Shown here in pieces: positions 1 through 64,000 of a stretch of DNA of 64,000 nucleotides. A program made the translations under genes and the position numbers. Under the pieces are notes generated by a model, which had not been told where the DNA came from, ran no database searches, and saw only the letters and a list, made by a program, of their open reading frames with translations. Numbering within the stretch: the stretch's first letter is position 1; the number at the start of each line of letters is the position of its first letter. Source of the DNA: a virus; the IMG/VR virus record IMGVR_UViG_3300033149_004284, positions 22,288 through 86,287 of that record; one strand, written 5' to 3'.

Positions 1-44
1 ACCTGGGAAGTTTGCGATTGTTGTGAATCTATCACCTCGGTCAT
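1..44 (-). CDS. Partial gene running off the left edge
   Basis: Only the first 14 codons are visible, beginning with an ATG that overlaps the stop of the upstream gene (ATGA). The overlap is the coupling used throughout this leftward block, so a real gene is likely, but nothing can be said about its function. Confidence 0.45.
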   Translation of the reverse strand, partial: MTEVIDSQQSQTSQ

Positions 45-277
45 GACTCATCCCACCTTTCTCTGTCTGCTCTGTTTTGCCATTCTGATACCCAGTTAGG
101 CATGGGTTCCAATTTCTCACCCCGCAGGCGAGCCTCCTCCTTGAGCCAAGTGTCCTCAGCCTCGTCGTCCAATTCAACAAAGGGACCTCGGAAGGGGCCT
201 TTGCGATTCTCTAGTTCTTGAAAGAAGGCTTGGTCCATAACCTCCTCTAACTCTTCAGACAATTCAGGCGTTCTCAC
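41..277 (-). CDS. Small hypothetical protein, 78 aa, GTG start
   Basis: Unrecognised acidic, Trp-containing protein. The GTG at 277 is chosen over a longer ATG frame because AAAGGAGG sits just upstream and the GTG overlaps the TGA of the preceding gene (GTGA), implying coupled translation. The longer frame would overlap that gene by about 80 bases. The sequence looks helical (SEELEEVMDQAFFQELE). It is part of the distal early operon. Confidence 0.6.
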   Translation of the reverse strand: MRTPELSEELEEVMDQAFFQELENRKGPFRGPFVELDDEAEDTWLKEEARLRGEKLEPMPNWVSEWQNRADRERWDES

Positions 278-654
278 TTTGCCTCCTTTACCAAAGTAAC
301 ATCGACGGAAGAAATACTTACTCCGACTTGAAAGCGGGTTTTGTGCCTCCAAAACCGCATAATGCCGCTCGGATACTCACAGTCTGTTCGTAAAATGGGA
401 ATAAGGTTGAAGAGACTTTTGGGAACCGTCTCCTCAGTAAACTTCCAATTTACATCATCACAGTAGGCGGCTATCTCAGATATCCACTTTTCGCCTATTC
501 GTGTCACTCCCACGACTGCAATTTGCATGAAGCCGCTCTCATGCTTGCGACGTGTGGGGACAAGATATAGCCAGTCGTAAGTCGATACTTCGTCCCAAGG
601 CCTTTCAGGTAGGCTCAATAGGGCCTTATGGGTGATCTTACCTAGAACTTCCAT
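274..654 (-). CDS. Hypothetical protein, 126 aa
   Basis: No family recognised. A GGGGAGG ribosome binding site precedes the ATG at 654. The protein is compact and aromatic-rich with no membrane segment, so probably soluble. It lies 16 bases downstream of the Cas4-like nuclease and overlaps the next gene by GTGA, so it should be co-transcribed with the nuclease and helicase genes. Function unknown. Confidence 0.65.
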   Translation of the reverse strand: MEVLGKITHKALLSLPERPWDEVSTYDWLYLVPTRRKHESGFMQIAVVGVTRIGEKWISEIAAYCDDVNWKFTEETVPKSLFNLIPILRTDCEYPSGIMRFWRHKTRFQVGVSISSVDVTLVKEAK

Positions 655-670
655 GATATACCTCCCCTAT

Positions 671-1420
671 TCAACAAATGTCTCGATAGCTACACCAACG
701 GCATAAGTAGGATTCTCTCCTGGGAAATCTGCCTGCCGAGACTCCTTCAACGAACTCTGGGATAATCACGGAGTCAAGTTCATCTAACTGTGCCTCACTA
801 CGGTGAACTTCAGCGATCTGCCACTGAACTGGGAGAGCCTTGGTGCCGATTACAAATAGGAATCTATGCCCAGGAATCTGTTTCATATAGCAAGTGGATT
901 GCAAATCCTCCTTGAGGCGTTTCTTGGGCCAAGGTCGAGAGGCAGTTTTGAAATCGTAGATAGCGTCTTCAGTCACTAGGTCAGGATGAGATATAAAGGG
1001 CAGATGACCGCCGTCTGGCAGTGAAACCTGTCTCCTCACTGTCATCTCCACGCCCACGATGGGAGAGAGGATAGATGGGGCTATCTCAGTCATGTAGGAG
1101 CGAACCATGGCGAGGCCTAAGGCCCGGAGATCGCTGGGATCGTTCCCAGACCAGTCGATCTGCTCTGTGAAAGTCACTACCCCATCTCGGAAGAAGTCAT
1201 CTGTGATCCCACAATCCCACTCTCTCTCGAATGCTGACAGAGCCCTGGTTTCCTCGTCTATCAGCCCAGCCGCTATGCCAGCATGCACACACCTACCAAA
1301 GTAAAGTGGCCATGGGCATGCTACTGGGATGGCTAGAACTTCCGAAAGATAGAACTTCCGAGGACACTGACGGTACTGGGATAGATATGTATAGGAGAGA
1401 GACTTAAGCTCGAAACTCAT
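671..1420 (-). CDS. Cas4/RecB-like PD-(D/E)XK nuclease with Cys cluster
   Basis: 249 aa. The N-terminus has a CPRKFYL signature (about residues 19-25), the centre has HPDLVTEDAIYDFKTA (an Asp before the motif, then D-x-K), and the C-terminus ends in CRWCSYRDIC. One N-terminal plus three C-terminal cysteines around a RecB-type core is the arrangement of Cas4 and AddB Fe-S nucleases, which resect or trim DNA ends. There is no CRISPR locus nearby, so a phage recombination or replication role, with the Rad3-type helicase at 3.6-5.2 kb, is more likely than spacer acquisition. It overlaps the upstream gene by ATGA. Confidence 0.8.
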   Translation of the reverse strand: MSFELKSLSYTYLSQYRQCPRKFYLSEVLAIPVACPWPLYFGRCVHAGIAAGLIDEETRALSAFEREWDCGITDDFFRDGVVTFTEQIDWSGNDPSDLRALGLAMVRSYMTEIAPSILSPIVGVEMTVRRQVSLPDGGHLPFISHPDLVTEDAIYDFKTASRPWPKKRLKEDLQSTCYMKQIPGHRFLFVIGTKALPVQWQIAEVHRSEAQLDELDSVIIPEFVEGVSAGRFPRRESYLCRWCSYRDIC

Positions 1421-1791
1421 ACCAGTCTCTCCTCACACTTGCTTGGTCTCTCCACATATCTCCCTACCCTTCCCATCTCATCATAGACGACTTCACATGG
1501 CAACTCGCCCTTTGTCCAGGCCAACCCGTTTATGATGATAGTTGTGCCCTCGTCATATTTACATAAGAGGCTATAAAGTAGAGATAATTCTTGTTCATAG
1601 CCTCTGATTTGACCCATAAGGCCATATCGAGGCAGGGCAACAACAGGAGTGACTTTGCCTGTTAGCCAATTCTTCCTTGCAGGCTTTAGAACCTCAGTTA
1701 ATGGCTCTTTGCGAAGATCATCTAGTTCCATCTGATACTTTTCAAGTATGGGCTCAATTACGGTCCTGAGGTCACTCTGTGGCTTACTCAT
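1417..1791 (-). CDS. Hypothetical protein, 124 aa
   Basis: Unrecognised. It is soluble, with a charged helical N-terminus and a beta-rich C-terminal half (TTIIINGLAWTKGELPCEVVYDE). Its stop overlaps the nuclease start and its own start overlaps the 65-aa gene upstream (ATGA at both ends), so the three genes form a tightly coupled set. A role with the nuclease is an inference from position only. Confidence 0.65.
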   Translation of the reverse strand: MSKPQSDLRTVIEPILEKYQMELDDLRKEPLTEVLKPARKNWLTGKVTPVVALPRYGLMGQIRGYEQELSLLYSLLCKYDEGTTIIINGLAWTKGELPCEVVYDEMGRVGRYVERPSKCEERLV

Positions 1792-1985
1792 GCTAACTCC
1801 CCTGTGAACTCTAGGCTATCTCTGGGCTTGATCTCCACCCTGACTTTGGCTCCTCTCAATGCCTCAAACAAGTCCTGGCCGTAATGACGCTGTGCTGTTC
1901 TCAGAGTTAGCACCACTATGCTCTCCTGGCTAGATGCCGAACGACTTACTATTCTAACCAACTCACCGCTCAGAGTGATTTTCAT
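1788..1985 (-). CDS. Small hypothetical protein, 65 aa
   Basis: The beginning MKITLSGELVRIVSR and regular alternation of hydrophobic residues suggest a small all-beta fold. It starts after AGGAGG and ends in an ATGA overlap with the 124-aa gene. No family recognised. Confidence 0.6.
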   Translation of the reverse strand: MKITLSGELVRIVSRSASSQESIVVLTLRTAQRHYGQDLFEALRGAKVRVEIKPRDSLEFTGELA

Positions 1986-2080
1986 GGATGTCCTCCTGGA
2001 TGGTGGGCTAGGGCAAGAATGCTACTCTAGCCCACCTTCTCAAGGGAGATAAGCCTAAGGCAGACTTACTCCCCGCGACT

Positions 2081-2788
2081 CTAAAATCTCATCTCAAAGC
2101 TGTAGGCTCCGTTCTCCTCACTCACGCACTCGGCTGCTACTAGGCTGCTCAGAGCGCTGGCTCCTCTAGTGGCTATCGCGGCTTTGAGTCCCTTCTCGTG
2201 CTGATTGATGCTCAGCATCATCAAGGCAGGCCACTTGAGAGGGCCCTTGCCCGAAGCCTTGGCAGCTTCCAGAGTGTCCAGGAGAGCGTTCTGCACAGCT
2301 TCATCTGAGTCAGAGCCAGCAGAGCCAGTCTCCTCGGTCACGTCTCTCTTGCCCAAGTACTTGGTAGGGACCAGGATCATGGGCTCCCTATCACCGATCT
2401 TGATCTTGCGTCCTGATACCTCGGACATGGTCTTACGTTCCCAGTGGAAGGTCATACCCTCCCAAACTGAGGCCTCGTCCCCAGGAGGCAACTTAGCCTC
2501 ACACTTCAGAGCGGACTTAACCAGGAGGTCTATCTTGGAGTTCTCCTTGAACTGAGCTCCTCCTACTCTAAGCCCACCGTCCAGTACCACGAAGTCGCCC
2601 TTGCCAAGTGAGTACCAGGCAAGCTGATTCTCGCCTGCGTAGTCAGGGTCTAGGTTCTTGATCGAGAGAACCATCTGTACTCCGTAGTCGCCCTCTTGGA
2701 AGACGGCGGTCTCCACCACTCCATCGAACTTGTCCAGGAAGCCTGCAGGTTCAGGATTCCTGTTCCAACCAAACTCTCCTTTAGGCAT
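2081..2788 (-). CDS. Hypothetical protein, possible ssDNA-binding or OB-fold protein
   Basis: 235 aa. The N-terminal 130 residues are beta-rich with many aromatic and lysine residues (DGVVETAVFQEGDYGVQMVL), followed by a short acidic Gly/Ser/Asp linker near residue 155 and a helical C-terminal domain of about 70 residues. A basic beta domain plus linker near a Cas4-like nuclease and a helicase fits a phage single-strand-binding or annealing partner, but no diagnostic motif is visible, so this is inference. A good Shine-Dalgarno (AAGGAGAAAG) precedes the ATG. Confidence 0.65.
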   Translation of the reverse strand: MPKGEFGWNRNPEPAGFLDKFDGVVETAVFQEGDYGVQMVLSIKNLDPDYAGENQLAWYSLGKGDFVVLDGGLRVGGAQFKENSKIDLLVKSALKCEAKLPPGDEASVWEGMTFHWERKTMSEVSGRKIKIGDREPMILVPTKYLGKRDVTEETGSAGSDSDEAVQNALLDTLEAAKASGKGPLKWPALMMLSINQHEKGLKAAIATRGASALSSLVAAECVSEENGAYSFEMRF

Positions 2789-2831
2789 GTCTTTCTCCTT
2801 TATGTAGATAAACGGCTAACCGATCTAGGCC

Positions 2832-3005
2832 TTATTCCCCTATTCTCCTCCTTTCGATTTTATCAGCTTGGCAGATGCGAGCAAGAACTGCCAGCAAGGA
2901 TGAACCACAGAAGACCGCAGTGGCAGTGGGGAGATCTCCGAGACACAACAGGATAGTAGCTGCAAATCCGCCAAGTGTCGCTAGGGCCATGAGGAAGTTG
3001 TCCAT
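2832..3005 (-). CDS. Small membrane protein, two TM segments
   Basis: 57 aa from the ATG at 3005, which follows AAAGAGG. Two hydrophobic stretches (FLMALATLGGFAATILLCLG and TATAVFCGSSLLAVLA) are separated by a short turn containing Asp and Pro, and the C-terminus is basic (KIERRRIGE). This is a hairpin membrane protein with holin-like topology, but without a recognisable holin family signature. It could also be an unrelated small inner-membrane protein. Confidence 0.55.
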   Translation of the reverse strand: MDNFLMALATLGGFAATILLCLGDLPTATAVFCGSSLLAVLARICQADKIERRRIGE

Positions 3006-3151
3006 CGTTACCTCTTTTCTCCAATCGAGTCCTTGCATTGTGAATCTCCCTTTTCTGTTTTAGCCCGCTGCCGAGACCTCTTAAGTCAGCTCCTACTGCG
3101 ATGTGTGCTAAGGTAGCAAGACCTTCCTTTTTACTGTCTAGCATCAATCCT

Positions 3152-3238
3152 CTAGGTTAAAGCAAGTACTGCCAAGAGACAAGCACCAACGAGCACACCA
3201 GCAATAGATGACCAGCCAGGTCTCGCCATAGGCCTCAT
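3152..3238 (-). CDS. Tiny single-TM peptide, 28 aa
   Basis: The ATG overlaps the stop of the 100-aa gene upstream (ATGA). The product is MRPMARPGWSS followed by a single hydrophobic helix of about 17 residues. It resembles other tiny membrane peptides in this window. Evidence is limited to coupling and composition. Confidence 0.4.
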   Translation of the reverse strand: MRPMARPGWSSIAGVLVGACLLAVLALT

Positions 3239-3537
3239 TCCATAGGTACCTCCTCATTGCCAGGAGCCTCGCGGGGCTTCATCTCGATCTCAACTACATT
3301 CTTCTTGGCCAGAAGAACACTCAATTTCCCGCCCCCCGATTCTCGGACTGTAAGTGAATTCTTGACGCCACGGGTCAGGAAGATCTTCCAACGAGGCCCT
3401 TTCCAATCCTCGCCCAGCATGTCTATAACTATGCCGCCGAGATCTTCGGTAAACCCCGTATCGCCTTCACTAACGATCTCCTCCCAGGCACCAGGACATT
3501 CACTGCCTTTGGGGAACTTAACCAAGTAAACCTTCAT
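3235..3537 (-). CDS. Hypothetical protein, 100 aa
   Basis: Unrecognised soluble protein with beta-rich sequence and an acidic tail. A strong GGGAGG site precedes the ATG. It lies just downstream of the helicase gene and overlaps the tiny membrane peptide gene by ATGA. Confidence 0.6.
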   Translation of the reverse strand: MKVYLVKFPKGSECPGAWEEIVSEGDTGFTEDLGGIVIDMLGEDWKGPRWKIFLTRGVKNSLTVRESGGGKLSVLLAKKNVVEIEMKPREAPGNEEVPME

Positions 3538-3576
3538 TATCCCTCCTTTCCCTTGGACATACTTAGTTGTAACAGG

Positions 3577-5157
3577 CTAGCTACTTCCTTTTTTTCTCCA
3601 AACTATGGCATCTTTGAACCACTGGGGGAAATAGTCTCTATACTTATTGACCAGCCAACCCAGATGCCCGTCTAGCATGTAATTGACCGACCAGTCAGTG
3701 GGACTCCTAGTTGTACGCCCCGTAGTCTGCACGATGTTCATGCAGGTCTGATACTGATACCAACGCTTGCTCTCGTTTGCCCTCGCCCGAATCTGCGGAT
3801 CGGCTAGGGACGGAAAGGGCGTTTTGACCTGGATGGCGAATCTCGCTCTATCGTCATCGAAGGAGACCCCCTCGGACATAGATGGTGACACGAGAACCTT
3901 CGGTCCCTCTGCTGCCATGAACTCACCCAAGACCTCGCTCCTGTCCGCTCGGCCATGGGTTATCATGTACTCAGACCACCGCGAGTAGGCAAGTAGATAG
4001 TCTCGTATCTTGTAGCTCACGCTGTGAATGATACCCTTCTGGCCCTCGGCGAAATGCCTATCTAGTATCTTGTCGCATTCTTGGACTACTCTGGGAAGTT
4101 GGCTCTCCAGTGTCTTGCGATTCAACTTAACCACAGCCAGATTTATCAAAGGTCTACTTGCAACAGGAAAGGTAGATTGCACTTCAAGGCTACCATGCTC
4201 TCCTATTCCTAACACCTCAGGGAACGGTGGCGTTGCCGACATGAGCAGAAACTTCTGGCCATGCTTGAACAAGTACGGATAGGCATACTTGCTAACCCAC
4301 ACTGGCTTGAACTTGACAGACCAGGGTTTGTATTCCTCCAGCCAGGTCTCATTGAGCTCAGACAGCTTCCCGACTTCCTTGTAGACGCGGTCAAGTCTTT
4401 GGTAGTCTTTCATGAAGGACTTATCCCAATTGAATGATTGAGCCTGGGCAGCGAGCTTAGCCAGGACATCGCTGACCTTGGGCAGGATGGCCATTGCCCA
4501 TTCTTTCCACCTTGTAAAGCCTTTGAGACTGGGAACTTGGATGCCATACTTACCCAGGAGCTTCTTGTTGATAGAGATATTCACCCAGGACATGAGCTCC
4601 CGTTCTGTACGGTGAGACTCATCCAAGATCACAAAAGGCCGTCTCATCTTGCCAATATAGTTGAGCTCATTGAGAGCATAAGCGTAGGGCATCGCCACGA
4701 TGTCTGCTCCTAGCGCCCTCTTCTTAGCCAGGTAGTAGGGACATTTCGAGAACTTCACTGGGCACTGATCTCCCATAGTACATGGTGCGATGTCTGCAGT
4801 GAGATGCGGATAAACATAACAAGGATAATTACTCCTGCCTTTCATCACCACGACGCTTTCTGGGAAGGACATCTCATATTGAGAAGCCAGCTGCTTGGTG
4901 CCAACTAAGATGAGAGCTCTGAGCCTTAGCTCTTTTGCTACTGCGCAGCCAATCAACGACTTGCCCGTTCCGGTGGGTCCGCTCAGGCTTACAAGATTGT
5001 AAGAATCGCTAAGTTGTTTGGCGATTTCCCCAATGGCCTCGCGCTGATGGAGTCTCCAGTGCGGAAACCTTTCCCCTGGAAACCCCAAATCGGCAGGGGT
5101 GTCATAATTCATCGGCGCGTGGTCGGCGGGGAATCCTAGTTCTGATGGTCTAATCAT
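3577..5157 (-). CDS. DinG/Rad3-type superfamily 2 DNA helicase with Fe-S cysteines
   Basis: 526 aa. Walker A GPTGTGKS lies at residues 60-67 and the DEAH-type box DESH at 179-182. Between them are four cysteines (113, 126, 132, 139) spaced like the Fe-S cluster of XPD/Rad3/DinG helicases. A helicase motif VI-like segment QTTGRTTRS is near the C-terminus. These enzymes unwind DNA 5' to 3' using ATP. The start at 5157 is preferred over 5184 because it gives an 8-base overlap (ATGATTAG) with the upstream gene and has GAGG at good spacing. It is probably part of early replication or recombination with the Cas4-like nuclease. Confidence 0.88.
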   Translation of the reverse strand: MIRPSELGFPADHAPMNYDTPADLGFPGERFPHWRLHQREAIGEIAKQLSDSYNLVSLSGPTGTGKSLIGCAVAKELRLRALILVGTKQLASQYEMSFPESVVVMKGRSNYPCYVYPHLTADIAPCTMGDQCPVKFSKCPYYLAKKRALGADIVAMPYAYALNELNYIGKMRRPFVILDESHRTERELMSWVNISINKKLLGKYGIQVPSLKGFTRWKEWAMAILPKVSDVLAKLAAQAQSFNWDKSFMKDYQRLDRVYKEVGKLSELNETWLEEYKPWSVKFKPVWVSKYAYPYLFKHGQKFLLMSATPPFPEVLGIGEHGSLEVQSTFPVASRPLINLAVVKLNRKTLESQLPRVVQECDKILDRHFAEGQKGIIHSVSYKIRDYLLAYSRWSEYMITHGRADRSEVLGEFMAAEGPKVLVSPSMSEGVSFDDDRARFAIQVKTPFPSLADPQIRARANESKRWYQYQTCMNIVQTTGRTTRSPTDWSVNYMLDGHLGWLVNKYRDYFPQWFKDAIVWRKKGSS

Positions 5158-5500
5158 CCAAGACCTCTGAGAGTACCTGGGCATCTTTGGGCAGAACCAG
5201 GAACGGAAATCTCTGTTGCATAGCGGCCATCCTAGATAGAATAGTTTGGCTTCCTGTATTCCGCCAATCTGCTGCTAGACGTTGAAAGGTGGCCCTAATG
5301 TTCTCCCTGCGTCTAACAATCCGCCTAGATTGAATCAGGGAAAGCTCATCCTCAGTAAACCCCTGATCTTCCTCAATAGCTTTCTGAAGCTTCTCTCTTG
5401 CATACTCTGAGATGTTCCCGCCACGGCGGTTGGTGACTCTGATAAGACCATCCCAGGTCTCATCATCTAGGCGAACCCGAATCGTGTGATTGAGAGCCAA
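5150..5500 (-). CDS. Ribbon-helix-helix (CopG/Arc-like) DNA-binding protein
   Basis: 116 aa. The N-terminal IRVRLDDETWDGLIRV followed by NISEYAREKLQKAI has the strand-helix-helix pattern of RHH repressors. The remaining 65 residues are helical and basic. It is a diverged paralogue of the protein encoded immediately upstream (5463-5858). RHH dimers bind short direct repeats, and such repeats lie at the promoter of this operon, so autoregulation is plausible. Start chosen by GGAGGAG upstream. Confidence 0.75.
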   Translation of the reverse strand: MALNHTIRVRLDDETWDGLIRVTNRRGGNISEYAREKLQKAIEEDQGFTEDELSLIQSRRIVRRRENIRATFQRLAADWRNTGSQTILSRMAAMQQRFPFLVLPKDAQVLSEVLDD

Positions 5501-5858
5501 TGTTGTCTCCTCCTGTTCTTTTTCGGGTTACCTCGAGTGCCCTGACGACGGCAGGTTCCAGGCCTAAATTGGGATAAGTCTCGCGAAGACTCTGAATCGC
5601 TTCGAGGTGAGTAAAGTCACCCGTTTTAGTCCAAAGGCTATAGAGAGTCTTCACCTTCTCCTCAGCTAACTCAATGCTATGAAGTTGATGATAGAGGCTG
5701 GCAAGGGAACGTTCCCCCTCAGACGTTCCCCTAAGAATCTTCTCCTCAATCGCGGATCGCACATATTCAGAGAGCGAGGACCTGCCAGTCTCAAGAGCCT
5801 CACGGAGAGCAGCATATTCAACCCCGCTTAGACGGACCGAAATGACCTTCTCTTTCAT
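5463..5858 (-). CDS. Ribbon-helix-helix DNA-binding protein, first gene of operon
   Basis: 131 aa from the ATG at 5858, preceded by GGGAGGAG. The N-terminus KVISVRLSGVEYAALREAL then SLSEYVRSAIEEKIL is a classical RHH fold. The C-terminal part is helical. It is the first gene after the 6.1 kb promoter and overlaps the second RHH gene by 38 bases. The likely role is a repressor or modulator of the early promoters carrying ACATAAYG repeats (inference). Confidence 0.77.
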   Translation of the reverse strand: MKEKVISVRLSGVEYAALREALETGRSSLSEYVRSAIEEKILRGTSEGERSLASLYHQLHSIELAEEKVKTLYSLWTKTGDFTHLEAIQSLRETYPNLGLEPAVVRALEVTRKRTGGDNIGSQSHDSGSPR

Positions 5859-6106
5859 TTCTCCTCCCTTTTGTATGACGGTAAGAACAGGGCGTTTACG
5901 TCCAAAACAGCCAAATCCTATAAAATCTCGCAATCAACAGTAACCAACCGCTATACATAACATGTGTAAACAATCATACGGCTTTTTGACTCTGGCCTAT
6001 TAAAGAATAGAGTAGATTTCTCGGTGGGACGGAGACAGAATCCTTGTAAACGCATAAACATCCTACGCCCCGTTGACGTATTATCGTGTGAATCTAGCCT
6101 AATTCT
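5859..6106 (-). other. Long untranslated leader of the leftward early operon
   Basis: About 240 bases lie between the predicted transcription start (near 6100) and the first RHH start codon. I see no convincing gene here. One copy of ACATAA lies at 5955-5960. The region could hold regulatory structure, but no strong hairpin is evident by eye. Confidence 0.4.
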
Positions 6107-6135
6107 ACTATAGCACAAACGTACACGGTTGTCAA
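6107..6135 (-). promoter_or_regulatory. Sigma-70 promoter, leftward early operon
   Basis: On the minus strand TTGACA (6135-6130), a 17-base spacer and TATAGT (6112-6107). The -35 is preceded by AAATTGGGA, nearly identical to the block before the rightward promoter at 21857. It drives the RHH-helicase-nuclease genes. Confidence 0.85.
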
Positions 6136-6154
6136 GTCCCAATTTCACCCCCAC

Positions 6155-6250
6155 CTATGGGCGTCGTTATGTCTAGTGGCTATGAGTGTCGTTATGTCTA
6201 GTGACTACCCTCGGACAGCTACCCGCGGACAGCTACCCTCGGATAACTAT
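6155..6250. repeat. Direct repeats upstream of the leftward promoter
   Basis: Two copies of GTCGTTATGTCTAGTG 25 bases apart (ACATAACGAC read on the minus strand; ACATAA cores at 6172-6167 and 6197-6192), followed by three copies of a CTACCC(T/G)CGGA motif. They lie 30-115 bases upstream of the -35 box, where activator or repressor sites are expected. Confidence 0.7.
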
Positions 6251-6331
6251 CTATGAAACCCTATCCAGGCCAGGCAACCGAGCAAGACCACTATTGCTAT
6301 CCCCGCCTCGACAGCCAGAATCTCCCAAATC

Positions 6332-6448
6332 AGTGTGGGCATGATTCACGTATCTCCCTTGGGCAATGTTTCATATGTCTCCCTATGGTTCACAGACCTC
6401 CTCTGGGCATGATTCACATGCCTCCCCTGGGTACACTTCACATACCTC
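6332..6448. repeat. Five degenerate 24-bp tandem repeats spanning a gene end
   Basis: Units at about 6332-6355, 6356-6379, 6380-6400 (21 bases), 6401-6424 and 6425-6448. On the minus strand the first units encode the repeated Glu-x-Cys-Glu tail of the lysozyme-like protein. The stop codon lies inside the third unit and the array continues beyond it. Confidence 0.7.
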
Positions 6449-6808
6449 TCTGGTGGGCCACCATGCCCAATTCTCACCAAGAGCATGGCAAGCTGCGAGA
6501 CTGCTCATCCAGGGACTCAAACGCGGATCGCCGTTCTTCTCCCAGTTCCATGTTACGCCCATATCGCGTAAGGCAACTCTGATGGATTCCTCATGCCACT
6601 GCCAAAGAGAAACAGCAGCCCCGTTATCGCCAACGGCATGTAGGTCCCAGTGCGACTCGTGCTCTACTATGCAGCAGGCCAGACTAGGGTCTACATGGTA
6701 GAGGCCCGCCGAGACTCTGACAACAGCCCTGAGATAGTCCTCTGGTGGCGGCTCAGATGCAGGGTGGATAGCCAATATGAGCAGGGCAGCCAGAATGCGA
6801 GGGTTCAA
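6383..6808 (-). CDS. Secreted lysozyme-fold/lytic transglycosylase-like enzyme
   Basis: 141 aa with a TTG start (GGAGG eight bases upstream). Residues 1-18 form a hydrophobic export signal (MNPRILAALLILAIHPAS). Residues 25-110 resemble the soluble lytic transglycosylase fold: a catalytic-type Glu in CCIVEHESHW, a following GDNGAAVSLWQW segment matching the family's Gly-Leu-Gln/Trp-Q stretch, then helices. The C-terminus is an odd Cys/Glu repeat tail (EVCEVYPGEACESCPEEVCEP) encoded by tandem DNA repeats. Its role would be peptidoglycan cleavage during lysis, or less likely during entry. Its position in the early block, away from tail genes, favours an endolysin, but no clear holin is adjacent. 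Confidence 0.68.
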   Translation of the reverse strand: MNPRILAALLILAIHPASEPPPEDYLRAVVRVSAGLYHVDPSLACCIVEHESHWDLHAVGDNGAAVSLWQWHEESIRVALRDMGVTWNWEKNGDPRLSPWMSSLAACHALGENWAWWPTREVCEVYPGEACESCPEEVCEP

Positions 6809-7083
6809 AATGGTGCCTCCTTGTCTCCTGTAGCAGCCTTGGCAGCTGCGATCCTGTCAGCTTGCATCAGGGCCGCCTCTTGAGCGTCCGCAATATGCCT
6901 ACCGAGGCTATATCCTTGCTCGTCTATTTCTGCCTGCGCTATCTGGTCATGTATCTCGGCGATCTCGTCAGGCAAGCGTCCTCCTGTGCAGTTCTCACAA
7001 GGCTCTTCTACGAATCCGCCAGCTTCTGGATAGTCTTCAAGAACATAGCCCGTGTCGAAACATTTTGTACAATTGTGCAACAT
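6805..7083 (-). CDS. Small DnaJ-type zinc-finger protein, 92 aa
   Basis: It has CTKCFDTGYV and, 20 residues later, CENCTGGR, a pair of CxxC(x)nG knuckles like the DnaJ cysteine-rich domain. The remainder is a predicted helix. The start at 7083 (MLHNC) is favoured over 7158 because of an AAGGA site and because the finger then begins the protein. The stop overlaps the TTG start of the lysozyme-like gene. Such small proteins are common phage accessory genes of unknown target. Confidence 0.65.
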   Translation of the reverse strand: MLHNCTKCFDTGYVLEDYPEAGGFVEEPCENCTGGRLPDEIAEIHDQIAQAEIDEQGYSLGRHIADAQEAALMQADRIAAAKAATGDKEAPF

Positions 7084-7175
7084 GTCTATTGTCCTTAGAA
7101 ATACTTGATAGGAGCACCGAGATAGAGCATCTCTCCCTTTTTCGCCGTTCTCGAACACATTCCTGATTGTTGAAG

Positions 7176-7532
7176 CTACAGCATTTGCCGGTCTACCAAC
7201 ATTTCTCCAACCCGCCAGTCACCAGGAAGCGCATCAGCCCGTCTTTGAGCAGCTTCTCTAGTACTCCACGCGGAGTCTACCTCCCAAGGATCGTGGTTAC
7301 TAAAGCATACCAGATATACAATAGACGGCTTCCTTCCCTCTATTATACCAGTGAAATCTTCTGGTGGATTGGTGACATCAACACCCTCACCAGTTACTGT
7401 ATGTCCTTCCCAGTCTCCCTTACGCATCATGTGTCCTCCTATAATCTCTCTAATATCCACAATCCTGCTTGGACGGCCAGTAACACTAGCACACAAAGAA
7501 CAGGTGGTTTCTCTTCTCTGTTCATGTTTCAC
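7176..7532 (-). CDS. Hypothetical protein, 118 aa, GTG start
   Basis: It contains CSLCASVTGRP near the N-terminus (a possible single zinc knuckle) and a C-terminal stretch DPWEVDSAWSTREAAQRRADAL. No family recognised. It overlaps the upstream gene by 11 bases. Confidence 0.55.
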   Translation of the reverse strand: MKHEQRRETTCSLCASVTGRPSRIVDIREIIGGHMMRKGDWEGHTVTGEGVDVTNPPEDFTGIIEGRKPSIVYLVCFSNHDPWEVDSAWSTREAAQRRADALPGDWRVGEMLVDRQML

Positions 7533-7977
7533 TATCCAGATATTGAGATAGGTCTTTGGCTATCACAACCCGTTGCCTCTTGATGTTGCTGACTGGTGCG
7601 TTAGCAAGGAAGGGAGCGGCTTCTAGGAACGCTGGCTTATCCAGTTTCACTAGGATGCCTCCGCGCCCACGACACCAGGCTAAAGCGTCATTCTCATCGA
7701 ACTCAACGGCCATGTGCTCCTCGATCTGCACCCCAGGCCAGGGATTCTTATTGCCAGTCTCTGCATAGACAGCCAGAGCTTTTTCTCGGATCCGTGCAGC
7801 AAGCCTATCTACTTCCCTTTGGCTTTCGCGTCGCCAGAATTGCGCATCGCGAAAATGGGTATATGCTGGGCTTTGTTCTACATCCGCCTGGCACTCTGCT
7901 TCAAACCGCTTCCGACTCTCCAGGCTCGCCCGTGCTTCAGCTAGTTGCTCCAATATCGCAAGTATCTCGTCATTCAT
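7522..7977 (-). CDS. Hypothetical coiled-coil protein, paralogue of the next gene
   Basis: 151 aa. The N-terminal 75 residues form a charged coiled coil, followed by NPWPGVQIEEHMAVEFDEND and a C-terminal VVIAKDLSQYLDSET. The first and last parts match the protein encoded at 7970-8296 closely, but this copy has an extra segment of about 45 residues in between. Tandem duplication followed by insertion or deletion is the simplest explanation. Function unknown. Confidence 0.68.
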   Translation of the reverse strand: MNDEILAILEQLAEARASLESRKRFEAECQADVEQSPAYTHFRDAQFWRRESQREVDRLAARIREKALAVYAETGNKNPWPGVQIEEHMAVEFDENDALAWCRGRGGILVKLDKPAFLEAAPFLANAPVSNIKRQRVVIAKDLSQYLDSET

Positions 7978-8296
7978 CTATCTCCTCCTTCGGCAAGTAT
8001 TGAGATAGGTCTTCCGCTATTGTAACCTGCGGCTCCTTAGCGATCGGGCTCTCCTCCTCGACCTGTACTCCAGGCCAAGGATTCTTGATGCTCCTCGTTG
8101 CATAGACGGTCAGAGCCGCAGCTCGGATTTGTGCGGCAAGCCTATCTACCTCCTTTTGGCTCATACGCCGTCGATATTGCGCCTTGGTAAGACAGGAATC
8201 TGCCAGGCGTTTTTCTTCCCGACTCTCTGCTTCGATCCTTTTCCAATTTTCCAGGTTTGCCCGCATCTTAGCTAGTCGCCGCAGCATCCAGGCCAT
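7970..8296 (-). CDS. Hypothetical coiled-coil protein, short paralogue
   Basis: 108 aa from the ATG at 8296 (GGGAGGG upstream). It shares the coiled coil (VDRLAAQIRAAALTVYA), the NPWPGVQVEEE motif and the C-terminal VTIAEDLSQYLPKE with the adjacent 151-aa protein but lacks the middle segment. A longer frame to 8398 is open, but its start would lie inside the upstream gene without a ribosome site. Confidence 0.62.
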   Translation of the reverse strand: MAWMLRRLAKMRANLENWKRIEAESREEKRLADSCLTKAQYRRRMSQKEVDRLAAQIRAAALTVYATRSIKNPWPGVQVEEESPIAKEPQVTIAEDLSQYLPKEEIDE

Positions 8297-8462
8297 GTCC
8301 CTCCCTTCCCTGCTCATTCTCCACTTGTTGGAAATAACGTTCTGCATTCTCCATAGCCTCCTTGTAATGCTTCTCGCAATAGTCATGCGAGACACCACCG
8401 CTTGGCGTCTCTATCCAGCGTAAGTGCTTCCCACAGACGCAGCACCGGACTTCTGTTCGCAT
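8268..8462 (-). CDS. Small zinc-binding protein, 64 aa
   Basis: CCVCGKHLRWI followed by HDYCEKHY suggests one zinc site (Cys2 with Cys/His), then a helical tail. It overlaps the HTH gene upstream and the coiled-coil gene downstream in other frames. No specific family recognised. Confidence 0.55.
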   Translation of the reverse strand: MRTEVRCCVCGKHLRWIETPSGGVSHDYCEKHYKEAMENAERYFQQVENEQGREGHGLDAAATS

Positions 8463-8665
8463 ATCATAGCCTCCAGCATCTCGTCAACGGCCTCTGTCCA
8501 GTCAAGGCTCTCTCGCAAACGCTTCTCTAAGGAAGGCGCTGGCAATAGCTTGCCCGTCTCTATGTATGAGATAAATCTGTTATCTGTCATCGCCAAATCT
8601 GCCAATTTCTCTTGACTGTATCCTCTTGTGACTCGTAGGACCCGCATTCGCTTGCCAAAGTTCAT
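8411..8665 (-). CDS. XRE/Cro-family helix-turn-helix regulator
   Basis: 84 aa. LRVTRGYSQEKLADLAMTDN and RFISYIETGKLLPAPS give the standard HTH of the Cro/CI family (helix 2-turn-helix 3, then the conserved xIExGK). The remaining 25 residues are a short acidic tail. Start at 8665 set by AGGGGAGG and by an ATGA overlap with the frame upstream. A likely transcription regulator of phage genes. The operator is unknown. Confidence 0.8.
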   Translation of the reverse strand: MNFGKRMRVLRVTRGYSQEKLADLAMTDNRFISYIETGKLLPAPSLEKRLRESLDWTEAVDEMLEAMICEQKSGAASVGSTYAG

Positions 8666-8830
8666 CCAGATGCCTCCCCTCTGTAGCAATGCACGGTTTT
8701 CATCAATTGTTCTTGTGTGGCCTTCCTAGCCTCGACTGCTATGTACTTGCGTTGTGATACTTTGCATAATAGCCATATCTCATTTGGGTGATTGATGATT
8801 AGCCAATAGCCTGGCCTGATTCTTTGTCAT
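8662..8830 (-). pseudogene. Small gene with an apparent frameshift near its start
   Basis: AGGAGG (8840-8835) and ATG (8830) give a strong initiation site, but that frame (MTKNQARLL...) stops after 16 codons. One base out of register, an open frame runs RPGYWLIINHPNEIWLLC and on to a TGA that overlaps the XRE start (ATGA at 8665). Reading across with one base removed in AAAGAATC gives a well-formed protein of about 55 aa. Either an indel, a sequencing error or an unusual start is responsible. Confidence 0.5.
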
Positions 8831-8838
8831 AGGGCCTC

Positions 8839-8931
8839 CTAAGGGGTGATCTGGGGGGCTGCAATGCTGACCAATGCTTTAGGCTGCTCCCCCCGCAGCA
8901 ATTCAATCAAGCGCTCTACAGTCATTGTCAT
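8839..8931 (-). CDS. Tiny hypothetical protein, 30 aa
   Basis: The ATG at 8931 follows GAAAGGA. The peptide is MTMTVERLIELLRGEQPKAL plus ten residues, an amphipathic helix and a short tail. It lies in tandem between the 75-aa gene and the frameshifted gene. The evidence is the ribosome site and composition only. Confidence 0.4.
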   Translation of the reverse strand: MTMTVERLIELLRGEQPKALVSIAAPQITP

Positions 8932-8943
8932 GTTTGTCCTTTC

Positions 8944-9171
8944 TCAATGCTGACCGATGCTTCGGAACTCATTGAGAGTTTTGCTTACTGCTTGGGCCAT
9001 GGGTATAGGAAGACTGGCCGTAAGGCTAGTTCCATAACGCTCCTCAGTCCATGACAGGATGTCGCGACAAACGGAGTTGTTGCGCCTGAGGACTTCCCCG
9101 TAGACGAACAAGGCCCGTTTGAGGACTTGTAGTTCAGCGGGGGATACCTTGAGAACTACTTCTGCTTTCAT
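8944..9171 (-). CDS. Hypothetical protein, 75 aa
   Basis: The start at 9171 is chosen by AAAGGAGAGA. MKAEVVLKVSPAELQVLKRA suggests a beta strand followed by a helix, then a second helical part. No family recognised. A short regulatory or structural phage protein. Confidence 0.6.
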   Translation of the reverse strand: MKAEVVLKVSPAELQVLKRALFVYGEVLRRNNSVCRDILSWTEERYGTSLTASLPIPMAQAVSKTLNEFRSIGQH

Positions 9172-9211
9172 TACGATCTCTCCTTTCTGCATGTTTGACT
9201 CATAGTGAGAT

Positions 9212-9418
9212 TCATCGGTCGCATGCATCATCAAGTATAGATTGTGCAATGCTGCCAAGATATGCTATCAGTCTAGTGAACGACAAGAGACTCCATCGCT
9301 CTGAGGCCAGAACAAGACGCAGCGCGCGACGTAAAGCCATCTGGCGAGAGTCAAATGGTTGTAAAGTGTCAGTTGCTTCATCCAGACACATTTCCAATTG
9401 TTCATCTACGGTGGTCAT
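9212..9418 (-). CDS. Small helical hypothetical protein, 68 aa
   Basis: The start at 9418 is set by GAGGAGGAAG. A longer open frame to 9766 is in a different register from real upstream genes and is not believed. All-helical with many Leu/Arg residues. No family recognised. Confidence 0.58.
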   Translation of the reverse strand: MTTVDEQLEMCLDEATDTLQPFDSRQMALRRALRLVLASERWSLLSFTRLIAYLGSIAQSILDDACDR

Positions 9419-9539
9419 CGATCTTCCTCCTCTGGGGCACAAATAACTCCATATGGCAATCCCAGTGAGTTTTATCTGCCTGTTTACTTCCGCCAACGCC
9501 GCTGATGTAGTAGTCGAGTTGGTCACAAACAATGTACAT
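9402..9539 (-). CDS. Small hypothetical protein, 45 aa
   Basis: Open frame with protein-like composition: MYIVCDQLDYYISGVGGSKQ then KTHWDCHMELFVPQRRK. It overlaps the next gene start by 17 bases. No strong ribosome site is seen. A GC-rich hairpin lies just upstream. Confidence 0.42.
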   Translation of the reverse strand: MYIVCDQLDYYISGVGGSKQADKTHWDCHMELFVPQRRKIDDHRR

Positions 9540-9563
9540 GATGGACTCTGGCCTTGATACGCC

Positions 9564-9580
9564 GGAGGGCTTTGCCCTCC
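9564..9580. other. Perfect 7-bp GC-rich hairpin between genes
   Basis: GGAGGGC-TTT-GCCCTCC lies immediately after the stop of the 88-aa gene (9585). There is no U-run on either side, so an intrinsic terminator is unlikely. An mRNA-stabilising or processing element within the operon is possible. Confidence 0.45.
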
Positions 9581-9584
9581 TCGA

Positions 9585-9851
9585 TTACGTGACCACTGGC
9601 GGGGCGTTGCCCGATTCTGTGATGCCGTCTGAGCTATCGAAAACCAGATCGAGCTTGCAACCGCCCGGTTGTGCCCCTTCTTGATAGTGCTTCTCGCAGA
9701 GGGCAAAAGTGGGCACCTTCTCGCCGGCTCGTGCAATGATGGTAGTGACACGCTCTCTACACCCACGGCAGTTGCAACGACGTAACCCCCAAGTGATAGC
9801 TAGTGCAGCTGTGTAGATGTTTGCTGTGTCTGGGTCTCGGATGATCTCCAT
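9585..9851 (-). CDS. Small Cys-rich protein, 88 aa
   Basis: CNCRGCRERV in the N-terminal half and CEKHYQEGAQPGGC later could form a zinc site. A related CEKHY motif occurs in the 64-aa protein at 8268-8462, suggesting distant homology. AAGGAGGAAC precedes the ATG. Function unknown. Confidence 0.6.
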   Translation of the reverse strand: MEIIRDPDTANIYTAALAITWGLRRCNCRGCRERVTTIIARAGEKVPTFALCEKHYQEGAQPGGCKLDLVFDSSDGITESGNAPPVVT

Positions 9852-9871
9852 TTGTTCCTCCTTGTCTACCG

Positions 9872-10102
9872 TCAGGGCGGGTCTGGCAACCCACTGAAAG
9901 GCATCCAGTGTGTAATCTCTGTGTAAGGAATTAAGCCCCGTGTGGGCCAGCGCATAAAGCTAGGGAGACCGAGAGATGTTGAGTGGCCCCAATAGCGAGC
10001 TAAAGCCACGATGCGCTCACCTTTACACAGACGCCGATAACAGATAAATACGTCACGGTCTCTAGGTACTGGGAAGTCTACTACCCGCTTCCACTCAGTC
10101 AT
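9872..10102 (-). CDS. DUF551-like phage protein
   Basis: 76 aa. It begins MTEWKRVVDFPVPRDRDVFI and ends ITHWMPFSGLPDPP. A start with W followed by a beta-rich stretch and the ending tHWMPLPxPP are the hallmarks of the DUF551 family of small phage proteins, whose function is unknown. The start at 10102 fits GGAAGGAGAAAT. An alternative start at 10150 overlaps the methyltransferase stop. Confidence 0.72.
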   Translation of the reverse strand: MTEWKRVVDFPVPRDRDVFICYRRLCKGERIVALARYWGHSTSLGLPSFMRWPTRGLIPYTEITHWMPFSGLPDPP

Positions 10103-10146
10103 TTGATTTCTCCTTCCTGCGGCTCGCTCTTCACTCGATACAGGCA

Positions 10147-11547
10147 TCACTTAGCATTGGGACCTCCTTCGCATAACATATTCAGCATCGGGCAATCATC
10201 TATCACCCGCTTTCTTGCCATCTTGCAATACTCCTCTGACAAGTCTATCCCAATCGCCCTCCTTCCTAGCCGCAGGGCCACCATGACGCTTGTCCCACTC
10301 CCAACAAAGGGGTCAAGAACTATGCAAGGAACTGGGTTATGCCCACATGAACACCCAGGCCGCCATTTGTCCGTTGCGCGACTGGTGAGAGCCCATCCCG
10401 TGCTATCAGTTTTCGTGGGTGCGTTGTTAGGTACGTGCGCTGGCTCTCGCTTGTTAATGTGGCCTGTCCGTTCGATGATTCTGTTCCATCCCTTCCCGCA
10501 CTCCGGGCAGCATCCGCGCTCGGAAGTTCCGAGGTGAATGCACCTCTCAGGAAGCACAGTGGGAAATACGGCGAAGTGCAGCCCTGGAAATCCGCTTGTG
10601 GGGAATCTCCAAACGTCTCTCAGGTTGGCTCCTCGCCTATCAGGCTCCCATCTCTTACCACTGTAGGTCGGATTCCCGTAGCCAGCTGCCTTCTCACCAC
10701 CGAACTTGATATTCAATCGCGGTCTGTCCATTGAGTGTACTGTCTGCCCAGGGACGCCGCGTGAGCGCTTATGGCTGTCGCTCACCCCGCGTTTGTACCT
10801 TGCTACTGAGGCTTCTTTCAAAGGCGTCCTTACAGCGTAGTTGTCATAGTAGTATCGGGCGCTTTTCGTAAGTAGCAGAATATGCTCGTAGCTGGATGTG
10901 CATCTGTCAGTGACACTTTCCGGCATCGGGTTCGGTTTGGCCCAGACTATTGACGACCTCAGCCACCATCCGTCTCTTTGCAGAGCCATGCCCAGCATCC
11001 AGGGGATAGGAACCCATTGTTTATCCTGGAATGAACCGGCTATGTTCAGCCACAGCGTGCCGTCATCCCTGAGCACCCTTTTCACTTCTCTGAATATCCC
11101 AACCAGATGGCAAATGTAGCAAGCTCCGCAAAGGCGCGGCCTGAAATACTTGGCTAGATGAGCAGGCACAGCGTATCTCGGTAGAGTTATCTCGGTTTGC
11201 ATCCTAGCCCTTTCGAGTTCTGACATGACATAGGCACGCTCTTTATCAGTCAGGTCTGGCCGCAATTCCTGGAATGGCCGCCCACAGTCTGGCGTTGGCT
11301 CCAGGCCCAGCGACCCGCGCCAGCAGCCACAGAGACGACAGAAGGCATGATTGTGCGGTTTATGTCGGCTTCCTGCATTACTATCCTGTTTTGCTGATGG
11401 CCCACCTGACATTCCTGGTCGTATCTGCTCGTCCCACTCATGCTTGCACTCATCCGAGCCGCCCCAGAGTAAGGGCGGCAAATTGTAGTCTCTTAATCCC
11501 CATGGAATCACCAGTAGGGTGGCGAGGTACAAACCGTCTGGACGCAA
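10147..11547 (-). CDS. Site-specific DNA methyltransferase, main (C-terminal) part of a broken gene
   Basis: Residues from GLRDYNLPPLLWGG onward match class-beta N6-adenine/N4-cytosine methylases: GTLWLNIAGSF, a target-recognition middle region, then the SAM-binding LDPFVGSGTSVMVALRLGR near the C-terminus. A cysteine-rich insert (CRLCGCW, CGACYICH) lies between. The catalytic SPPYW that should come directly before GLRDY is in another frame (11508-11657), separated by 11 bases. The open frame itself begins with a weak TTG. Product is expected only if the frame is restored; otherwise this is a decaying gene. Confidence 0.8.
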   Translation of the reverse strand: MRPDGLYLATLLVIPWGLRDYNLPPLLWGGSDECKHEWDEQIRPGMSGGPSAKQDSNAGSRHKPHNHAFCRLCGCWRGSLGLEPTPDCGRPFQELRPDLTDKERAYVMSELERARMQTEITLPRYAVPAHLAKYFRPRLCGACYICHLVGIFREVKRVLRDDGTLWLNIAGSFQDKQWVPIPWMLGMALQRDGWWLRSSIVWAKPNPMPESVTDRCTSSYEHILLLTKSARYYYDNYAVRTPLKEASVARYKRGVSDSHKRSRGVPGQTVHSMDRPRLNIKFGGEKAAGYGNPTYSGKRWEPDRRGANLRDVWRFPTSGFPGLHFAVFPTVLPERCIHLGTSERGCCPECGKGWNRIIERTGHINKREPAHVPNNAPTKTDSTGWALTSRATDKWRPGCSCGHNPVPCIVLDPFVGSGTSVMVALRLGRRAIGIDLSEEYCKMARKRVIDDCPMLNMLCEGGPNAK

Positions 11548-11657
11548 GCATCTGGCATAGTACGCAAGACATCCCTAACATCGCCCTGCACAACAGCCCA
11601 CTGCCGGCTTCCAGCCAATACCTCACTCAACCCTACTGGTTGTCTCTCTCCCTTCAT
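11508..11657 (-). CDS. N-terminal part of the DNA methyltransferase, ends at SPPYW-stop
   Basis: 49 codons from the ATG at 11657: MKGERQPVGLSEVLAGSRQW, then VVQGDVRDVLRTMPDACVQT, then CTSPPYW and TGA. The SPPYW is catalytic motif IV. Deleting the next 11 bases (TGATTCCATGG, 11510-11500 on the minus strand) joins SPPYW to GLRDY exactly as in intact homologues. The stop follows a TGG codon, and the 11 bases end in another TGG. Confidence 0.72.
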   Translation of the reverse strand: MKGERQPVGLSEVLAGSRQWAVVQGDVRDVLRTMPDACVQTVCTSPPYW

Positions 11658-11722
11658 CTGATAAATTGCCTTTCATATTAGCCATGCTATGAACCCAGTG
11701 GTGACACTTACGCAAAGCAAAG

Positions 11723-11830
11723 TTAGATTGCCAAGGTCACAACGCAGCCATCTATCCTCGCCAAGACCTCCCTACAATCCCCCTGCACGATGGCCCACTT
11801 GCGCTGGCCTGATAATACTTCATCTATCAT
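11723..11830 (-). pseudogene. Second, truncated copy of a methyltransferase N-terminus
   Basis: 35 codons: MIDEVLSGQRKWAIVQGDCR then EVLARIDGCVVTLAI and a stop. It aligns with residues 10-43 of the neighbouring N-terminal fragment (EVLAGSRQWAVVQGDVRDVL) but ends before the catalytic motif. It starts in an ATGA-type overlap with the HTH gene. It looks like the remnant of a tandem duplication or of recombination between two methyltransferase genes. Confidence 0.6.
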
Positions 11831-12080
11831 TTGAGACTACCTCACCAGATATTTTGAGATTCAATTTAAGATATTCAGGGACACTCTCTCCTTCCTCGAA
11901 GAAGAGATACTCGGCGTCTTTACCTAGCCGTCGAATACACCGATCCCTGAATTCAGGCGTTACTGGCTCATGACCATGCTTGAGACGAGAGAGATGCTCG
12001 TAACTATAGCCTAACAGGTCAGCCATCTCTTTCATAGGTACTCTGTAGTCTTCGGCCCATCGAAACAGACTTGTCTGCAT
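11820..12080 (-). CDS. HTH-type regulator-like protein, 86 aa
   Basis: YRVPMKEMADLLGYSYEHLS and RLKHGHEPVTPEF form a helix-turn-helix similar to Cro/CI repressors, followed by a short tail with RCIRRLGKDAEYLFF. AAGGAGACTG precedes the ATG. It lies between RuvB and the broken methyltransferase and could regulate either. Target unknown. Confidence 0.66.
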   Translation of the reverse strand: MQTSLFRWAEDYRVPMKEMADLLGYSYEHLSRLKHGHEPVTPEFRDRCIRRLGKDAEYLFFEEGESVPEYLKLNLKISGEVVSNDR

Positions 12081-12140
12081 AACAGTCTCCTTGCTAGTTG
12101 TTGTTAGTCATTGGTCACTTAGTCTCTTAGTCGCTCTAGG

Positions 12141-12179
12141 CTAGTATTCTCTCTAGCCTCTCTAACCTAGTATTCTCTC
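12141..12179. repeat. Short direct repeat at the end of the RuvB gene
   Basis: CTAGTATTCTCTC occurs at 12141-12153 and 12167-12179, 26 bases apart, overlapping the last codons of the RuvB-like gene. It could be an operator for the HTH gene downstream or a chance duplication. Confidence 0.35.
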
Positions 12180-13103
12180 AAGATGGTTGCCAAAATTGCT
12201 ATGCCCTGCCCTCTTGAGATACTGTAAGCCGAGAACAGTCAGCTTGCGTCCCCGCCCTGTAATCTCAATAAGAGCCTTTCGCAGCAACAAGGGCTCATAG
12301 ATCTCCTTGATAGTTCTCGCGTTCTCGGCTAAGGCTCCTGCTAAGGTCGATGCGCCTGCTGGCCCTCCCCCAAACATTATACCAAGAACCATCAGGTACT
12401 TTCTCTCCTCAGGCCTAATTCCCAAGAAGTCTATCCCCAAACTAGACAGGATTTCGCCGATGTCAGAAGCCGATGCCTGGTTAGTCACGTCCCTGACACG
12501 TCTCAGCAGATGGTTCGCGATCCTCGGCGTGCCCCTGGCCCTTTCTGCCAAAGCCTCACTAGCACCTGGCTCCAGCGTCACGCCCAGTGCTGCTGCTGAG
12601 TTCTCGACAATCTCGGCTAAGTCCTCAGTCGGATAGAAGTCCAGTCTCAGTCTCAGAGGAAACCTGGTTCTGAGGGGGGCTGTTACCTCCGCAGGCCGCG
12701 TTGTGGCTGCTATGATAGTCCCTCGAGCGCTTCGATCCATTAGGTTTGCCAAACGCTCCTGGCTATCTATGTCCAGAGCATGAACCTCGTCTATGAAGAT
12801 GAACTGAACGGATTCAGGTTCCCTGCTTCCTAGTTCTCTAGTTAGGCCTGCTTCCAAGTCATCATAGTCTTGGCCTGTAACTCTGACAAGGTCCTGGCCT
12901 CCTACCAGCCTAGCCAGCGTCGTCTTGCCGAGCCCTGGTGGTCCAGTCAAGAGAAGGTGATCAAGAGGTTCTGACCTTCCCTCGGCTGCCCCCAGGGCCC
13001 TTCGCAAGACATCTTTGATTTGTTGCTGGCCAATAAAGTCCTGCCAGGCTTGGGGGCGGAGTTTACTATCGAGCATTGCTATTGACAATAGAGTGCAAGC
13101 CAT
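12162..13103 (-). CDS. ruvB-like: RuvB-like Holliday junction branch-migration ATPase
   Basis: 313 aa from the ATG at 13103. LRPQAWQDFIGQQQIKDVL, Walker A GPPGLGKT (54-61), Walker B FIDEVH (103-108), sensor ATTRP and GTPRIANHLLRRVRD are RuvB landmarks, followed by a C-terminal winged helix. Bacterial RuvB is about 335 aa and works with RuvA and RuvC; neither partner is visible here. It would move Holliday junctions during phage recombination. GTAGAGGAAAC precedes the start, which lies 11 bases after the small membrane-protein gene. A longer frame reaches upstream across that gene and is rejected. Confidence 0.88.
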   Translation of the reverse strand: MACTLLSIAMLDSKLRPQAWQDFIGQQQIKDVLRRALGAAEGRSEPLDHLLLTGPPGLGKTTLARLVGGQDLVRVTGQDYDDLEAGLTRELGSREPESVQFIFIDEVHALDIDSQERLANLMDRSARGTIIAATTRPAEVTAPLRTRFPLRLRLDFYPTEDLAEIVENSAAALGVTLEPGASEALAERARGTPRIANHLLRRVRDVTNQASASDIGEILSSLGIDFLGIRPEERKYLMVLGIMFGGGPAGASTLAGALAENARTIKEIYEPLLLRKALIEITGRGRKLTVLGLQYLKRAGHSNFGNHLERILG

Positions 13104-13114
13104 CCACGTTTCCT

Positions 13115-13276
13115 CTACCTCCGAAAGTACGGGTTGACTAGCAGAGCCACTACAACCAAGAGCCAGCCCAGAACAAAGAAGACAACAAAGACACCAACCG
13201 CGACATCCAAGAGATTTCTCTTCATCACACCAACGCCTGGTTTGACCAACTGCCAGAACTTGGTCCACGTCATCAT
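13115..13276 (-). CDS. Small single-TM membrane protein, 53 aa
   Basis: MMTWTKFWQLVKPGVGVMKR is followed by a long hydrophobic helix (VAVGVFVVFFVLGWLLVVVA) and a short basic tail NPYFRR. AAGGAGGAAAA gives the start at 13276. One transmembrane segment with a basic N-side suggests inner-membrane insertion. Possible holin, spanin-like or superinfection-related protein, but no family evidence. Confidence 0.6.
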   Translation of the reverse strand: MMTWTKFWQLVKPGVGVMKRNLLDVAVGVFVVFFVLGWLLVVVALLVNPYFRR

Positions 13277-13321
13277 GGCCTTTTCCTCCTTCCTAGAATT
13301 ACCTCTCATTGTCGCCTCCGT

Positions 13322-14287
13322 CTAAATGTGTGCATCAACCAGATAGACCCTCTGGTTAGGACTCGACTTCTCAAGCTCTCCCACGAAAGACCAGAAGGCT
13401 GCATCATAGCCTTCGTTTGGGTTGGTAGTCAGGGCCCAGTAACCCATCTGGGCTCGTTCTACCCATTCGCCATCCGAGGTCACAAAGGCAAAAGTCAGCG
13501 CCCTGGCCTTCTGCTTCAGGATGAACTCCTTTTCGGATAATGCCAGGAGACTATCGTCCCCCCAGAGAAAGATATTTTCCCTTTGCAGAACTCTCCCCAG
13601 TAGCCTCTGTTTAGTATACTCGTGAAGTGTGCCTTCCCAGTTCTTGTCTCTCTCAAGGAGACTCAGGAAGTCAGCTCTGAACTCGCCAAGGTGAGCCTGA
13701 ACATCCATCGCCTCAGCCTCTACCTGGCATGCCTTAACAGCACGGAAGCTCTCTAGGGCTTTCGTGAAATCTTTGCCTCGCATTCCTTCCCAGTCTATCC
13801 AGGATACAGGAGCCCAATCGCAACAGAGCGGGTCTCTCTGGGGCTTGCCAACGACGCCTGGCTCCCCGAACCCCACTGTACCGTCCGCAATACTCGCTGG
13901 ACTGGGCTTCCGCTTCATTCGCAAGTAGCCTGACCAGCGGCCTCCTATCTCCCACCAGTCGTACTTCGCGTTTTCGTTCTGCCAGTAGCCAATACGTCCC
14001 TTGAGTGGGTCTCGGTTGAGGCCCGCCCACTCATTGCAGAACTTGTCAAAGTCCCCCTGACCATAGTACTCCAACAGAGTCTGACCAACAGACTCAGGAT
14101 ACTGCCGACCTGTGTAGCTCTCCTCTGTGATGATCTCCTTGGCCTTCTCCTGGAGCTCGTCCTCTTTGTCAAAGAAAGACATGTAGTCGTAGGGAGGCTG
14201 GCTTACGCAGTTCTCCATGTAGGGTAACATCTTGTCTTCCAGGTCGTTCACGTCATCTGCGGGTATCAAGACACTAAAATGACTCAT
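13322..14287 (-). CDS. Conserved phage protein of the MSHF-x-V type, 321 aa
   Basis: Start at 14287 after AAAGGAGG: MSHFSVLIPADDVNDLEDKM, then YDYMSFFDKEDELQEKAKE and YDWWEIGGRWSGYLRMKRK. I recognise this N-terminus plus WWEIGGRWSGYL as a recurring uncharacterised phage early protein. The second half (residues 130-321) is charged and mostly helical, ending EKSSPNQRVYLVDAHI. Function is unknown and no catalytic motif is visible. Confidence 0.72.
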   Translation of the reverse strand: MSHFSVLIPADDVNDLEDKMLPYMENCVSQPPYDYMSFFDKEDELQEKAKEIITEESYTGRQYPESVGQTLLEYYGQGDFDKFCNEWAGLNRDPLKGRIGYWQNENAKYDWWEIGGRWSGYLRMKRKPSPASIADGTVGFGEPGVVGKPQRDPLCCDWAPVSWIDWEGMRGKDFTKALESFRAVKACQVEAEAMDVQAHLGEFRADFLSLLERDKNWEGTLHEYTKQRLLGRVLQRENIFLWGDDSLLALSEKEFILKQKARALTFAFVTSDGEWVERAQMGYWALTTNPNEGYDAAFWSFVGELEKSSPNQRVYLVDAHI

Positions 14288-14309
14288 CGAGATTCCTCCT
14301 TTTGTTGAT

Positions 14310-14762
14310 TCAGCCGCCGCCCCAGAGCAGAAACCCTCCCTGCTCAGCAACAACCAGTGGCTCCTTCTGAATATCCTTCTCGACTTGCTCCCGCAACGAA
14401 GCAAGGAGAATTGGATTCTTCACATGCTCGCCGATACTCTGCTCATACGCCTGAAACACTGCCCTCCGCGCTTCCTCAACATCACAAGCCAACGCAAACA
14501 CCACCCCGCTAGTCCAGTTGTAAAGAACATCCTCCCAGACGAACAGTTTGAGTTGATCTTGACCTCCCAACACCACAACTCTGTAAATAGACACATTCTC
14601 CTGATTCTCTGGACAGGGTGCATTCGTCCTGATGTAGACCTTCTCGCCGATGCTCTCCTTGTCCATGGCGTTATCCCAGTACCTAGAACCCGCCGTAGAG
14701 AAAAGGTCGCCTGGCTGTAAGTCTTTTCCCAGAACCGCCTCTGCGCGAGCCTTGACTGTCAT
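14310..14762 (-). CDS. Hypothetical protein, 150 aa
   Basis: Start at 14762 by AAAAGGAGGAG. An upstream ATG at 14792, overlapping a tiny frame's stop, is an alternative. VLGKDLQPGDLFSTAGSRYW and SIYRVVVLGGQDQLKLFVWE suggest a small beta-barrel-like domain. The C-terminal half is helical and ends in a glycine-rich tail (GGFLLWGGG). No family recognised. Confidence 0.62.
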   Translation of the reverse strand: MTVKARAEAVLGKDLQPGDLFSTAGSRYWDNAMDKESIGEKVYIRTNAPCPENQENVSIYRVVVLGGQDQLKLFVWEDVLYNWTSGVVFALACDVEEARRAVFQAYEQSIGEHVKNPILLASLREQVEKDIQKEPLVVAEQGGFLLWGGG

Positions 14763-14788
14763 TTCTCCTCCTTTTGACATCAATTCCT

Positions 14789-14845
14789 TCATCGAGGAAG
14801 CCCCGCCATGACTATACTTCCGCCATCGAAGATTAGGGTTTGCAT
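14789..14845 (-). CDS. Possible 18-aa leader peptide
   Basis: GGGAGGGTGAGA is followed by ATG and an 18-codon frame (MQTLIFDGGSIVMAGLPR) whose TGA overlaps an ATG of the next gene. The strong ribosome site and the overlap suggest real translation, perhaps only to couple the next gene. Confidence 0.3.
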   Translation of the reverse strand: MQTLIFDGGSIVMAGLPR

Positions 14846-14849
14846 ATTC

Positions 14850-15368
14850 TCACCCTCCCTTGCGGGCTCTCACAATCTGCGCTTCATACAGTAAGATAGC
14901 TTCTTTCCGAGTTGGCAGAGAACCCTTAGCGCAGAATATCATGCAGCGGTAGAAACAGCCGTCTGGGGACCTCGCAATTTCAGGTTTACCGCTAAAGTGG
15001 TCGGAGACTCGCCGATCAAATGGGCAGAAGTTCCTCAATGTATTGTACTTTGGAGCTACTCGCCCTCTCTTAATGAACTCGTCTGGCCACAGGTGATCTT
15101 CGGCATCTGGCCATGCTTCTGCGTCCCTACTACACTTACCCCAAGAGCAGTAGAACTCCTTGGCCCCGATCTCGTCACAGTTGTAGTATGAGAAATTCAA
15201 GCCTGCTTTCAATCGTTCCACCATCCGTTCAAGAAATACTACATAGCGTTCATTGGACAGTTCCATCTTCTTGTACCGACAGAGAATACAGATCGTCTCG
15301 GCCTCGACTGGGATAAACTCCTTGCCACAAGAATCACAAATGGCTGTCTTTCGCCTTCTTACTCGCAT
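14850..15368 (-). CDS. Cys-rich hypothetical protein, 172 aa
   Basis: An N-terminal zinc ribbon (CDSCGKEFIPVEAETICILC, residues about 11-30) is followed by a helix and a second set of cysteines (CSWGKCSRDAE, NFCPFDRR, CFYRCMIFC). It overlaps the upstream gene by 10 bases. Likely a zinc-binding phage protein. No enzymatic motif is visible. Confidence 0.6.
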   Translation of the reverse strand: MRVRRRKTAICDSCGKEFIPVEAETICILCRYKKMELSNERYVVFLERMVERLKAGLNFSYYNCDEIGAKEFYCSWGKCSRDAEAWPDAEDHLWPDEFIKRGRVAPKYNTLRNFCPFDRRVSDHFSGKPEIARSPDGCFYRCMIFCAKGSLPTRKEAILLYEAQIVRARKGG

Positions 15369-15742
15369 AGCCTTCTCGCCTCCGCAGTGTACCAATCCCA
15401 GGTATTCATCGAGGAAGCCTTACCTTTGTAAATTACTATCCCTCCACCACCGAAGTCGCCCACTCGCGGCTTAGAGCAGGTCCCTGCCCAGGAAAGACTC
15501 CAGGGCTCCTCTACCTCAAACCGTTCCTGGAAGGCGGCAACTGTGTCTGCCAGAGCGCCAATATCGCCTGAGTCTTCAGAGTGGACCCAAACATCCTTCC
15601 CCTCTGCTGCGAACTCGCACGGCGGATACGCTGTTCCGTCATCATCCTTGACTGCCCCTGTGAGTTTCTGTATCAGCCAGTCCTGCTGCTCCTTCGTCTT
15701 ACAAGGAACTATCTCCGAGAACAGGGTCCAATAGTCAGCCAT
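15359..15742 (-). CDS. Hypothetical phage protein, 127 aa
   Basis: MADYWTLFSEIVPCKTKEQQ, then a middle part rich in Asp and Trp (DVWVHSEDSGDIGALADTV) and CSKPRVGDFGGGGIVI near the end. The pattern suggests a compact alpha/beta fold. I do not recognise the family. GAGG precedes the ATG and the gene is tightly packed with its neighbours. Confidence 0.58.
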   Translation of the reverse strand: MADYWTLFSEIVPCKTKEQQDWLIQKLTGAVKDDDGTAYPPCEFAAEGKDVWVHSEDSGDIGALADTVAAFQERFEVEEPWSLSWAGTCSKPRVGDFGGGGIVIYKGKASSMNTWDWYTAEARRLCE

Positions 15743-15745
15743 CAG

Positions 15746-16246
15746 TTACCTCCCAGGAGACTTTTCCGCTGTCGCCAAAGTCTTCAAGCTGCTGTCCTCG
15801 GGCAACTCCCCTTCCTCTGTGACGTAGGGCAGGACTCCCTCCAGGACATCCGCACTCTTGTAAGTAGGACCCGTCACAAACATATCCAGGAGATGGTGGT
15901 CAGGCGTAGTGATGATATAGCCATGCACGATACACCTGTCACCATTGTAGTGGAAGAGCTCTGAGACCCAGATGGAGTCCTTGCGCCCCGCTGTCAGTCT
16001 GATAACTGACTGCCGCACCGACGTAGGCATTGTGGGCCAGTTGCCCAGATCATAGTTGCGTAAGTAGCCTGGCTCATAGTCCGTTCGACTCCAGGTCTTG
16101 ACACACATCTCGCCTCGCACATAGAAGGCAGACTGAGTATTGGCTATAATGTTGCCTGTGCTGACGATGTTCGTCTGGCGGTCGAAAGTCTTATGCCCAG
16201 TCTCGACCAGCATACGATTAGGATTCTTCCAAACTTTCGCTTTCAT
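15746..16246 (-). CDS. Hypothetical beta-rich protein, 166 aa
   Basis: Unrecognised. Alternating hydrophobic pattern throughout (SIWVSELFHYNGDRCIVHGY) and a charged C-terminal tail (EKSPGR). The start overlaps the upstream stop (ATGA). Soluble, no signal peptide. Confidence 0.6.
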   Translation of the reverse strand: MKAKVWKNPNRMLVETGHKTFDRQTNIVSTGNIIANTQSAFYVRGEMCVKTWSRTDYEPGYLRNYDLGNWPTMPTSVRQSVIRLTAGRKDSIWVSELFHYNGDRCIVHGYIITTPDHHLLDMFVTGPTYKSADVLEGVLPYVTEEGELPEDSSLKTLATAEKSPGR

Positions 16247-16668
16247 GATCCCTCCCTTGAGACGCTAAAGAACCCGTTTTCGTCTCCGTACAGACCTCTC
16301 AACTCATCAAATATCTCCAGTAGCAAGGCTCGATCCTCGCCCTTCAACTCCCGACTAGCGCCATCAAACCAGTTGAGAAACCAGTACTCCACTCTCCAGG
16401 CATCATACCTCCCACCAGGATAGAAGCGAAACTCGTCCTGAGGGCCACCCCAGGAAATCTGATAACGATAGTAGCCCTGTTGCTGGTCCCTGAAAGTGCC
16501 CGCTTCCACATAGTCAAAACTCAGGCCATAGTCAAACAGATAGGACTCTACCTCTTCGCAGTACTCTTCGCTCCGCTGGTAGGAAGCCCAGAGCAACCTC
16601 AAATCCCTGAGCCTGGCCTCCATCTCCTCGTCAGTTCGCTCCTCACAAGTTCTCTGTTTCACAGTCAT
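16243..16668 (-). CDS. Hypothetical protein, 141 aa
   Basis: The first 60 residues are highly charged and helical, then an aromatic beta-like segment (GYYRYQISWGGPQDEFRFYP and WRVEYWFLNWFDG). GGAGGGAGAAG precedes the ATG. First gene after the tRNA-like element. Function unknown. Confidence 0.6.
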   Translation of the reverse strand: MTVKQRTCEERTDEEMEARLRDLRLLWASYQRSEEYCEEVESYLFDYGLSFDYVEAGTFRDQQQGYYRYQISWGGPQDEFRFYPGGRYDAWRVEYWFLNWFDGASRELKGEDRALLLEIFDELRGLYGDENGFFSVSREGS

Positions 16669-16742
16669 ACTTCTCCCTCCTTAACAACTTAGTGAGATAC
16701 TACTGTCAATCCATTCGCTCCCTCAGCCTTGTGAGGGGGGTC

Positions 16743-16806
16743 AAAGGTGGGGGCGGGACTCGAACCCGCCCAGGCCTCATACCTGCCTGTTGCCATGCCC
16801 ACCTTT
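16743..16806 (-). ncRNA. tRNA-like element lacking a D-arm, or an attP-like tRNA fragment
   Basis: On the minus strand AAAGGTGGG (16806-16798) pairs perfectly with CCCACCTTT (16751-16743). Inside is a textbook T-arm, GCGGG-TTCGAGT-CCCGC (16769-16753), and a hairpin CAGGC/GCCTG with a 9-base loop in the anticodon-arm position. Only eight bases (CATGGCAA) stand where a D-arm should be, and the loop has no proper U33-anticodon. A normal elongator tRNA is excluded. A tRNA mimic, a decayed tRNA or a tRNA-derived attachment site are the options. It lies in a 151-base gap between genes. Confidence 0.6.
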
Positions 16807-16819
16807 AACTGCCGTCTTC

Positions 16820-17140
16820 TCACGCCCTCGCCATGGCTTCTCGCCAGTCTCTTACCTTCTCTCGCCATAGTCCTGCGAACTCCCGCTGCTCGTCTGGGGT
16901 GACGTCTGCCACCTTGAACAGCCGCCTTAGGTTGGCCTCCCAGTCACTCAGGCTTCCAATGAAGTCGTTGCAGCCGATGTCTCCATCAATGCGAGCCAGC
17001 AGGCCACCATCGCAAGTGACATGCAGCTCCCGTATCTCAGGCTTTGTCCAGGACTGACCCAGAACATAACCCAGAATGGCTGACATCTTGCCACTCATAG
17101 CCGTGAACCTACTTGGGTGCAGCTTCTCACTTAGAGACAT
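16820..17140 (-). CDS. Hypothetical protein, 106 aa
   Basis: Start at 17140 by GGAGGAAG. MSLSEKLHPSRFTAMSGKMS, a central acidic beta segment and a C-terminal helical region (DEQREFAGLWREKVRDWREA). No family recognised. The 245 bases upstream (17141-17385) contain no gene I can support. Confidence 0.58.
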   Translation of the reverse strand: MSLSEKLHPSRFTAMSGKMSAILGYVLGQSWTKPEIRELHVTCDGGLLARIDGDIGCNDFIGSLSDWEANLRRLFKVADVTPDEQREFAGLWREKVRDWREAMARA

Positions 17141-17385
17141 GTTCACTTCCTCCTTCTGCTATCCGCCCGTTGGCGGGGCTATTTTCTTGCCTGCCCACAA
17201 TGCACTCTCCTGGTAAGCTGGCACTCGCAAGAGCGCGGCCATCGCATATCTACGCTGTCACCCTCCCCACCCCGCGTCGCTGCTCTTATCCAGCGTTGCT
17301 ATGTTCACATGCACATCGCAGACTCGGCCAGGTCGCTTTGCCAGTTACGAGGCCACTGGCAGGGCACTGATTCTGCTCTCTGTGG

Positions 17386-17580
17386 TCATCTCGCCTTTTG
17401 GCAGACAGCACACCAGAGAGTTGCCGCCGAAGGGTGTTTACAGCGAATGCTGTACAAGTTGTGCCCACACTTCGGACACAGATAGCGAGTACGCCGCGAG
17501 CTGCTGACCCTCCAGGACGGCGTTCCTGGAAACGGCTGCCCTTTTCGGGGGATATATGGTGTATCCCTTGGGGTTGCCAT
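17386..17580 (-). CDS. Zinc-ribbon miniprotein, 64 aa
   Basis: CPKCGHNLYSIRCKH followed by LWCAVCQKAR makes a four-cysteine ribbon in the C-terminal half. The N-terminal 30 residues are basic and Pro-rich. AAGGAG precedes the ATG. One of several zinc-ribbon miniproteins in this block. Partner unknown. Confidence 0.6.
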   Translation of the reverse strand: MATPRDTPYIPRKGQPFPGTPSWRVSSSRRTRYLCPKCGHNLYSIRCKHPSAATLWCAVCQKAR

Positions 17581-17637
17581 CTCTCTTACTCCTTATCAGT
17601 CACGAGGCTACTGGTGAGCCGCACATCTACCTGCTTA

Positions 17638-17772
17638 TCAATATTCCAGATAGTCCAGTAGCCAAAGCATCACTTGAAACCCAACTATGCCTAGCATCAG
17701 CCACAAGCCGCTCAGGTCAGGACGTCTCTTCTCAGGCTTCAGCCAGTCTTGACTCGCCCAGTCTCTCTTCAT
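17638..17772 (-). CDS. Small membrane protein, 44 aa
   Basis: AGGAGAGAGG precedes the ATG. MKRDWASQDWLKPEKRRPDL is followed by a hydrophobic helix GLWLMLGIVGFQVMLWLLDY. One membrane span with a basic N-terminal side. Function unknown. Confidence 0.5.
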   Translation of the reverse strand: MKRDWASQDWLKPEKRRPDLSGLWLMLGIVGFQVMLWLLDYLEY

Positions 17773-17787
17773 TTGCCTCTCTCCTGT

Positions 17788-18078
17788 CTACCTCACTATC
17801 TGATTGGCGATATATTCTTGTACAGCCACGAGAGCCCTCTCGCCTATCGAGCCTGTCTCTCCGCCCTTCATACGAGCCAGTGCGGGAATATCAGCACACA
17901 TCTGCAATGCCTCTCTCCTGTCCCAAGGCCCAAGGTCTTTAGCGACATCCAGGGCCAGATGCCAAGGGCTCCAAGAATTCCAGGAGTCAGGGCTCTCTTT
18001 CTGTCGGTACTTGGCCCACTCTTTGTGCTTGGCCCTGGCTTGCCTAACTATTCTCTCCAGTTTCTGTTTGCTGGTCAT
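17788..18078 (-). CDS. Hypothetical protein, 96 aa
   Basis: A basic N-terminal helix (KQKLERIVRQARAKHKEWAK), a Trp-rich middle and a helical C-terminus. AGGAGGAACTC precedes the ATG. No family recognised. Confidence 0.6.
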   Translation of the reverse strand: MTSKQKLERIVRQARAKHKEWAKYRQKESPDSWNSWSPWHLALDVAKDLGPWDRREALQMCADIPALARMKGGETGSIGERALVAVQEYIANQIVR

Positions 18079-18106
18079 CCGAGTTCCTCCTTTTATGCTT
18101 GAGTTC

Positions 18107-18313
18107 CTATAACCATGGAAGAGTCTTTGCCTTACCTTCCTTTCTCCACTCCCACCCGCAAGTTAAGCAAAACCGTCTTTGCCTCTTTCTATGAATGTAC
18201 CGCCGCCTTGTCTCGCCACATACAGGACACTCCTCTCCAAGAGAGACTTTTCGCAGCGCCCCTTTGGAGATAACAATTCCTTTCGCTGCGAGGATTTCTC
18301 CTATCGTTGCCAT
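18107..18313 (-). CDS. Zinc-ribbon miniprotein, 68 aa
   Basis: An N-terminal helix (GEILAAKGIVISKGALRKV) then CPVCG and CLTCGW separated by a basic stretch (RRRYIHRKRQRRF), a four-cysteine ribbon suggestive of nucleic-acid binding. Its start overlaps the stop of the next gene upstream. Confidence 0.6.
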   Translation of the reverse strand: MATIGEILAAKGIVISKGALRKVSLGEECPVCGETRRRYIHRKRQRRFCLTCGWEWRKEGKAKTLPWL

Positions 18314-18513
18314 CAGTCTGTGCCCCTCACTGCCGTCTGAGCAGCGATCTCCCTCTTCACTCCTACTAACGCCCTCTCAGCCCGGCTGGCTATCCATCGG
18401 GCCGTGTCAAGGCGATACCCTAGCCAAGGTTTCTCGGCAACGATTTTCTCCAAGCGATGTACTTCCGCCTTCGCCTTGGCTGCTGCGTCCTCAAAGTCAA
18501 CCAGGTTTGTCAT
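18313..18513 (-). CDS. Small helical protein, 66 aa
   Basis: Predominantly helical and coiled-coil-like (FEDAAAKAKAEVHRLEKIVA). It overlaps the metallopeptidase gene by ATGA and the ribbon gene by one base, so it is translationally coupled. Function unknown. Confidence 0.58.
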   Translation of the reverse strand: MTNLVDFEDAAAKAKAEVHRLEKIVAEKPWLGYRLDTARWIASRAERALVGVKREIAAQTAVRGTD

Positions 18514-18959
18514 CTTGTGAATCTCTCTGGCCCAAAGCTCTCAAAAGGATAGTTTTGGACCAGCCTTCTTAGTATTGCCACAAAGTAGCGATTGTGCACT
18601 GAGCCTTTCCATCTCTCGTCTCTGTCCACCTGCAACACATGGGCAAACTCGTGCAGCACTACCCGCCAGACTCCCTCATATCCTCTTTTTACCCCACGCC
18701 AGACACACTCCTGTTCGAGCCTAGAGCCAACGCTGCCATACTGGTAGGCCCAGAGCAATCCTTCTCTGCCATAGGTGATGGCATGTGCCTGGCTTCGCTT
18801 GCCGCCACCTCGATGGCGACTACCTGTGCCTCTCACTACCTCAGTGTAGAAGTGCAAGCCAACTCGCTCCTTGCGATAGAGTTCCTCGGTCAGCGCAACT
18901 GCGTACCGTGCTAGGCTTACTTGCTCAAGGCTTACTTCCTCAGTGTATACTTGCTCCAT
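18510..18959 (-). CDS. Zinc metallopeptidase-like protein (HExxH)
   Basis: 149 aa. VVLHEFAHVLQVDRDERWKG followed by SVHNRYFVAIL gives HExxH and a third His about 15 residues on, as in SprT-like and related zincin folds. The upstream part is beta-rich. No signal peptide, so it would act in the cytoplasm. The start at 18959 is two bases after the preceding stop; the longer frame to 19049 would overlap the upstream gene by 88 bases. The substrate is unknown. Confidence 0.72.
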   Translation of the reverse strand: MEQVYTEEVSLEQVSLARYAVALTEELYRKERVGLHFYTEVVRGTGSRHRGGGKRSQAHAITYGREGLLWAYQYGSVGSRLEQECVWRGVKRGYEGVWRVVLHEFAHVLQVDRDERWKGSVHNRYFVAILRRLVQNYPFESFGPERFTR

Positions 18960-18961
18960 AT

Positions 18962-19183
18962 CTACCTGCCCCGCCGCTTGCGCCTTGGGCAAGTAGGCAA
19001 ATCTCGGTAGCAACATACCGCGCATCTCCATCGGAAAGCCTTCTGGCAATCTTCTATCTCTCGCTTCCTAGCCATCTTCCGGTCCTTCGCCTCTAACCTC
19101 CTGGCAAGCCGCAGATACCGCATGGTGCCAGGCTTAGCGCCGCGTTCCTGGACACGAATGTCCAAGTCAGAATAATAGCCCAC
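18962..19183 (-). CDS. Small basic Cys-containing protein, 73 aa, GTG start
   Basis: GAAAGGAGGG lies before the GTG at 19183, giving VGYYSDLDIRVQERGAKPG as the N-terminus. Very basic middle, then CAVCCYRDLPTC and a KRRGR tail, a possible zinc or nucleic-acid binding element. No family recognised. Confidence 0.58.
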   Translation of the reverse strand: MGYYSDLDIRVQERGAKPGTMRYLRLARRLEAKDRKMARKREIEDCQKAFRWRCAVCCYRDLPTCPRRKRRGR

Positions 19184-19229
19184 AATTCCCTCCTTTCGGC
19201 TACTTGCTCTTCTCTCTCCCACCTACTCC

Positions 19230-19442
19230 CTACTCTATCTTGTCCATTGCCGTAAAGTCCCCGCAAGATACCGTATACCTACCACGGCGCGCCTTGGGAT
19301 GCTCATCAAAGGCAAGATAATCCCACGTGTTCCAGTTCCCTCTACCCTGTTCGTATGCAGCAACTACGGCTTGCTCAGGTGAACAGGTGTACCAACGCTC
19401 CTCTCCCGTATCAAGATTCTTTACTCTCATCATCTCCATCAT
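19230..19442 (-). CDS. Hypothetical protein, 70 aa
   Basis: VKNLDTGEERWYTCSPEQAV then VAAYEQGRGNWNTWDYLAFD resembles short phage proteins with a beta-hairpin followed by an alpha helix. Coupled to the upstream gene by ATGA. Function unknown. Confidence 0.58.
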   Translation of the reverse strand: MMEMMRVKNLDTGEERWYTCSPEQAVVAAYEQGRGNWNTWDYLAFDEHPKARRGRYTVSCGDFTAMDKIE

Positions 19443-19669
19443 ACCAGAGCCATCTCGCGCGTCTCTTCATCTTCCCGCATAGCCGACGCAATCAAGTCCA
19501 GTATCCATACCGACTCTTGGCCAAAGTCCACAATGCTCATTCCAGGATTCTCTGGATCGAAGATGAACCCGCAGGCCAGGCACTCCGTGTTGCCGTCGCC
19601 CAGTTCCTCCAACTCGTGCGCCCCGCACATAGCACAGGTGTGAGACGCATAACTCTCTCTCTGATACAT
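19439..19669 (-). CDS. Zinc-ribbon miniprotein, 76 aa
   Basis: CAMCGAHELEELGDGNTEC followed by LACGF forms a four-Cys zinc ribbon. The C-terminal half is acidic and helical. AGGAGGAT precedes the ATG. Ribbon type similar to transcription-factor ribbons, but the target is unknown. Confidence 0.6.
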   Translation of the reverse strand: MYQRESYASHTCAMCGAHELEELGDGNTECLACGFIFDPENPGMSIVDFGQESVWILDLIASAMREDEETREMALV

Positions 19670-19693
19670 GGCTATCCTCCTTATACTCCACCC

Positions 19694-20110
19694 TTAATAT
19701 TGACGGAAGCCCATAGGCATCTCCTCTCTTCTCTCCCATGCCACTTGCTCTACTAGCTCCTCAGACCACTGAGGGTGTAGGATATGAAGCAACTCGTGTT
19801 CTAGGGTCGCTTGCCAATACCACTGACGCAAAGTCTCCGTTGGTATAAGTATGACCTTCGCCTTGCGATTAAGTGCCCTACCAGCAGACCGACACTGATA
19901 TTGCGGAGGAATTGTCATTCTGGCTCGTGCATATTCCTCTTTATACTGGGCAATCCACTCATCATCAAACAAGTTGAAAACGTCAGTGGGCATCACGACA
20001 ACTTTGACAGGAACCTGAAGGTCCGCGCATCGCGCTTCCCACCAGGCCTCTGCCCGCCGCCGCGCCGCACCAGTTCTACTGCCCCTGTCGAGAAACCTTA
20101 CTCCTCTCAT
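19694..20110 (-). CDS. Zinc metallopeptidase-like protein (HELLH)
   Basis: 138 aa. ATLEHELLHILHPQWSEELV has HExxH followed by a Glu in a second helix, the gluzincin pattern seen in ImmA/IrrE-like and SprT-like phage proteins. It is the second putative metallopeptidase within 1.2 kb; the two differ strongly in sequence. The start at 20110 is set by GAAGGAGGG. Possible roles are cleavage of a repressor or a host protein, both inferred. Confidence 0.7.
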   Translation of the reverse strand: MRGVRFLDRGSRTGAARRRAEAWWEARCADLQVPVKVVVMPTDVFNLFDDEWIAQYKEEYARARMTIPPQYQCRSAGRALNRKAKVILIPTETLRQWYWQATLEHELLHILHPQWSEELVEQVAWERREEMPMGFRQY

Positions 20111-20120
20111 CTGTCCCTCC
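20099..20120. repeat. 22-bp direct repeat, copy 1
   Basis: TACTCCTCTCATCTGTCCCT plus CC is identical to 20462-20483. On the minus strand it carries the ribosome site and first codons (MRGV) of the metallopeptidase gene. A looser similarity extends about 25 bases further (CCAGTTCTACTGCC against CCAGTTCTTCTGCC). Confidence 0.75.
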
Positions 20121-20170
20121 TTAATATCTTGTGCCCCGCATATAGCGCAAGTGCGGGGCACACTTCCCCT

Positions 20171-20410
20171 CTACCTGCTCGCTGAATAGTTGCGTCGCAT
20201 ACTTGCAACTGCATCCTCCAAGGACTCATAGTCGAAGCCAACGTCCTCTGTCTCGAAACGCGAGCCTTCACTGTCGATACCATGATAGAAGTACCCGAAG
20301 CCCCCGTTCGCCTTGAAAATCGTTCCCCAAGTTCCCGCTTGGGGGGGCTCACCTTCTGTCTCGGCTCCATGTGGTCTTTTCTTGGACACCAGAATTGTGA
20401 TGTACGCCAT
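20171..20410 (-). CDS. Hypothetical protein, 79 aa
   Basis: MAYITILVSKKRPHGAETEG, then a glycine/aromatic part (ANGGFGYFYHGIDSEG) and an acidic helical C-terminus. Start at 20410 after GGGAGGG. The frame is open further upstream through a duplicated MRGV-type start, but the GGGAGGG site argues for 20410. Unrecognised. Confidence 0.55.
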   Translation of the reverse strand: MAYITILVSKKRPHGAETEGEPPQAGTWGTIFKANGGFGYFYHGIDSEGSRFETEDVGFDYESLEDAVASMRRNYSASR

Positions 20411-20461
20411 GTTCCCTCCCTTGTCCTTCCGAGTTATGCCAGTTCTTCTGCCGCTAAGTCC

Positions 20462-20483
20462 TACTCCTCTCATCTGTCCCTCC
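20462..20483. repeat. 22-bp direct repeat, copy 2
   Basis: Identical to 20099-20120. Here the duplicated ribosome site and MRGV start lead into a fragment (MRGVGLSGRRTGITRK) resembling the beginning of the metallopeptidase gene, evidence of a local duplication. Confidence 0.7.
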
Positions 20484-20721
20484 AGTTCCATAGTCGCTAA
20501 TCCAGTTCCCAGTTTCGCCTTTGACTGCCAGCCCTCAGTTCGACTATAGCCAGCAAATCGGCCAGTTCAGCTCGGCCAGTTCCTAGCCCCAGTTCGCCCC
20601 CTTGCCTAACTGCTGCTCGGTCTAGCAGTCGGACTGGCACGGGGGCTATAATAGCAGCCAGTTCAAAAGTGGCCAGTTCGGAGTGGCTAGCGGCCAGTTC
20701 CCAGTTCATAATGGCCAGTTT
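20482..20721. repeat. Cluster of about twelve CCAGTT(C) heptamers in a 240-bp non-coding stretch
   Basis: CCAGTTC or a one-base variant recurs about twelve times, often as GGCCAGTTC and mostly in the same orientation, between the 79-aa gene and the 192-aa gene. An open minus-strand frame crossing it merely encodes repeated Glu-Leu-Ala and lacks a ribosome site, so I treat 20411-20798 as non-coding. It could be a protein-binding array or part of a replication origin. Confidence 0.65.
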
Positions 20722-20798
20722 CCGCCCGCCTGGTGTAGCCATGGTTGGCCAAGGCTATGACTATGATCGATCCCAGGCTAGGCCGCCGGCGAAATAGA

Positions 20799-21377
20799 CT
20801 ATGTTATGCTCGCGTACATTTCTGGTTTGTGTGTTTTTATCCAAGTGGCTGCGTTTGGTGGGTGTGTGCCCTCACCTCGCCAACTGATGCCGCCGCCGTT
20901 TGTGAGCTCGAGGATGTCGGCCATAGAAGCCCAACTGGAGTAGCTAACGCCCTCATAGGTGGGTTTGCGTATACCTCGACTGTCACCGTTGCCACGTGGT
21001 CCGCCCGTGGACCCCTTGCGCTTTTTTCCATAGACGGTTTCTATTCTGTCTATGGCAGCGGTGCCGTCCTCACGTCGGCCAATGCAGAAGCTAGTTATGG
21101 CGTCGGGTATGGCTACGCTGTTGACCCGTTCGAGGATCGCTTTGGCACATGGCGCGAAATCCGCCGATAGCTTCTCTATGAGCTCATCGTGAATAGACCG
21201 CTCCAAAGACCGAATCTCACGGGTTAGCGATCCGATAGTCCGAGCGAACATTATGGGATCTCTCTCCTCGAGATCGTAGCGCATGTCCTTCAAAGTTTCC
21301 AATTGTAACAGTGTTGCCGATGGCGTTTTGGTCGCTGCCACTTTACTAGTTATCGCCGTCGTCTTCTCATTAGGCAT
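20799..21377 (-). CDS. Hypothetical protein, 192 aa, first gene after its own promoter
   Basis: The N-terminal 100 residues are helical (ETLKDMRYDLEERDPIMFAR; REIRSLERSIHDELIEKLSA), then a flexible Gly/Lys/Arg linker (GKKRKGSTGGPRGNGDSRG) and a compact C-terminal domain YEGVSYSSWASMADILELTN. A basic linker joining a helical oligomerisation part to a small domain suggests DNA binding. Promoter at 21516-21543 and GGAGGG before the ATG. Family not recognised. Confidence 0.62.
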   Translation of the reverse strand: MPNEKTTAITSKVAATKTPSATLLQLETLKDMRYDLEERDPIMFARTIGSLTREIRSLERSIHDELIEKLSADFAPCAKAILERVNSVAIPDAITSFCIGRREDGTAAIDRIETVYGKKRKGSTGGPRGNGDSRGIRKPTYEGVSYSSWASMADILELTNGGGISWRGEGTHPPNAATWIKTHKPEMYASIT

Positions 21378-21515
21378 GTCATTCCCTCCACATGCGTGAC
21401 GCCGGCGGCCTAGCCTAGAGTCGATCCATATGGAGGTTGATCGGTCGCGGAGGTTCCTCCCCTCCCCTCACCCTCGCCCAACACCTCATTTTTTAAGGTA
21501 CTCAAACCTACCCCC

Positions 21516-21543
21516 ATGATAGTCCTCGTGATGTAGATGTCAA
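21516..21543 (-). promoter_or_regulatory. Sigma-70 promoter, leftward, for the 192-aa gene
   Basis: On the minus strand TTGACA (21543-21538), 16-base spacer, TATCAT (21521-21516), about 140 bases upstream of the start codon at 21377. It is probably the head of the leftward block running to about 6.4 kb. Confidence 0.7.
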
Positions 21544-21604
21544 ATCCGCTATTGTAGCGATGTGCGGTCGGTTGCTGTTTTCTATACCATAACACGACGA
21601 CTCA

Positions 21605-21624
21605 AAAGCAGGTTTTCCTGCTTT
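21605..21624. terminator. 8-bp perfect hairpin with TTTT loop
   Basis: AAAGCAGG-TTTT-CCTGCTTT, symmetrical on both strands. The short A/T flanks could give weak termination in either direction between the leftward and rightward promoters. The U-run is short, so this is tentative. Confidence 0.35.
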
Positions 21625-21760
21625 ATGGGAACCCTGGCGCAGGAAAGTGAGATGGGGATGGATAGCCCCAGCCTCCATTTCCCCCATGTCTGAAACTTTT
21701 CCCTCTGCATAACAGCGTAAACGACTACAACCCGCTGCTAAGGACTAGGCTAGACCGTAG

Positions 21761-21831
21761 TTCACATAATGGTTATTAGCGGTTGGTTTACATAATGGCT
21801 ATCTGTCTGTGGGTAGTTTACATAACGGCTA
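21761..21831. repeat. Three ACATAAYGG direct repeats upstream of the rightward promoter
   Basis: TTCACATAATGGTTA, TTTACATAATGGCTA and TTTACATAACGGCTA with ACATAA cores at 21764, 21790 and 21820. A fourth TTTACATAAT lies at 23745. The same core occurs in inverse orientation upstream of the 6.1 kb promoter. Candidate operators or iterons. Confidence 0.72.
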
Positions 21832-21856
21832 GATAACCACTAGCCAAAATTGGGCC

Positions 21857-21885
21857 TTGACAAGAGTGCCAATTAGGTGTATAAT
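21857..21885 (+). promoter_or_regulatory. Perfect-consensus sigma-70 promoter, rightward
   Basis: TTGACA (21857-21862), 17-base spacer, TATAAT (21880-21885). The block AAATTGGGCCTTGACA matches the leftward 6.1 kb promoter at 15 of 16 bases. Transcription would begin near 21892, making the structured leader and the HNH-AP2 gene. Confidence 0.9.
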
Positions 21886-21934
21886 AGTAATTGCTAGGCT
21901 AAAGGGCAGGCTGGGCAATCTATGTAGTGGCATC

Positions 21935-22044
21935 CGAGAAGTCGGCTTTTTCTCTCAGGCAACCAGGAAGGAAGTTCATTCCTTCCCCCTGTTTGGATGC
22001 CCAGGGTTGCCCTTGGTTGCCTGAGAGAAGAGGGCGACTTCTCG
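21935..22044 (+). ncRNA. Highly structured leader RNA / candidate regulatory RNA
   Basis: Nested perfect helices: CGAGAAGTCG (21935-21944) with CGACTTCTCG (22035-22044); CTCTCAGGCAACCA (21952-21965) with TGGTTGCCTGAGAG (22014-22027); and inside, GGAAGGAA/TTCCTTCC (21966-21986) plus a small AGGG-TTG-CCCT hairpin. Together they form a long two-part stem closed by a three-way junction. It begins about 43 bases after the predicted transcription start and ends 50 bases before the HNH-AP2 ATG, so it is a 5' leader or an independent small RNA. No known riboswitch or tmRNA consensus is recognised. Confidence 0.72.
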
Positions 22045-22093
22045 TGTTATAGGCGATGCAAATAGGAGTAACCAGTAGATAAGCCGATTTGCT

Positions 22094-22834
22094 ATGAAGG
22101 AAATTCCCCTCACGCAGGACAAGGTGGCCCTGGTTGATGACCAGGACTACGAATGGCTTAATCAGTGGAAATGGACGTATACTTCTAGGGGCTGCACAGG
22201 CTATGCTTATCGGAATGTCTATCAAGGCTCCCGATATGTTAGGTGTGTCTTTATGCACCGTTTCATACTGAATCCACCTCCTGGCTTGGAGACAGATCAT
22301 ATCAATGGCAATGGCTTGGATAACCGCCGTTGCAATCTGCGTGCGTGCACACATATCCAGAATTCATGGAATAGCCGCAAGCAACAAGGCGCTACGAGTC
22401 AGTACAAAGGAGTCTCCTGGGCACGGAAAAACCAATGCTGGAGGGCGTTTATACATCAAGGTGGTCAGCAGATATCGTTAGGCAACTTTGACTCAGAGGA
22501 GGCCGCAGCGCTTGCCTACAACTATGCTGCGATCAAACTACGGGGTAGCCATACTCTTCTCAACCTTGTCCCTGACGGCCCTCCTCCATCCCGTCGACTA
22601 AAAAAGCGTCCAGGAAAGACTTCTCGCTATGTAGGAGTCTCCTGGTCTCGCCAACCGCAAGGTTGGCGAGCTGAGATTCGAGTTAAAGGCAAGCTCATAT
22701 ATCTGGGTTGCTTCACCTCAGAGGATGAGGCAGCGCGGGTCTGGAATGCGGCAGCGCTGAAGTGGAGAGGACCAGGAGCCAAGCAAAACATAGTACAAGG
22801 AGAAAGAGATGAATTTCTTGTTGAGCGAAGTTGA
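22094..22834 (+). CDS. HNH endonuclease with two AP2 DNA-binding domains
   Basis: 246 aa. Residues about 1-95 carry the HNH core (FMHRFILNPPPGLETDHING then NGLDNRRCNLRACTHIQN). Two AP2-type repeats follow: YKGVSWARKNQCWRAFIHQG and YVGVSWSRQPQGWRAEIRVK, each ending in an EAA-x-x-x-N segment. This is the architecture of phage HNH-AP2 homing endonucleases, which nick or cut DNA to spread their own gene. It is the first gene after the structured leader and the strong promoter, which is unusual for a free-standing homing gene, so a role in phage DNA processing is an alternative. Confidence 0.85.
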   Translation: MKEIPLTQDKVALVDDQDYEWLNQWKWTYTSRGCTGYAYRNVYQGSRYVRCVFMHRFILNPPPGLETDHINGNGLDNRRCNLRACTHIQNSWNSRKQQGATSQYKGVSWARKNQCWRAFIHQGGQQISLGNFDSEEAAALAYNYAAIKLRGSHTLLNLVPDGPPPSRRLKKRPGKTSRYVGVSWSRQPQGWRAEIRVKGKLIYLGCFTSEDEAARVWNAAALKWRGPGAKQNIVQGERDEFLVERS

Positions 22835-23732
22835 GTTGTCAAGAAAGCCAAGGCTCTCTTTTTCATGGAGCGAGAAGCCTGTGCCTGTTCCCTATCACCG
22901 CCCACGAGACCCAGAGAGAAGGAAAAGATACTGTAATTTCTATTCTACTGAGATCGGTCTCTTAAGCGGTAGTCGGGTTTTCAAGCACGGGCCATGTGGA
23001 ATCTTTCAAGGACCCGACCCATGCCCTTCCTGCAGAGCAAGCCGCAAGCGAGAGATTCGCCTCGACTTGTCTTTGGCAAAGGAGATTTTCTATTTCTATG
23101 TACTTGCCCCCTCCAAAACAGAATGGGATACTCTCACCAAATACTGGAAGCGTCACAACATTCTCTTCAAGTGGTGCTATCAGGGCGAGAACTTGCTCCG
23201 ACTGGTCTTTCTCAGTGGATTCGACGAACGGATAGGCAAAAGAGGGGCCACTAGGGCGTCGAGTCTCAACTCTGTCTCACTTGACATGATAAGCCTCGAT
23301 ACAATCATGAATCAGATGCCGTTAGGGTCGAGTTTCCATGGAACATTGAGGGCCTCAAGGGGAGGAAGAGGGAAGCCAGAAGACGAGCAGACCGAGGATG
23401 TTCCCCCTGTACCTAAAGAGGCAATCCCCATAGAGGTCTTTTATGTTAAGGCTTCTCCTGGGGTCGAAGACGAAGCCTGGGATGCCGCCATGGAGAAGTC
23501 TTTGGATCTCAACCCGAAAACTAGGCAAGAGCTTATCCAGGGAGTCAGGAGACGCTGTGCTATTTATAAAGCGGAGCTGATTGCTAGGAATGCTGTTATT
23601 TCATATTCTCGCTGGGAGAAACGTTATGTCCAAATAGCCCTATTGGATTGGGAATCCTACAATTCTATCTGGACAGCTGCCCATGAGAGGGCATTTAGTT
23701 TTGCCCTACCTAGCCGTGCTTATGTCAATTGA
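22809..23732 (+). CDS. Hypothetical protein, 307 aa, with a zinc-finger-like motif
   Basis: It overlaps the HNH-AP2 gene by 26 bases; GGAGAAAGAG precedes the ATG. YRPRD-type basic N-terminus, then CGIFQGPDPCPSCRASRKRE (a C-x8-C-x2-C cluster near residue 60), alpha/beta regions and a charged linker around residue 185 (SRGGRGKPEDEQTEDVPP). Flanked on both sides by ACATAAT repeats, so a replication initiator or repeat-binding regulator is conceivable, but no initiator family is recognised. Confidence 0.65.
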   Translation: MNFLLSEVELSRKPRLSFSWSEKPVPVPYHRPRDPERRKRYCNFYSTEIGLLSGSRVFKHGPCGIFQGPDPCPSCRASRKREIRLDLSLAKEIFYFYVLAPSKTEWDTLTKYWKRHNILFKWCYQGENLLRLVFLSGFDERIGKRGATRASSLNSVSLDMISLDTIMNQMPLGSSFHGTLRASRGGRGKPEDEQTEDVPPVPKEAIPIEVFYVKASPGVEDEAWDAAMEKSLDLNPKTRQELIQGVRRRCAIYKAELIARNAVISYSRWEKRYVQIALLDWESYNSIWTAAHERAFSFALPSRAYVN

Positions 23733-23743
23733 CTAGCACGGCT
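23712..23743 (+). terminator. Inverted repeat at the end of the 307-aa gene
   Basis: AGCCGTGCT (23712-23720) pairs with AGCACGGCT (23735-23743). The loop contains a second small palindrome GTCAATTGAC and the stop codon. It is followed by GTTTACATAA rather than a U-run, so termination would be weak or factor-dependent. It could also be a binding site next to the fourth ACATAAT repeat. Confidence 0.4.
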
Positions 23744-23818
23744 GTTTACATAATCCACGATCTACTACATGGGCCTGAGCCACTAGAGTGGCCAGGTCTG
23801 AAAGGTGCTGTTTAAGAA

Positions 23819-23911
23819 ATGTTTCTCTACTTCGCGCCAACACTCGGAAACTTCCTTCTCTGTCTGGTTTTTTTCCTGGCAGGTTGTCTCTACCTCTACA
23901 GTAAATGGTAG
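23819..23911 (+). CDS. Tiny membrane peptide, 30 aa
   Basis: MFLYFAPTLGNFLLCLVFFL then AGCLYLYSKW: one hydrophobic helix with a basic end. It lies in the 216-base gap between convergent genes. The ribosome site is weak (AAGAA). Composition is the main evidence. Confidence 0.35.
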   Translation: MFLYFAPTLGNFLLCLVFFLAGCLYLYSKW

Positions 23912-23948
23912 GCAGGGCCAGCAATCCATCTCAGTAGATACGACCTGC

Positions 23949-24476
23949 CTAGCTGCGTCTGGCCCCCCTCACTGCTGTCTTATGACCGATACCTATCTTC
24001 TCCTCAATCCAAATGCGTGTATCAGGATGCAGTTGCATCTTATCCTTATTCGCCTGGTACCAAGTCTTGGTATTGTCTTCGTAACCCTGTGCCTTGCCAG
24101 CTCCCCGCCAATCTGCCAACATCTCTTTTCGGTAGCGATCAGGCATAGGTAAGACCTTGATATCACCATCATCCTCTCGCAAAACCCACCATTGCCAGTG
24201 ATGCCTATTGCGATGGATGTGCTTGAGCCAAGCTAAGTCGAACTTGTCCTGCACCTCCTGTTTCGTCAGACCGAAGAGCCGCCCCTTGGTCCCTGGCGCG
24301 AATCTGTGCCAATCGGGATAGTTGCCGTAGAAGTATTTCGTATAGGGCCGCCATTCATCAGGCAGGAACTTGCTCCAATCATGCAAAAAGCCCAACCAAG
24401 GTATGCCTAACTTGCATGCCTCAACGAACACAAACCACTTATGTGCAATCATGTAGCGTAAATATTTCAGATACAT
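23949..24476 (-). CDS. DUF5662-like phage protein
   Basis: 175 aa. MYLKYLRYMIAHKWFVFVEA, KLGIPWLGFLHDWSKFLPDE, WRPYTKYFYGN and later WLKHIHRNRHHWQWWVL match the conserved start and His-rich centre of DUF5662, a widespread phage family of unknown function. The conserved HD in LHDWSKF and the HxHRNRHHW cluster suggest a metal-binding helical fold of the HD type (inference). One base downstream of the small-terminase-like gene and co-transcribed from the 25.1 kb leftward promoter. Confidence 0.78.
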   Translation of the reverse strand: MYLKYLRYMIAHKWFVFVEACKLGIPWLGFLHDWSKFLPDEWRPYTKYFYGNYPDWHRFAPGTKGRLFGLTKQEVQDKFDLAWLKHIHRNRHHWQWWVLREDDGDIKVLPMPDRYRKEMLADWRGAGKAQGYEDNTKTWYQANKDKMQLHPDTRIWIEEKIGIGHKTAVRGARRS

Positions 24477-25046
24477 CTACTGCCTCCTTGCCCACCTCGC
24501 CGCTGGATCAACCCAGGCTCCCTTGTTATCCACTGCCAACTGACTCTTCAGTACAGCCAATATCTCGTCCCTCAGCGCAAACCTCTGCTCCACGGGCAAA
24601 TGTCTGGCCACTATCTCGGTTACTTTCTTGGCCATGGTTACAGCCACACTGACAGGAATCAGATAGCGTCGCTCTTGCTCGATCTTGTTCTTGGTCTGAA
24701 CTAGCTTCCGAATGGTGTCCAGCAGCAAGGCTAAGGTCCTCAAGTCTCCCTCTTTCTCAGCCTCAACCACCTTCTCCCTCGCTAGGGCAATCTCCCCCCT
24801 CAATTCCAACACCTCAGGGTCTTCGAGCTCCTGGCTTGACAGTTCTACCAAGTCCACAGGCTCGGCTACTGGCAATCGCTTGTCATGCAACCAGCAATAA
24901 CCGACCCCCTTGTGGTTAGTTCTGGCTCCTGCCCATCTGTGACAGATGCCGTCTTTGCCTTCTTTGCAAGGCGCACCACAGATTCTGCTCGGATCATTGC
25001 GGGCTTTGGCAAGCCCAATTCTCACTTTGTCTGTTATCATGGGCAT
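24477..25046 (-). CDS. Small-terminase-like protein with Cys/His N-terminal motif
   Basis: 189 aa. CGAPCKEGKDGICHRWAGAR then TNHKGVGYCWLHDK matches the cysteine/His motif (CGAxTxxGxPC...AGxGTxHxGxGxCxxH) that opens many proteins encoded beside phage large terminases. The rest is helical with a coiled-coil-like middle (REKVVEAEKEGDLRTLALLL). Function as small terminase or packaging accessory is inferred. Unusually it is transcribed away from the large terminase, from the divergent promoter pair at 25.1 kb. Confidence 0.65.
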   Translation of the reverse strand: MPMITDKVRIGLAKARNDPSRICGAPCKEGKDGICHRWAGARTNHKGVGYCWLHDKRLPVAEPVDLVELSSQELEDPEVLELRGEIALAREKVVEAEKEGDLRTLALLLDTIRKLVQTKNKIEQERRYLIPVSVAVTMAKKVTEIVARHLPVEQRFALRDEILAVLKSQLAVDNKGAWVDPAARWARRQ

Positions 25047-25099
25047 GGTTCTTCTCCTAGATAGTCCATGGGGAGGCTCTGGTACTGTCTTGTAAGTAG

Positions 25100-25128
25100 A
25101 TACTAGCCGTTATTTCGGAATTTGTCAA
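25100..25128 (-). promoter_or_regulatory. Leftward promoter of a divergent pair
   Basis: Minus strand TTGACA (25128-25123), 17-base spacer, TAGTAT (25105-25100). Drives the small-terminase-like and DUF5662-like genes. Confidence 0.7.
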
Positions 25129-25141
25129 GCATACTTGACAA
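25122..25141. repeat. Palindrome joining the two divergent -35 boxes
   Basis: TTGTCAAG-CATA-CTTGACAA, perfect 8-bp arms. Each arm contains one -35 hexamer, so a protein bound here would block both promoters at once. The -35 hexamers are separated by only six bases. Confidence 0.75.
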
Positions 25142-25163
25142 TTCAGAAGTTTGCTGCTAAGAT
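25135..25163 (+). promoter_or_regulatory. Rightward promoter for terminase and head genes
   Basis: TTGACA (25135-25140), 17-base spacer, TAAGAT (25158-25163). The start codon of the terminase ATPase is only 15 bases after the -10, so the transcript would be nearly leaderless; initiation at a downstream Met (residue 6) is possible. Confidence 0.72.
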
Positions 25164-25177
25164 AGAGACGAGAAAGA

Positions 25178-26038
25178 ATGGAGACTAAAGGCATGGAGAC
25201 ATCCTGGGACGCTAAAAGTCCACGCGCAGCCCTTGTTGAAACCTTCCTGACTGGCCTTGGCGAGGAGAAGACCAAGCCCAGGCGAGCTCGTCGGGACTTT
25301 GCATACTTCATAGAATATGTCTTTTCTGATCAGAGAGGAAAGCCCCTCAAGCTTCAGTGGTTCCACAGGCAAATGATCAAATATCTGATGTTTGAGAAGA
25401 GGGTGCTGGTACTCTTGCCGAGATCGTGGGGGAAAAGTACCATAGGCTCAGTAGCCTATCCGGCCTGGCGTCTTGGGGTAAACCGAGACCTCAGAATTAT
25501 CATAGCATCAAATACTATAACGCAAGCTAAGTGGTGGTTATCTGAGATCGAGAACTTGATGCTCAAGAATGATAACTTTCACGAGGTATTCGGCTTCATG
25601 GTTCCCAAGCCTAGGACGCTTCGCTGGACTGATACCGAGAAGCGAGTACTTGGGCGTTCTCCTTACGCTATGCACTCCTCACTTCTAGCCACGGGCATTG
25701 GTAGTGCATTGCTAGGAGCTAGAGCGGATGTTATCATTGCCGATGATTGTATCGGTGAAAGAGAGGCCATTTCACCTATCCAGCGCAAGCAAGCCTCGAC
25801 CTGGTTCTGGAAAGTTCTCCTCAACACGTTAGAGCCTGATGGCCAGGTGGTCGTCCTCGGCTCTCCCTGGGGGCCCAATGACCTCTACAAGGAAATCCAG
25901 GAGAGATGGAAGGATCTCCCGTCTGAGATGGCTACCTGGCAACGAGGCGACTTCGTTATGCCAGGGGATTATCCCAGCCAAAGTCAACTGCGTAAGATGG
26001 AGCGAGAAGGCAGCCTGGACCCACTGAGGAATGTTTGA
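25178..26038 (+). CDS. terL (5' part): Terminase large subunit, ATPase part
   Basis: 286 aa. The packaging-motor ATPase: Walker A LLPRSWGKST (79-88), Walker B VIIADD (185-190), coupling motif VVVLGSP (224-230) and GPNDLYKEI after it. The protein ends shortly after the ATPase domain (DPLRNV), whereas typical large terminases continue into a nuclease domain, which here is a separate gene at 26574. ATP hydrolysis by this part would drive DNA into the prohead. The gene ends in the first of two copies of a 27-base repeat, suggesting rearrangement at the break. Confidence 0.88.
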   Translation: METKGMETSWDAKSPRAALVETFLTGLGEEKTKPRRARRDFAYFIEYVFSDQRGKPLKLQWFHRQMIKYLMFEKRVLVLLPRSWGKSTIGSVAYPAWRLGVNRDLRIIIASNTITQAKWWLSEIENLMLKNDNFHEVFGFMVPKPRTLRWTDTEKRVLGRSPYAMHSSLLATGIGSALLGARADVIIADDCIGEREAISPIQRKQASTWFWKVLLNTLEPDGQVVVLGSPWGPNDLYKEIQERWKDLPSEMATWQRGDFVMPGDYPSQSQLRKMEREGSLDPLRNV

Positions 26039-26090
26039 TAACTTAGCCCCACTAGAACCTAGACCCACTAGAGAATGTTTGATAACTTTG
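26021..26090. repeat. Duplicated segment at the terminase break
   Basis: CCACTGAGGAATGTTTGATA and CCACTAGAGAATGTTTGATA (followed by ACTT in both) are 44 bases apart, with a third partial CCCACTAGA between them. A further ATGTTTGA begins the inserted gene at 26101. Confidence 0.75.
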
Positions 26091-26100
26091 AGGAGGGAAA

Positions 26101-26589
26101 ATGTTTGACGACGTGATAGTAACTGACAAGTATGGAGCTCCAACAATGAGAGGGGAAGTGACCAGATATGGTCTCGTAACAAAGAATCCTGATGATGTCA
26201 GAGGTGGCCTATACTGCTGGTATAAGCTAAAAAAGGCAGATGAATTTCTCCTCGCCTACAGGATCGAGGCAAGTAAAAAGCCCGTAGTTGAGCACACAGA
26301 TGTGGAGGAGTGGTATCCTGTTACGCTCAGAGAGTCTTTCAAGATAGCAGGAAAAGGGCGATTCATGTTCGAGGAAGGAGAAGGGCCCCATATCTGGTTC
26401 AGACTCTCGACGTTTACCACACCTAACAGGCTGAGGGCCAGGATAGCCGCAGTCAGGTCTGGCTGGCAACGATTCAGGCTTGCAGTTAAGTTTCTAAGAA
26501 GACGCCTTCGGGAAACCCTGGAGATTCTGAAGCCTGTCTATCGAAGAAGTGCCCGTCTCACTAATCCCCTCAGATGGCCTGGATATTAG
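26101..26589 (+). CDS. Gene inserted between terminase halves, 162 aa, unknown
   Basis: GAGGAGGG precedes the ATG. Residues 1-100 are beta-rich (YGLVTKNPDDVRGGLYCWYK), and 105-155 form a strongly basic helix (RLAVKFLRRRLRETLEILKP). It overlaps the nuclease half by 16 bases. No LAGLIDADG, GIY-YIG or HNH motif is visible, so it is not an obvious homing endonuclease. It may be a moron gene, an intron-encoded protein of unknown type or a bridging subunit. Confidence 0.62.
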   Translation: MFDDVIVTDKYGAPTMRGEVTRYGLVTKNPDDVRGGLYCWYKLKKADEFLLAYRIEASKKPVVEHTDVEEWYPVTLRESFKIAGKGRFMFEEGEGPHIWFRLSTFTTPNRLRARIAAVRSGWQRFRLAVKFLRRRLRETLEILKPVYRRSARLTNPLRWPGY

Positions 26590-27506
26590 GGAGCATCGCC
26601 CCGATAGGCTGGGGGGAAGAGCATTGGAGGTTTATTATCGCTGGCATCTTGATCATACCTGCTCTAACGAACGACTCAGAAGGTAACCAGATCTCGAATT
26701 GGCCTGACCGCTGGCCTCTGAATCGTCTCCTGGCTAAGAAGCAGGAGATTGGTCCCATCCCTTTCTCTAGCCAGTTTATGCTTGATCCCGTTAACTTGGA
26801 ACACGCATTCCTCAAACGGGAATGGCTGCAATTCTACCTAGATGAAGACCTTCCTGACCTTATCAACTATATCGGAGTGGACCCGTCACCCTCAGGCAGG
26901 CAAGGTACTGACTACTTCGCCCTCGCTGTTCTAGGGGTAGATGTTGCCCATGTGGGATATCTCGAATCTGCCTACCGCATCCAAATCGATCCCCTGGAGC
27001 AGGCTCAGCGTATCCGCATTGAGGCGGGGGTCTGGCATCCAGCTTTAGTCATGGTAGAAGCCGTGGCAGCTCAAGCTCTCTTTACTCGCTATATGCTTCA
27101 GGACGTTACCTTTCCTCTCCGCGAGGGCACGACCAGATTTCCCAAGGAGCTTCGCTATGTCTCAATGTCTCGCTTATTCGCAAGTGGCAGAATCAAGATC
27201 AGAGGCAAGCGAAACAGTGACGGCGAGATCGTGCCTGCTGACTCTGTTGCCGACTTTGTTGAAGAGTGGGTAGGCTATGCGCCTAAGGGGCCTCGGGACG
27301 ACACTTTGGATGCTGTCGAGAAGGCTATTGAGGCCTCTCAGCTAATCTCAGGCAATCCTGTATTCCAGGCATCTCGCCCTGAAAATGTTCCTGTGGGTCG
27401 GGGGACGCATCCTGGACTTGCAAGTGGCGGCAACTTGCTGAGAGGGACCCGAACGCCATTTGGGAACAGGCAGCTGCGCTCGCGGCGATCCCTAGGGAGA
27501 CGATAG
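26574..27506 (+). CDS. terL (3' part): Terminase large subunit, nuclease part
   Basis: 310 aa. The beginning (PALTNDSEG...NWPDRWPLNRL, IGPIPFSSQFMLDP) matches the hinge region that normally follows the ATPase domain. The RNase H-like nuclease has the acidic triad in YIGVDPSPSGRQ (Asp103), VEAVAAQ (Glu162) and PRDDTLDAVEKA (Asp242/243). All catalytic residues are intact, so the product should cut concatemers if associated with the ATPase half. The ATG has no good ribosome site and lies inside the previous gene, so expression by coupling or by RNA splicing is suggested. Confidence 0.87.
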   Translation: MAWILGSIAPIGWGEEHWRFIIAGILIIPALTNDSEGNQISNWPDRWPLNRLLAKKQEIGPIPFSSQFMLDPVNLEHAFLKREWLQFYLDEDLPDLINYIGVDPSPSGRQGTDYFALAVLGVDVAHVGYLESAYRIQIDPLEQAQRIRIEAGVWHPALVMVEAVAAQALFTRYMLQDVTFPLREGTTRFPKELRYVSMSRLFASGRIKIRGKRNSDGEIVPADSVADFVEEWVGYAPKGPRDDTLDAVEKAIEASQLISGNPVFQASRPENVPVGRGTHPGLASGGNLLRGTRTPFGNRQLRSRRSLGRR

Positions 27507-27542
27507 GTTTAGCGAGATACACCTTCTACTGGGAGGAAGACA

Positions 27543-28121
27543 ATGACGAGAATACGTTCCTGGTTCCGAGACACAGTTGAACGAATAGTTGAAGACCATC
27601 TTGAGAGTCGCTTTGTTGAGATGCGTGGCGAGCTCTCCTCGAGTATCAGCCAGACCCAGAACGGCCTAGCTGCCGAGATCAAAGAGCGAGAAGACCGCAT
27701 TCTGGGCCAATTGAAGAATACCGAGAAGGCTATCCAGAGACGTCTCAAAGGCCAACTCACCTACTACCTTGAGAAGAAAATCAAGGCTCCTGATATCCTG
27801 GTTCAGGAGGAGCTCCAGCCTGAAATCGGAACTGACTATATCTTGGTAAACCTCGAGGTGAAAAACAACCAGCCTATCATGTTTGGGGGCAATCTGAATC
27901 TGGCCAATCTTGGGCGAGGGGACGCCGTGAATCTCGTCTGTCTTTATACCGATCATAAGGGTTCTGAGTCCACCTTCTTCAGACATGAAATCAGAGGCCC
28001 GCTTGATGACCCTTTCTACATTGTTGAGCCTCAAGTAGTAACTGCGGGAGCGAGAATAGTCTTCCGAGCTCTGCAGGGGCGCTCTCGACCTTTTACTTAC
28101 TGCTTTTATCGCTGGATATAG
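27543..28121 (+). CDS. Hypothetical protein, N-terminal coiled coil, 192 aa
   Basis: Residues 1-80 form a charged coiled coil (IKEREDRILGQLKNTEKAIQ); residues 95-192 form a beta-rich domain (DYILVNLEVKNNQPIMFGGN). Located between terminase and portal. It could be a small virion protein or an assembly factor. GGGAGGAAGAC precedes the ATG. No family recognised. Confidence 0.65.
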   Translation: MTRIRSWFRDTVERIVEDHLESRFVEMRGELSSSISQTQNGLAAEIKEREDRILGQLKNTEKAIQRRLKGQLTYYLEKKIKAPDILVQEELQPEIGTDYILVNLEVKNNQPIMFGGNLNLANLGRGDAVNLVCLYTDHKGSESTFFRHEIRGPLDDPFYIVEPQVVTAGARIVFRALQGRSRPFTYCFYRWI

Positions 28122-28193
28122 TTGTTGCGAATAGACTGATGGCGCAGGGGGCTCTGCTAAGTTGTGATAAGCTGGTCTAAGGAGATATCCATT

Positions 28194-29624
28194 ATGCCGA
28201 TTTTAGGGCGAATTGCAAAGAGACGACTGGTTGAGGCAGCGGTTCCTGTTGACGATACGGCTTCCGATACCTCTCGATGGCGCCGATTGACCGAGAAGGC
28301 CCCCAGGAACCTTTCTGACTACGACCACAAGCGAATGTTAGATATCGCCTTGTATCTCTATCGCTTCAATCCATTAGCCCATCGAGGCGTTGAGATCATG
28401 CGAGATTTCGTAGTGGGCAGTGGCATTCGTATTGAGGCCAAGGACAAATCCATCCAGTCAGTCATAGATAGGTTCTGGAACAATCCCGTTCATAAGATGG
28501 ATCGCCTGCTGGCCAGGATAGCCTTCGAGCTCAGTCTCTATGGGGAATTCATATCTCCCGCACTGGTAAACAGGCATAACGGGGATGTCGAGCTGAGTTA
28601 TATTTCCCCCCTCCAGGTCAAGGATGTCACTCTCAATCGAGGAAACCTTCTCCTGTTTGATTCAGTCGAGATCATGCCCACTGACATCTCTACCGAATCA
28701 TCGAAGCTCAAGGTCATCAACCTAGAGACAGATGTTGAGGCCCACCTCGATCCTGAGGACCCAAACTCGCCCTCCACCTATGGCTATCGAACTGGAGACT
28801 GTTTCTACTTCTCGGTGAACCGAGTAGGGGATGCCAGCCGTGGCCTGAGCGATCTCCTGGCTGTTGCCGATTTCGTAGACAGCCTCGACCAACTTATCTT
28901 CAATTCATTGGAACGCATGACCCACGAGACAGGCTGGCTCTGGGATATCGAGATGCAGGGGGCCTCAAATGAGCAATGCCAGCAGAAAGTCGCGGAGTTA
29001 GAGGCCGCTCCTCCCCGACCGGGCTCCTTCCTAGTCCACAACGAATGGGTCAAGTGGAACCCCATGAAGATCGGTCTGGAAGCCGAGAACGTCACTGACG
29101 AGTCTCTTCTCATTCGGAACTATGCCCTGGGTGGCATGGGAGTTCCCGTTCACTTCTTCAGTGAACCGCAAGGAGCAGGTCGTGCTGTCGCTGAGTCCAT
29201 GGCTGCTCCAGCCTATCAATCTCTGGAGTCTCGCCAGTCTGAAGTTGAGGGCTTTGTTCGGGAGATTCTGGACTTCGTCATAGACCAGAAACTCGTTCGG
29301 AAGATGCTAGACAGCAACTTGGATCGAAGCTATGATGTGATCATGCCAAAGATTTCCCTCCGCAATCTCCAGCGTACAGGAGGGGCCATGAACAGGACGG
29401 CGCAGGCTCTCAAGACCGCCCAAGACGAAGGTTGGATCGATAGCGAGCAAGGAAAGAAAGTCTTTGTGGCCATGCTGGAGCAACTTGGGCTGGGTGTAGA
29501 CCTCACTCCTAGCCAAGAGTTGCCAGGTGTCGCTTCTAGCCAAAGGCTACCGTCTGATGTAGGTTTTAGCCAGGCAGATGTAGGTGTCGCTTCTAGCCAG
29601 GAACTGCCCAAGGAGCTGCGCTGA
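28194..29624 (+). CDS. Portal protein
   Basis: 476 aa from the ATG at 28194 (AAGGAGAT). Order after terminase, size, and features such as RFNPLAHRGVEIMRDFVVG, LYGEFISPALVN, DCFYFSVNRVGDASRGLSDL and the long C-terminal helix region fit siphophage portal proteins, which form the dodecameric DNA gate and head vertex. The last 45 residues are an unusual Ser-Gln repeat tail (VASSQELP-type, three to four units), encoded by near-identical DNA repeats (GGTGTCGCTTCTAGCCA at about 29528 and 29582). The stop overlaps the next start (TGATG). Confidence 0.85.
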   Translation: MPILGRIAKRRLVEAAVPVDDTASDTSRWRRLTEKAPRNLSDYDHKRMLDIALYLYRFNPLAHRGVEIMRDFVVGSGIRIEAKDKSIQSVIDRFWNNPVHKMDRLLARIAFELSLYGEFISPALVNRHNGDVELSYISPLQVKDVTLNRGNLLLFDSVEIMPTDISTESSKLKVINLETDVEAHLDPEDPNSPSTYGYRTGDCFYFSVNRVGDASRGLSDLLAVADFVDSLDQLIFNSLERMTHETGWLWDIEMQGASNEQCQQKVAELEAAPPRPGSFLVHNEWVKWNPMKIGLEAENVTDESLLIRNYALGGMGVPVHFFSEPQGAGRAVAESMAAPAYQSLESRQSEVEGFVREILDFVIDQKLVRKMLDSNLDRSYDVIMPKISLRNLQRTGGAMNRTAQALKTAQDEGWIDSEQGKKVFVAMLEQLGLGVDLTPSQELPGVASSQRLPSDVGFSQADVGVASSQELPKELR

Positions 29625-31102
29625 TGCAAATTGGTCTTTTGCTTAGCTCCAAACACCATGCTGAGATGTTAGCATCTGGTAACAAGACCATGCTCATCAG
29701 AGCGAGGCGTTTCTACCGCTATGTCCGCATACCAGTCTACCTGCTGGCTGATCAGAAGTGTTATGCCAAGATGGTTCTTGGGTCTCCCCAAAAAATAGAC
29801 CTGAGTGGGTTTAGAGCATTGCGGAGTCAACACAGAGTAACTGAAAAGGAAAGGGAGCAACAGTGGCCTGACGAACTAGACTTCTACAGCTATAAAGTCC
29901 AGGTTCTCGAAACTTACGATCCGCCTAAGAAGGTTAAGTTCCCTCCCACCTCTCAGGCTTGGGTACGCCATTGGGAATGGTTAGACCGCCCTCCCAAGGA
30001 GCTCCATCTTGAGAAGGTGGCTGACCTAGAACACTATCATCCGTCCAAGATTCCTGACACAGCACGCGGCAGTGCTATCCTCAGGGACGACGCTCGGCTA
30101 CTCTTGGCCTACTGGTCGTCAAAACGGTCAGGCAAGGATGTCAAATATACCTACGACCTCTTGGAGCAGAAGTACACAGCCATCCTCCGTGAACTCGTTC
30201 GCAGGAGAGCAGCTCAGTTCAGTCCTCAGAACTATAAGCCTCATGCTAGAGATCTATTTGACAGAGCTGCGCGAACCCTCCAGTTGGAAGGTATTACTGT
30301 CCCACTCAGAAAGAGCTCGCATCTGAAAGGACTCACAGCCCTCCAGAATATGACGGATAAGGAACTCCTGGCTCACCATGACCACTTGCATCAAATGTAT
30401 GCTGAGGGCAAAGTGACTAAGGAGAGCATCGTCAATGCTCATATCTTTGCAGTCCAGGCAATGAGACATAGGGGCCTATCTCACAAGATCGAGGATGACC
30501 TTGACAGGGAGCTCCAGGGATCTGCTGCATCACGCCTCGTCCCCTTCGTCATCATAGACTCAATGGTTTGTCAAACTGGCTCTTCTGTCTACGACATCAG
30601 GCCCCCTCACGACTGCGACTTAGTGATACGCAGCGATGAGGAAGACTCCAAGATGACCGCAGCTATCCTTAAGGCCGTTAACCTCCCTCCATCAACCATC
30701 CACCGTATTTATGAACCCAGAGGCCCCTCCTTTGACTATGTGGCCCTCCTGGATTATGTAGCAGTGCCAGTAGCCTGGAAAGGTACCTGGACGAAGAAGA
30801 GCATCCGCCCCGAGGACATCCCCGAACACTCTTGGGCTATCTATCGGCAGTTGCCTCCTGCCGTCTTAGTCCACGACCCCTTCGTCACTCAAAGCAACAA
30901 TACTTTCTACGTCCGAGATGCTCGCCGCAACACTGGCATTGAGATCAAGCTCACCAGGCTGTTAGCGGCTAACCTCTCCTTCCGATGGCGCGGGGAGGAC
31001 GAAGCCATGGCAGGAACGCCGCTCTTTAAGTCTTTCCTGATTCCACATATACCTCTGAGGAGGGCCAAAGTCGATGAGCCTTTCTTCCGAAGATACTACT
31101 GA
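29624..31102 (+). CDS. ASCH-like domain fused to nucleotidyltransferase-like domain
   Basis: 492 aa. Residues 1-125 resemble the ASCH/PUA-like fold: MQIGLLLSSKHHAEMLASGN then KTMLIRARRF (G-x-K-T-x-x-x-R), then beta strands and YSYKVQVLETYDPP. A helical middle follows. Residues about 315-380 have TGSSVYDIRPPHDCDLVIRS and DYVALLDYVAVPVAW, like the G-S...D-x-D core and third Asp of the DNA polymerase-beta-type nucleotidyltransferase fold. The RNA or nucleotide link is inference. It occupies the position after the portal where many phages carry an internal head protein, and overlaps the portal stop. Confidence 0.6.
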   Translation: MQIGLLLSSKHHAEMLASGNKTMLIRARRFYRYVRIPVYLLADQKCYAKMVLGSPQKIDLSGFRALRSQHRVTEKEREQQWPDELDFYSYKVQVLETYDPPKKVKFPPTSQAWVRHWEWLDRPPKELHLEKVADLEHYHPSKIPDTARGSAILRDDARLLLAYWSSKRSGKDVKYTYDLLEQKYTAILRELVRRRAAQFSPQNYKPHARDLFDRAARTLQLEGITVPLRKSSHLKGLTALQNMTDKELLAHHDHLHQMYAEGKVTKESIVNAHIFAVQAMRHRGLSHKIEDDLDRELQGSAASRLVPFVIIDSMVCQTGSSVYDIRPPHDCDLVIRSDEEDSKMTAAILKAVNLPPSTIHRIYEPRGPSFDYVALLDYVAVPVAWKGTWTKKSIRPEDIPEHSWAIYRQLPPAVLVHDPFVTQSNNTFYVRDARRNTGIEIKLTRLLAANLSFRWRGEDEAMAGTPLFKSFLIPHIPLRRAKVDEPFFRRYY

Positions 31103-32186
31103 GATTCGTGGTCTCCTGTATCGAGATAGGCAGACTAAGGTGGCATTAAGGTTTCTCAAAAGGATAAATGTATCCCTAGAAGCCATTAGGCGAAACCTCG
31201 CAAGAGCAGAGGAGGCCCTTGCGGATGAGCCTCTATCTAGCAATGTGAGACTTCTAGCCGGCAAGTTTCTGCTAGCGGAGGAAGACATCCCTCTGGAGGA
31301 TTTGGGTATTCTGACAAAGACTCCAAATCTAGCCAGCATCATCATTCTGAACTACAATACTCTCAAGATCACCTCTGACTGTATCAAAAGCGTTCTAGCC
31401 TTGACTGAATACCCTGCGGAGATGATAGTAGTTGATAACGGCAGCACGGATGGCAGTGTGGCCTGGCTCAAGAAACAGAATTACCTAACTTTGATATCTA
31501 ACAAGAATAACCGTGGCTGGACTGCCGCAAACAATCAGGGCATCAGAGTCTCCAAAGGGGCCTACTGCCTGTTACTTAACAGCGATACCATTGTGAGGAC
31601 AAGGGGCTGGCTCAAAGCCATGATTCGCCTCGCTCAGCCCCCTGACGTGGCGACGGTCGGGGCCAAGCTTCTTTACCAAGATGGTACCATTCAGCATATA
31701 GGGGGCAGCATCCACGACGTCAATCCCTTCCATCCCTTTGACGGAGCGCCTGCCGACATTCCCGAATCACTTAAAGTCAGAGAAGTCCCTTTCAACACGG
31801 GGGCCTGTCTCCTTATCAAGAAATCCGTCATCGAGCGGGTGGGCTTACTTGACGAGAAATATGTGTTCGGTTATGGTGATGTGGACTATGGCTTGAGGTG
31901 TCTTGAGGCAGGATTTAGGAATCTCTACTGTCCATCGTCTATCCTAACTCATCTCTGGGCTTACACTCAGCGAAAAACAGGCAAGTGGATTCCATCTGAG
32001 AGCTTTGCCAGGTACAAACAGAAGTGGACTGACAAGACGCCCGCTCTCTCTAAAAAGGTTGACATGGATTTCAGGTGGCCTGATTCTGCACAGTATATCA
32101 GAAGGACTGGTCCGGGCAGTCATATAGCAACTATTCGCAAGAAGGAGAGCGCTATGACCTGGGGGGCATTAAATGAAAACCAATGA
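31074..32186 (+). CDS. Family 2 glycosyltransferase with helical N-terminal extension
   Basis: 370 aa. Residues 1-85 are a charged helical region. From about 86, ASIIILNYNTLKITSDCIKS, MIVVDNGSTDGSVAWLKKQ and LLLNSDTIVRTRGW (DxD-type) form a GT-A fold of the rhamnosyltransferase-like branch, with FGYGDVDYGLRCLEAGFRNL near the end. Transfers a sugar from a nucleotide donor. First gene of the glycan island, overlapping the preceding gene by 29 bases. Confidence 0.85.
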   Translation: MSLSSEDTTEIRGLLYRDRQTKVALRFLKRINVSLEAIRRNLARAEEALADEPLSSNVRLLAGKFLLAEEDIPLEDLGILTKTPNLASIIILNYNTLKITSDCIKSVLALTEYPAEMIVVDNGSTDGSVAWLKKQNYLTLISNKNNRGWTAANNQGIRVSKGAYCLLLNSDTIVRTRGWLKAMIRLAQPPDVATVGAKLLYQDGTIQHIGGSIHDVNPFHPFDGAPADIPESLKVREVPFNTGACLLIKKSVIERVGLLDEKYVFGYGDVDYGLRCLEAGFRNLYCPSSILTHLWAYTQRKTGKWIPSESFARYKQKWTDKTPALSKKVDMDFRWPDSAQYIRRTGPGSHIATIRKKESAMTWGALNENQ

Positions 32187-33024
32187 GTTTGAGCCTAAAG
32201 TCTTTGTCAAGAACGCAAAGGAATCTGGGCAGCAGGTATCTCTAACCATGGTCACCTTTAATCGGTGGAATCTCACTCAGCAGAGTCTCTCTTCCATTTT
32301 CGAGCACACTCATCTGCCATACATTCTGACTGTTGTCGATAACGGGAGCTGGGACGAGACGAGGGAAAACCTACAGGAACTCAGGCGGTCTGGTAAGATT
32401 AACAGATTGATTCTTCTCCCCGAGAACCGAGGCATTGACATGGGGAAGAACTTCGGCCTGCGAGCTACCCAGGGCCAGGCTAGCTGGTACTGCTGTATCG
32501 ACAACGATATCAGAGTCAGTCCCTACTGGCTCAGCTACCTCTGCTATACATCTACTCTCCCTCGCCTTGGCATAATCGGCTGCAATGTTCAGGGATTTGG
32601 CACTCCTGGAGGCCCGAGCTGGTTTACACCCACGCACTGGAAAACTGTGAAAGGAGTTGTCCTAGACAACTGCCCTAATCCAGGTGGAATCTATGTCATC
32701 AGTGCAACTACATTCGAGAAGCTAGGCTTCTTCGTTGAGAGGGGCCTCTACGGTCTAGGGGACAGCCAATACTACTCACGGGAGTTTCAACATGGCCTCA
32801 GAAGCGTCTATGTGAGAAATGTCGATTGCAGAGAGATACCTGATGAGGACTTTGTGATGGCAGACGGTACGTCGTATAGGACTTTCAAGGCGACTTCTCA
32901 CAACTCTATGCGTCAGAAGGTCAGAGAAATGGCATCTCAAGGCATTGATATCCACCCAAAGCATTACGAGACTAGAGTAACGGCCCAAGAAGTTGAGAAG
33001 TATACCTGGACGCCAGAATCATGA
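32173..33024 (+). CDS. Family 2 glycosyltransferase
   Basis: 283 aa. VSLTMVTFNRWNLTQQSLSS, ILTVVDNGSWDETRENLQEL, then CIDNDIRVSPYWL (acidic donor/metal site) and a C-terminal region with ERGLYGLGDSQYYSREFQHG. GT-A fold. Overlaps the previous gene by 14 bases. Acceptor unknown. Confidence 0.83.
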   Translation: MKTNEFEPKVFVKNAKESGQQVSLTMVTFNRWNLTQQSLSSIFEHTHLPYILTVVDNGSWDETRENLQELRRSGKINRLILLPENRGIDMGKNFGLRATQGQASWYCCIDNDIRVSPYWLSYLCYTSTLPRLGIIGCNVQGFGTPGGPSWFTPTHWKTVKGVVLDNCPNPGGIYVISATTFEKLGFFVERGLYGLGDSQYYSREFQHGLRSVYVRNVDCREIPDEDFVMADGTSYRTFKATSHNSMRQKVREMASQGIDIHPKHYETRVTAQEVEKYTWTPES

Positions 33025-33050
33025 CCTTAGATACTTAGGGGTCCCCAACT

Positions 33051-33527
33051 ATGATTTTAGATGCAGGATCAGGCATGGCATCGAACCCAAGAGCCAACAT
33101 ACTCATGGACAAATATCTTCAAGGAGACAGTACCTCTCGTATAACGGGCACTCTTATGATTCGCAAAGGACAGACTATGATTTGTGGTGACCTTGAGGCC
33201 ATGCCATTTCTGGATAAGTCCTTCGACATTGTTATTTGCTCTCAGACGCTCGAACATGTTGATAATCCTGAGAAAGCCTGTGCTGAGTTGGTGCGGGTAG
33301 GAAGGAGTGGTTTCATAACTGCGCCAAACGAGACAGTAGAAAGGCGTCGATATGAGCGTCGCGAGAAGCTCTATCACAAGTGGCTTATCAAGCAACGGGG
33401 CACTCACCTCGACTTCTATCTCAGAAGTCTCGTTCCAAGCCTCCCGATGATGGAGCATCCTAGCCAGGGCGTGGATATGGCTTGGAAAGGGAGCTTCACT
33501 TGGTCAGTGTTCAGAGAATCGCCATGA
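33051..33527 (+). CDS. SAM-dependent methyltransferase (type 11)
   Basis: 158 aa. MILDAGSGMASNPRANILMD is motif I; FDIVICSQTLEHVDNPEKAC is the typical motif IV region of type 11 methylases, followed by RVGRSGFITAPNETVERR. Shorter than usual (about 200 aa), so the N-terminal lead helix is missing or minimal. Likely O- or C-methylates a sugar intermediate (inference from context). Confidence 0.75.
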   Translation: MILDAGSGMASNPRANILMDKYLQGDSTSRITGTLMIRKGQTMICGDLEAMPFLDKSFDIVICSQTLEHVDNPEKACAELVRVGRSGFITAPNETVERRRYERREKLYHKWLIKQRGTHLDFYLRSLVPSLPMMEHPSQGVDMAWKGSFTWSVFRESP

Positions 33528-34516
33528 CAAGACTCCCCAGAGTCCTATTCGTTAGCATAGCTCCGTCTCTCCACACGGAGTTCTGGGCTGCTGGCTTTAT
33601 GAAGGCCCTTCGCAAAGTTGCCGTTCCACTGGCTTTCCCTTTCAGGAAAATGGCTCATGACCACGGGGCAGCCTACATGAACGAGACGCTAGTGGAAACT
33701 GCTCTGGAGTTTCGTCCTGACCTGATCTTTATTAGGAAGGGGGAAAGCATTCTCGGCTCTAGCATTAAGACGCTCAGGGATTCCCTGCCTGCTTATATCA
33801 TCTACTATTGTGGGGACTTCCGTCTCAATCCAGTCTCCTTCATCGTCGATATTGGACGATACGCAGATTGTACCATTTTCAACAACGAGGACGAGAAGGT
33901 TGCTGATAGATATCAGGTTGCGGGTGTGAGACATGTGGGTCCTTGGTGGGACGGTGGAATTGACCCAGAAGTCTTTTGCCCGCAAGACGTACCCAGAGCC
34001 TGGGACCTAGCCTTCATGGGCACTAACGTCCCCTTGCCTCACAGGGGCTATCAGGTACGTCGCCAACTACTGGAGGCTATCGTCGAGAGTAACTACTCTC
34101 TTCACATCTTCGGTGGGGCTGAAGGCTGGAAGTACCTCCACACGAATACCCACCCGTTCGTTTATGGCCCTGCTTTCGCTAAGGCCTGTTCTCAATCGCG
34201 TATCACTCTGGGCGTCAATGGAGTGAACGACATGTATCTGTATGCTTCCTGGCAACGTACTTTCAAGTCAATGGCCAGTGGAGCGTTTCACCTTACTCAC
34301 TATGTCCCTGGACTGGAGACGTTCTTTGAGAACCGCAAGCATCTGGTCTGGTTCATCTCCATACCTGAGGCGATGAGTCTCATTGCTTACTATCTCACTC
34401 ACGACGAGGAACGTGAAGAAATAGCCATGGCAGGCCGACAGGAGGTTCTTGCTCACTTCACTTGGGACGATGCTGTCGCAAGGCTTATGAGGATTTGGCA
34501 AAGTGACTGCTGTTGA
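33524..34516 (+). CDS. CgeB-like GT-B glycosyltransferase
   Basis: 330 aa from the ATG at 33524 (ATGA overlap). RVLFVSIAPSLHTEFWAAGF, RPDLIFIRKGESI, CTIFNNEDEKVADRYQVAG, DLAFMGTNVPLPHRGYQVRR and LHIFGGAEGWKYL follow the two Rossmann domains of CgeB/DUF3880-type glycosyltransferases. The C-terminal segment includes FKSMASGAFHLTHYVPGLET (donor-binding) and EAMSLIAYYLTHDEEREEIA. Likely a sugar transferase acting on a glycan chain. Confidence 0.82.
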   Translation: MTRLPRVLFVSIAPSLHTEFWAAGFMKALRKVAVPLAFPFRKMAHDHGAAYMNETLVETALEFRPDLIFIRKGESILGSSIKTLRDSLPAYIIYYCGDFRLNPVSFIVDIGRYADCTIFNNEDEKVADRYQVAGVRHVGPWWDGGIDPEVFCPQDVPRAWDLAFMGTNVPLPHRGYQVRRQLLEAIVESNYSLHIFGGAEGWKYLHTNTHPFVYGPAFAKACSQSRITLGVNGVNDMYLYASWQRTFKSMASGAFHLTHYVPGLETFFENRKHLVWFISIPEAMSLIAYYLTHDEEREEIAMAGRQEVLAHFTWDDAVARLMRIWQSDCC

Positions 34517-35186
34517 ACAATACCGTAGGGACTTCGCCACGTACATGAGCCTTCCTGGAGCTGAGAGGTGTAGACTCCAAATGTATCCTCGTCTTGAGGA
34601 TAAGACCGCATCAACTCCCCTGGATGCCTATTACTTTCGACAAGATACCTGGGCGTTCAAGCGGATAGTAGACCTCAAGCCTAGCAGCATAGTAGATGTA
34701 GGATCGACTGCGCTCCTCGTGGGAATTCTTGCCCAGATGTTTCCTACAACGAGTATCGATATAAGGCCCATTCCAGTATCTCTTCCTGGATTAACATGTA
34801 GGCAAGGCTCGATCACTAATCTCCCCTTCAAAGACGCCTCAGTTGAGCTCCTGAGCAGCCTATGTGTGATAGAGCATATAGGTCTAGGTCGATACGGCGA
34901 CAAGCTCGATCCGCTCGGTAGCATCAAAGCCTGCAAGGAGATCTCGAGGGTGCTCAAGCCTGGTGGACATTTCATAATGAGCACTCAAGTGAGTCATACC
35001 CCTGCCCTCTGCTTCAATGCGCACCGAATCTTCACGCAGGCCCAAGTTCTGGATATGTTGCCAGCCTTCTCGGTAACGGATGAGGCGTTCTTCTTCCCTC
35101 GGCCTGGCAATGCAGAAGACATAGAGGCACTCACGGGTTTCAGGTTCTGCTTCTGGTGCGTAGACTTGGTTAAGGAGTCAGCATGA
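34503..35186 (+). CDS. SAM-dependent methyltransferase (DUF268-like), GTG start
   Basis: 227 aa. SIVDVGSTALLVGILAQMFP is motif I; CRQGSITNLPFKDASVELLS and SLCVIEHIGLGRYGDKLDPL are typical of DUF268-type sugar-pathway methylases, then EISRVLKPGGHFIMSTQV. The GTG at 34503 overlaps the previous gene by 14 bases and ends in ATGA overlap with the next gene. Role in sugar methylation is inferred. Confidence 0.78.
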   Translation: MTAVEQYRRDFATYMSLPGAERCRLQMYPRLEDKTASTPLDAYYFRQDTWAFKRIVDLKPSSIVDVGSTALLVGILAQMFPTTSIDIRPIPVSLPGLTCRQGSITNLPFKDASVELLSSLCVIEHIGLGRYGDKLDPLGSIKACKEISRVLKPGGHFIMSTQVSHTPALCFNAHRIFTQAQVLDMLPAFSVTDEAFFFPRPGNAEDIEALTGFRFCFWCVDLVKESA

Positions 35187-35986
35187 CGCTCTCGGTTGTA
35201 ACTCCTAGCTACATTAACAACCAGCAACGAGCTGATTGGGCCAGAGACTCTCTGGCTTCCCTCAGGGAAACTATCGGCGACGGCTACTTACATGTTGTGG
35301 TGCTTGACAAATCCCTTGAATGGAATATTATTGCTCAGGCAATCTATAACCAGCCTAATGTAATGCTCATGCAGCGTCCCAAGCCTCTTGGCAATACTTC
35401 AGCTTTGCTAAAGGCCGTGAAGGAATCTCGCAAGTTGGGAGCAGATCTCTGTTTTGTCCATATGGACGATAACATCTATGTCCCCGAATTCGGACCTCTT
35501 CTCAGATATGCCCAGGACGCTTTCAGCAACGATAGGGAGTTGCAAGAAGTGCTCTTTGTTGGCTACCCGATCCTTATAAAGAGGCATAGCAAACCACTTC
35601 TTGGCAATCGCACAGGCCTAACTATCGAGGAGAATCAAGTCTCTTTCGATACCATACAGTTGCACCCTACTCGCTGTACGGATTATACTCTCTGGTGGTC
35701 TTATTTTCATGACCGAATGGTGGACGGGCGATTTTGGGCAGTTGTCATGTGGATGGCTCTCTACCGAGCTGAGTTCTTGGAGAGTGTCCTTACACTTGCC
35801 CCTACGGGCCGGACGCTTGGTCAGGTTGAATCTTACTACAGAAACAGAAGCAACTGGGAGAGACTATCCCATCGCTTTCCAGGAAAGCTCGGTTACATAA
35901 ACATGCAGTTCGGCGGTTTGGAGATGCACCATCATAGTCAGGAATGGTGTGAGATGATCCGTTTTCCTAATACGCCTGTGAGGTGA
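35183..35986 (+). CDS. Glycosyltransferase-like protein (GT-A)
   Basis: 267 aa. LSVVTPSYINNQQRADWARD at the N-terminus and CFVHMDDNIYVPEFGPLLRY (D-D-N in the metal position) point to a GT-A glycosyltransferase, though divergent from classical GT2. RPKPLGNTSALLKAVKESRK separates them. C-terminal part is aromatic and unrecognised. ATGA overlap with the previous gene. Confidence 0.7.
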   Translation: MTLSVVTPSYINNQQRADWARDSLASLRETIGDGYLHVVVLDKSLEWNIIAQAIYNQPNVMLMQRPKPLGNTSALLKAVKESRKLGADLCFVHMDDNIYVPEFGPLLRYAQDAFSNDRELQEVLFVGYPILIKRHSKPLLGNRTGLTIEENQVSFDTIQLHPTRCTDYTLWWSYFHDRMVDGRFWAVVMWMALYRAEFLESVLTLAPTGRTLGQVESYYRNRSNWERLSHRFPGKLGYINMQFGGLEMHHHSQEWCEMIRFPNTPVR

Positions 35987-36022
35987 GACATATAGGAGAA
36001 GACTTACCTGTGAGGTGAAGGA

Positions 36023-36661
36023 ATGACTTACAGAGAGAATCCAGAACTAGGTCAGGACATGGTTAAGTTTGCCTTTCATCGTTGGCAGCAAGGAGAATAT
36101 CTCTTAGAGCCTCCTCAGCGTCAAATCTACGAGAATATTGCGGTCAGAGCGAAAGGCAAGACGGTCTGTGATATAGGCTCTGGAGCGGGACTGGGAACTA
36201 CTATCCTAGCACAAAGGGCTCAGTCAGTTATTGGCATCGAGAAGGTTGCGTCTTCCGTCAGGTTCTCTAGGAAATGTCATCCCCTAACAAATGTGCAGTT
36301 TCTGAATGAGGATATAGGGAAGTGCTCTCTTTCTGACAACAGTTTCGATGTAGTGGTGGCGGTTGAGGTGATAGAGCATATCGCAAACTACCAGGCAGCA
36401 CTGGATCAGATGGCTCGAATTCTGAAAGAGTCTGGAACCCTATACATCTCGTCTCCTAACAGGAATCAAGATATTAGAGGAGGAGCGTCAGGCGCAGGCC
36501 CGCCAAGGAACAAGTATCATGTTCGAGAGTGGACAGCCGAGGAGTTTCGGCATATTCTTCTCTCGCGCTTCAGTCAGGTTAGGCTTTCTGACTATACCCT
36601 TGACCCTTGCCTAGACTCCTGTACGCGAGTCTCGCCAGTTATCGCGATCTGTCGAATATGA
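36023..36661 (+). CDS. SAM-dependent methyltransferase (type 11)
   Basis: 212 aa. TVCDIGSGAGLGTTILAQRA (motif I), VIGIEKV, NVQFLNEDIGKCSLSDNSFD, VVVAVEVIEHIANYQAALDQ and ILKESGTLYISSPNRNQ are all canonical. A short direct repeat CTGTGAGGTGA flanks the 36-base gap before the gene. Ends in an ATGA overlap with the next glycosyltransferase. Confidence 0.85.
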   Translation: MTYRENPELGQDMVKFAFHRWQQGEYLLEPPQRQIYENIAVRAKGKTVCDIGSGAGLGTTILAQRAQSVIGIEKVASSVRFSRKCHPLTNVQFLNEDIGKCSLSDNSFDVVVAVEVIEHIANYQAALDQMARILKESGTLYISSPNRNQDIRGGASGAGPPRNKYHVREWTAEEFRHILLSRFSQVRLSDYTLDPCLDSCTRVSPVIAICRI

Positions 36662-37326
36662 GAACTCTGTGGATCGTTATTCCAGCAAAAGATGAGGCTG
36701 CTACTATTGCAGACCTAGTTGCCGAAGCCGCCCACTACGGAACGGTGTTAGTAGTTACCAGTGGGCCTTCAGACGATACTGGCCCAAGAGCTGCCAGCGC
36801 GGGAGCCCAGGTAATCTACAACGGCCAGAGCATTGCAGGAAAGATAGTCACTGGCTGGCAGAGAGCCCTCGACAACAATGCGACACGAGTCATAGTCATG
36901 GATGCAGGCGGATCGCATAGGCCATCAGATATCCCCCGTCTCCTGGCAGCAGAGGCTGACATCGTAATAGGCAGTCGGTTTGTGGCTGGAGGCCAATATC
37001 ATGGCAGATCGTGGCGCAGGGTATGCAGTCAAGTCATGGCTCTGCTCTGCAACCTAGCCCAACCAGGTAAACAGGTCCATGACTGGTCTAGCGGCTTCAG
37101 GTGTTATTCGGTAGAAGCAATTGGGCAGCTACTAGCCGTCCATTATAAATCTGATATGCACGCTTGGCAAATCGAGGTGCTAGGCTGGGCTAGGCGCTTG
37201 CACCTTTCAGTTGAGGAAGTCCCTATACAGTATACTGCTGGGCACTCGTCTCTCTCCTGGGATGGGGCTCTCAGGGCTCTCAATATATTGTTAGACATCT
37301 TGCTCCGCAGGTGGGTAGTCGGATGA
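36658..37326 (+). CDS. Dolichol-phosphate-mannose synthase-like GT2
   Basis: 222 aa from the ATG at 36658. LWIVIPAKDEAATIADLVAE, VLVVTSGPSDDTGPRAASAG, RVIVMDAGGSHRPSDIPRLL (DAGG metal site) and IVIGSRFVAGG match DPM1-like enzymes that attach a sugar to a polyprenyl phosphate. HDWSSGFRCYSVEAI follows. No C-terminal membrane segments are present, as in soluble DPM1. In this island it could prime a lipid-linked sugar. Confidence 0.84.
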   Translation: MRTLWIVIPAKDEAATIADLVAEAAHYGTVLVVTSGPSDDTGPRAASAGAQVIYNGQSIAGKIVTGWQRALDNNATRVIVMDAGGSHRPSDIPRLLAAEADIVIGSRFVAGGQYHGRSWRRVCSQVMALLCNLAQPGKQVHDWSSGFRCYSVEAIGQLLAVHYKSDMHAWQIEVLGWARRLHLSVEEVPIQYTAGHSSLSWDGALRALNILLDILLRRWVVG

Positions 37327-38396
37327 TATTCTACCTTGATACATACATTACTGACGAGCCTCTCCATCCTGCGTTTGTTTGGCCAAACAGGGAGATCAGG
37401 AACTCCTGTCCCCAGTATAAGATGCCACGGAGAATAGATATCACAAAGTACACGCTTGCGAGTTATAAGATGATTCCGTGGACACATGTTGTCATCGCAT
37501 ACGATGTTGCTGATAAGGATGATGAAAGCACGTTCCTGGACTTTGTGCAAGAAGTTTTCCCAGACGCAGATGTTAGTCGGCCTCGCTCCTCTAACCAGAA
37601 GACGTACAGGGCAAGAGTGGAGCAAGTTTGCAGTTTTGAGGATGACTTCATCTTTTATGCACCTAACAACGATCATCCCCTCATAGCAAGCAATCTCAAT
37701 CACCTGCCCAAGTTACTCAAAAAGGCTTCAAGGTTCTCACAAAACTACCCATTTGTCTCCGTTGTCTACTCGCACTTCAGTGAGTTCGTCAACGCGCCTG
37801 TCGTTGGGAGTCCTTTCTACAGACAGTTCTCTAGCGACTCACGCATAGTAGAAGACGACGAGATTGCTACGAGCTTTGTGAGATTCAATGGCGACAACTC
37901 TTCTATCCAGATCGTCAATAGGAATCTCCTGCAACACTGGTTTTGCTCACATGATCTCGGTGATGCCAGAATCATCAGAGCAGAAGATGTTCGCAGGTTT
38001 CTTCCAACTCCTAACCAGTTGATGATAGTGCCCAAGAAGGAGCTCTGTGCGCACTTTGACGGCTACTCGCATACAACTGGTATCACTAAGATCAGTCCTG
38101 ACCAGATTCCTCCTCTATTCATTCCAACAGGGTTCTTCGACAGCTCGATTCGGATCGCCTACGGATATCCAGAATACCGAGATGGCTGGGTAAACATAAA
38201 CCCTTCTGCGAGGGATTTCAGTTTCCGCGACCGAAAGACGGGCACAGATCTGAAAATTGGTCTTCAGGACATACCTCTTTTCTGGAAGAGCAGAATCGCA
38301 GAAATAGACATCAATGTGAATGCCGACCTCGAGCGAATTAAGGAGGGCAGAGAGAAATACTTTGAGACAGTTCGTAACCCCTGGAGGAAAGCCTAG
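37323..38396 (+). CDS. Putative glycosyltransferase, unclassified, 357 aa
   Basis: Start at 37323 by ATGA overlap. It has IFYLDTYITDEPLHPAFVWP, WTHVVIAYDVADKDDESTFL and CSFEDDFIFYAPNNDHPLIA; the ED-D-F segment could be an acidic metal site as in GT-A enzymes. A later FVRFNGDNSSIQIVNRNLL is also typical of sugar transferases. I do not recognise the family, and assignment relies mainly on neighbours. Confidence 0.55.
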   Translation: MIFYLDTYITDEPLHPAFVWPNREIRNSCPQYKMPRRIDITKYTLASYKMIPWTHVVIAYDVADKDDESTFLDFVQEVFPDADVSRPRSSNQKTYRARVEQVCSFEDDFIFYAPNNDHPLIASNLNHLPKLLKKASRFSQNYPFVSVVYSHFSEFVNAPVVGSPFYRQFSSDSRIVEDDEIATSFVRFNGDNSSIQIVNRNLLQHWFCSHDLGDARIIRAEDVRRFLPTPNQLMIVPKKELCAHFDGYSHTTGITKISPDQIPPLFIPTGFFDSSIRIAYGYPEYRDGWVNINPSARDFSFRDRKTGTDLKIGLQDIPLFWKSRIAEIDINVNADLERIKEGREKYFETVRNPWRKA

Positions 38397-38971
38397 TGAT
38401 CAAGTTGCATATAGGCTGTGGCCCCAGAGTGCTAAAGGGATGGATAAATATCGATCTCAAGTTCACTCCTTACCAGGCGTACCTGAAATACTACACTGAC
38501 AAGTACTACCCAGAGTCCGCTAGGGGCGACAAGTCAGATTTTCTTGCACTAGATGTGTCTAGGCAGCCTTTGCCCTTTCCTGACAATTCGGTAGATGTCG
38601 TCTTCCATGAGGACTTCCTTGAGCACCTGAACCAGCGTAGCCAAGTTCTCTTCCTAGCTGATTCTCTCCGAGTCTTGAAGCCAGACTCCATTCATCGAAT
38701 TGATACGCCTAACCTGTTAGCATCGATGCGCGATCACTCTAATTTCTCCCTTGGCTTTCAGGGTGTCTATGTCCATGAGTGGGATAAGTCCAAGCATCTC
38801 AATGTATTGACCCCTAGCTCGCTTGAAGAGATGGCTCTTATGGTTGGATATTCAACAGTAGTCTTCACAGGTAGAAACCAAAGTGCGTCGCCTCTGATTC
38901 CGCCTGAGTATCGCCCTGATCCAAGAGATCGGCCCGAGAACGGAAACATCTTTGCAGATTTGGTTGCTTAG
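38396..38971 (+). CDS. SAM-dependent methyltransferase, GTG start
   Basis: 191 aa. KLHIGCGPRVLKGWINIDLK is the motif I form seen in sugar-pathway methylases (IGCG...GWxNxD). LPFPDNSVDVVFHEDFLEHL and SLRVLKPDSIHRIDTPNLLA complete the core. The GTG shares its first base with the upstream stop (TAGTG). Confidence 0.8.
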   Translation: MIKLHIGCGPRVLKGWINIDLKFTPYQAYLKYYTDKYYPESARGDKSDFLALDVSRQPLPFPDNSVDVVFHEDFLEHLNQRSQVLFLADSLRVLKPDSIHRIDTPNLLASMRDHSNFSLGFQGVYVHEWDKSKHLNVLTPSSLEEMALMVGYSTVVFTGRNQSASPLIPPEYRPDPRDRPENGNIFADLVA

Positions 38972-38981
38972 GAGTAGCGCC

Positions 38982-39860
38982 TTGAGGATATTTGTTCTTC
39001 CTGTGTCGTCTCAGTTTCAACCTCCTCCCATGAAGATTCTCTATCCTCCTCACAACAAGCGAGACTACGGCATTGAGCAAGACTTCGCTCAGCATCTCAC
39101 AGAGCCTTCTAGTGACTGGACGATCGCAGAGTCTTCTGACGTTGCTGATTGGCATTACCTTCCTATCTACTGGACACGTTACCATGTGACACATAACTAT
39201 GCCAAGACTGGCCTAGAAGCACTTCAGCGTGAAGTTGCCCGAAGAATCATTGACGACAAAAGGACCTTTACAATTTGCCAGTATGATGATGGGCCTTTGG
39301 TAGACCTTGGTAGAACTGTGCAGTTTCTAGGGTCTCGCAAAGGGGAAGAAGGCATCGACGTCCCTCTTCTTTCCTATCCTCATAAGCTCCCTGCAGTTGA
39401 TCCCCCTAAACAGTGGTTAGCGTCTTTTGCAGGGAGACTCCGAACGCACGAGGTTCGCGCAGACATGCAGCGTGTTCTGGGGCCTCGCCAGGACATTGAC
39501 ATTCAGGACACACGCAAAACCAGTAGATTCTTTGTAGACTTGATCCTTCGGTCGTATGTTTCCCTCTGTCCCAGGGGATGGGGTGGCTCGTCTTTTAGGT
39601 TTTATGAATCTATGCAACTGGGAGTAGTGCCCCTTCTCATTGGCAGCATAGACACCCGCCCCTTCAAACGTTTCCTGAACTGGAGTATAATGAGTCTCTA
39701 TGCTCGCACGGCCGAGGAAGCAAATGTGTCCCTCGACTCCCACACTCTGACAGAATTGCTAGAGATGGGGCGATGTGCCAAGAAAGCCTGGCATCAAGAT
39801 CTATCGTTTGGGCACTGGCACAAGTATGTGTTTCAGGAATTGGAGGCTCTATGGCATTAA
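38982..39860 (+). CDS. Exostosin-family (GT47-like) glycosyltransferase, TTG start
   Basis: 292 aa. I choose the TTG at 38982 because AGGAG (38970-38974) is seven bases upstream and the product then begins MRIFVLPVSS; an ATG at 39030 and another TTG at 38952 are alternatives. YVSLCPRGWGGSSFRFYESM then QLGVVPLLI matches the exostosin signature LCPRG...S.R..E....GCIPV. Exostosin-like enzymes polymerise or cap glycans. Unusual in phages. Confidence 0.78.
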   Translation: MRIFVLPVSSQFQPPPMKILYPPHNKRDYGIEQDFAQHLTEPSSDWTIAESSDVADWHYLPIYWTRYHVTHNYAKTGLEALQREVARRIIDDKRTFTICQYDDGPLVDLGRTVQFLGSRKGEEGIDVPLLSYPHKLPAVDPPKQWLASFAGRLRTHEVRADMQRVLGPRQDIDIQDTRKTSRFFVDLILRSYVSLCPRGWGGSSFRFYESMQLGVVPLLIGSIDTRPFKRFLNWSIMSLYARTAEEANVSLDSHTLTELLEMGRCAKKAWHQDLSFGHWHKYVFQELEALWH

Positions 39861-41305
39861 AGCACCATCAGCACTCTCTACAGGCCGAGGCGGTATGGGG
39901 GAAAGCCTACGGCGTGTTTGATCGAATTGTTCAGTTGAGAGGTTTCAGGACTGGCGTCGAGGTTGGCGTTGCTTTTGGAGGGCACATAGAAGCACTTCTC
40001 AACATCCCCACTATTGAGAAGGTCTATGGAGTTGATCCCTATCAGCAAACAGGAACTAGCAGCTCCTTGGGCCTCTCGCAGTCTGAGATGGATACCCTCT
40101 ATCTCTTCGTTCTGAACAGACTTGCCCCGTTTGGCGATCGTTACCAGCCTGTACGAAAAAGCTCGGTAGAGGCATCGTCTATCATCCCGCAGGAGATTGA
40201 TTTCGTCTACATAGACGCTGACCATTCCTACCAGGAAGTTATGGCGGATCTCTGTGCTTGGTTTCCCAAAGTACGCGAAGGCGGGATAATTGGCGGCCAT
40301 GACTATTCTCATCCTGACTTGCCAGGAGTTAAGAAAGCCGTGGATAGATTCTTCAGTCGGTTTGCTCAGCGCGTTCACTCACTAGGCGAATATGTCTGGT
40401 GGATAGAGAAGAAGATGCCCAGCATCAGCTTCGTATTGCCTGCATACAACTGCGCTGAGTTCGTCGAGGAGTCTGTGAAGTCTATTCAGAAGGGGAACTT
40501 TGAAGATGGCGACGAGCTCATCATTGTTGACGATGGCTCATCTGACAATACCCTGATGATTTTGCAGAGACTGGCCGCGTACTATCCCTCAATAAGGCTT
40601 CTCAAACACGACAGTAATAGGGGCGCATCAGCAGCCAGGAATACAGCGATAGCCAGTGCCAAGAACTCCCTACTCTTCAACCTAGACTCAGATAATATCC
40701 TAGTGCCAGGCAGCATCCCCAAACTCAAAACATATTTGATTAGCTCCAATGCTGATATAGCAGTGTTCGAGGAGACGCGTTTCTTTAGAAACGGAACTGG
40801 CCAGATAACACACAGCTGGAAGTATGGCCCAGGTCTGTTGACTCTATCCGACTGCTTGGCTGGCCAAATAACTCCTGGGGCTAGTGGGAACTATATGTTC
40901 ACTAAGGAGTCCTGGGCCAAAGCTGAAGGTTACCCTGAGTTCGCAAAGACCTATGAAACCTGGGGATTCGCCTTCAGGCAGCTAGCCACAGGCTCCAAAA
41001 TGATGGCAATGCCCGACTCTTTCTATCTCCATAGGTATGGCCATTCGTCACTCTGGGTGCGAGAAGGAGGAAATCGGAACGCTTCTCGGAAAACTCTAAA
41101 GATGATTCTGCCCTTTCTTGGCCTGCTTGACTACAAGGACGTTGAATACATAATGAGCCACAAGGAGACCTGGCTTACTAACTTATCTCAGCACCCAATA
41201 CGAGTCAAGGGGAGCGCTCCTGGGAATTCGGGCAGCATCAAACTCCAGAGCCCTCCACTTGACTATATGGAGCTTTTGTGTCAGAATATAGACGAGGAGA
41301 CATAA
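39851..41305 (+). CDS. Fusion of SAM methyltransferase and GT2 glycosyltransferase
   Basis: 484 aa from the ATG at 39851 (GGAGG; overlaps the upstream stop). Residues 1-185 are a Methyltransf_24-type methylase: GVEVGVAFGGHIEALL (35-50), FVYIDADHSYQEVMADLCAW (119-138) and GGIIGGHDYSHPDLPGVKKA. Residues 191-470 are a GT2 enzyme: SISFVLPAYNCAEFVEESVK, LIIVDDGSSDNT (223-234) and LLFNLDSDN. Fusion of the two activities implies sequential methylation and glycosylation on the same product. Confidence 0.86.
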   Translation: MALKHHQHSLQAEAVWGKAYGVFDRIVQLRGFRTGVEVGVAFGGHIEALLNIPTIEKVYGVDPYQQTGTSSSLGLSQSEMDTLYLFVLNRLAPFGDRYQPVRKSSVEASSIIPQEIDFVYIDADHSYQEVMADLCAWFPKVREGGIIGGHDYSHPDLPGVKKAVDRFFSRFAQRVHSLGEYVWWIEKKMPSISFVLPAYNCAEFVEESVKSIQKGNFEDGDELIIVDDGSSDNTLMILQRLAAYYPSIRLLKHDSNRGASAARNTAIASAKNSLLFNLDSDNILVPGSIPKLKTYLISSNADIAVFEETRFFRNGTGQITHSWKYGPGLLTLSDCLAGQITPGASGNYMFTKESWAKAEGYPEFAKTYETWGFAFRQLATGSKMMAMPDSFYLHRYGHSSLWVREGGNRNASRKTLKMILPFLGLLDYKDVEYIMSHKETWLTNLSQHPIRVKGSAPGNSGSIKLQSPPLDYMELLCQNIDEET

Positions 41306-41892
41306 TGATTGACTACAAGACAACCGCTGGTTTCTCCCTGACACTTGAGGAGCGTGAGTTCCTCAAAGACTCTGCTGAGGGCTCTGGCTCCATTGTCAGT
41401 ATCGAGTCTGGCCCCTGCGCTGCGCTATGGTGCTTCAGGGCAGGCGCGCCTGAGTCTTCCATCTACAGCGTGAAGGAGCAAGGATCGATCATAGATGGTG
41501 ATCCAGGAGTAACTATCCTTAGTGGCTTTTCTGACTTCCCTGGAAACTCTGTAGACCTGCTCTTCATAGATGGCTCACATGCTTTCAAGGATGTTCTACT
41601 CGACTTAGTTACTTGGCAAGATAGCATCCCGCTGAAAGGCTTAGTGGTCCTTCACGACTATGAGCACAACAATATGCCTGAAGTTAAGCTGGCTACTGAG
41701 TTCTGGCTCAAGAACGTCACCAGGAAAACCTGGCAGCCGATTGAGGCTCCTGGCTCTCTCTTTGCCCTCAGGCGTATTGCTCGTGGGAGGAAGCCAGCTG
41801 TTGTCCCCGTAGAGGCCCTCAAGGAACAGCACGCTGAGCAAGAGAGCGTATCAGAGAAGGCAACCGGCCAAGTGGACCCTAGACAGGACTGA
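41305..41892 (+). CDS. SAM methyltransferase (Methyltransf_24-like)
   Basis: 195 aa. VSIESGPCAALWCFRAGAPE, VDLLFIDGSHAFKDVLLDLV and GLVVLHDYEHNNMPEVKLAT parallel the methylase half of the preceding fusion, so the two are probably distant paralogues. The typical GxGxG of motif I is reduced to ESGPCA, so activity is uncertain. The ATG shares a base with the preceding stop (TAATG). Confidence 0.72.
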   Translation: MIDYKTTAGFSLTLEEREFLKDSAEGSGSIVSIESGPCAALWCFRAGAPESSIYSVKEQGSIIDGDPGVTILSGFSDFPGNSVDLLFIDGSHAFKDVLLDLVTWQDSIPLKGLVVLHDYEHNNMPEVKLATEFWLKNVTRKTWQPIEAPGSLFALRRIARGRKPAVVPVEALKEQHAEQESVSEKATGQVDPRQD

Positions 41893-41903
41893 GGAGGGAA
41901 TAG

Positions 41904-42233
41904 ATGAGGTACTGCCCCATGTGCGACATCGCTTTGGGCTCACCTGAAGCCCACAAGACCGAATGGTTCTATCATTCAAGGGCAGTTACTATCGTTGAAG
42001 ACCTTGATCCCAAGGGCTATGTCCTAAGGCTCTTGGGCGTACCTCGCAAACATTTCGACTGTGAGGCTACAGGGGAGCTTATAGCAGCGATCCGCCAACA
42101 GACCATTGAGATAGCCTTAGGTGTAGCGCGGGCAATATGTCTGGAGCGAGGGCTAGCAATTGCCCAGATCGATACTGAGCATCATTCATTCAGAGATCAC
42201 TGGCATCTCCAGGTCTGTCTGAGTTTGAGGTGA
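41904..42233 (+). CDS. HIT-superfamily-like protein, 109 aa
   Basis: CPMCD near the N-terminus, YVLRLLGVPRKHFDCEATGE in the middle and HHSFRDHWHLQVCLSLR at the end. H-x-H-x-Q in the last motif is the pattern of the galactose-1-phosphate uridylyltransferase/Ap4A phosphorylase branch of the HIT superfamily, and the CxxC could bind zinc as in GalT. About half the usual size. A nucleotide-sugar or dinucleotide hydrolase role fits the surrounding glycan genes. GAGGAGGGAAT precedes the ATG. Confidence 0.6.
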   Translation: MRYCPMCDIALGSPEAHKTEWFYHSRAVTIVEDLDPKGYVLRLLGVPRKHFDCEATGELIAAIRQQTIEIALGVARAICLERGLAIAQIDTEHHSFRDHWHLQVCLSLR

Positions 42234-42239
42234 AAACCT

Positions 42240-45200
42240 ATGTCTGAGCTTCTGATTCGCAAGGTCGGCAACATCTGCTTTGTGCTGGACGAGAAGGGCA
42301 AAGATGTCTCAGGTGACTATGCAGACAGCCTTAACCAGTACAGAGATCTCGGGTTGTCCTCATTCTCCCTGTCAGCGCTGGGCTATGAGAATTCTCTCTA
42401 TCCTACTGACTGCCTGGAACTATCAGGGGAGAGCCTGGCTGAGCTCTCCCATCAGGAACGGGTAGACTTGTTCCTCACGGCTCTTCCCCAAGACCAGGAT
42501 ATCTCCTTCCGGCAATCGAAGCAAGTAGAGCTATTCAAACCCTTCACTCCGCTGAAGGCCCGCACTGGCTATGGTCTCTATGAGTTCAATAACAAACAAG
42601 ACCTCTGGGAGATGTGGGCCAAGGAGCGCATAGAGGCCAAGCGACCGATTGCTGTTCAGGCCAAGTTTGACGGTATCCGGCTTATCGTATTCAGGAAGGG
42701 CGACAGAGTTCAGATGCTCACCGAGGATAAGAAACGAGACCGTGCTTCTATTCTCCCTGAAGTCGTAGCAGAGATTAAATCTCTGCCAGGCGACTCCTGC
42801 ATACTGGATGTGGAAGCTGTCATTTGGCAGGAGAATCAGCCCATTCCTCGTCGTGAGATGATAAAGATGGTTGTGGGCAAAACACCTCTCAGGGGTGAGG
42901 ATATCCACATTAATGTCCACGATTGTCTGCTAGTAGATGGTAAGCCTCTTAACACTGAGCCCTACTCGGTGCGATTGGCAGCTCTTGACGAACTTCTCCC
43001 TAAGGATAAGAAGTTTCTCAGAAAGGCTCAAACTTGGGTAGCTAAGACTAAAAGCGAGTTCCTGTCTGCCCTCGACAAGGCATCTGCTTATCCTGGCTCA
43101 GAAGGAGCTATGGTCAAAACCTTGGATAGCGACTATCCTATTCGGGGTCGTACCCGAGAAGAGACTGCTGACTGGGGAAAGTTAAAGTTGGCGGTGGAGC
43201 TGCATTGCAAAGTCATAGGGCGTACTCGCAAGCCTAATCCCTGGCCTCCTGACGAACGCCCCAAACGCAATCTCCAGGGTGATGAGGCCCTTAAAGCCTT
43301 TCGTAAGTTGCAGAAAGGCTCCAAGACTTTCTACTATCGCTGTGCCCTTCGGGACGGTAAGAAGCTCATCCCTATCGACTCTGAGCACAAGCTGACTCCT
43401 GGAAACCTCTCCCTCAAGTGGGACGCCGAACACGAGGGCGGAGTCTGGAAAGGCACTGACGACCCTGAAATCTGGGAGATGGCTAAGGGTTTTGAGAACA
43501 GGCCCCGAGGCGACTGGGCTTATGGCAATACCTACGCCGTTAAGTACGACCCTCCGCCGAAACTGGGCGATATCATCACAGTGGCTCCCATCCTGATGCG
43601 AGCCTGGAAGGACAACAGCACTACTCACTACTCCTGGACTTTTCCTAGATGCAAAGAGTTTGATCCTACCCGTACACAGCCTGACACCGTCCAGGACGCA
43701 GAGCGCATCGTGGCAAAGTCTCCCAAGTCCATCCGCAAGCATGTTCGTCCTGGGCCTTTTGGGCATCCTGGAGGCAAAACCGTCTTGCTGAAGCATATCC
43801 TGCCTAGGATACCTGCCCATGAGACTTATTGTGAGCCTTATGTCGGATCAGGGGCTGTATTCTTCGCCAAGCCCAAAGCCCACAAGTCAGTTCTAGGGGA
43901 TACAGACCCTGAGATAATAGCAGCCCTCCGCTTTGTTCGGGACGCCTCAGCAGAGGATATCGAATGGCTGCGCAAGCAGAACTGGCAGCCGTCCAAGGGT
44001 CGCTGGCAGTTCCTCAAGGATCAAAAGCCAGTCCGCAAACGAGAGCGCTTCTATCGCTTTAGATACCTGGATATCAACTCCTGGGCTCACTCGCCTGCTA
44101 AAGGCTTCGCCCGTAGCAACCAGCCCGCATCCATGAAAGCCGAAATGGATAAGATCAGGGCAGGCCAGCAGAAACTACGTGGCAATGTCTCTATCGTCCA
44201 GCAAGACGCCTTCAAGACTATGCGGGAGAATGACTCACTGTCTACTTTCCACTACATTGATCCGCCCTATTGGGGCAGTGGTGACCTTCAGCCCTATGGT
44301 GGTAAGGCCCCTGACCCCGAAGCCCTTGTTAAGTTCCTCAAAGGACTACGCGGCAAGTGGCTACTATCCATGGCAGACAAACCTAGAACGCGCAAGGCCT
44401 TCAAGGATTTCAATATCAAGTCAGTCTCTCGTCAAATGACTTATACAGTTTACTCGCGTAAGACTAAGGCTGGTCAGCCAACACGCACTCGCCGTGAGCT
44501 CCTAATTGCTAACTACGACTTCGCCGATCTCCACGAAGCCGTAGTTCCTCCTGGCGAAGGCGAGAAACCCACCCACAAGAAGCAGCGTGCTGAGGCTGAG
44601 CGCAAGTTCGGCGATCCCTACATGGTTCACCAACCTCCCGACAAAACCTTTCCCTTTGTCTATATGCACCATGAGCGGGGTATCTGGACTCAGGCTGAGC
44701 TTGTGGGCCTACGCGCCGCACTCAAGAACGCCAGACGATATCCTGATCTTATTCCTGACATCTGGAAACGTTACAAGCCTGTCGTCCTAACGACTAGCCT
44801 AGAGTCTCTCAGGCGAGACGCAGAGGCAACCTCCGAGAAGCGGGGTGATGTCACTGCTGCTGTCCACAAGCACCTTGACGAGAAACCTCCCAAAGTTCTT
44901 CCTTCCAACAACAAGATACTCAATGTGGGCAATGTCCATGGTGACTGGCGAATGCGCTCTCCAGAGGGCGAGTTCCTCATTGGGTGGACCCTCTCTACCC
45001 CGTCGGTTGTACTCCAGTTTGCCGACGGCAAAACCGTCTATCCTATCAGGGACAGATTCCTTGAGAACAAGGAGGGCGACAAGATAGTAGCCTACCGCAA
45101 GTGTCCTAATCCACTCTGTGACGAGGAGCGCTATTTACGCCTAGTTGAATCCAATCCTCATGAGAGCGTGTCCCAGATGTTCGCCAGCGAGGAGGGCGAA

Positions 45201-46271
45201 ATAATTCTCGGTTCCCAACGTCCGTTAGCTATGCGATTGGCAGAATCAGGTGCAATCCAACTCTTGGCAGGCTTGCCAGAGAATCTTACTCAGGAATCGG
45301 TTCAGCCGATGGTATGGCTCACTATCGTCAATCCTAAGCGTCTCGTCTATCAGGTCTCAGCTGGAGGCGTAGGTGCAACGGCGAAGACTGGCGCTAGGTT
45401 CATCTTTCGGGATGCTGGGAAAGTGGCATATGGTTGCCAAAAGTCGGATTTCCATGAGGGGTTTTTCTGGTTCAACCGCCACAAAAATCTCTCAGGCCGC
45501 TGGGGAGTCCAGGAGCTAGCAGGTAGGCCTGAGTACACAAAGCTCGGAACTGAGGGTAACTGGTGGATGGTCAATCATGTCGTCAAAGACCCTCGGCCCT
45601 ACATCCTCCGCTACTCCCGTGATGCTAAGGAGCGGCAGGCTAAAAAGGAACATCTCAAACACATCATCTGGAACGCCGATGTCCTCAAAGTTCTCAAGGC
45701 TGACCCTCATGGCCGCAAATGGCTAGGGCTAACCTCCCAGAAGAAACTAGACGAGAAGTGGGCTGAGTTCTCTGCTGGCAATGGAGAGTTTCGCCTTCGC
45801 AAATCGCTCAGCTTCAGCTCGAAGCTCTTTCACTCACCGGCCGCCGAAAAGCAACTGTTTGTCTATGGGGCAATTCTCATCCCAGGCAAAACTGACGCTC
45901 AGGGCCACCATGTTACAGCAATAGAGGTCGCTAAGGCCATTCGCACAATGGGGGACATTGGTTTCGATATTGAGCATTCTGAGAAAGTCTCTCCCAACGA
46001 TCTTAGGCTTACCCAAATCTTCCAAGCCCCAGTTGGGTTCAAGATTGGCAGCCAGCATTTCAAGAAAGGCACTGCTATTGCCGAGATCGCTGTTCTGTCG
46101 CCCGCGATTCGCAAGCGTGTTCTCTCAGGTGAGATCAGGGGCTTCTCGATCTCCGGGAAAGGGGTTATGGACAACTCGGCAGGCCTGTACGACATTAAGA
46201 TTCAGAAGATCTCCCTTGTTGGGAGCCCTGCTATCAAAGAGGATTTCATAATAAAGGTTGAGGACGTGTAA
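42240..46271 (+). CDS. Multidomain fusion: ATP ligase, Dam methylase, LigD-like phosphoesterase, XkdF-like protease
   Basis: 1343 aa, one continuous frame. (1) About 100-480: ATP-dependent ligase with KFDGIR (adenylated Lys142), LDVEAVIW (189-196), EGAMVKTLD (288-296), DWGKLKLAV (311-319) and an OB-like tail. (2) About 500-762: D12-class adenine methylase, FGHPGGKTVLLKHI (507-520), YCEPYVGSGAVFF (530-542) and DPPY (674-677). (3) About 885-1125: LigD 3'-phosphoesterase-like core, H900-G-D-W-R904 with GWTLSTP, and later LSGRWGVQEL plus WWMVNHV. (4) About 1203-1343: XkdF-like prohead protease, LFVYGAILIPGKTDAQGH, possible His1246 and Ser1303 in GFSISG. The gene sits just before the capsid gene, where a maturation protease is expected. 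No polymerase domain as in LigD is present. Packaging with the head is inferred. Confidence 0.85.
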   Translation: MSELLIRKVGNICFVLDEKGKDVSGDYADSLNQYRDLGLSSFSLSALGYENSLYPTDCLELSGESLAELSHQERVDLFLTALPQDQDISFRQSKQVELFKPFTPLKARTGYGLYEFNNKQDLWEMWAKERIEAKRPIAVQAKFDGIRLIVFRKGDRVQMLTEDKKRDRASILPEVVAEIKSLPGDSCILDVEAVIWQENQPIPRREMIKMVVGKTPLRGEDIHINVHDCLLVDGKPLNTEPYSVRLAALDELLPKDKKFLRKAQTWVAKTKSEFLSALDKASAYPGSEGAMVKTLDSDYPIRGRTREETADWGKLKLAVELHCKVIGRTRKPNPWPPDERPKRNLQGDEALKAFRKLQKGSKTFYYRCALRDGKKLIPIDSEHKLTPGNLSLKWDAEHEGGVWKGTDDPEIWEMAKGFENRPRGDWAYGNTYAVKYDPPPKLGDIITVAPILMRAWKDNSTTHYSWTFPRCKEFDPTRTQPDTVQDAERIVAKSPKSIRKHVRPGPFGHPGGKTVLLKHILPRIPAHETYCEPYVGSGAVFFAKPKAHKSVLGDTDPEIIAALRFVRDASAEDIEWLRKQNWQPSKGRWQFLKDQKPVRKRERFYRFRYLDINSWAHSPAKGFARSNQPASMKAEMDKIRAGQQKLRGNVSIVQQDAFKTMRENDSLSTFHYIDPPYWGSGDLQPYGGKAPDPEALVKFLKGLRGKWLLSMADKPRTRKAFKDFNIKSVSRQMTYTVYSRKTKAGQPTRTRRELLIANYDFADLHEAVVPPGEGEKPTHKKQRAEAERKFGDPYMVHQPPDKTFPFVYMHHERGIWTQAELVGLRAALKNARRYPDLIPDIWKRYKPVVLTTSLESLRRDAEATSEKRGDVTAAVHKHLDEKPPKVLPSNNKILNVGNVHGDWRMRSPEGEFLIGWTLSTPSVVLQFADGKTVYPIRDRFLENKEGDKIVAYRKCPNPLCDEERYLRLVESNPHESVSQMFASEEGEIILGSQRPLAMRLAESGAIQLLAGLPENLTQESVQPMVWLTIVNPKRLVYQVSAGGVGATAKTGARFIFRDAGKVAYGCQKSDFHEGFFWFNRHKNLSGRWGVQELAGRPEYTKLGTEGNWWMVNHVVKDPRPYILRYSRDAKERQAKKEHLKHIIWNADVLKVLKADPHGRKWLGLTSQKKLDEKWAEFSAGNGEFRLRKSLSFSSKLFHSPAAEKQLFVYGAILIPGKTDAQGHHVTAIEVAKAIRTMGDIGFDIEHSEKVSPNDLRLTQIFQAPVGFKIGSQHFKKGTAIAEIAVLSPAIRKRVLSGEIRGFSISGKGVMDNSAGLYDIKIQKISLVGSPAIKEDFIIKVEDV

Positions 46272-46326
46272 GGAAAAGGAGACCTTCGCCTTAGCCATCA
46301 TCTGGGAACTTGAATGAGGAAAAGAC

Positions 46327-46545
46327 ATGGCCTTAGATTCCTTCCTAGGACTTGACAAGCGCAGCATAACCGGTTATAATGAAGATAACAAAGCTCATCC
46401 CATAGTGCGGGCCTGGATTAGCCAACTAATTCAGTCTAAAGAGCTAGCCCTGGTCCTAGACAGGTATGAGTTTCGGCGTATCGATGTGACGCTCTCAGCT
46501 AGTGGAGGTAAGGCGGTACTCAAACCGACGATCTCGTTTCGCTAA
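46327..46545 (+). CDS. Small hypothetical protein, 72 aa, containing a promoter
   Basis: GAGGAAAAGAC precedes the ATG. MALDSFLGLDKRSITGYNED then VRAWISQLIQSKELALVLDR and a beta-rich tail. Composition is protein-like, but a perfect promoter lies within the frame, so the reading frame could instead be leader sequence. Unrecognised. Confidence 0.5.
   Translation: MALDSFLGLDKRSITGYNEDNKAHPIVRAWISQLIQSKELALVLDRYEFRRIDVTLSASGGKAVLKPTISFR
46352..46380 (+). promoter_or_regulatory. Perfect-consensus sigma-70 promoter for the capsid gene
   Basis: TTGACA (46352-46357), exactly 17 bases, TATAAT (46375-46380). It lies 255 bases upstream of the capsid fusion start and inside the 72-aa frame. A separate strong promoter suits the high demand for capsid protein. 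Confidence 0.8.
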
Positions 46546-46587
46546 TCACATAACCGCTCGCAATAGGCGGAGCAACTGTTTTGTAGT

Positions 46588-46610
46588 GAGGAGGAGACTA
46601 CAGCCTCCTC
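46588..46610 (+). other. Hairpin in the capsid leader
   Basis: GAGGAGG (46588-46594) pairs with CCTCCTC (46604-46610), then TCTTTCATTC, 25 bases before the capsid ATG. It could act as a weak terminator or attenuator for read-through from upstream, or sequester the purine-rich region near the ribosome site. Confidence 0.45.
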
Positions 46611-46634
46611 TCTTTCATTCTAAGGGAGGTAACA

Positions 46635-49313
46635 ATGGGTTTCACATTAAAGGTGAAAGGTTGGATTGAGGACTTCGTGAAGGCGGCTGAGGCGTCCAAA
46701 GAGGAGATTCCCAAGGCGGCCCAGGGTAGCTTCACTCGCCTGAAACTACTCTCGGCCCAGAAGCCTGTCAAGGATGTGGAGTCTAGCCGCAACTCCGAGG
46801 GTCTGGAGAAGCTTCAGGCATTCCTGAAGAGTGTGAAGGGCAAAGCCAAGTTGGAGACTGTTGCCAAGAAAGCCATTGACAACCTGACCGAATACTTTGG
46901 GAAGGACTATGGGGCAAAAGGGGAGGTCGCAAAAGCTTCCACTTATGTCTGCCCAAAGTGCGGCTACAAGGGCAAGCCTGACAAAGACGGCAACTGTCCC
47001 AAGTGTGGCACTAAGATGAAGGTGGATTACGGGAAAGCCTACGGCGACTACGGCAAGACCAAGTATGAGGATTATGGCAAGACCGAAGTTGCCAAATCTG
47101 AGCCCCATCCCCACGGCAAGCATGTCGTCTATTGCCCTAAATGTGGCTATGAGGAGACAGTCGAGGCTGGCGTCAAGGCTAAGGACAAGAAGTGTCCCAA
47201 GTGCGGAACTCGGATGCGGGCTAGGGAAATAGGTGAGCGGCGCGAGGCTGTCCACTTCAGGACCCTAACTGGCCGACTTCTTGAAGCTGTTGAAGGCACA
47301 GAGGGTAGCCAGTGGGAAGTCACTCTCATCGAGGCAGGCGTCTCTGAGAATCGCACCAAGTACAGTCTCCCTGTTCTTGAAAAAGCGCTTCCCCTCTTCG
47401 ATGGTGCTAAGTGCTTCGCTGACCATTCAACTGCCTCTGAGCGTCGCGAGCGCCCTGGACGCTCTATCAGAGACATCGTAGGCTGGTTTGAAAGCCCGAA
47501 AGTTCTCGGCGACGGAGTCAAAGGAATTGGGGCTGTCTTCAACATCCTAGAATCAGAACGATGGTTTCGAGATAAAGTCGTAGAGGCCTGGGAGCGAGGC
47601 AAACGAGACCTCATTGGCTTCTCGATCAGCGCCATCGGCAGACAGAAACTGATTCGCGAGGAGGACAAACTCCTCAAGGAAGTCGTTTCGATTGACAAAG
47701 TACAATCTGTAGATGCTGTCACTGAGCCTGCAGCTGGTGGCAAATTCGTGAAAATGCTAGAAGGGAAGGAGGCAGAAGAAGTGAGCCAACTAGATATTCT
47801 GAACACCATCACACTGGAGAATCTGAGAGAGGTGAGGCCAGACTTGTTCCCTGAGCCTGCTTCTGAGCCAGAGCCTGATTTGGAGCCTACGCCTGAGCCA
47901 GAGACTGAACCATCTCCTGATCTTTCTCACCTCACTGAGGCGGTCAAAGAGATCGAGAGCCTAAAGGCTACCCTGGCTGAAATGCAGGATACGTCTCGGA
48001 AGACGGATCTCAAGGCGCAGCTTGACTCGGCGCTTCAGTCCAGCGGTCTTCCCAAGCCTGTCCAGGATAAACTTGGGCGACGCTTCTCTTCTCTCGAATT
48101 CACCTCGGAGACTCTCACTGAGGCGATTCGCGAGGAGAAGGAAGTCTTAGCCCAAATTCTGCCACCAGAGCGTCGTTACTTCCCATCAATCAAGATGGGC
48201 GAGAGCGAGCGGGACAAGATTGACAAGGCTATGGATGGTCTCCTGGAGGGCGAAGATATCGACGGGATTCCTCGCTTCAGGAATCTGCGTGAAGCCTACT
48301 CGATAGTCACTGGTACACCGATTCTGGATGTCAGAGCTCAGCATATCCTGAATGCGTCGTCAGCCTTTGACTCGTCAGTTGGTTTCTTGCGAGAGGAGAT
48401 ATCGACAAGCACTTGGACGAACGTCTTCGGAACCAGCATGACCAGGAGACTGCTTAAGGAATACCGCAAACCTGGCTATGATGACTGGAAGAAGATTTGC
48501 TCCAGCGTCGAGACTCTCGACAACATGAAGTCCCAGGAGCGAGTCCGCATAGGTGGCTATGTTGCCCTCAGCTCGGTTTCCGAGGGAAGCACCTACACAG
48601 AGCAGTCGTATGATCCTCCAAATGAGATGCAGAACTACACCCCGACCAAAAAGGGTAACTTGGAGAGTATCACACTGAAAGCTATCGCCAACGACGACCT
48701 TGGTGCTCTACGGCGAATTCCCAAGGCTATGGCCTTTGCAGCCAAGGTGGGTGTCTACAAGGCAGTTTTCGACGTTCTGACCACGAACGCTGCAATGAAC
48801 TATGATTCAGTGGCTCTGTTCAACGCGGCCAGTCACGGGAACTATGGGACAACTGCTCTTAGCTATGAAGAGCTCACAAGTGCCAAGAATGCTATGCTGG
48901 AGCAGATGGAGCCAGTAGGGTCTGGTGGAACTGAGCTCACCTATCTGGACGTGGAGCCCAAGTACTTGCTGGTTCCACTAGAGCTCCGAGGCACAGCCTG
49001 GGACCTCATCAATTCGCCAGTTAGGGCACTTGCCAGTTCCTTCAACGCAACTCAGCCCAACATGCACTATAAGACGCTTGAGCTGATTGTAGTGAGGCAC
49101 TGGACTGATTCTAACAACTGGTACTTGATCGCAGACCCTTCATTGATTGCAACCATCGAGGTTGGTTTCTATGGTTCTCAGGAGCCCGAAATCTTTACCG
49201 AGTTGGCCAATGCTGGGTCGAATTTCACTGCTGATAAGCTCCGCTACAAGATTCGTCATATCTATGGGGTAGCAGCTCTTGAGCATCGTGGAATGTACGC
49301 CGAGATCGTGTGA
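46635..49313 (+). CDS. Fusion of zinc ribbons, prohead protease and major capsid protein
   Basis: 892 aa. Residues 1-95 are helical. Two zinc ribbons follow: CPKCGYKGKPDKDGNCPKCG (106-125) and CPKCGYEETVEAGVKAKD then KCPKCG (167-191). Residues about 205-380 form an S78-like protease with His264 (CFADHS) and Ser330 (GFSISA). A Pro-Glu linker (407-429) and a scaffold-like coiled coil (430-510) come next. Residues about 540-892 form an HK97-fold major capsid domain of the Mu gpT-like type. The order protease-scaffold-capsid in one chain implies self-cleavage to release the capsid protein. Double zinc ribbons at the front are unusual. GGGAGGT precedes the ATG. Confidence 0.86.
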   Translation: MGFTLKVKGWIEDFVKAAEASKEEIPKAAQGSFTRLKLLSAQKPVKDVESSRNSEGLEKLQAFLKSVKGKAKLETVAKKAIDNLTEYFGKDYGAKGEVAKASTYVCPKCGYKGKPDKDGNCPKCGTKMKVDYGKAYGDYGKTKYEDYGKTEVAKSEPHPHGKHVVYCPKCGYEETVEAGVKAKDKKCPKCGTRMRAREIGERREAVHFRTLTGRLLEAVEGTEGSQWEVTLIEAGVSENRTKYSLPVLEKALPLFDGAKCFADHSTASERRERPGRSIRDIVGWFESPKVLGDGVKGIGAVFNILESERWFRDKVVEAWERGKRDLIGFSISAIGRQKLIREEDKLLKEVVSIDKVQSVDAVTEPAAGGKFVKMLEGKEAEEVSQLDILNTITLENLREVRPDLFPEPASEPEPDLEPTPEPETEPSPDLSHLTEAVKEIESLKATLAEMQDTSRKTDLKAQLDSALQSSGLPKPVQDKLGRRFSSLEFTSETLTEAIREEKEVLAQILPPERRYFPSIKMGESERDKIDKAMDGLLEGEDIDGIPRFRNLREAYSIVTGTPILDVRAQHILNASSAFDSSVGFLREEISTSTWTNVFGTSMTRRLLKEYRKPGYDDWKKICSSVETLDNMKSQERVRIGGYVALSSVSEGSTYTEQSYDPPNEMQNYTPTKKGNLESITLKAIANDDLGALRRIPKAMAFAAKVGVYKAVFDVLTTNAAMNYDSVALFNAASHGNYGTTALSYEELTSAKNAMLEQMEPVGSGGTELTYLDVEPKYLLVPLELRGTAWDLINSPVRALASSFNATQPNMHYKTLELIVVRHWTDSNNWYLIADPSLIATIEVGFYGSQEPEIFTELANAGSNFTADKLRYKIRHIYGVAALEHRGMYAEIV

Positions 49314-49332
49314 TATCCTTTCTCTCTCGCCT

Positions 49333-49365
49333 GGAGAGTCAGTCTTGCCCAGGGGCTGACTCTCC
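49333..49365 (+). terminator. Strong hairpin after the capsid gene
   Basis: GGAGAGTCAG (49333-49342) pairs perfectly with CTGACTCTCC (49356-49365), 20 bases after the capsid stop. The sequence after it is CAAACCC, not a U-run, so it is more likely a partial terminator or a 3'-end stabiliser that lets capsid mRNA accumulate over tail mRNA. Confidence 0.6.
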
Positions 49366-49389
49366 CAAACCCTATATCAGGAGCAGAAC

Positions 49390-50088
49390 TTGACAAAGTA
49401 TCTGAGCTCCTACGTTGATGCTGTGCGTAATCGGCTTCAGGAGGTTGAGGCCAGTGAGGAAATCAGCACTACTGAGATCAACGACTCCATAGAGCTCGCC
49501 GTGCGGTATCACAGTCGTTTCAGGCCACAGATCATCGTAGACGATATCGCAGGCTCTGGAGTCTATGACCTCACTCTGCCTGACACTTGGGAAAAGGACT
49601 TCTCGGTTATCCTGGCTGTGGAGTGTCCTCAGGGCAGCAGGACGCCCACTTACCTTGAGCCCAAGGATTGGATGCTTTATCGGGGTACAAGCGGCAATCC
49701 TTCCTTAAGGCTCCTCAGCTTCACTCCGAGCGCCAGCCAGACTGTACGTATAACCTTTACCCATACTCATTTAGTAACTGCCTCTACTACTACCATCCAG
49801 GATGAGGATTACTGGGCTGTGGGTAACTTAGCTGCCTCGATGGCAGCTCGCCTGCTTGCTGCCCGCTACGCTCGCGTGTGGGGGCCAGTTCTTAATGTAG
49901 ATGTTGTGAACTATCCTAACAAATCGGAACAGTATCTAGCTTTGGCCAAGGAATGTGAGAATATCTGGAGGCTCCATCTTGGGCTTCCTCCTGAGGGAGC
50001 GCCTAGCCCCTCGTTCCAATATGGGGACTGGGATATGACATATTCTTGGAATAGAGGGCTTCTGGTTCACAAGCCTGAATATAGATAA
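49390..50088 (+). CDS. Head-tail connector/adaptor-like protein, TTG start
   Basis: 232 aa. First gene after the capsid, with a helical N-terminus (LSSYVDAVRNRLQEVEASEE), a beta-rich centre and a helical C-terminal part (SMAARLLAARYARVWGPVLN). Position, size and this alpha-beta-alpha profile fit the gp6-like adaptor ring that binds the portal. GGAGCAG precedes the TTG. Confidence 0.68.
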   Translation: MTKYLSSYVDAVRNRLQEVEASEEISTTEINDSIELAVRYHSRFRPQIIVDDIAGSGVYDLTLPDTWEKDFSVILAVECPQGSRTPTYLEPKDWMLYRGTSGNPSLRLLSFTPSASQTVRITFTHTHLVTASTTTIQDEDYWAVGNLAASMAARLLAARYARVWGPVLNVDVVNYPNKSEQYLALAKECENIWRLHLGLPPEGAPSPSFQYGDWDMTYSWNRGLLVHKPEYR

Positions 50089-50100
50089 TGGCTGAGGATA

Positions 50101-50589
50101 ATGGCTTCCACCCGTAAGCAGATTTCAACTGCCATCAAAGGCATTCTAGAAACCGTCAGTGGTGTAGGGGTAGTTCAGGAGTATCACCGCTATACCCGCT
50201 CCCCTGAAGGGTTCAAAGAGTACTTTACTAAGTTGGTAGATCAGTACTCACGGGAAGCCAATGCTTGGCTAGTCTGCCGAGACAGCTTCTCACAGACCAC
50301 GGCAGGAATGCCGATTCCTCAGGAGATGCGAGAGCATCAGTGGACTATTGTGGGCTATGTCGGGCTGAAAGATTCAACAGGTTCTGAGGAGACGTTCCAG
50401 GACTTGGTCGATGAAATCGTGAACGCTTTTGAGGCTCGCAAGCAGTTAGGGCTTCCTACCATAGTCGAATATGTCAGGCCGCCCCAGGTTCCAACAATCG
50501 ACCACGCCTGGTTTGGGCCAGTTCTATGTCATCATTGTGTGATTCAGTTGGCAGTTCTCGAAAGGCGTACTATAGTATATGCGTCCTAG
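50101..50589 (+). CDS. Tail terminator or head-closure-like protein, 162 aa
   Basis: MASTRKQISTAIKGILETVS then WTIVGYVGLKDSTGSEETFQ and DLVDEIVNAFEARKQLG: an N-terminal helix, beta strands, a long helix and more strands, the profile of tail-terminator proteins that cap the tail tube. Assignment rests on position and profile. Confidence 0.62.
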   Translation: MASTRKQISTAIKGILETVSGVGVVQEYHRYTRSPEGFKEYFTKLVDQYSREANAWLVCRDSFSQTTAGMPIPQEMREHQWTIVGYVGLKDSTGSEETFQDLVDEIVNAFEARKQLGLPTIVEYVRPPQVPTIDHAWFGPVLCHHCVIQLAVLERRTIVYAS

Positions 50590-50644
50590 CAAGCAACGAA
50601 TTGGTGTATCCTAAGTAAGTGGTGGCCCTAGTTGAGGATAAGCA

Positions 50645-51808
50645 ATGGCCCGCTATGGGAGAGTTCTTCAGTCCAGACGTCAGCAACCTTTAAGGGTGAT
50701 AGCTCCTTGCTATGAACTAGCAGCTAGTGGCTATTATCGGGTTCTGCTACCGCTCAAGGTCTTGCTCGACAGGGGGGCTATCGAGGCAGTTTGGAAGGGG
50801 ATGTTACCCTGCAAGCCAGGGGAGAAGCCTGAGCGCGGCTCTCGACTTGCTAATTTGATGGCTCAACTCCTCAATTGGGCTAACGTCTACTTCCTAGAGA
50901 GAGAGGAACGAGAGAACCTTATTCCCATACTTGAGAAAGCCAAACGACTCGGCAAGGCTATCGTGATGGACATAGATGACCATGTAGTTGCCTTTCCTGA
51001 TATTCCTCAAAGGCAGGTATCGGATTTTTGGAAGGAGCGAGTGCCCTATTTCCTGAAGATCCTCCAGCAGGTTGATTTGTTGATTACCACTACCGACAGA
51101 CTAGCAAGGAGTTATAAGGAGTACCTGGGCGATGGTGCCGAGACAGTTAGTATTCCAAACTTCATCGATACGAGGCATCCTCGCTGGCAAGTTCAGCCTA
51201 GCGAAAAGACTGACGGGACAATCACTATTGGCTGGATGGGCGGCCCGACTCACATAGATGATCTGGAACTCCTCCGAGAGCCGCTCTCTATTATTCTGAA
51301 CCGATACCCCAAGGCTGTCTTCAAGTGTGTAGGGCTGATTCCAGAGTGGTTGGACAGTTTGCCTTCCGGCCAGGTCGTCAGGAGTGAGGGCTATTCTGGC
51401 CTTGCTGACTATCCAAAGCGCTTCGCAGATTTCGATATAGGACTTATCCCACTCACTGACAATGAGTTCAATCGGAAGGGTAAATCAGCGTTAAAGTATC
51501 TCGAATATTCGATGTTCGGAATTGCCTCAGTTGTCAGCAAAGTGCCCGCTTATTGGGGAGCGGTTAGCAGGAAGCGAGGCTTTCTAACGCCCAATACGAC
51601 CGAAGATTGGATCAAGTCCATAGAAACACTTATCACCAGGGAAGCCCTTCGCAAATCCCTGGGCAATGCGGCCAAAGACTATGTTCTCAAGCAGCGTTCT
51701 ATCGATGGCAACGCCTATCGTTGGGCTGCTGCCTTTGAGCAAGCTCGTCGAATCAGACGGAGCCGGAATCAAATCCTAGTGCCTGCACTAGAAGGAGTAG
51801 CAATATGA
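50645..51808 (+). CDS. GT-B glycosyltransferase inside the tail module
   Basis: 387 aa. LRVIAPCYELAASGYYRVLL, AIVMDIDDHVVAFPDI, ITIGWMGGPTHIDDLELLRE and ADFDIGLIPLTDNEFNRKGK then SALKYLEYSMFGIASVVSKV (the GT4-type donor motif K..KyLEYma.G.pvVaS) identify a family 4-like glycosyltransferase. It lies 9-20 kb from the main glycan island, immediately before the tail tube gene and overlapping its start (ATGA). This suggests that a structural protein could be its target. Confidence 0.83.
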   Translation: MARYGRVLQSRRQQPLRVIAPCYELAASGYYRVLLPLKVLLDRGAIEAVWKGMLPCKPGEKPERGSRLANLMAQLLNWANVYFLEREERENLIPILEKAKRLGKAIVMDIDDHVVAFPDIPQRQVSDFWKERVPYFLKILQQVDLLITTTDRLARSYKEYLGDGAETVSIPNFIDTRHPRWQVQPSEKTDGTITIGWMGGPTHIDDLELLREPLSIILNRYPKAVFKCVGLIPEWLDSLPSGQVVRSEGYSGLADYPKRFADFDIGLIPLTDNEFNRKGKSALKYLEYSMFGIASVVSKVPAYWGAVSRKRGFLTPNTTEDWIKSIETLITREALRKSLGNAAKDYVLKQRSIDGNAYRWAAAFEQARRIRRSRNQILVPALEGVAI

Positions 51809-52761
51809 CCATATCACGATTGACCAAGATTGGTGTTGCGCGCGAAAGCTCCTGGGGAGCCGCTGATGCTCCACAGGTACTTCTGCCTGTCGAGCCGCCT
51901 AGTATAACAGAGCCTTATGAGCAGATTCTGGACAATCTACAGCGTGGCCTCTATGCTGCGGACTTCGGCGCATATCAGGGCGCAGGCCATGTGGAAATGT
52001 CGCTTTCTGGGCAATTCTACCCAGAGGAAGTGGGCTTTCTACTTACAGCTATGATAGGCTCACCCTCTAGCGGTACGAGTGTACCCTATGAGCATGACTT
52101 CACCATGGCGACTTCTCAGCCGCCTAGTCTCGCTATCCAGGACGAAGGCGCTGTCTATAAATCAGGGGCCACCAAGCGACGCTACACAGGGATGCTGCCA
52201 TCTAGCCTCGTTTTCAGCTTTAGCTCAGCTGAGGGAGTGCTTGCCTGGTCTGCTGACCTAACAGGCAAACTAGGAACTGCGCCAGGCAGCGGAGCTATCC
52301 CTAGTGCTGTAGGTACGTCTCCCTTCCTTGGCTGGCAAGGAGCCCTCACTATTGGGAGTGCTAACACTCGCCTCATTGACGCTGAGATTACTCTTGAGCG
52401 AGAGGTTGAGATGCGGCATGGCTCAGACGGAACTCAGTATGCAGTCGCGGGTTACTCTGGAGCCTTAACTGCCACAGCCACCATGACACTTGATGCAATA
52501 GACAACACAGAGCTTGACTACGTTCTTGGTCACTCTTCCAACACAGTTGTGCTCACTTTCTCCTATGGAGCTGGCAATGCTGAGCGTAGCATCGCCTTCA
52601 CTATGACTAAATTCAACTGGGGGGAGGCACCAGCAGAACTAGACCGCAGCGGGGTCTTCGTCACTTTGGGAATCAGCGGCAGAGCTCTCTACAATGATAC
52701 GGATGCTGGGCCTATCGCAGTTACGCTCAAAAACGCTAGGTCTAGTTACGCAGCTGCCTGA
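51805..52761 (+). CDS. Major tail tube protein
   Basis: 318 aa. MTISRLTKIGVARESSWGAA is a frequent start of siphophage tube proteins. The protein is almost entirely beta with many Gly/Ser/Thr turns, and the C-terminal part (TATATMTLDAIDNTELDYVL; EAPAELDRSGVFVTLGISGR) resembles tail tube domains with an insertion. Coupled to the glycosyltransferase by ATGA. Position before the chaperones and tape measure supports the role. Confidence 0.78.
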   Translation: MTISRLTKIGVARESSWGAADAPQVLLPVEPPSITEPYEQILDNLQRGLYAADFGAYQGAGHVEMSLSGQFYPEEVGFLLTAMIGSPSSGTSVPYEHDFTMATSQPPSLAIQDEGAVYKSGATKRRYTGMLPSSLVFSFSSAEGVLAWSADLTGKLGTAPGSGAIPSAVGTSPFLGWQGALTIGSANTRLIDAEITLEREVEMRHGSDGTQYAVAGYSGALTATATMTLDAIDNTELDYVLGHSSNTVVLTFSYGAGNAERSIAFTMTKFNWGEAPAELDRSGVFVTLGISGRALYNDTDAGPIAVTLKNARSSYAAA

Positions 52762-52810
52762 TAAGGGAGTATGGGCTGTCAGCGATGTCCTTGCCTCTCT
52801 TTCAGTTCAC

Positions 52811-52839
52811 TTGACATCTTGGCTCGTTTCTGCTAGAAT
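52811..52839 (+). promoter_or_regulatory. Sigma-70 promoter within the tail module
   Basis: TTGACA (52811-52816), 17-base spacer, TAGAAT (52834-52839), 18 bases before the next ATG. An internal promoter at this point suggests that the following gene is separately expressed, as moron genes are. Confidence 0.75.
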
Positions 52840-52857
52840 AAGAAGCAGGAGGTTAGG

Positions 52858-53472
52858 ATGCCAAAGGGAGTCTATGCCAGGGTTCAAGAAACCCAGGGCT
52901 ATCGCGATAGGAGCTACTGGGCGAAGAAGATTAAGGCGCAGGCTGGTTTCGTCTGCCAGAGATGTGGCAGGTATCAGCCTGCTTCCCTGTTAAGGGTTAG
53001 GCCCCTCTCGGAGAAACTCACTCTCGATGCTGGAGAGGTGCTGTGCTTCCGATGCCTAGCTGAGGAAGAATTCGGTGGAGATGTTGTTCTTCTTGCCGAC
53101 TTCCTGCTATGGGTTTCGGATGCTGGTGTATCTCTCACTTCAAATCTCCTCAAACAGTGGACTAGGGAGGGGCTACTCCCCAAGCCCCTCTATGGATTTC
53201 TTCCGATGTCGCTTCGCCCAAAAGTGGCTCTCCTGTTCCATAACCGCTCCCTTCCTACAGAATCCCTGAGGGAACTTCTCTCCAGGCAGAAGGTCGAAAC
53301 CCTGATTATGCGTAACCTCAAAACAGGCAAAACTGAAATCCTAACCGTTATAGAAGAATTTCCTGCCATCAGTCTTGATGGCCATAGATACTATTGTCGC
53401 AGACTTCTCAACGGAGATATCCTTACAAGATCAGAGAGGAGGAAAAAAGATGAGCGGCTGGTTCAATCCTGA
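52858..53472 (+). CDS. HNH-like zinc protein (possible moron), 204 aa
   Basis: QAGFVCQRCGRYQPASLLRV then VLCFRCLAEE gives the paired CxxC zinc knuckles of HNH nucleases, but the usual D-H-H/N catalytic residues between them are not evident, so it may be a degenerate HNH or simply a zinc-binding protein. A MerR-like helix (LTSNLLKQWTREGLLPKPLY) follows, suggesting DNA binding. It has its own promoter and AGGAGG site and lies between tail tube and chaperones. Confidence 0.62.
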   Translation: MPKGVYARVQETQGYRDRSYWAKKIKAQAGFVCQRCGRYQPASLLRVRPLSEKLTLDAGEVLCFRCLAEEEFGGDVVLLADFLLWVSDAGVSLTSNLLKQWTREGLLPKPLYGFLPMSLRPKVALLFHNRSLPTESLRELLSRQKVETLIMRNLKTGKTEILTVIEEFPAISLDGHRYYCRRLLNGDILTRSERRKKDERLVQS

Positions 53473-53845
53473 GACGATCAAAGTCGATTTTGAGGATTTA
53501 GGCTATTCCCAGTTCTGGGTGGATGTTAAGAAGCCTGGCTCTTTGCTCTATGGTGAGATGTTGGGCCTCGATAAGTTAGGCGAGGACAGTCCTCCCAAGG
53601 AGGTAATGGGAGCCTTAGCCCTGATGATTCAGGACTGGAACTTGACTGATCCTGTGACAGAGGAGGCTCTGTCAGTCCCAACTCAGAAAGACCCAACTCC
53701 TCTCTATCGGCTGCCAAACGCCTTTTTGAGGTTACTCCAGCAACGTATCACTGCTGAGTCAGAGGCCTTTGCAGGGCCTGAGGGTGTGCTAAAAAAAGCC
53801 AAAGAGATGCCGCTCGAAGCTATTTCAGAGGAATCAAGGGAGTGA
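53450..53845 (+). CDS. Tail assembly chaperone (gpG-like)
   Basis: 131 aa from the ATG at 53450 (GAGAGGAGG). MSGWFNPETIKVDFEDLGYS and helical acidic middle part. Position just before the tape measure gene and the overlapping -1 frame make it the short member of a lambda G/GT-type chaperone pair, which coats the tape measure during tail assembly. The slippery site lies at codons 114-116. Confidence 0.72.
   Translation: MSGWFNPETIKVDFEDLGYSQFWVDVKKPGSLLYGEMLGLDKLGEDSPPKEVMGALALMIQDWNLTDPVTEEALSVPTQKDPTPLYRLPNAFLRLLQQRITAESEAFAGPEGVLKKAKEMPLEAISEESRE
53791..53797 (+). promoter_or_regulatory. Programmed -1 ribosomal frameshift site
   Basis: A-AAA-AAA in the chaperone frame (CTA AAA AAA GCC). 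After a -1 slip the frame is open through the gene end and into 53842-53994 with no stop. This is the expected position and direction for a tail chaperone frameshift. Confidence 0.8.
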
Positions 53846-53994
53846 AAGCCCCAGGCTGGGTAGTGGAGATAGCCATCATGGAGCGATTTGGATGGACTGA
53901 GCGGCAGCTCTATGAAGAGAACTCTGTCAAGCGCATCTTTACAATTGTCGAGGAGATGAATCTGAGAGGGCAGGCCGAGAAGTCGAGGAGATAG
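53842..53994 (+). CDS. Tail chaperone extension (T-like), reached by -1 frameshift
   Basis: A 50-codon frame beginning GTG at 53842 (overlap GTGA): KAPGWVVEIAIMERFGWTER then QLYEENSVKRIFTIVEEMNL and a basic end. It is in the -1 frame relative to the chaperone and open back to 53797. Frameshifted product: residues 1-116 of the chaperone plus 65 residues, about 181 aa. The extension binds the tape measure in lambda-like systems. Independent translation from GTG is less likely. Confidence 0.75.
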   Translation: MKAPGWVVEIAIMERFGWTERQLYEENSVKRIFTIVEEMNLRGQAEKSRR

Positions 53995-53995
53995 C

Positions 53996-54694
53996 ATGGC
54001 AGAGAGCTTCCAGGTGAGAATAGACATTCTGACTAGGAAAGACGGCTGGGTTGAGAGCCTTATTGCCGATGGTCTGCAAAACAAGGCAGGTCGCCAGATA
54101 CTCCTGGAAAGGCTTGGGCCTCAGCTCAAGCCCATCCTCGACGAATGCACTAGGAGAACTAAAGAGATTGTCTTGGAGGCGTACCGAACTCCAGGTTTCG
54201 TCCCAGGCGATACTCTCCGAATGGCTTTCTTGGGCGGCTATGGTGAAAGCGTCCAGCGGCGCTTCCGAGCTCAGACAACTCAGACCTGGCCCTGGGCCTA
54301 TGTAGGTCTTTATCCCCAGCCAGGAGCAGATACGCTCCAATCTCGCAATCCTGCTATCTACATTCCCTCGATAGAGACAGGGATGACGCCTGCGGGCTGG
54401 ACAGACTTTCAACATGATGGCTCTGGGAGACGCAAATCCACAGGCACTGGTGGCTGGATGATGTTTCAGCGATTGGCTTATTGGGCCAGGAAGAAGCTTG
54501 GGGTTGATGAGGGAACTCGCAGGGGACATACTTTCGTTTGGTTGCTCTATAAGAAGATTCTTGAGAGAGGCACGAGAGCTAAGTATCTCTTTCGTCAGGT
54601 CGAGGACACACCTGAGTTTCAGAAGTTCCTTCAGGAGAAACAGAAACGAGTCTTTAATGCAATTCGGAGAGCGTTCCTGCCCTTTCGGAGATAG
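53996..54694 (+). CDS. Hypothetical tail-module protein, 232 aa
   Basis: It lies between chaperones and tape measure. N-terminal helical region (DGLQNKAGRQILLERLGPQL), a central part with WPWAYVGLYPQPGADT and a helical, basic C-terminus (QKFLQEKQKRVFNAIRRAFL). Starts one base after the chaperone stop. Function unknown. It could be a minor tail or connector protein. Confidence 0.6.
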   Translation: MAESFQVRIDILTRKDGWVESLIADGLQNKAGRQILLERLGPQLKPILDECTRRTKEIVLEAYRTPGFVPGDTLRMAFLGGYGESVQRRFRAQTTQTWPWAYVGLYPQPGADTLQSRNPAIYIPSIETGMTPAGWTDFQHDGSGRRKSTGTGGWMMFQRLAYWARKKLGVDEGTRRGHTFVWLLYKKILERGTRAKYLFRQVEDTPEFQKFLQEKQKRVFNAIRRAFLPFRR

Positions 54695-54696
54695 CA

Positions 54697-57600
54697 ATGC
54701 CAACTGATGTCTTCACCACAGTATTTGATTTCAAGTCCCGCAACGACAAAGTTGTAAGCAAGGTTGCTGCCGACCTTGCTCGGTTGAGCAAGGCTGCCCA
54801 ATCTGCTGGCCAGCAGGCAATTCCGCCTATGGTGAAGTCCGTTAACCAGATGGTGGCCGCCTTCCCGAAAGTCTCTCCCCGTATCATGGATATCTCCAAA
54901 GCCCTTCAGCGAATCTCCGAGCCAGCGAAAGTTACAGGGAACCTGATCACCGCCCTCCGCGCGGACATTATGAATGTCAAAAAGGCAGGGGGTCCTTTTT
55001 CCGCTACAGCTAGAGATATCGACAAAGTCCTGAGGAAGATGAGTGGGACTCTCCTAGTCCTCACATCAGGTACGCAAGTTGCTGAAGAAGGTGCCAAAAG
55101 ATTTCTAAGCGTACTTACAAAGGACGCTCCCCCGAAAATCATAGCCTTACGAGAAGAGGTTGCAAGACTTGAGGAGGAGCTCGAGGCTGAGCAGGCCATA
55201 ATAAAAGAAACGGGGTCTCTTGAGGAATTTGCGGGTGTACACAAGGCGGCTTCGATTAATGTTAAAGATCTCAAGGAAAAACTGAAAGGAGTCAAAGGTG
55301 AGCTGAAAGCAGTAGAGACTCCCTACAAACGTGCAATTGCTCCTATAATTTCCACTATGGAAAAACTTGCTTCAGGAGGCCGAGTTACATCGGGCAAAAT
55401 TACAGAATTAATGAGCAGAGTACGCCGTTTGGGTAAGGACTTTGGCTATGCAGCAGGATGGGCCCGGCCCTTGGTTCGAAGACTCTCCGATATGCAGCGA
55501 GCCTTAGTTGATACCGAGAGGGCAGCTAAGTCTCAAGTCTCTGATGCCCTTAGGCCCTGGTCGAAGACCCTCCAGAACGTCATTGCTCAGTTTGGAACCG
55601 TCCCCGCGCCCATGCAACGTATCCAAAAGGGGATGACAGATCTCCAGGCATCTTTCCAGGCGGGCAGCCTTAGCGCCAAGCAAGTTCAGCGGGCGATCAA
55701 CTTGGTCAGGGTAGCTGGCGGAGAGCTCTCTGCCCAGCAACGCGCCATGATTCCCAAAACTCTGGTTTCAGACCTTGAGAAGCTCTTTAGCGTTCTCAAG
55801 AAGAATGAGGCGGTACAGAGAGAGCTTGGGCGGGCTATGGCTTTCGGCTTTGATCGAGGAGAAAAAGAGATAAAGTCTCTCCGTAGAATGCAGTCGGTTG
55901 CCTCAGGTGTGATGATGGGAACATCGTTGCTCCAGGGCAATATCAGGTCGCTGGCCTTCTCTTTCGTCTTCCTCAGGTTTGCACAGAAGAAAGCCGTCTT
56001 TCAAGCAGCGGCTCTCACTGTTGCATTTGGACTCCTGGCTAAAGCCGTGAAGCTAGTTATCTCCACTCTCTTGTCTCTTATCAAGGGTTTCCTCTCAATC
56101 ATTGTCAAGGCTATCAAAGGAGCTGTCTCACTCATAACTAGGCTCGTCAAGGGTATTTGCTCCCTTGTGGTCAAACTCGTCAAGGGAGCTATGAGTCTCG
56201 CAGTCAAGGTTCTGAAAGGCGCTCTGGGGGCAGCAGGAGGATTGCTAACAAGTTTTCTCGATCTTGTTAATAGGATATTCAGCAAAGTTGCTGAGATAAT
56301 AGTGAGGAGTGTTCAGAGAGCTTCTACCGCCTTACAGGGATTAGGTAAGGCTATCTTGGAAGCGACAAGGAAGATACCCCAGATAGGAGAGCCATACGAA
56401 AAGGCATCTGCTTCTATTCGGGAATCAATTCAGAAGCTGCTGGCTGTTATCGGTCAGCCCTTTGTCAGGGATGTCATTCTTCCCCTGTTAGAAATCCTTG
56501 CGAGATTAGCAAATGAGGTCTTTTCACTTGCCAGATCGTTTATGACCTGGGTTCAGAAGTCTGGCCTGTGGGCGGCGGCTCTCCAGGTCTGGAAGGATGC
56601 CATCCAGGATTTCATGCCCACCTTAAGGGAGATGTGGATTGGCATCAAGATCATACTCATTGGAGCCATTTACCTCAGCATAGCAGCTTTCAAGGCCCTG
56701 GGTTTCATCATTGGCAGAGTTATGAAGGCAGTGGCTGGACTCTGGGCCTGGTTCAAGAAGTGGCTCAAAACCATGAAGCCCCTCTGGGACTCTCTCAGAA
56801 TGATGTCTCAAGCCCTCAAGGAGATGGACTGGCGAGCCTTCCTGCAAGGAGCCAAAGATTTCATTACTAACTTGCCTCCCCAGCTTTACTCTGCTCTTCT
56901 TGCAGCCATTGGGCTGATTGCCCTCTTCTTTGGCGCGAAACTAGCTAGCGCGATTGCCACAAGTCTAGGAGGGCAAGCATGGGGAATGGCAGTCAATGCT
57001 ATCTTTATAGGATTGGCCGCTGCCCTTTTAGCAGGGATTATTGACTTTGAGAAGAACCCTGATTTTGTAACAGCTTGGCACAAGCTCCTTGGCGCAATCG
57101 CGAAGGCATTAGCGTCAGGCGAATACTCAGATGCTTTCATGATGGTTGGGGGAGCCCTCTTAGCAGGGATAGCAAGAGGGCTAACCATGTTTATTATGCC
57201 TAAGGGAGCACAGGGTGAATTATCAGATAGGGTTACCAAAGGAATCAACGAAGCCCTCGGAATGGTTGCTGATAAAGATGTCAAAGGAGGAGTAGGGAAA
57301 TTAGGCGAGGTACTTGAAGATGTTGTGAGCACAGAATGGCTTCGTGTTCTCATAATAGGACTCGCTGCTGCTTTGGCCACGGCCTTCGGCAGCCCCGCCC
57401 TGGGTGTCGCGATGGCCGCTGGGGTTGGCTTGATGTTACGAAATGTCCCAGAGGGGAAACTGAAGGAGGAGCTAGTCAGTTGGACAAAGGACACCTTCGG
57501 GCCTGCGCTTGCAGGTGCACTAGCGGCACTTGTAGTTCCTCCACCAAAGCATGTATTTCGATATCCGAGTGAAGTGGAGCCAGACACGTCTTTTCTGAAA

Positions 57601-59130
57601 AGACTCGCGACATTCGCGGTGGAGCTTGTCAAGGCTATTGGGAAAAAGATCCAAGCGGCATTCGAAACCCCTGAGGGCAAGGCCACAATCAAGACCGTCC
57701 TGGAGGCCTTTGGGGCCGCCATAATTGGAGGCCTCGAATTCCTGACCCAGTTTCTGGAAAAACATAAATCTGACATTGTTGGCTGTATCACAGACACCCT
57801 GAACGCAATTACAGATGCAATCACGAGTGGCCCAGAAACCCCTCCTCGACCCTCGTGGATGATACCAGATATCCCACCGCCGGTTCCTCCTAAGAAATCT
57901 GACCTCTCAGGAGTTGCTGGTGCGTTTGCGAGGTTCTTTACTACGGTACTAGAGATAGTACAGGCGTCCTTGATAGATTCAGGAGCCCTTGCAAATCTCG
58001 CTGGTGCGCTTATAAACGAACTTGTGAAGTTCTTCGATCCAAAGAGTGGGCCAGGGGGCAAGCTAGTCACGGCTCTTACTGAGCTCTTTGTCTCTAGTCT
58101 CAGGTCTGCCATTGATACGCTCCTAGAAGCAGAGGAGGGGGAGGAGAACCGTCTTGTCAAGATTGGCAAGGCCATTGGGGGTGGAATAATAGCAGGGGTA
58201 GAAGAGAGCCTTAAGGGAACTCCTTTATCTGAAGCGTATGACCTTGAGGTAACCCCTGAAGGTGAAAGAAAGGCCAGAACCTTTGGGGGCTTGCTAGCTG
58301 CCATAGTCACTAATGCCTTTGCTCCGAAAGAGCTCGCGACCTCCCCTGCCAAATTGATCAAAGCATACTTCAGGCCTCAGGACGTTGAAGTGGTAAAGGC
58401 CGAAGCCGAGGCGGAGAGCGCAGGCATACGGCTCCGCGATAAGTATTTCACGCCCTGGTATGTCCCCTGGGCAGGAGCTGCCAATCTTATCAAATGGATC
58501 AGGCTCTGGCTACTTCCTAATAAGACCGCAGATGCAGAAAGCGCTGCTCAAGCCGCTGGCAAGCGTCTCCTAGCTGGGGGCTCTCCTGGATTCCTACCTG
58601 GTGTTGAAGCAGGTTGGACTGAGTCTCTGCGTCCCTATCTCGAAGAAACTGTTGTTGGGGGGATTACCGATCTGCTCACAGTTGGACTCCCCTCTGAGGA
58701 ATGGGGTTCTGACTTCACCGAGCACTTTAAAACAGGTGTTCAGTCTAAGTTAGAAAATCTTCTAAAGGAGATTAAGTCAATCGGAAAGAAGATTCGGGAT
58801 TCCTTGTATGATGGGATTGGAGAGATAGTGGTTCATGTGAAAGTGGTCTATCATGGATCTCTGCCTCCTTCTCCCCCTGTTAATGAACTTCAACATGGTG
58901 GTATTGTCACCAGACCGACCCTAGCGCTAATTGGCGAGCGGGGGCCCGAAGCCGTAGTTCCCCTTAGCGGAGGTAGAGGGCGGGTAGGGGTTGCCCCTGT
59001 GAACGTTTACGTAACTGGCAACTACATCCTTGACGATATGGCCGCTGGCCGCCTGGCTGACAAGGTAGGTCAGGCAGTAGTCAAGAAGATCAATCGCCAC
59101 TATCAGATCGGCTTCGTAGGAGTGGGCTGA
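54697..59130 (+). CDS. Tail tape measure protein
   Basis: 1477 aa, the longest gene in the window. It has long helical and coiled-coil regions, four or more hydrophobic stretches between residues 400 and 800, and the typical C-terminal signature (RPTLALIGERGPEAVVPLSG, about residues 1403-1422). Tape measures set tail length and are ejected into the host membrane. At the usual ratio of about 0.15 nm per residue it would give a tail of about 220 nm. A block of five 11-residue hydrophobic repeats lies at residues 454-508. Confidence 0.92.
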   Translation: MPTDVFTTVFDFKSRNDKVVSKVAADLARLSKAAQSAGQQAIPPMVKSVNQMVAAFPKVSPRIMDISKALQRISEPAKVTGNLITALRADIMNVKKAGGPFSATARDIDKVLRKMSGTLLVLTSGTQVAEEGAKRFLSVLTKDAPPKIIALREEVARLEEELEAEQAIIKETGSLEEFAGVHKAASINVKDLKEKLKGVKGELKAVETPYKRAIAPIISTMEKLASGGRVTSGKITELMSRVRRLGKDFGYAAGWARPLVRRLSDMQRALVDTERAAKSQVSDALRPWSKTLQNVIAQFGTVPAPMQRIQKGMTDLQASFQAGSLSAKQVQRAINLVRVAGGELSAQQRAMIPKTLVSDLEKLFSVLKKNEAVQRELGRAMAFGFDRGEKEIKSLRRMQSVASGVMMGTSLLQGNIRSLAFSFVFLRFAQKKAVFQAAALTVAFGLLAKAVKLVISTLLSLIKGFLSIIVKAIKGAVSLITRLVKGICSLVVKLVKGAMSLAVKVLKGALGAAGGLLTSFLDLVNRIFSKVAEIIVRSVQRASTALQGLGKAILEATRKIPQIGEPYEKASASIRESIQKLLAVIGQPFVRDVILPLLEILARLANEVFSLARSFMTWVQKSGLWAAALQVWKDAIQDFMPTLREMWIGIKIILIGAIYLSIAAFKALGFIIGRVMKAVAGLWAWFKKWLKTMKPLWDSLRMMSQALKEMDWRAFLQGAKDFITNLPPQLYSALLAAIGLIALFFGAKLASAIATSLGGQAWGMAVNAIFIGLAAALLAGIIDFEKNPDFVTAWHKLLGAIAKALASGEYSDAFMMVGGALLAGIARGLTMFIMPKGAQGELSDRVTKGINEALGMVADKDVKGGVGKLGEVLEDVVSTEWLRVLIIGLAAALATAFGSPALGVAMAAGVGLMLRNVPEGKLKEELVSWTKDTFGPALAGALAALVVPPPKHVFRYPSEVEPDTSFLKRLATFAVELVKAIGKKIQAAFETPEGKATIKTVLEAFGAAIIGGLEFLTQFLEKHKSDIVGCITDTLNAITDAITSGPETPPRPSWMIPDIPPPVPPKKSDLSGVAGAFARFFTTVLEIVQASLIDSGALANLAGALINELVKFFDPKSGPGGKLVTALTELFVSSLRSAIDTLLEAEEGEENRLVKIGKAIGGGIIAGVEESLKGTPLSEAYDLEVTPEGERKARTFGGLLAAIVTNAFAPKELATSPAKLIKAYFRPQDVEVVKAEAEAESAGIRLRDKYFTPWYVPWAGAANLIKWIRLWLLPNKTADAESAAQAAGKRLLAGGSPGFLPGVEAGWTESLRPYLEETVVGGITDLLTVGLPSEEWGSDFTEHFKTGVQSKLENLLKEIKSIGKKIRDSLYDGIGEIVVHVKVVYHGSLPPSPPVNELQHGGIVTRPTLALIGERGPEAVVPLSGGRGRVGVAPVNVYVTGNYILDDMAAGRLADKVGQAVVKKINRHYQIGFVGVG
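56056..56220 (+). repeat. Five 11-residue (33-base) repeats in the tape measure gene
   Basis: VISTLLSLIKG, FLSIIVKAIKG, AVSLITRLVKG, ICSLVVKLVKG, AMSLAVKVLKG at residues 454-508. Each unit has hydrophobic residues with a terminal K-G, giving an amphipathic hendecad pattern. At the DNA level the copies are diverged. Confidence 0.85.
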
Positions 59131-59164
59131 TGCGAGGTCCCAAACTTAACTTAGGAGTCTGCTG

Positions 59165-60616
59165 ATGGCCTTCACCTTCACCATAGACGGCTACGACCGA
59201 AACGACTACCTGATTCTATCGAGCCTGGAAGTAACCGAGGGGTCGGGGCCCCATGGCGACACTTGCAGTTTCGTAATAGAGATACCCAACGCTCTAGTGC
59301 CTGACACCGTAGACAGACCAACAAGCGGCAACCCAGTTGAGATCACAATAGATAAAAATCTTCCAACTGAAGTTGTCCATTTCAAAGGCATTGTAGCTGA
59401 AGTAACTGAAGAGCCTTTCAATCCAGATGTGACTCGATACAGTTGCTCATGCACTGACTATACGCGATGGCTGGACCGAGTGCTGATTACTACCGAGCGC
59501 CCAGCAGAGCTGGCAGGGGACAGAATCAAGGCTTTGGTCACCTGGATACTTAATGAGCTTGAGGGAGCCCCCTTCCCCTTTGGGACCTCGCATGTCGAGA
59601 ACGGCTATACAGTTGAAGCCGAGAGTTACGACTACGTCACTCTTAGCTCAATTCTGAGTTCATTAGCGGAAACCTGTATCTATCATTGGTACGTTGACTT
59701 TGACAAAGAGATTTACTTCTACGAAATTGAGTCTGCTGACAATGTATCGCCCTTAGACACGAGCTACAGCAACATCCTAGACTTGGACGATTCAGATACC
59801 AACCTCGTCATTGGGGACATAGTAATATCTGAGGATTCTACTCAGATCAAGAACCGTATTTATATCAAAGGATACTCTGAAAAAGATTCTAATGCTCGTC
59901 CTGAAACCCACACTGCAGAGGCAGATAAGAGTTTCTACAAACTCTTCCAGGCTCCCTGGGACGCAGAATCTACTACTGTTACCGTCGATGGGACACCAAG
60001 GACTGTGGTAATTGACCCCCTGGATGGAGCCCAGGTGACCCTAGACGGCAAAGAGGGATTGGCCTACATTTGCACATTCAACATGGGCTTAAGGTTCCCT
60101 CTAACTGATTTGCCAACTGCTGGTCAGGCAATCGCGATAACCTACCATTCTGAATTGCCTGATAGAATTTCCATGTTCGAGGACAAAGCCAGTATTGACT
60201 TTTTCGCCGACAGAGAAAGCTACGGAACTGCTTCCGTTAATCAGTCCTCAGGCGTGCATTCGTTTATGGTATCTGTGCCAAATGTGAAGGTTACCTCCAT
60301 TGATCCAATCGAGGCTATGGGGGAGTACCTCCTAGCTAGGTATGCCTGGCCTTTGAGGTCAGGGTCTTTCACGACTTATAGTCTCACAGGTTGGAAATCT
60401 GGCCAATATTTCAATCTCACAAGCGACTCCGCCCACCGAGACATCTATGACTACGAGAGTTATTGGAAATCGGGAGACGACGAAACCAAGAACCCTGTCG
60501 TCATGTACGTCCATCAAGTGAGAAAGACCTTCCAGGTAGTTAGCGATGGGGCAGGCGGTACTGAGGAGTTAGTCCGAGAGGAAGTCGAGTTCTCCAATCA
60601 GCCATATCTTTCTTGA
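59165..60616 (+). CDS. Tail hub/tail-associated protein
   Basis: 483 aa after the tape measure. Beta-rich N-terminal domain (MAFTFTIDGYDRNDYLILSS; SFVIEIPNALVPDTV), the pattern of distal-tail or gp27-like hub proteins that form the base of the tail. TRYSCSCTDYTRWLDRVLIT and later FLADRESYGTASVNQ-like stretches occur in such hub proteins. Assigned by position and profile. The C-terminal 100 residues are unrecognised. Confidence 0.7.
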   Translation: MAFTFTIDGYDRNDYLILSSLEVTEGSGPHGDTCSFVIEIPNALVPDTVDRPTSGNPVEITIDKNLPTEVVHFKGIVAEVTEEPFNPDVTRYSCSCTDYTRWLDRVLITTERPAELAGDRIKALVTWILNELEGAPFPFGTSHVENGYTVEAESYDYVTLSSILSSLAETCIYHWYVDFDKEIYFYEIESADNVSPLDTSYSNILDLDDSDTNLVIGDIVISEDSTQIKNRIYIKGYSEKDSNARPETHTAEADKSFYKLFQAPWDAESTTVTVDGTPRTVVIDPLDGAQVTLDGKEGLAYICTFNMGLRFPLTDLPTAGQAIAITYHSELPDRISMFEDKASIDFFADRESYGTASVNQSSGVHSFMVSVPNVKVTSIDPIEAMGEYLLARYAWPLRSGSFTTYSLTGWKSGQYFNLTSDSAHRDIYDYESYWKSGDDETKNPVVMYVHQVRKTFQVVSDGAGGTEELVREEVEFSNQPYLS

Positions 60617-60625
60617 GGTTAGCCA

Positions 60626-60871
60626 ATGGACCTTTCGTCTTTCATAGGCCAGTTGTTCGGCAAGGCAATGAGAATTGCTCCACCTAAGAGTGCTCATAGG
60701 CTTCTAACTACCTTCTTGGGACTGTACGAGGACGTTAACCTTGGGCAGCCTGAGGTGATAGAAGTAAGGGCCTGTCCTACAGAGGTTGCAGATGGCTATT
60801 GGGCTGATAGCGAAGGCGCTTGGAGCGAAACAGTCAATCTGCGCTGGGATGAAGGTGCTTGGGGTGAATAG
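60626..60871 (+). CDS. Small tail protein, first copy of a duplicated family
   Basis: 81 aa. PKSAHRLLTTFLGLYEDVNL then GQPEVIEVRACPT and a Trp/Asp/Glu tail (GYWADSEGAWSETVNLRWDE). The same pattern follows in the next gene. GAGG precedes the ATG. Function unknown; probably part of the tail tip or fibre base. Confidence 0.65.
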   Translation: MDLSSFIGQLFGKAMRIAPPKSAHRLLTTFLGLYEDVNLGQPEVIEVRACPTEVADGYWADSEGAWSETVNLRWDEGAWGE

Positions 60872-61166
60872 GCTGGCATCGATTCTGGGTAGGCTCTACA
60901 GGGTCCTAGACCAGAGAGTGGCTAAAAGTGCTCACAGGATACTCACGACCTTCCTTGGTATCTATGAGGAGGTTGGTCTGAGCCAGCCTGCGGCAATCGA
61001 AGTTCGCAGTCCACCCTATGTAGCATATTGGGCCGACAGCGAGGAGAGTTTTGACTCTGACAAGAATATCTACTGGGATGAGGGGCAGCATGGCTTCTAC
61101 CCCGGCGGAGGCTTCTGGGATGACGGTGTATCAAAGTGGGACGATGCGGTAACAAAGTGGGGATGA
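60849..61166 (+). CDS. Small tail protein, second copy
   Basis: About 105 aa. The start is uncertain: ATG at 60849, or GTG at 60864 within the previous gene. KSAHRILTTFLGIYEEVGLS, QPAAIEVRSPPYVAYWADSE repeats the first protein, followed by a Trp-Asp-rich end (GFWDDGVSKWDDAVTKWG). About 60% identity over 55 residues by eye, so a tandem duplication. A longer frame to 60786 would overlap further and is not preferred. Confidence 0.62.
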   Translation: MKVLGVNRLASILGRLYRVLDQRVAKSAHRILTTFLGIYEEVGLSQPAAIEVRSPPYVAYWADSEESFDSDKNIYWDEGQHGFYPGGGFWDDGVSKWDDAVTKWG

Positions 61167-61171
61167 CATAG

Positions 61172-64000
61172 ATGGCATATCCTGAATCTTCTGACATATC
61201 TCCAGGCAATGACCTGCTCTCAGCTCAATACAATAATTTGAGAAGCGATCTCCTGCATGCGACCTCTGGGCATGACCACACCGGCGCAGTTGACCATGGA
61301 ACAAGGATACCTCTTGGACCTGGGCTAGAGTGGAGCGGAGGTGCTTATCGACTCTCAGCCTATGTGCAGCTGACTGGCCTGGGTATTGGCACGGCGGCTG
61401 GGGTAGCCAATCAAATCACAATGGTGGATGGAGGCACTATTGGTCAGACATCTGGAGCACTCCTCACTTTCAATGATTCGGATAGTAGCTTCCAGGTAGA
61501 TGTGGGAGGGAAGACAGCACTTTACCTAGATGACACTGATACCAATGTTCTCTTTGGGGCTGATGCCGGCGCTACGGTTGACGCAGACGGAGATAATACC
61601 TTTCTTGGGCACTCGGCAGGCTATAGCACTACGAGCGGAGGTGATAATGTTTATGTCGGCCACCAGGCAGGTTACACAGGCATTAGCGAAGATTGGAATG
61701 TTGCCATCGGTGTGGATGCAATGCAATTGGCCAAAGCAAGTGCAAATGTAGCCATAGGTTACAAGGCATTAGAGGATGCCGGAACGACGAGTGATGGTGA
61801 TTCCAATGTCGCAGTAGGTGCTTGGGCGATGGAGGAAATGGATACTGGTTCACTTAACGTAGCAATTGGTCAATCTGCTATGGAGAACTTCGTCAGTGGT
61901 GATTGCAATGTGGCTATTGGCGAAGAGGCCATGGAGTCCGCAGCAGGCAGTGGCGAGTATAACGTCGCCGTTGGCTATCTGGCTATGGAGGCCATCACAT
62001 CTGGAGGGGATAATGTCGCCGTTGGCTCATTTGCATTGGTCTACATCACAGAGGGCAACCGAAACATTGCGATAGGTCGGGAGGCCTTAACAGATCTTAC
62101 AACAGCTTCCGATATGATAGGGATTGGCTACCATGCAGGTCACAGTACGACGACTGCCACTGATAGCATTCTTATTGGGAAGGAGGCGGGGTATACATTG
62201 ACGACCGGCAGCAGTAATGTTGCTGTCGGTTACCAGGCTATGCAACTCACTGGAGTTGGCGTCTCATACAGTGTGGCCATGGGCTATCAGGCCCTACAAG
62301 ACGCAGGCACAACTAGCGATGGTGATTATAACACTGCCATTGGCTACGCTGCTATGTTGCAGGCCGACCAGGGCGAGTACAACGTCGCAGTGGGCGCAAG
62401 TGCTTTGCAAAATGCCACTGACGGCGACTTCAACACTGCCATAGGCATGGAGGCGATGGCAAGTGGTGTAGGTACTCCAGTGAGCAATGTAGCTGTTGGT
62501 TATCAGGCGATGTATGGAGGGGGAACTTCACCGACAGGGAACGTAGCCGTAGGGAATTCCGCAGGACTGGCACTGGACACGGGTAACTACAATGTGCTGA
62601 TTGGTTTCGAAGCGGGCATCGCTCTCACCGAGGGCACTGAAAATATCATAATAGGCCCTGAGGCTGGCCTTTCTCTTACGACTGGTAACTACAATATCTT
62701 AATTGGCGACGAAGCTGGCTACAATCTCGTAGATGGCGGCTGGAACACAGCAGTTGGCGATTTGGCCATGGAGAAGTGTGGGACAGGCGCAAATTTCAAC
62801 ACTGCCATTGGCGAGAATGCTTTACGGGATGTAGGGAAAACGAGCGACGGCGAATGCAACACTGCTGTCGGGGGTGAAGCCCTATATGATATGGACACTG
62901 GTGAGTATAATGTGGCGGTGGGGTACGCTGCCATGGTCTGGGCTGTTGCTGGGGATTACAATACTGCGGTTGGTGCCCACGCAATGGAAGGTCATTCTGA
63001 ATCAACAGGAAGTTACAATATCGGAATAGGCTATGAGGCGTTGTATTATGGGCCAGGCACAGGAGATCACAACATTGGAATAGGAATGTTAGCAGCTGCA
63101 CGTCTTGGGGCAGGTGCAGGCGCTCACAATGTTGCCATCGGTTATCGTGCAATGTACGAGAATGAGGAGGCAAGTAACAATGTTGTAATCGGTTCTGAGG
63201 CGGGGAGAGGGGTTGCCGCGACTGACTTCGCGGATAGTGTGGTCATTGGCTATCAGGCAGGATTCGCATTGACCTCTGGGAGCAATAATGTATTGGCTGG
63301 TTATCAATCGGGCCTTGCGCTTACTACGGGCGAAGCCAACGTTTTCCTCGGCTATCAGGCCGGATACAGTGAGACGGGTTCTAACAAGCTCTATATCGAA
63401 AACTCGGACTCAGCAGAGCCCCTCATCTATGGAGAGTTCGATAACGATCTGGTAAAGGTCAATGGTACTGTAGAATCGTCTGTGGGCTTCATCGTCGAGC
63501 AGGTTGATGCCTCGACGTATAAGTATCTGCAAGATTGGATGAATACCACCCAAAGTGCTGGTGCTATCTCTGGTGGAGCGATTACAGCGACAACCTACGC
63601 CATCACTGACGCCGACGATGTGGCAAACACATTCAAAGTCGCTGACGACATGACGGCATATTTCACTGACGGAGTGGAGTTCACAGTTTCTGGGTCTACT
63701 GGCAATGATGGTGATTATACGACTGTTGGCGATGCAACCTTTGCTGCTGGTGAAACCACGATAACGGTAGCGAACGTACCCGATGGAACAGATGATGGTG
63801 ATATTGCTGATGGGCGTGTGGATGTTGATTTCGGCGCAGGAATGGTCAAGAAGACGGATGATGATATAGACGGTGTTACGGCTTTTATGGACTGGCCCAA
63901 AACTGAACACATCTTGTTGGTTGATGCTACGCGAAATGTTATCTATGTTGATTACAATGCTGGAACCCCACTTGTCAAGGCTACGGATGACCCTGGTACA
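61172..64000 (+). CDS. Tail fibre/adhesin with YadA-like repeats, cut at the right edge
   Basis: 943 codons visible with no stop. Residues 1-60 carry a short N-terminal region (SPGNDLLSAQYNNLRSDLLH) then HDHTGAVDHG, typical of fibre N-termini that attach to the tail. Residues about 140-735 are about 34 copies of N-V-A-I-G-x-x-A-x, the left-handed roll repeat of YadA-type trimeric adhesins. After that, SNKLYIENSDSAEPLIYGEF and DLVKVNGTVE form the boundary seen before intramolecular chaperone or C-terminal fibre domains, followed by an Asp/Thr-rich domain. Trimeric receptor-binding fibre. Confidence 0.83.
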   Translation, partial: MAYPESSDISPGNDLLSAQYNNLRSDLLHATSGHDHTGAVDHGTRIPLGPGLEWSGGAYRLSAYVQLTGLGIGTAAGVANQITMVDGGTIGQTSGALLTFNDSDSSFQVDVGGKTALYLDDTDTNVLFGADAGATVDADGDNTFLGHSAGYSTTSGGDNVYVGHQAGYTGISEDWNVAIGVDAMQLAKASANVAIGYKALEDAGTTSDGDSNVAVGAWAMEEMDTGSLNVAIGQSAMENFVSGDCNVAIGEEAMESAAGSGEYNVAVGYLAMEAITSGGDNVAVGSFALVYITEGNRNIAIGREALTDLTTASDMIGIGYHAGHSTTTATDSILIGKEAGYTLTTGSSNVAVGYQAMQLTGVGVSYSVAMGYQALQDAGTTSDGDYNTAIGYAAMLQADQGEYNVAVGASALQNATDGDFNTAIGMEAMASGVGTPVSNVAVGYQAMYGGGTSPTGNVAVGNSAGLALDTGNYNVLIGFEAGIALTEGTENIIIGPEAGLSLTTGNYNILIGDEAGYNLVDGGWNTAVGDLAMEKCGTGANFNTAIGENALRDVGKTSDGECNTAVGGEALYDMDTGEYNVAVGYAAMVWAVAGDYNTAVGAHAMEGHSESTGSYNIGIGYEALYYGPGTGDHNIGIGMLAAARLGAGAGAHNVAIGYRAMYENEEASNNVVIGSEAGRGVAATDFADSVVIGYQAGFALTSGSNNVLAGYQSGLALTTGEANVFLGYQAGYSETGSNKLYIENSDSAEPLIYGEFDNDLVKVNGTVESSVGFIVEQVDASTYKYLQDWMNTTQSAGAISGGAITATTYAITDADDVANTFKVADDMTAYFTDGVEFTVSGSTGNDGDYTTVGDATFAAGETTITVANVPDGTDDGDIADGRVDVDFGAGMVKKTDDDIDGVTAFMDWPKTEHILLVDATRNVIYVDYNAGTPLVKATDDPGT
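61589..63372 (+). repeat. About 34 YadA-like repeats in the fibre gene
   Basis: Core N-(V/T/I)-(A/I)-(V/I)-G-x-x-A-(M/G/L) at a mostly 14-24-residue spacing, for example NVAIGYKAL, NVAVGAWAM, NTAIGYAAM, NVAIGYRAM and NVFLGYQAG. It is the source of antisense open frames in this stretch. Confidence 0.88.

What the first reader, a model, noticed from the sequence alone, without database searches (positions are those of the whole stretch)
25178..27506. Large terminase split into ATPase and nuclease genes around an unrelated gene
The ATPase half (Walker A, Walker B, coupling motif) stops at 26038 and the hinge plus intact nuclease (Asp103, Glu162, Asp242/243) begins in another frame at 26574, with a 162-aa gene in between. 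The break is bordered by a 27-base repeat in two copies and a third ATGTTTGA. The nuclease gene lacks a ribosome site. Since packaging is essential, the halves must work as two subunits, be joined by RNA splicing, or the insertion must be recent damage.
Basis: partly seen in the sequence, partly recalled or inferred. Interest (0 to 1): 0.72.

Follow-up and report, generated by a model that had tools for sequence, protein, structure and literature searches.

The report
Phage packaging motor split in two
This phage makes the engine half and the DNA-cutting half of its packaging motor from two separate genes with another gene between them; a related phage has kept the same arrangement and other phages reached it independently, although cutting the T4 motor at this joint stops it working in the laboratory.

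Summary
The large terminase of an 86-kb phage contig is two open frames: ATPase (25178-26038) and linker plus nuclease (26574-27506). A 162-aa gene (X) lies between them and every frame of the gap holds stops. On a profile of 132 intact terminases the halves cover positions 36-242 and 248-470, so no catalytic part is missing. It is neither recent damage nor a misassembly. A 91-kb IMG/VR phage (L197) has the same split, with 70% (ATPase) and 64% (nuclease) identity, both halves under strong purifying selection, and a diverged homologue of X between them. The ATPase's C-terminal tail, which is not terminase-like, is as constrained as its core. Three further contigs (L068, L202, L142) are split at the same linker around other genes; tree tests reject a single origin. 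No intron core, intein or homing endonuclease was found in these gaps. Best reading: a terminase working as two separately translated subunits. Two-gene terminases are known in Arthrobacter cluster AY phages (consecutive genes), so this is a variant: genes interposed, repeated origins. It matters because T4 gp17 cut at its linker keeps both enzyme activities but loses translocation (PMC3012670). Assembly of the halves is inferred, not shown.

The parts
24477..25046 (-). Divergent 189-aa gene, perhaps the small terminase subunit (by position only; no family match)
   Evidence: 67% identical to the gene in the same place in L197; no Pfam family and only insignificant PHROG matches
25178..26038 (+). 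Terminase large subunit, ATPase half (Walker A, Walker B, coupling motif), 286 aa
   Evidence: phrog_38 266-473, E 2.5e-48; 70% identity to L197; model closest to phage terminase ATPases, best chain 8dgc_E Z 23.9
25907..26035 (+). C-terminal tail of the ATPase half (residues 244-286): not terminase-like, conserved in L197; candidate docking element
   Evidence: 234 of 300 shuffles of 249-286 score as well on the terminase profile; 40 codons 244-283: nonsynonymous 18.0/95.0, synonymous 20.0/25.0, Fisher p 2e-8
26014..26088 (+). Tandem repeat, two copies of 31 nt, 87% alike, 44-bp period, over the ATPase stop and the start region of X
   Evidence: lies on one side of X only
26101..26589 (+). Gene X, 162 aa, unknown function, between the two halves
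   Evidence: Ribosome site GAGGAGGG; homologue in L197, E 7e-7; pN/pS 0.67, Fisher p 5e-5; codon usage like other genes of the phage
26574..27506 (+). Terminase linker plus RNase H-like nuclease half, 310 aa from the ATG; starts inside the end of X (16-nt overlap)
   Evidence: phrog_38 468-705, E 1.1e-27; 64% identity to L197; profile positions 248-470
26626..26639 (+). Possible alternative start of the nuclease: GGAGG (26626-26630), 6-nt spacer, ATC (26637-26639) that aligns with the L197 ATG
   Evidence: residues 1-21 score weakly as coding and are not terminase-like
27543..28121 (+). Conserved 192-aa gene after the nuclease
   Evidence: 52% identical in L197 at the same place
28164..29624 (+). 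Portal protein
   Evidence: phrog_10963 E 1.3e-34; 66% identity to L197

Best explanation
This is a functional terminase large subunit encoded as two proteins. The ATPase gene ends after the coupling motif with a short conserved tail of its own; the nuclease gene starts at the linker and carries the whole RNase H-like nuclease. Each half is translated from its own frame, the nuclease probably coupled to the gene before it, whose end it overlaps by 16 nt in both known members. Shown: two frames, complementary halves, long-term purifying selection on both, the same split in a relative, repeated independent origin. Inferred: the halves assemble non-covalently on the portal into one motor, with the conserved ATPase tail, the nuclease's linker or X serving as docking parts in place of the peptide bond.
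For: Complementary halves with no catalytic part missing. The same split in L197 with 70% and 64% identity and no other phrog_38 match in either record. Purifying selection on both halves (Fisher p 9e-41 for the ATPase core, 1e-28 for the nuclease) and on the tail (2e-8). Splits at the same joint in L068, L202 and L142, with a single origin of all five rejected (p-AU 0.0003). Nuclease starts lie at or over the end of the preceding gene in the window, L197, L202 and L142. Two-gene terminases exist in isolated Arthrobacter phages (PMC11920828).
Against: T4 gp17 split at its linker loses translocation (PMC3012670). No RNA or protein data. Only one close relative is known. The window's nuclease start is uncertain (no ribosome site at its ATG). 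No interaction between the halves has been shown or modelled.
Confidence: 0.85

Rival explanations
1. The gene is interrupted by an intron carrying X, and splicing restores one terminase message.
For: terL is spliced in phage ICP1, confirmed by RNA-seq and RT-PCR (PMC10448857). The break falls inside an essential gene and the split homology abuts almost exactly.
Against: No group I or II core at E up to 1 in 24400-28400, none in the L068 gap, none at E up to 0.1 in L197, L202, L142 and others. An intron at the homology boundary would contain the ATPase tail, which is constrained as protein (p 2e-8). Gap length and content differ between window and L197 (535 and 760 bp). No homing endonuclease domain in X. 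A splice after the tail, by an unknown intron, is not formally excluded.
Confidence: 0.06
2. Recent damage or an assembly chimera: a broken terminase in a defective phage.
For: Metagenome contig in a bin 85.5% complete with 3.35% contamination; a local tandem repeat at the 5' edge of X.
Against: An independently assembled contig (L197) has the same split at 64-70% identity, with strong purifying selection on both halves. Several other contigs are split at the same joint. Module gene order is conserved with L197.
Confidence: 0.02
3. The halves have parted ways: the ATPase alone packages DNA and the nuclease acts as a free terminase nuclease, without forming one complex.
For: In T4 the separated domains keep their own ATPase and nuclease activities (PMC3012670).
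Against: In T4 the C-domain carries the translocation groove and separated domains do not translocate (same source). The linker stays with the nuclease half here and is conserved.
Confidence: 0.05
4. A fractured gene rejoined by a split intein (protein trans-splicing).
For: Fractured phage genes with split inteins and a gene between the halves are a described arrangement (Dassa et al. 2009, seen here only as a reference; the arrangement itself is from general knowledge).
Against: No intein domain in the window halves (Pfam). In L197 terminase homology starts at residue 4 of the nuclease, which leaves no room for a C-intein.
Confidence: 0.01

Closest known systems
Arthrobacter cluster AY phages (BillyTP, BlueShadow): terminase ATPase and nuclease domains in two genes
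   Same: Large terminase as two separate genes, in phages isolated as plaque formers (PMC11920828, PMC12820723)
   Different: There the genes are consecutive and overlap by 17 nt; here X lies between them. The BillyTP proteins do not match this terminase profile. By eye their break lies after the linker, here before it; that was not aligned.
Single-chain large terminases of the phrog_38 group
   Same: Both domains are homologous; order ATPase then nuclease; same catalytic residues
   Different: One polypeptide there, two here
ICP1 terL, split by an intron
   Same: An essential terminase in two open frames (PMC10448857)
   Different: There RNA splicing joins the exons; no intron core is found here
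Phage ribonucleotide reductase gene split by a homing endonuclease gene
   Same: An essential enzyme working as two peptides after a gene came between (noted in PMC10448857)
   Different: The interposed gene there is a homing endonuclease; X shows no such domain
T4 gp17 separated into domains in the laboratory
   Same: Cut at the linker between ATPase and nuclease (PMC3012670)
   Different: The artificial T4 halves do not translocate; these natural halves are maintained by selection

Membership tests
Tailed-phage large terminase (phrog_38 group) | ATPase with Walker A, Walker B and coupling motif | tested here: met
   phrog_38 266-473; invariant motif columns shared with relatives; model closest to terminase ATPases
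Tailed-phage large terminase (phrog_38 group) | RNase H-like nuclease with the acidic residues | tested here: met
   phrog_38 468-705; D103, E162 and D243 kept in L197; the RNase H fold itself was not modelled
Tailed-phage large terminase (phrog_38 group) | Both domains in one polypeptide (the canonical single-chain form) | tested here: not met
   Two frames with stops in every frame between them; so it is a two-gene form, not a canonical single-chain member
Two-gene split terminase (Arthrobacter AY type) | ATPase and nuclease domains in separate genes | tested here: met
Two-gene split terminase (Arthrobacter AY type) | The two genes are consecutive | tested here: not met
   X lies between them in the window, X and a 111-aa gene in L197
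Two-gene split terminase (Arthrobacter AY type) | Descent from the same split | tested here: inconclusive
   BillyTP proteins score below zero on this profile; no tree across both groups was possible
Intron-split terminase | Recognisable group I or II intron core | tested here: not met
   Rfam
Intron-split terminase | Spliced message | not testable with these tools
   Needs RNA
Fractured gene with split intein | N- and C-intein parts at the break | tested here: not met
   No intein domain; L197 nuclease homology starts at residue 4

The most novel reading that the evidence does not exclude
The packaging motor of this phage group is a hetero-oligomer in which the covalent ATPase-nuclease hinge has been replaced by non-covalent docking, through the clade-specific ATPase tail and possibly through X as a third motor subunit encoded between the halves. 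That would show that the hinge peptide is not essential for a terminase to translocate DNA.
Probability: 0.3. Interest if true: 0.75.

Novelty: new variant of a known kind. Interest (0 to 1): 0.56.

Why it matters
Models of the packaging motor pass force from the ATPase to the nuclease/translocation domain through a covalent hinge, and T4 gp17 cut at that hinge no longer translocates. Natural phages that have cut it at least twice, and kept it cut under selection, offer ready-made proteins for asking whether the covalent link is needed and what replaces it. It also warns annotation pipelines that score terminase as one gene.

Tried and rejected
Close-relative pattern searches of IMG/VR with each single window protein found nothing; the relative came only from an alignment search. 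No phage record in the collection matches X, nor does any solved structure by sequence. Two alignments were too diverse to search with. AlphaFold of X from two sequences gave mean pLDDT 51 and was not used. The idea that the ATPase tail duplicates the linker was tested and dropped: on the large profile it scores no better than shuffles (234 of 300). A reported 944-aa open frame for L068 proved to be read-through of about ten stops. L116, L123, L128 and L140 look like frameshifts, partial or degraded copies and were not counted as splits. Three papers opened for 'split into two' with terminase concerned other matters. No terminal overlap of 20 bases or more shows that the contig is circular.

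Full report
WHAT IS THERE. The window is part of an 86,287-base contig (C244) in a 2.57-Mb metagenome-assembled genome whose phylum has only eight genomes in the collection. It carries phage genes. The packaging module reads: a divergent 189-aa gene on the minus strand (24477-25046), the ATPase gene (25178-26038), gene X (26101-26589), the nuclease gene (26574-27506), a 192-aa gene and the portal. phrog_38, the family of large terminases, matches the ATPase protein over 266-473 and the nuclease protein over 468-705, and no other match to it is found in the bin. Each frame of the gap contains stops, so no simple read-through or single frameshift joins the halves.

WHERE THE BREAK LIES. Intact relatives were collected from the genome search, phage records, IMG/VR and GTDB genomes, and 132 non-redundant ones were turned into a profile. 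The ATPase protein aligns to positions 36-242 and the nuclease protein to 248-470. The catalytic parts are therefore complete, and the break falls after the coupling motif and before the WPE-type linker segment, which stays with the nuclease half. ATPase residues 249-286 do not resemble terminases (234 of 300 shuffles score as well) and neither do nuclease residues 1-21 (235 of 300); nuclease residues 22-42 do (0 of 300). The predicted ATPase model has a well-ordered core and a poorly ordered tail. Its closest solved structures are the PhiV-1 terminase (Z 23.9, rmsd 2.3, 217 residues) and T4 gp17 (Z about 19).

THE RELATIVE THAT DECIDES. One IMG/VR contig of 91 kb (L197, IMGVR_UViG_3300029813_000617) has the same module: divergent gene, ATPase (70% identical), a 140-aa homologue of X (E 7e-7), an additional 111-aa gene, nuclease (64% identical), the 188/192-aa gene, an HNH endonuclease that the window lacks at that place, and the portal. 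It too has no other phrog_38 match. Synonymous sites are close to saturated (pS 0.67-0.80), while pN is 0.15 for the ATPase core, 0.19 for the ATPase tail and 0.24 for the nuclease; the portal gives 0.22. The excess of synonymous over nonsynonymous change is overwhelming for both halves and clear for the 40 tail codons alone (Fisher p 9e-41 for the ATPase core, 1e-28 for the nuclease, 2e-8 for the tail). The split is therefore old and both proteins are maintained. X evolves faster (pN/pS 0.67) but still below neutrality (p 5e-5), and its codon usage matches the phage's long genes.

OTHER SPLITS. Among the 80 best IMG/VR relatives of the ATPase, the 80 best GTDB relatives and 78 IMG/VR relatives of the nuclease, most terminases are one frame: 54 of 81 rows (the window included) were plainly intact in the first set and 145 of 158 in the other two; most of the rest are cut by contig ends or match only part of the profile. 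Besides the window and L197, three are cleanly split: L068 and L202 (viral contigs, gaps of 1317 and 1108 bp, sharing a homologous small gene in the gap, E 1e-7) and L142 (a Saprospiraceae bin, 632-bp gap). In all five the ATPase protein's homology ends at profile 242-254 and the nuclease's starts at 238-250. A tree of the ATPase domain needs three changes of state. Holding all five splits together is rejected (p-AU 0.0003), as is holding the window pair with the L068 pair (p 0.0015); the L068 pair with L142 is borderline (p 0.0455). So the split arose at least twice and probably three times, always at the ATPase-nuclease joint. These tests assume that the groups were named beforehand, which they were (by the split), and a quick tree with some long branches.

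HOW IT MOST LIKELY WORKS. The simplest reading is two subunits. In both members of the window's clade the nuclease start overlaps the end of the gene before it by 16 nt (26574-26589; L197 4001-4016), and in L202 and L142 it sits at the stop of the previous gene, which suggests coupled translation (inference). In the window the ATG has no ribosome site, but GGAGG precedes ATC 26637, which aligns with the L197 start; which one is used is open. The conserved ATPase tail is the best candidate for a docking element that replaces the peptide bond, and X the second candidate; neither role is shown.

RIVALS. A defective or chimeric gene is excluded in the main by L197. An intron is disfavoured: no group I or II core at E up to 1 in the window's module or in the other loci, a protein-constrained tail where an intron at the homology boundary would lie, and unlike gap contents. 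It is not formally excluded without RNA data, since terL splicing is real in ICP1 (PMC10448857). Split inteins are excluded in L197 for want of room, and no intein domain is found in the window. No homing endonuclease domain was found in the gap proteins scanned.

AGAINST WHAT IS KNOWN. [quoted passage not shown] also PMC12820723), and I read the BillyTP record. The present group differs in having genes between the halves, in belonging to another terminase group (BillyTP proteins do not match this profile), apparently in the exact break point, and in its repeated origin. [quoted passage not shown] Natural phages that live with this cut make that result a question that can be tested directly. 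I found no paper describing a terminase whose halves flank another gene, within an open-access library and ten searches.

LIMITS.

Noticed in passing
window 31074-39860: A run of genes that look like glycosyltransferases and methyltransferases (by eye) lies between the portal and the later virion genes.
   Followed up: no
window 22094-22834; L197 5510-6127: HNH-type endonuclease genes sit near the packaging module in both phages but at different places (an HNH plus AP2 gene upstream in the window; another HNH gene between the 188-aa gene and the portal in L197).
   Followed up: partly
window 26574-26660; L197 4001-4016: The nuclease start overlaps the preceding gene by exactly 16 nt in both phages although the preceding genes differ; the window has 21 extra codons before the conserved start, whose sequence (ATGGCCTGGATATTAG) resembles the L197 start (ATGGCTGGAATCTTAG).
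   Followed up: partly
L068 4004-4357 and L202 2785-3090: Two other split-terminase phages share a homologous small gene (E 1e-7) between their terminase halves.
   Followed up: partly
L128 3923-4567: A lone ATPase half in a Planctomycetota bin next to a gene that looks like phosphoglycerate kinase, with no nuclease seen: probably a prophage remnant.
   Followed up: no
window 23949-24476: DUF5662 protein (PF18907, E 7.5e-41) beside the packaging genes.
   Followed up: no

Follow-up and report, generated by a model that had tools for sequence, protein, structure and literature searches.

A phage-encoded chain combines an ATP-dependent ligase, an adenine methylase, a LigD-type phosphoesterase domain and a head protease

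Introduction

Polyvalent proteins are encoded beside late genes in phages and conjugative elements, and may carry a C-terminal assemblin-like peptidase for which a role in virion assembly has been proposed (Iyer 2017, PMC5512222). As a class they are proposed to be conflict effectors; packaged precedents include DarB and DdrB of P1, DarB being an anti-restriction methylase-helicase (PMC5512222). In the main text of that paper ligase appears only as RNA ligase, and LigD and end joining are absent.

LigD is the enzyme of bacterial non-homologous end joining (NHEJ). The number of its domains differs among species, residues H42, H48 and D50 are catalytically essential, and His84 and Tyr88 are essential in the P. 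aeruginosa enzyme (PMC8656161).

Here we describe a 1343-aa chain, the product of a virus infecting bacteria, which like LigD holds an ATP ligase and a 3′-phosphoesterase (PE) in one polypeptide. Its gene lies in a window of 64,000 nucleotides (positions 22,288 to 86,287 of IMG/VR record IMGVR_UViG_3300033149_004284), to which all coordinates below refer unless stated otherwise.

Results

An intact chain conserved in a second virus

The ORF at 42240-46271 (+ strand) begins with ATG, has GAGGTG a little 5′ of it, and encodes 1343 aa as a single intact chain. Its parts and the related genes of the same phage are as follows.

42240..42521, +: N-terminal ~94 residues, 69% identical to the L002 ortholog and under purifying selection
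42522..43724, +: ATP-dependent polynucleotide ligase with probable OB-like region (PF01068, phrog_114, TIGR02779)
43737..44525, +: D12/Dam-type N6-adenine methyltransferase, residues 500-762 (PF02086, phrog_56, TIGR00571)
44589..45689, +: predicted LigD-type 3′-phosphoesterase domain, residues 784-1150 (PE HMM, hhalign, model)
45831..46268, +: XkdF-type (S78_2) assemblin-like head protease, residues 1198-1343 (PF14550, phrog_3017)
46635..49313, +: head-protease-like domain and major capsid protein, 892 aa (PF25209, phrog_15531, phrog_133, phrog_4523)
28164..29624, +: portal protein (phrog_10963, 1e-34)

An ortholog was found at 5220-9743 of an independent viral contig, L002 (IMG/VR 3300029813_000617, 91,230 bp). 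It has 1507 aa, is 69% identical to the 1343-aa chain, agrees with it in start codon, domain order and gene order, and is longer through an insert of ~160 aa in the interval between methylase and phosphoesterase. Comparison of the two gave pN/pS values of 0.25-0.32 for each of the four domains at pS of 0.70-0.80, with synonymous sites near saturation, indicating purifying selection on the protein sequence of each domain. The N-terminal ~94 residues gave no family match in the Pfam search. The intact ORF and its ortholog bear out the earlier note, which had read four enzymes in one uninterrupted frame. We regard the chance that a frameshift, an assembly join or a chance motif explains the four-domain chain as negligible, and no evidence supporting such an artefact was found. 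A frameshift or chimaera is ruled out by the syntenic ortholog, which carries the same fusion on an independent contig; in addition, purifying selection acts on all parts of the chain, the shuffle control for the PE profile match was negative, and PE models match LigD-family PE structures (see below).

Ligase, methylase and protease domains

The nucleotidyltransferase core of the ligase comprises residues 134-316 (PF01068, E 4e-23), phrog_114 covers residues 127-491, and TIGR02779 matches the ligase part at 2e-16. The nucleotidyltransferase motifs of an ATP-dependent DNA ligase are present together with the catalytic lysine (K142 in KFDGIR, E192, EGAMVK at 288 and WGKLK at 312). From the phrog_114 coverage and the motifs, the ~170 residues after the core are read as a probable OB-like domain. 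The methylase was identified by PF02086 (residues 510-734, E 4e-19), phrog_56 (1e-37) and TIGR00571 (2e-17); both motif I and DPPY were found (GHPGGK at 508, EPYVGSG at 532, DPPY at 674), and the L002 ortholog has DPPH in place of the expected DPPY.

For the protease, PF14550 matched residues 1200-1308 (E 3e-9, 37.5 bits against a cut-off of 24) and phrog_3017, a head maturation protease family, scored 6e-10. The XkdF/S78_2 serine motif is present, with Ser1303 within GFSISG, and His1246 is a likely further active residue. The domain is complete, as the C-terminal KISLVGSPAIKEDF strand is part of the chain; in relatives, the downstream gene begins with a match to this strand. Thus the assignments of ligase, D12 methylase and protease made previously from the letters hold, PF01068, PF02086 and PF14550 all scoring above the Pfam cut-offs, as does the location next to a capsid gene, since that gene (46635-49313) follows the ORF.

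The capsid protein was matched by PF25209 (8e-36), phrog_133 and phrog_4523, and its region 219-509 by phrog_15531, a head maturation protease family (2e-22); comparison of this N-terminal protease with the S78_2 set by hhalign gave no confirmation. Judging by PHROG 15531, the capsid protein appears to have a head-protease domain of its own, and the protease of the 1343-aa chain may therefore target or process its own chain. It may not be the sole head protease and is perhaps unneeded for head maturation. In a relative, L052, the gene order is portal, fusion, short gene, major head protein, the fusion occupying the usual head-protease slot.

A small ORF at 41904-42233, 5′ of the fusion gene, looks HIT-like by eye and had no profile match in Pfam or PHROG.

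The phosphoesterase domain

A LigD-type phosphoesterase had been guessed in the middle of the chain from a short motif. Direct searches of residues ~784-1150 against Pfam, NCBIfam, PHROG and PDB sequences gave no match, nor did tblastn of this segment against phages; PF13298 had no direct match in the host bin, in G001 or in the L002 record. The reading that there is no phosphoesterase here was countered by family-profile and structure matches. A phage-PE profile built without the 1343-aa protein scored the block at 58.6 bits, the best of 200 shuffled chains reaching 2.9 bits (whole sequence). The phage-PE family (44 sequences) in turn matched 12 LigD-PE sequences in hhalign with a probability of 97.1% (E 4.9e-11). 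With only six family sequences the probability had been 4%, and the comparison became decisive once 44 were used. Second PE-like domains of relatives (PE2 copies) matched LigD-PE at 98.3% (1e-14), unrelated control modules giving 0.6% at most. A relative, L076, gave TIGR02777 at 8e-8 and PF13298 at 2e-6, both below the curated cut-offs.

The structural model of the domain has a pLDDT of 66; among 350,542 PDB chains its first two matches were the archaeal LigD-family PEs 3p4h and 3p43 (probability 0.90/0.95, E 0.09-0.16). For the model of relative L057 (pLDDT 90) the top six PDB matches were all LigD/NHEJ PEs (probability 1.0, E 1e-6 to 6e-5). Search of the viral structure library gave no match. 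Because the phage-PE profile matches the block and the phage-PE family matches LigD-PE, the guess now stands as a PE identification of residues 784-1150, reached through the family and not through a direct Pfam match. The phage family is a divergent clade of the LigD-PE superfamily.

Equivalents of LigD His42, His48, Asp50 and Arg52 are kept as H811, H900, D902 and R904, and a ~80-residue insertion separates H811 from H900-x-D902-x-R904. Across the family the metal ligands H/H/D occur in 44 of 44 members and R in 43. By alignment, the phosphate-binding His84 and Tyr88 are replaced by Gln1022 and Trp1026; position 84 is E or Q, rarely H, throughout the family, and position 88 is invariantly W. 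These replacements make PE activity uncertain. They would fit a catalytically dead domain serving as a DNA-end-binding or structural module, as would the insertion among the catalytic residues and the further degenerate PE-like repeats (PE2) of many relatives. We nevertheless consider a dead domain improbable, given that the H42/H48/D50 equivalents are invariant, and that of R52 nearly so, over 44 divergent sequences, and that L044 and L065 carry intein-like insertions at or near the PE motif, sites which usually mark an active site.

Relatives and spread of the family

Searches, mostly with two patterns, found the PE family in about 70-73 viral or MAG loci, nearly all from uncultured viruses; a pattern scan from the 1343-aa protein alone found one ortholog only, and one from ANMV-1 found no relatives. 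The fusion is thus not a one-off, as these loci share its modules in several orders. Ligase is fused to PE in 31 of ~73 loci and encoded by the neighbouring gene in 14 more, archaeal-virus-like loci among them; many of the PE loci with no ligase in view are cut off upstream. The same protease terminates the chain in 18 PE loci, and two other viruses have ligase, Dam, PE and protease together. Several relatives, as well as ANMV-1, have ligase and PE without the protease. Of 50,697 deposited phage records, that of archaeal ANMV-1 alone carries the PE.

Discussion

We put the probability at about one half that the 1343-aa chain is a polyvalent phage protein, packaged via its protease, which heals, seals and marks phage DNA. 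Through its C-terminal prohead-protease-like domain the chain would enter the head during assembly and be cleaved there, probably by its own or the capsid-fused protease. Ligase and PE would form an end-healing and sealing pair, PE cleaning 3′ ends and ligase sealing nicks or ends, and the Dam-type domain would methylate adenines. They would work on the phage genome while it is still in the head or soon after it has been injected, leaving it sealed or circularised and marked against restriction. The four domains, the intact chain, the selection on it, the repeated linkage of PE to ligase and of both to the head protease, and the place next to the capsid gene are observed; packaging, cleavage, catalysis, substrate and timing are inferred. 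The 18 loci ending in the same protease and the polyvalent precedents speak for this reading. The replaced His84 and Tyr88, the DPPH of L002 and the apparent protease domain of the capsid protein speak against it. Since several relatives and ANMV-1 lack the protease, not all members of the family can be packaged in this way.

A different and less probable role is that of a late-expressed repair enzyme which stays in the producing cell and is never injected. It would work on concatemeric DNA that is about to be packaged or is being packaged, repairing nicks, 3′-blocked ends and adenine marks. In that case the protease would free the chain from the head-assembly site, or merely be the head protease sharing the gene. 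The position in a late head operon, the relatives without protease and the annotation of the ANMV-1 ligase as an ordinary one are consistent with this. Phage ligases of the ordinary type are encoded alone, and unless the chain is localised to the virion, its repeated fusion to an assemblin-like protease, seen in 18 loci, has no easy explanation. Still less likely, in our view, is a counter-defence effector injected with the DNA, which would re-seal breaks made by host nucleases or remove 3′ blocks or nucleotides while Dam blocks restriction. Polyvalent proteins have been proposed as conflict effectors and DarB is anti-restriction (PMC5512222), which speaks for such a role; nothing tested indicates a specific defence target, and the mechanism overlaps with that of a packaged protein that heals, seals and marks.

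If packaged, the chain, which connects bacterial break-repair chemistry with virion assembly, would show a phage supplying the repair of DNA ends together with its genome, and it makes testable the question whether tailed phages import their own ligase and 3′-end healing into the cell. More tentatively, it may belong to an undescribed, widespread, virus-carried class of end-healing and sealing enzymes, with a Ku-free LigD-related ligase and PE in the head protease of tailed phages and protease-free relatives in archaeal viruses, by which the virion would bring its own DNA-repair and marking enzyme for the incoming genome. Because the PE family hardly shows up in databases of isolate phages, it also provides a named domain that can be aligned and used to annotate uncultured viruses.

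The PE of LigD and that of the 1343-aa chain have a homologous fold and the same metal ligands. Unlike LigD, the chain has a methylase between ligase and PE, an added head protease and replaced His84/Tyr88. The description of the chain as two-thirds of LigD is therefore apt for descent and anatomy and may not extend to chemistry, the PE clade lacking these essential residues. The primase-type polymerase domain of LigD had no Pfam match in the chain; as LigD domain number varies, its lack is not decisive. Ku (PF02735) was not found in the host bin, which is 85% complete, in G001 or in seven viral records, of which some are fragments, and classical NHEJ, considered as a role for the chain, was rejected as unsupported.

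ANMV-1, a virus of an uncultured archaeon, has ligase and the same PE family in one chain (AJP62006.1, annotated only as 'ATP-dependent DNA ligase'), which differs in its length of 866 aa, its N-terminal nucleotidyltransferase and its second PE-like domain, and is without Dam and protease. PHROG 13242 / 1530 and the G035 prophage share the fusion of D12 methylase to XkdF protease and are without ligase and phosphoesterase. In agreement with the earlier note, a literature search largely outside subscription papers found no published description of a ligase/PE/methylase/protease fusion. The closest concept is that of polyvalent proteins: like them, the 1343-aa chain joins several unrelated enzyme domains, a DNA methylase included, in one polypeptide encoded among late virion genes, and ends in an assemblin-like (prohead-type) peptidase, the peptidase hub being a zincin in polyvalent proteins (PMC5512222) and of XkdF type here.

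Integrity of the chain and its conserved domains

The frame at 42240-46271 (+) is open for 1343 residues, starts with ATG and has GAGGTG a little upstream. An ortholog on an independent 91-kb viral contig (L002:5220-9743) is 1507 aa long, 69% identical and set in a matching neighbourhood. The two proteins are colinear throughout, bar an insert of ~160 residues at the methylase/phosphoesterase junction of the ortholog. Comparison of the pair gave pN/pS of 0.25-0.32 for each of the ligase, methylase, phosphoesterase and protease, with synonymous differences near saturation. The colinear ortholog and these ratios bear out the single uninterrupted chain described in the earlier note and, for practical purposes, rule out a frameshift, an assembly join or a pseudogene. 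The L002 insert holds two similar W-C-V-x-W repeats, and the methylase of that protein has DPPH in place of DPPY.

Three of the domains proposed for the chain were confirmed by direct Pfam matches above the curated cut-offs:

Residues 134-316: ATP-dependent ligase (E 4e-23); K142, E192, EGAMVK at 288, WGKLK at 312
Residues 510-734: D12 adenine methyltransferase (E 4e-19); GHPGGK at 508, DPPY at 674
Residues 1200-1308: XkdF/S78_2 protease (E 3e-9); GFSISG at 1301

All three calls are supported by PHROG, and the ligase and methylase also by NCBIfam.

The phosphoesterase domain

Residues 760-1210 had no match in Pfam or PHROG. A conserved string first seen in the ligase of archaeal virus ANMV-1, GAQKPxFHEYF, was recast as a DNA pattern for scanning; it located 41 loci in viruses and 6 in MAGs, and the products of all of them belong to a single protein family. 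A family profile made without the window protein and the L002 ortholog scored 58.6 bits against the window protein, shuffled copies (n=200) reaching 2.9 at best over the whole sequence. In profile-profile comparison the family matched 12 LigD phosphoesterases at 97.1% (E 4.9e-11) across the entire domain; four unrelated control modules gave at most 0.6%. Curated LigD-phosphoesterase models match two relatives directly, below cut-off (for L076, TIGR02777 at 8e-8 and PF13298 at 2e-6). When the window domain was modelled without templates (pLDDT 66), the top two of 350,542 PDB chains were archaeal LigD-family phosphoesterases, with probabilities of 0.90 and 0.95 and weak E values of 0.09 and 0.16. 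For the domain of relative L057 (pLDDT 90) the top six matches were all LigD/NHEJ phosphoesterases (probability 1.0, E 1e-6 to 6e-5). Profile, profile-profile and model evidence thus agree with the LigD-type assignment made earlier from the sequence.

LigD requires His42, His48 and Asp50 for metal and His84 and Tyr88 for phosphate; Arg52 is part of the phosphate site as well (PMC8656161). Counterparts of the metal ligands and the arginine are H811, H900, D902 and R904; in the family alignment H, H and D occur in 44/44 sequences and R in 43/44. The His84 position is E or Q across the family (H in two; Q1022 here), the Tyr88 position is invariably W (W1026 here), and the window protein carries ~80 additional residues from H811 to H900. 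Because of these replacements and extra residues, the domain belongs to a divergent clade of the LigD-phosphoesterase superfamily whose activity cannot be assumed. Intein-like insertions lie within the domain, at or near the H-x-D motif, in relatives L044 (1-1916, - strand), L065 (1-2355, - strand) and probably L055.

Distribution and architectures

Purpose-built profiles for six modules gave the following orders (PE, phosphoesterase; PE2, further degenerate copy):

L057 (1784 aa): nucleotidyltransferase, Dam, Dam, ligase, PE, PE2, protease
L047: Dam, nucleotidyltransferase, ligase, PE, PE2, protease
L034: Dam, PE, PE2, protease
L037, L066, L073, L085: ligase, PE, PE2, protease
L042: ligase, PE, protease
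Window protein and L002 ortholog: ligase, Dam, PE, protease

Ligase and phosphoesterase share one chain at 31 of ~73 loci and are encoded by adjoining genes at 14 more; the protease ends the chain at 18. Scanning again with another motif gave 19 new loci, every one with the phosphoesterase. Among 50,697 deposited phage records ANMV-1 was the only carrier, and the domain was absent from the plasmids searched. The window protein therefore belongs to a broad family that occurs mainly in uncultured viruses. The earlier remark that no such fusion had been described stands for the full-text literature searched, which mostly leaves out subscription journals; with ~73 related loci, the chain is not unique.

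The ligase frame of L012 (G001:C48) and that of L019 are broken at an identical point (VYDCL / GDIHNRPYSE), each giving two ORFs separated by other sequence; the frame is undivided in L016-L018. A 1604-aa relative (L018:5562-10376) has a long N-terminal extension before its nucleotidyltransferase, ligase and PE, which by eye resembles a caspase/gingipain-type peptidase plus a PEGA segment.

Genome context and the head protease

The window covers bases 22288-86287 of an 86,287-bp contig from a genome bin taken to be bacterial. The contig is a tailed phage with recognisable portal, capsid, tail and tape-measure genes and two terminase pieces. Other features are:

22094-22834: HNH/AP2 gene
25178-26038 and 26574-27506: large terminase divided over two ORFs (matching phrog_38 at 266-473 and 468-705), separated by a 162-aa ORF without assigned function
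31074-41305: run of glycosyltransferase and methyltransferase genes, between portal and fusion gene
50645-51808: another glycosyltransferase, among head-tail genes
L010 (same contig), 3678-6407: 909-aa tail-like ORF with a Hint/intein-like segment inside

Head protease genes usually lie between those for portal and major head protein, and the fusion gene of L052 occupies that place. In most protease-bearing relatives the protease domain is split: the polyprotein stops right after GFSIGG. The domain's final strand (KEVSLVDRPA) opens the adjacent downstream gene, and a virion structural gene comes after that one. A split between the Ser motif and the EVSLVDRPA strand, across two adjacent genes, was recorded at L034, L037, L042, L047, L057, L058, L066, L069, L073 and L003. 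In the window protein and its L002 ortholog the last strand is fused onto the chain (KISLVGSPAIKEDF). The window capsid protein also resembles a head protease in its N-terminal part (phrog_15531, 2e-22), a likeness not confirmed by direct comparison with the S78_2 set. An alignment to the head-protease domain was seen for PHROG 14859, whose label is 'RNA ligase'; this suggests fusions of RNA ligase and protease in known phages.

Possible function and comparison with known systems

Given the analogy with polyvalent proteins and a protease domain that belongs to the head, the chain most likely enters the prohead, would then be cut, and would act on the phage's genome, either inside the head or at injection. 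The phosphoesterase would clean 3' ends, the ligase seal them and Dam mark the DNA. Recurrence of the phosphoesterase-ligase pairing supports a putative end-healing and sealing pair. Ku (PF02735) was not found in the host bin (85% complete), in G001 or in seven viral records, some of them fragments; we therefore rejected NHEJ as known.

Polyvalent proteins are multidomain, are encoded beside late genes and in some cases carry a C-terminal assemblin-like peptidase; P1 DarB and DdrB are packaged examples (Iyer et al. 2017, PMC5512222). The main text of that paper has ligase solely as RNA ligase and mentions neither LigD nor end joining; even so, polyvalent proteins are the nearest described class to the window protein.
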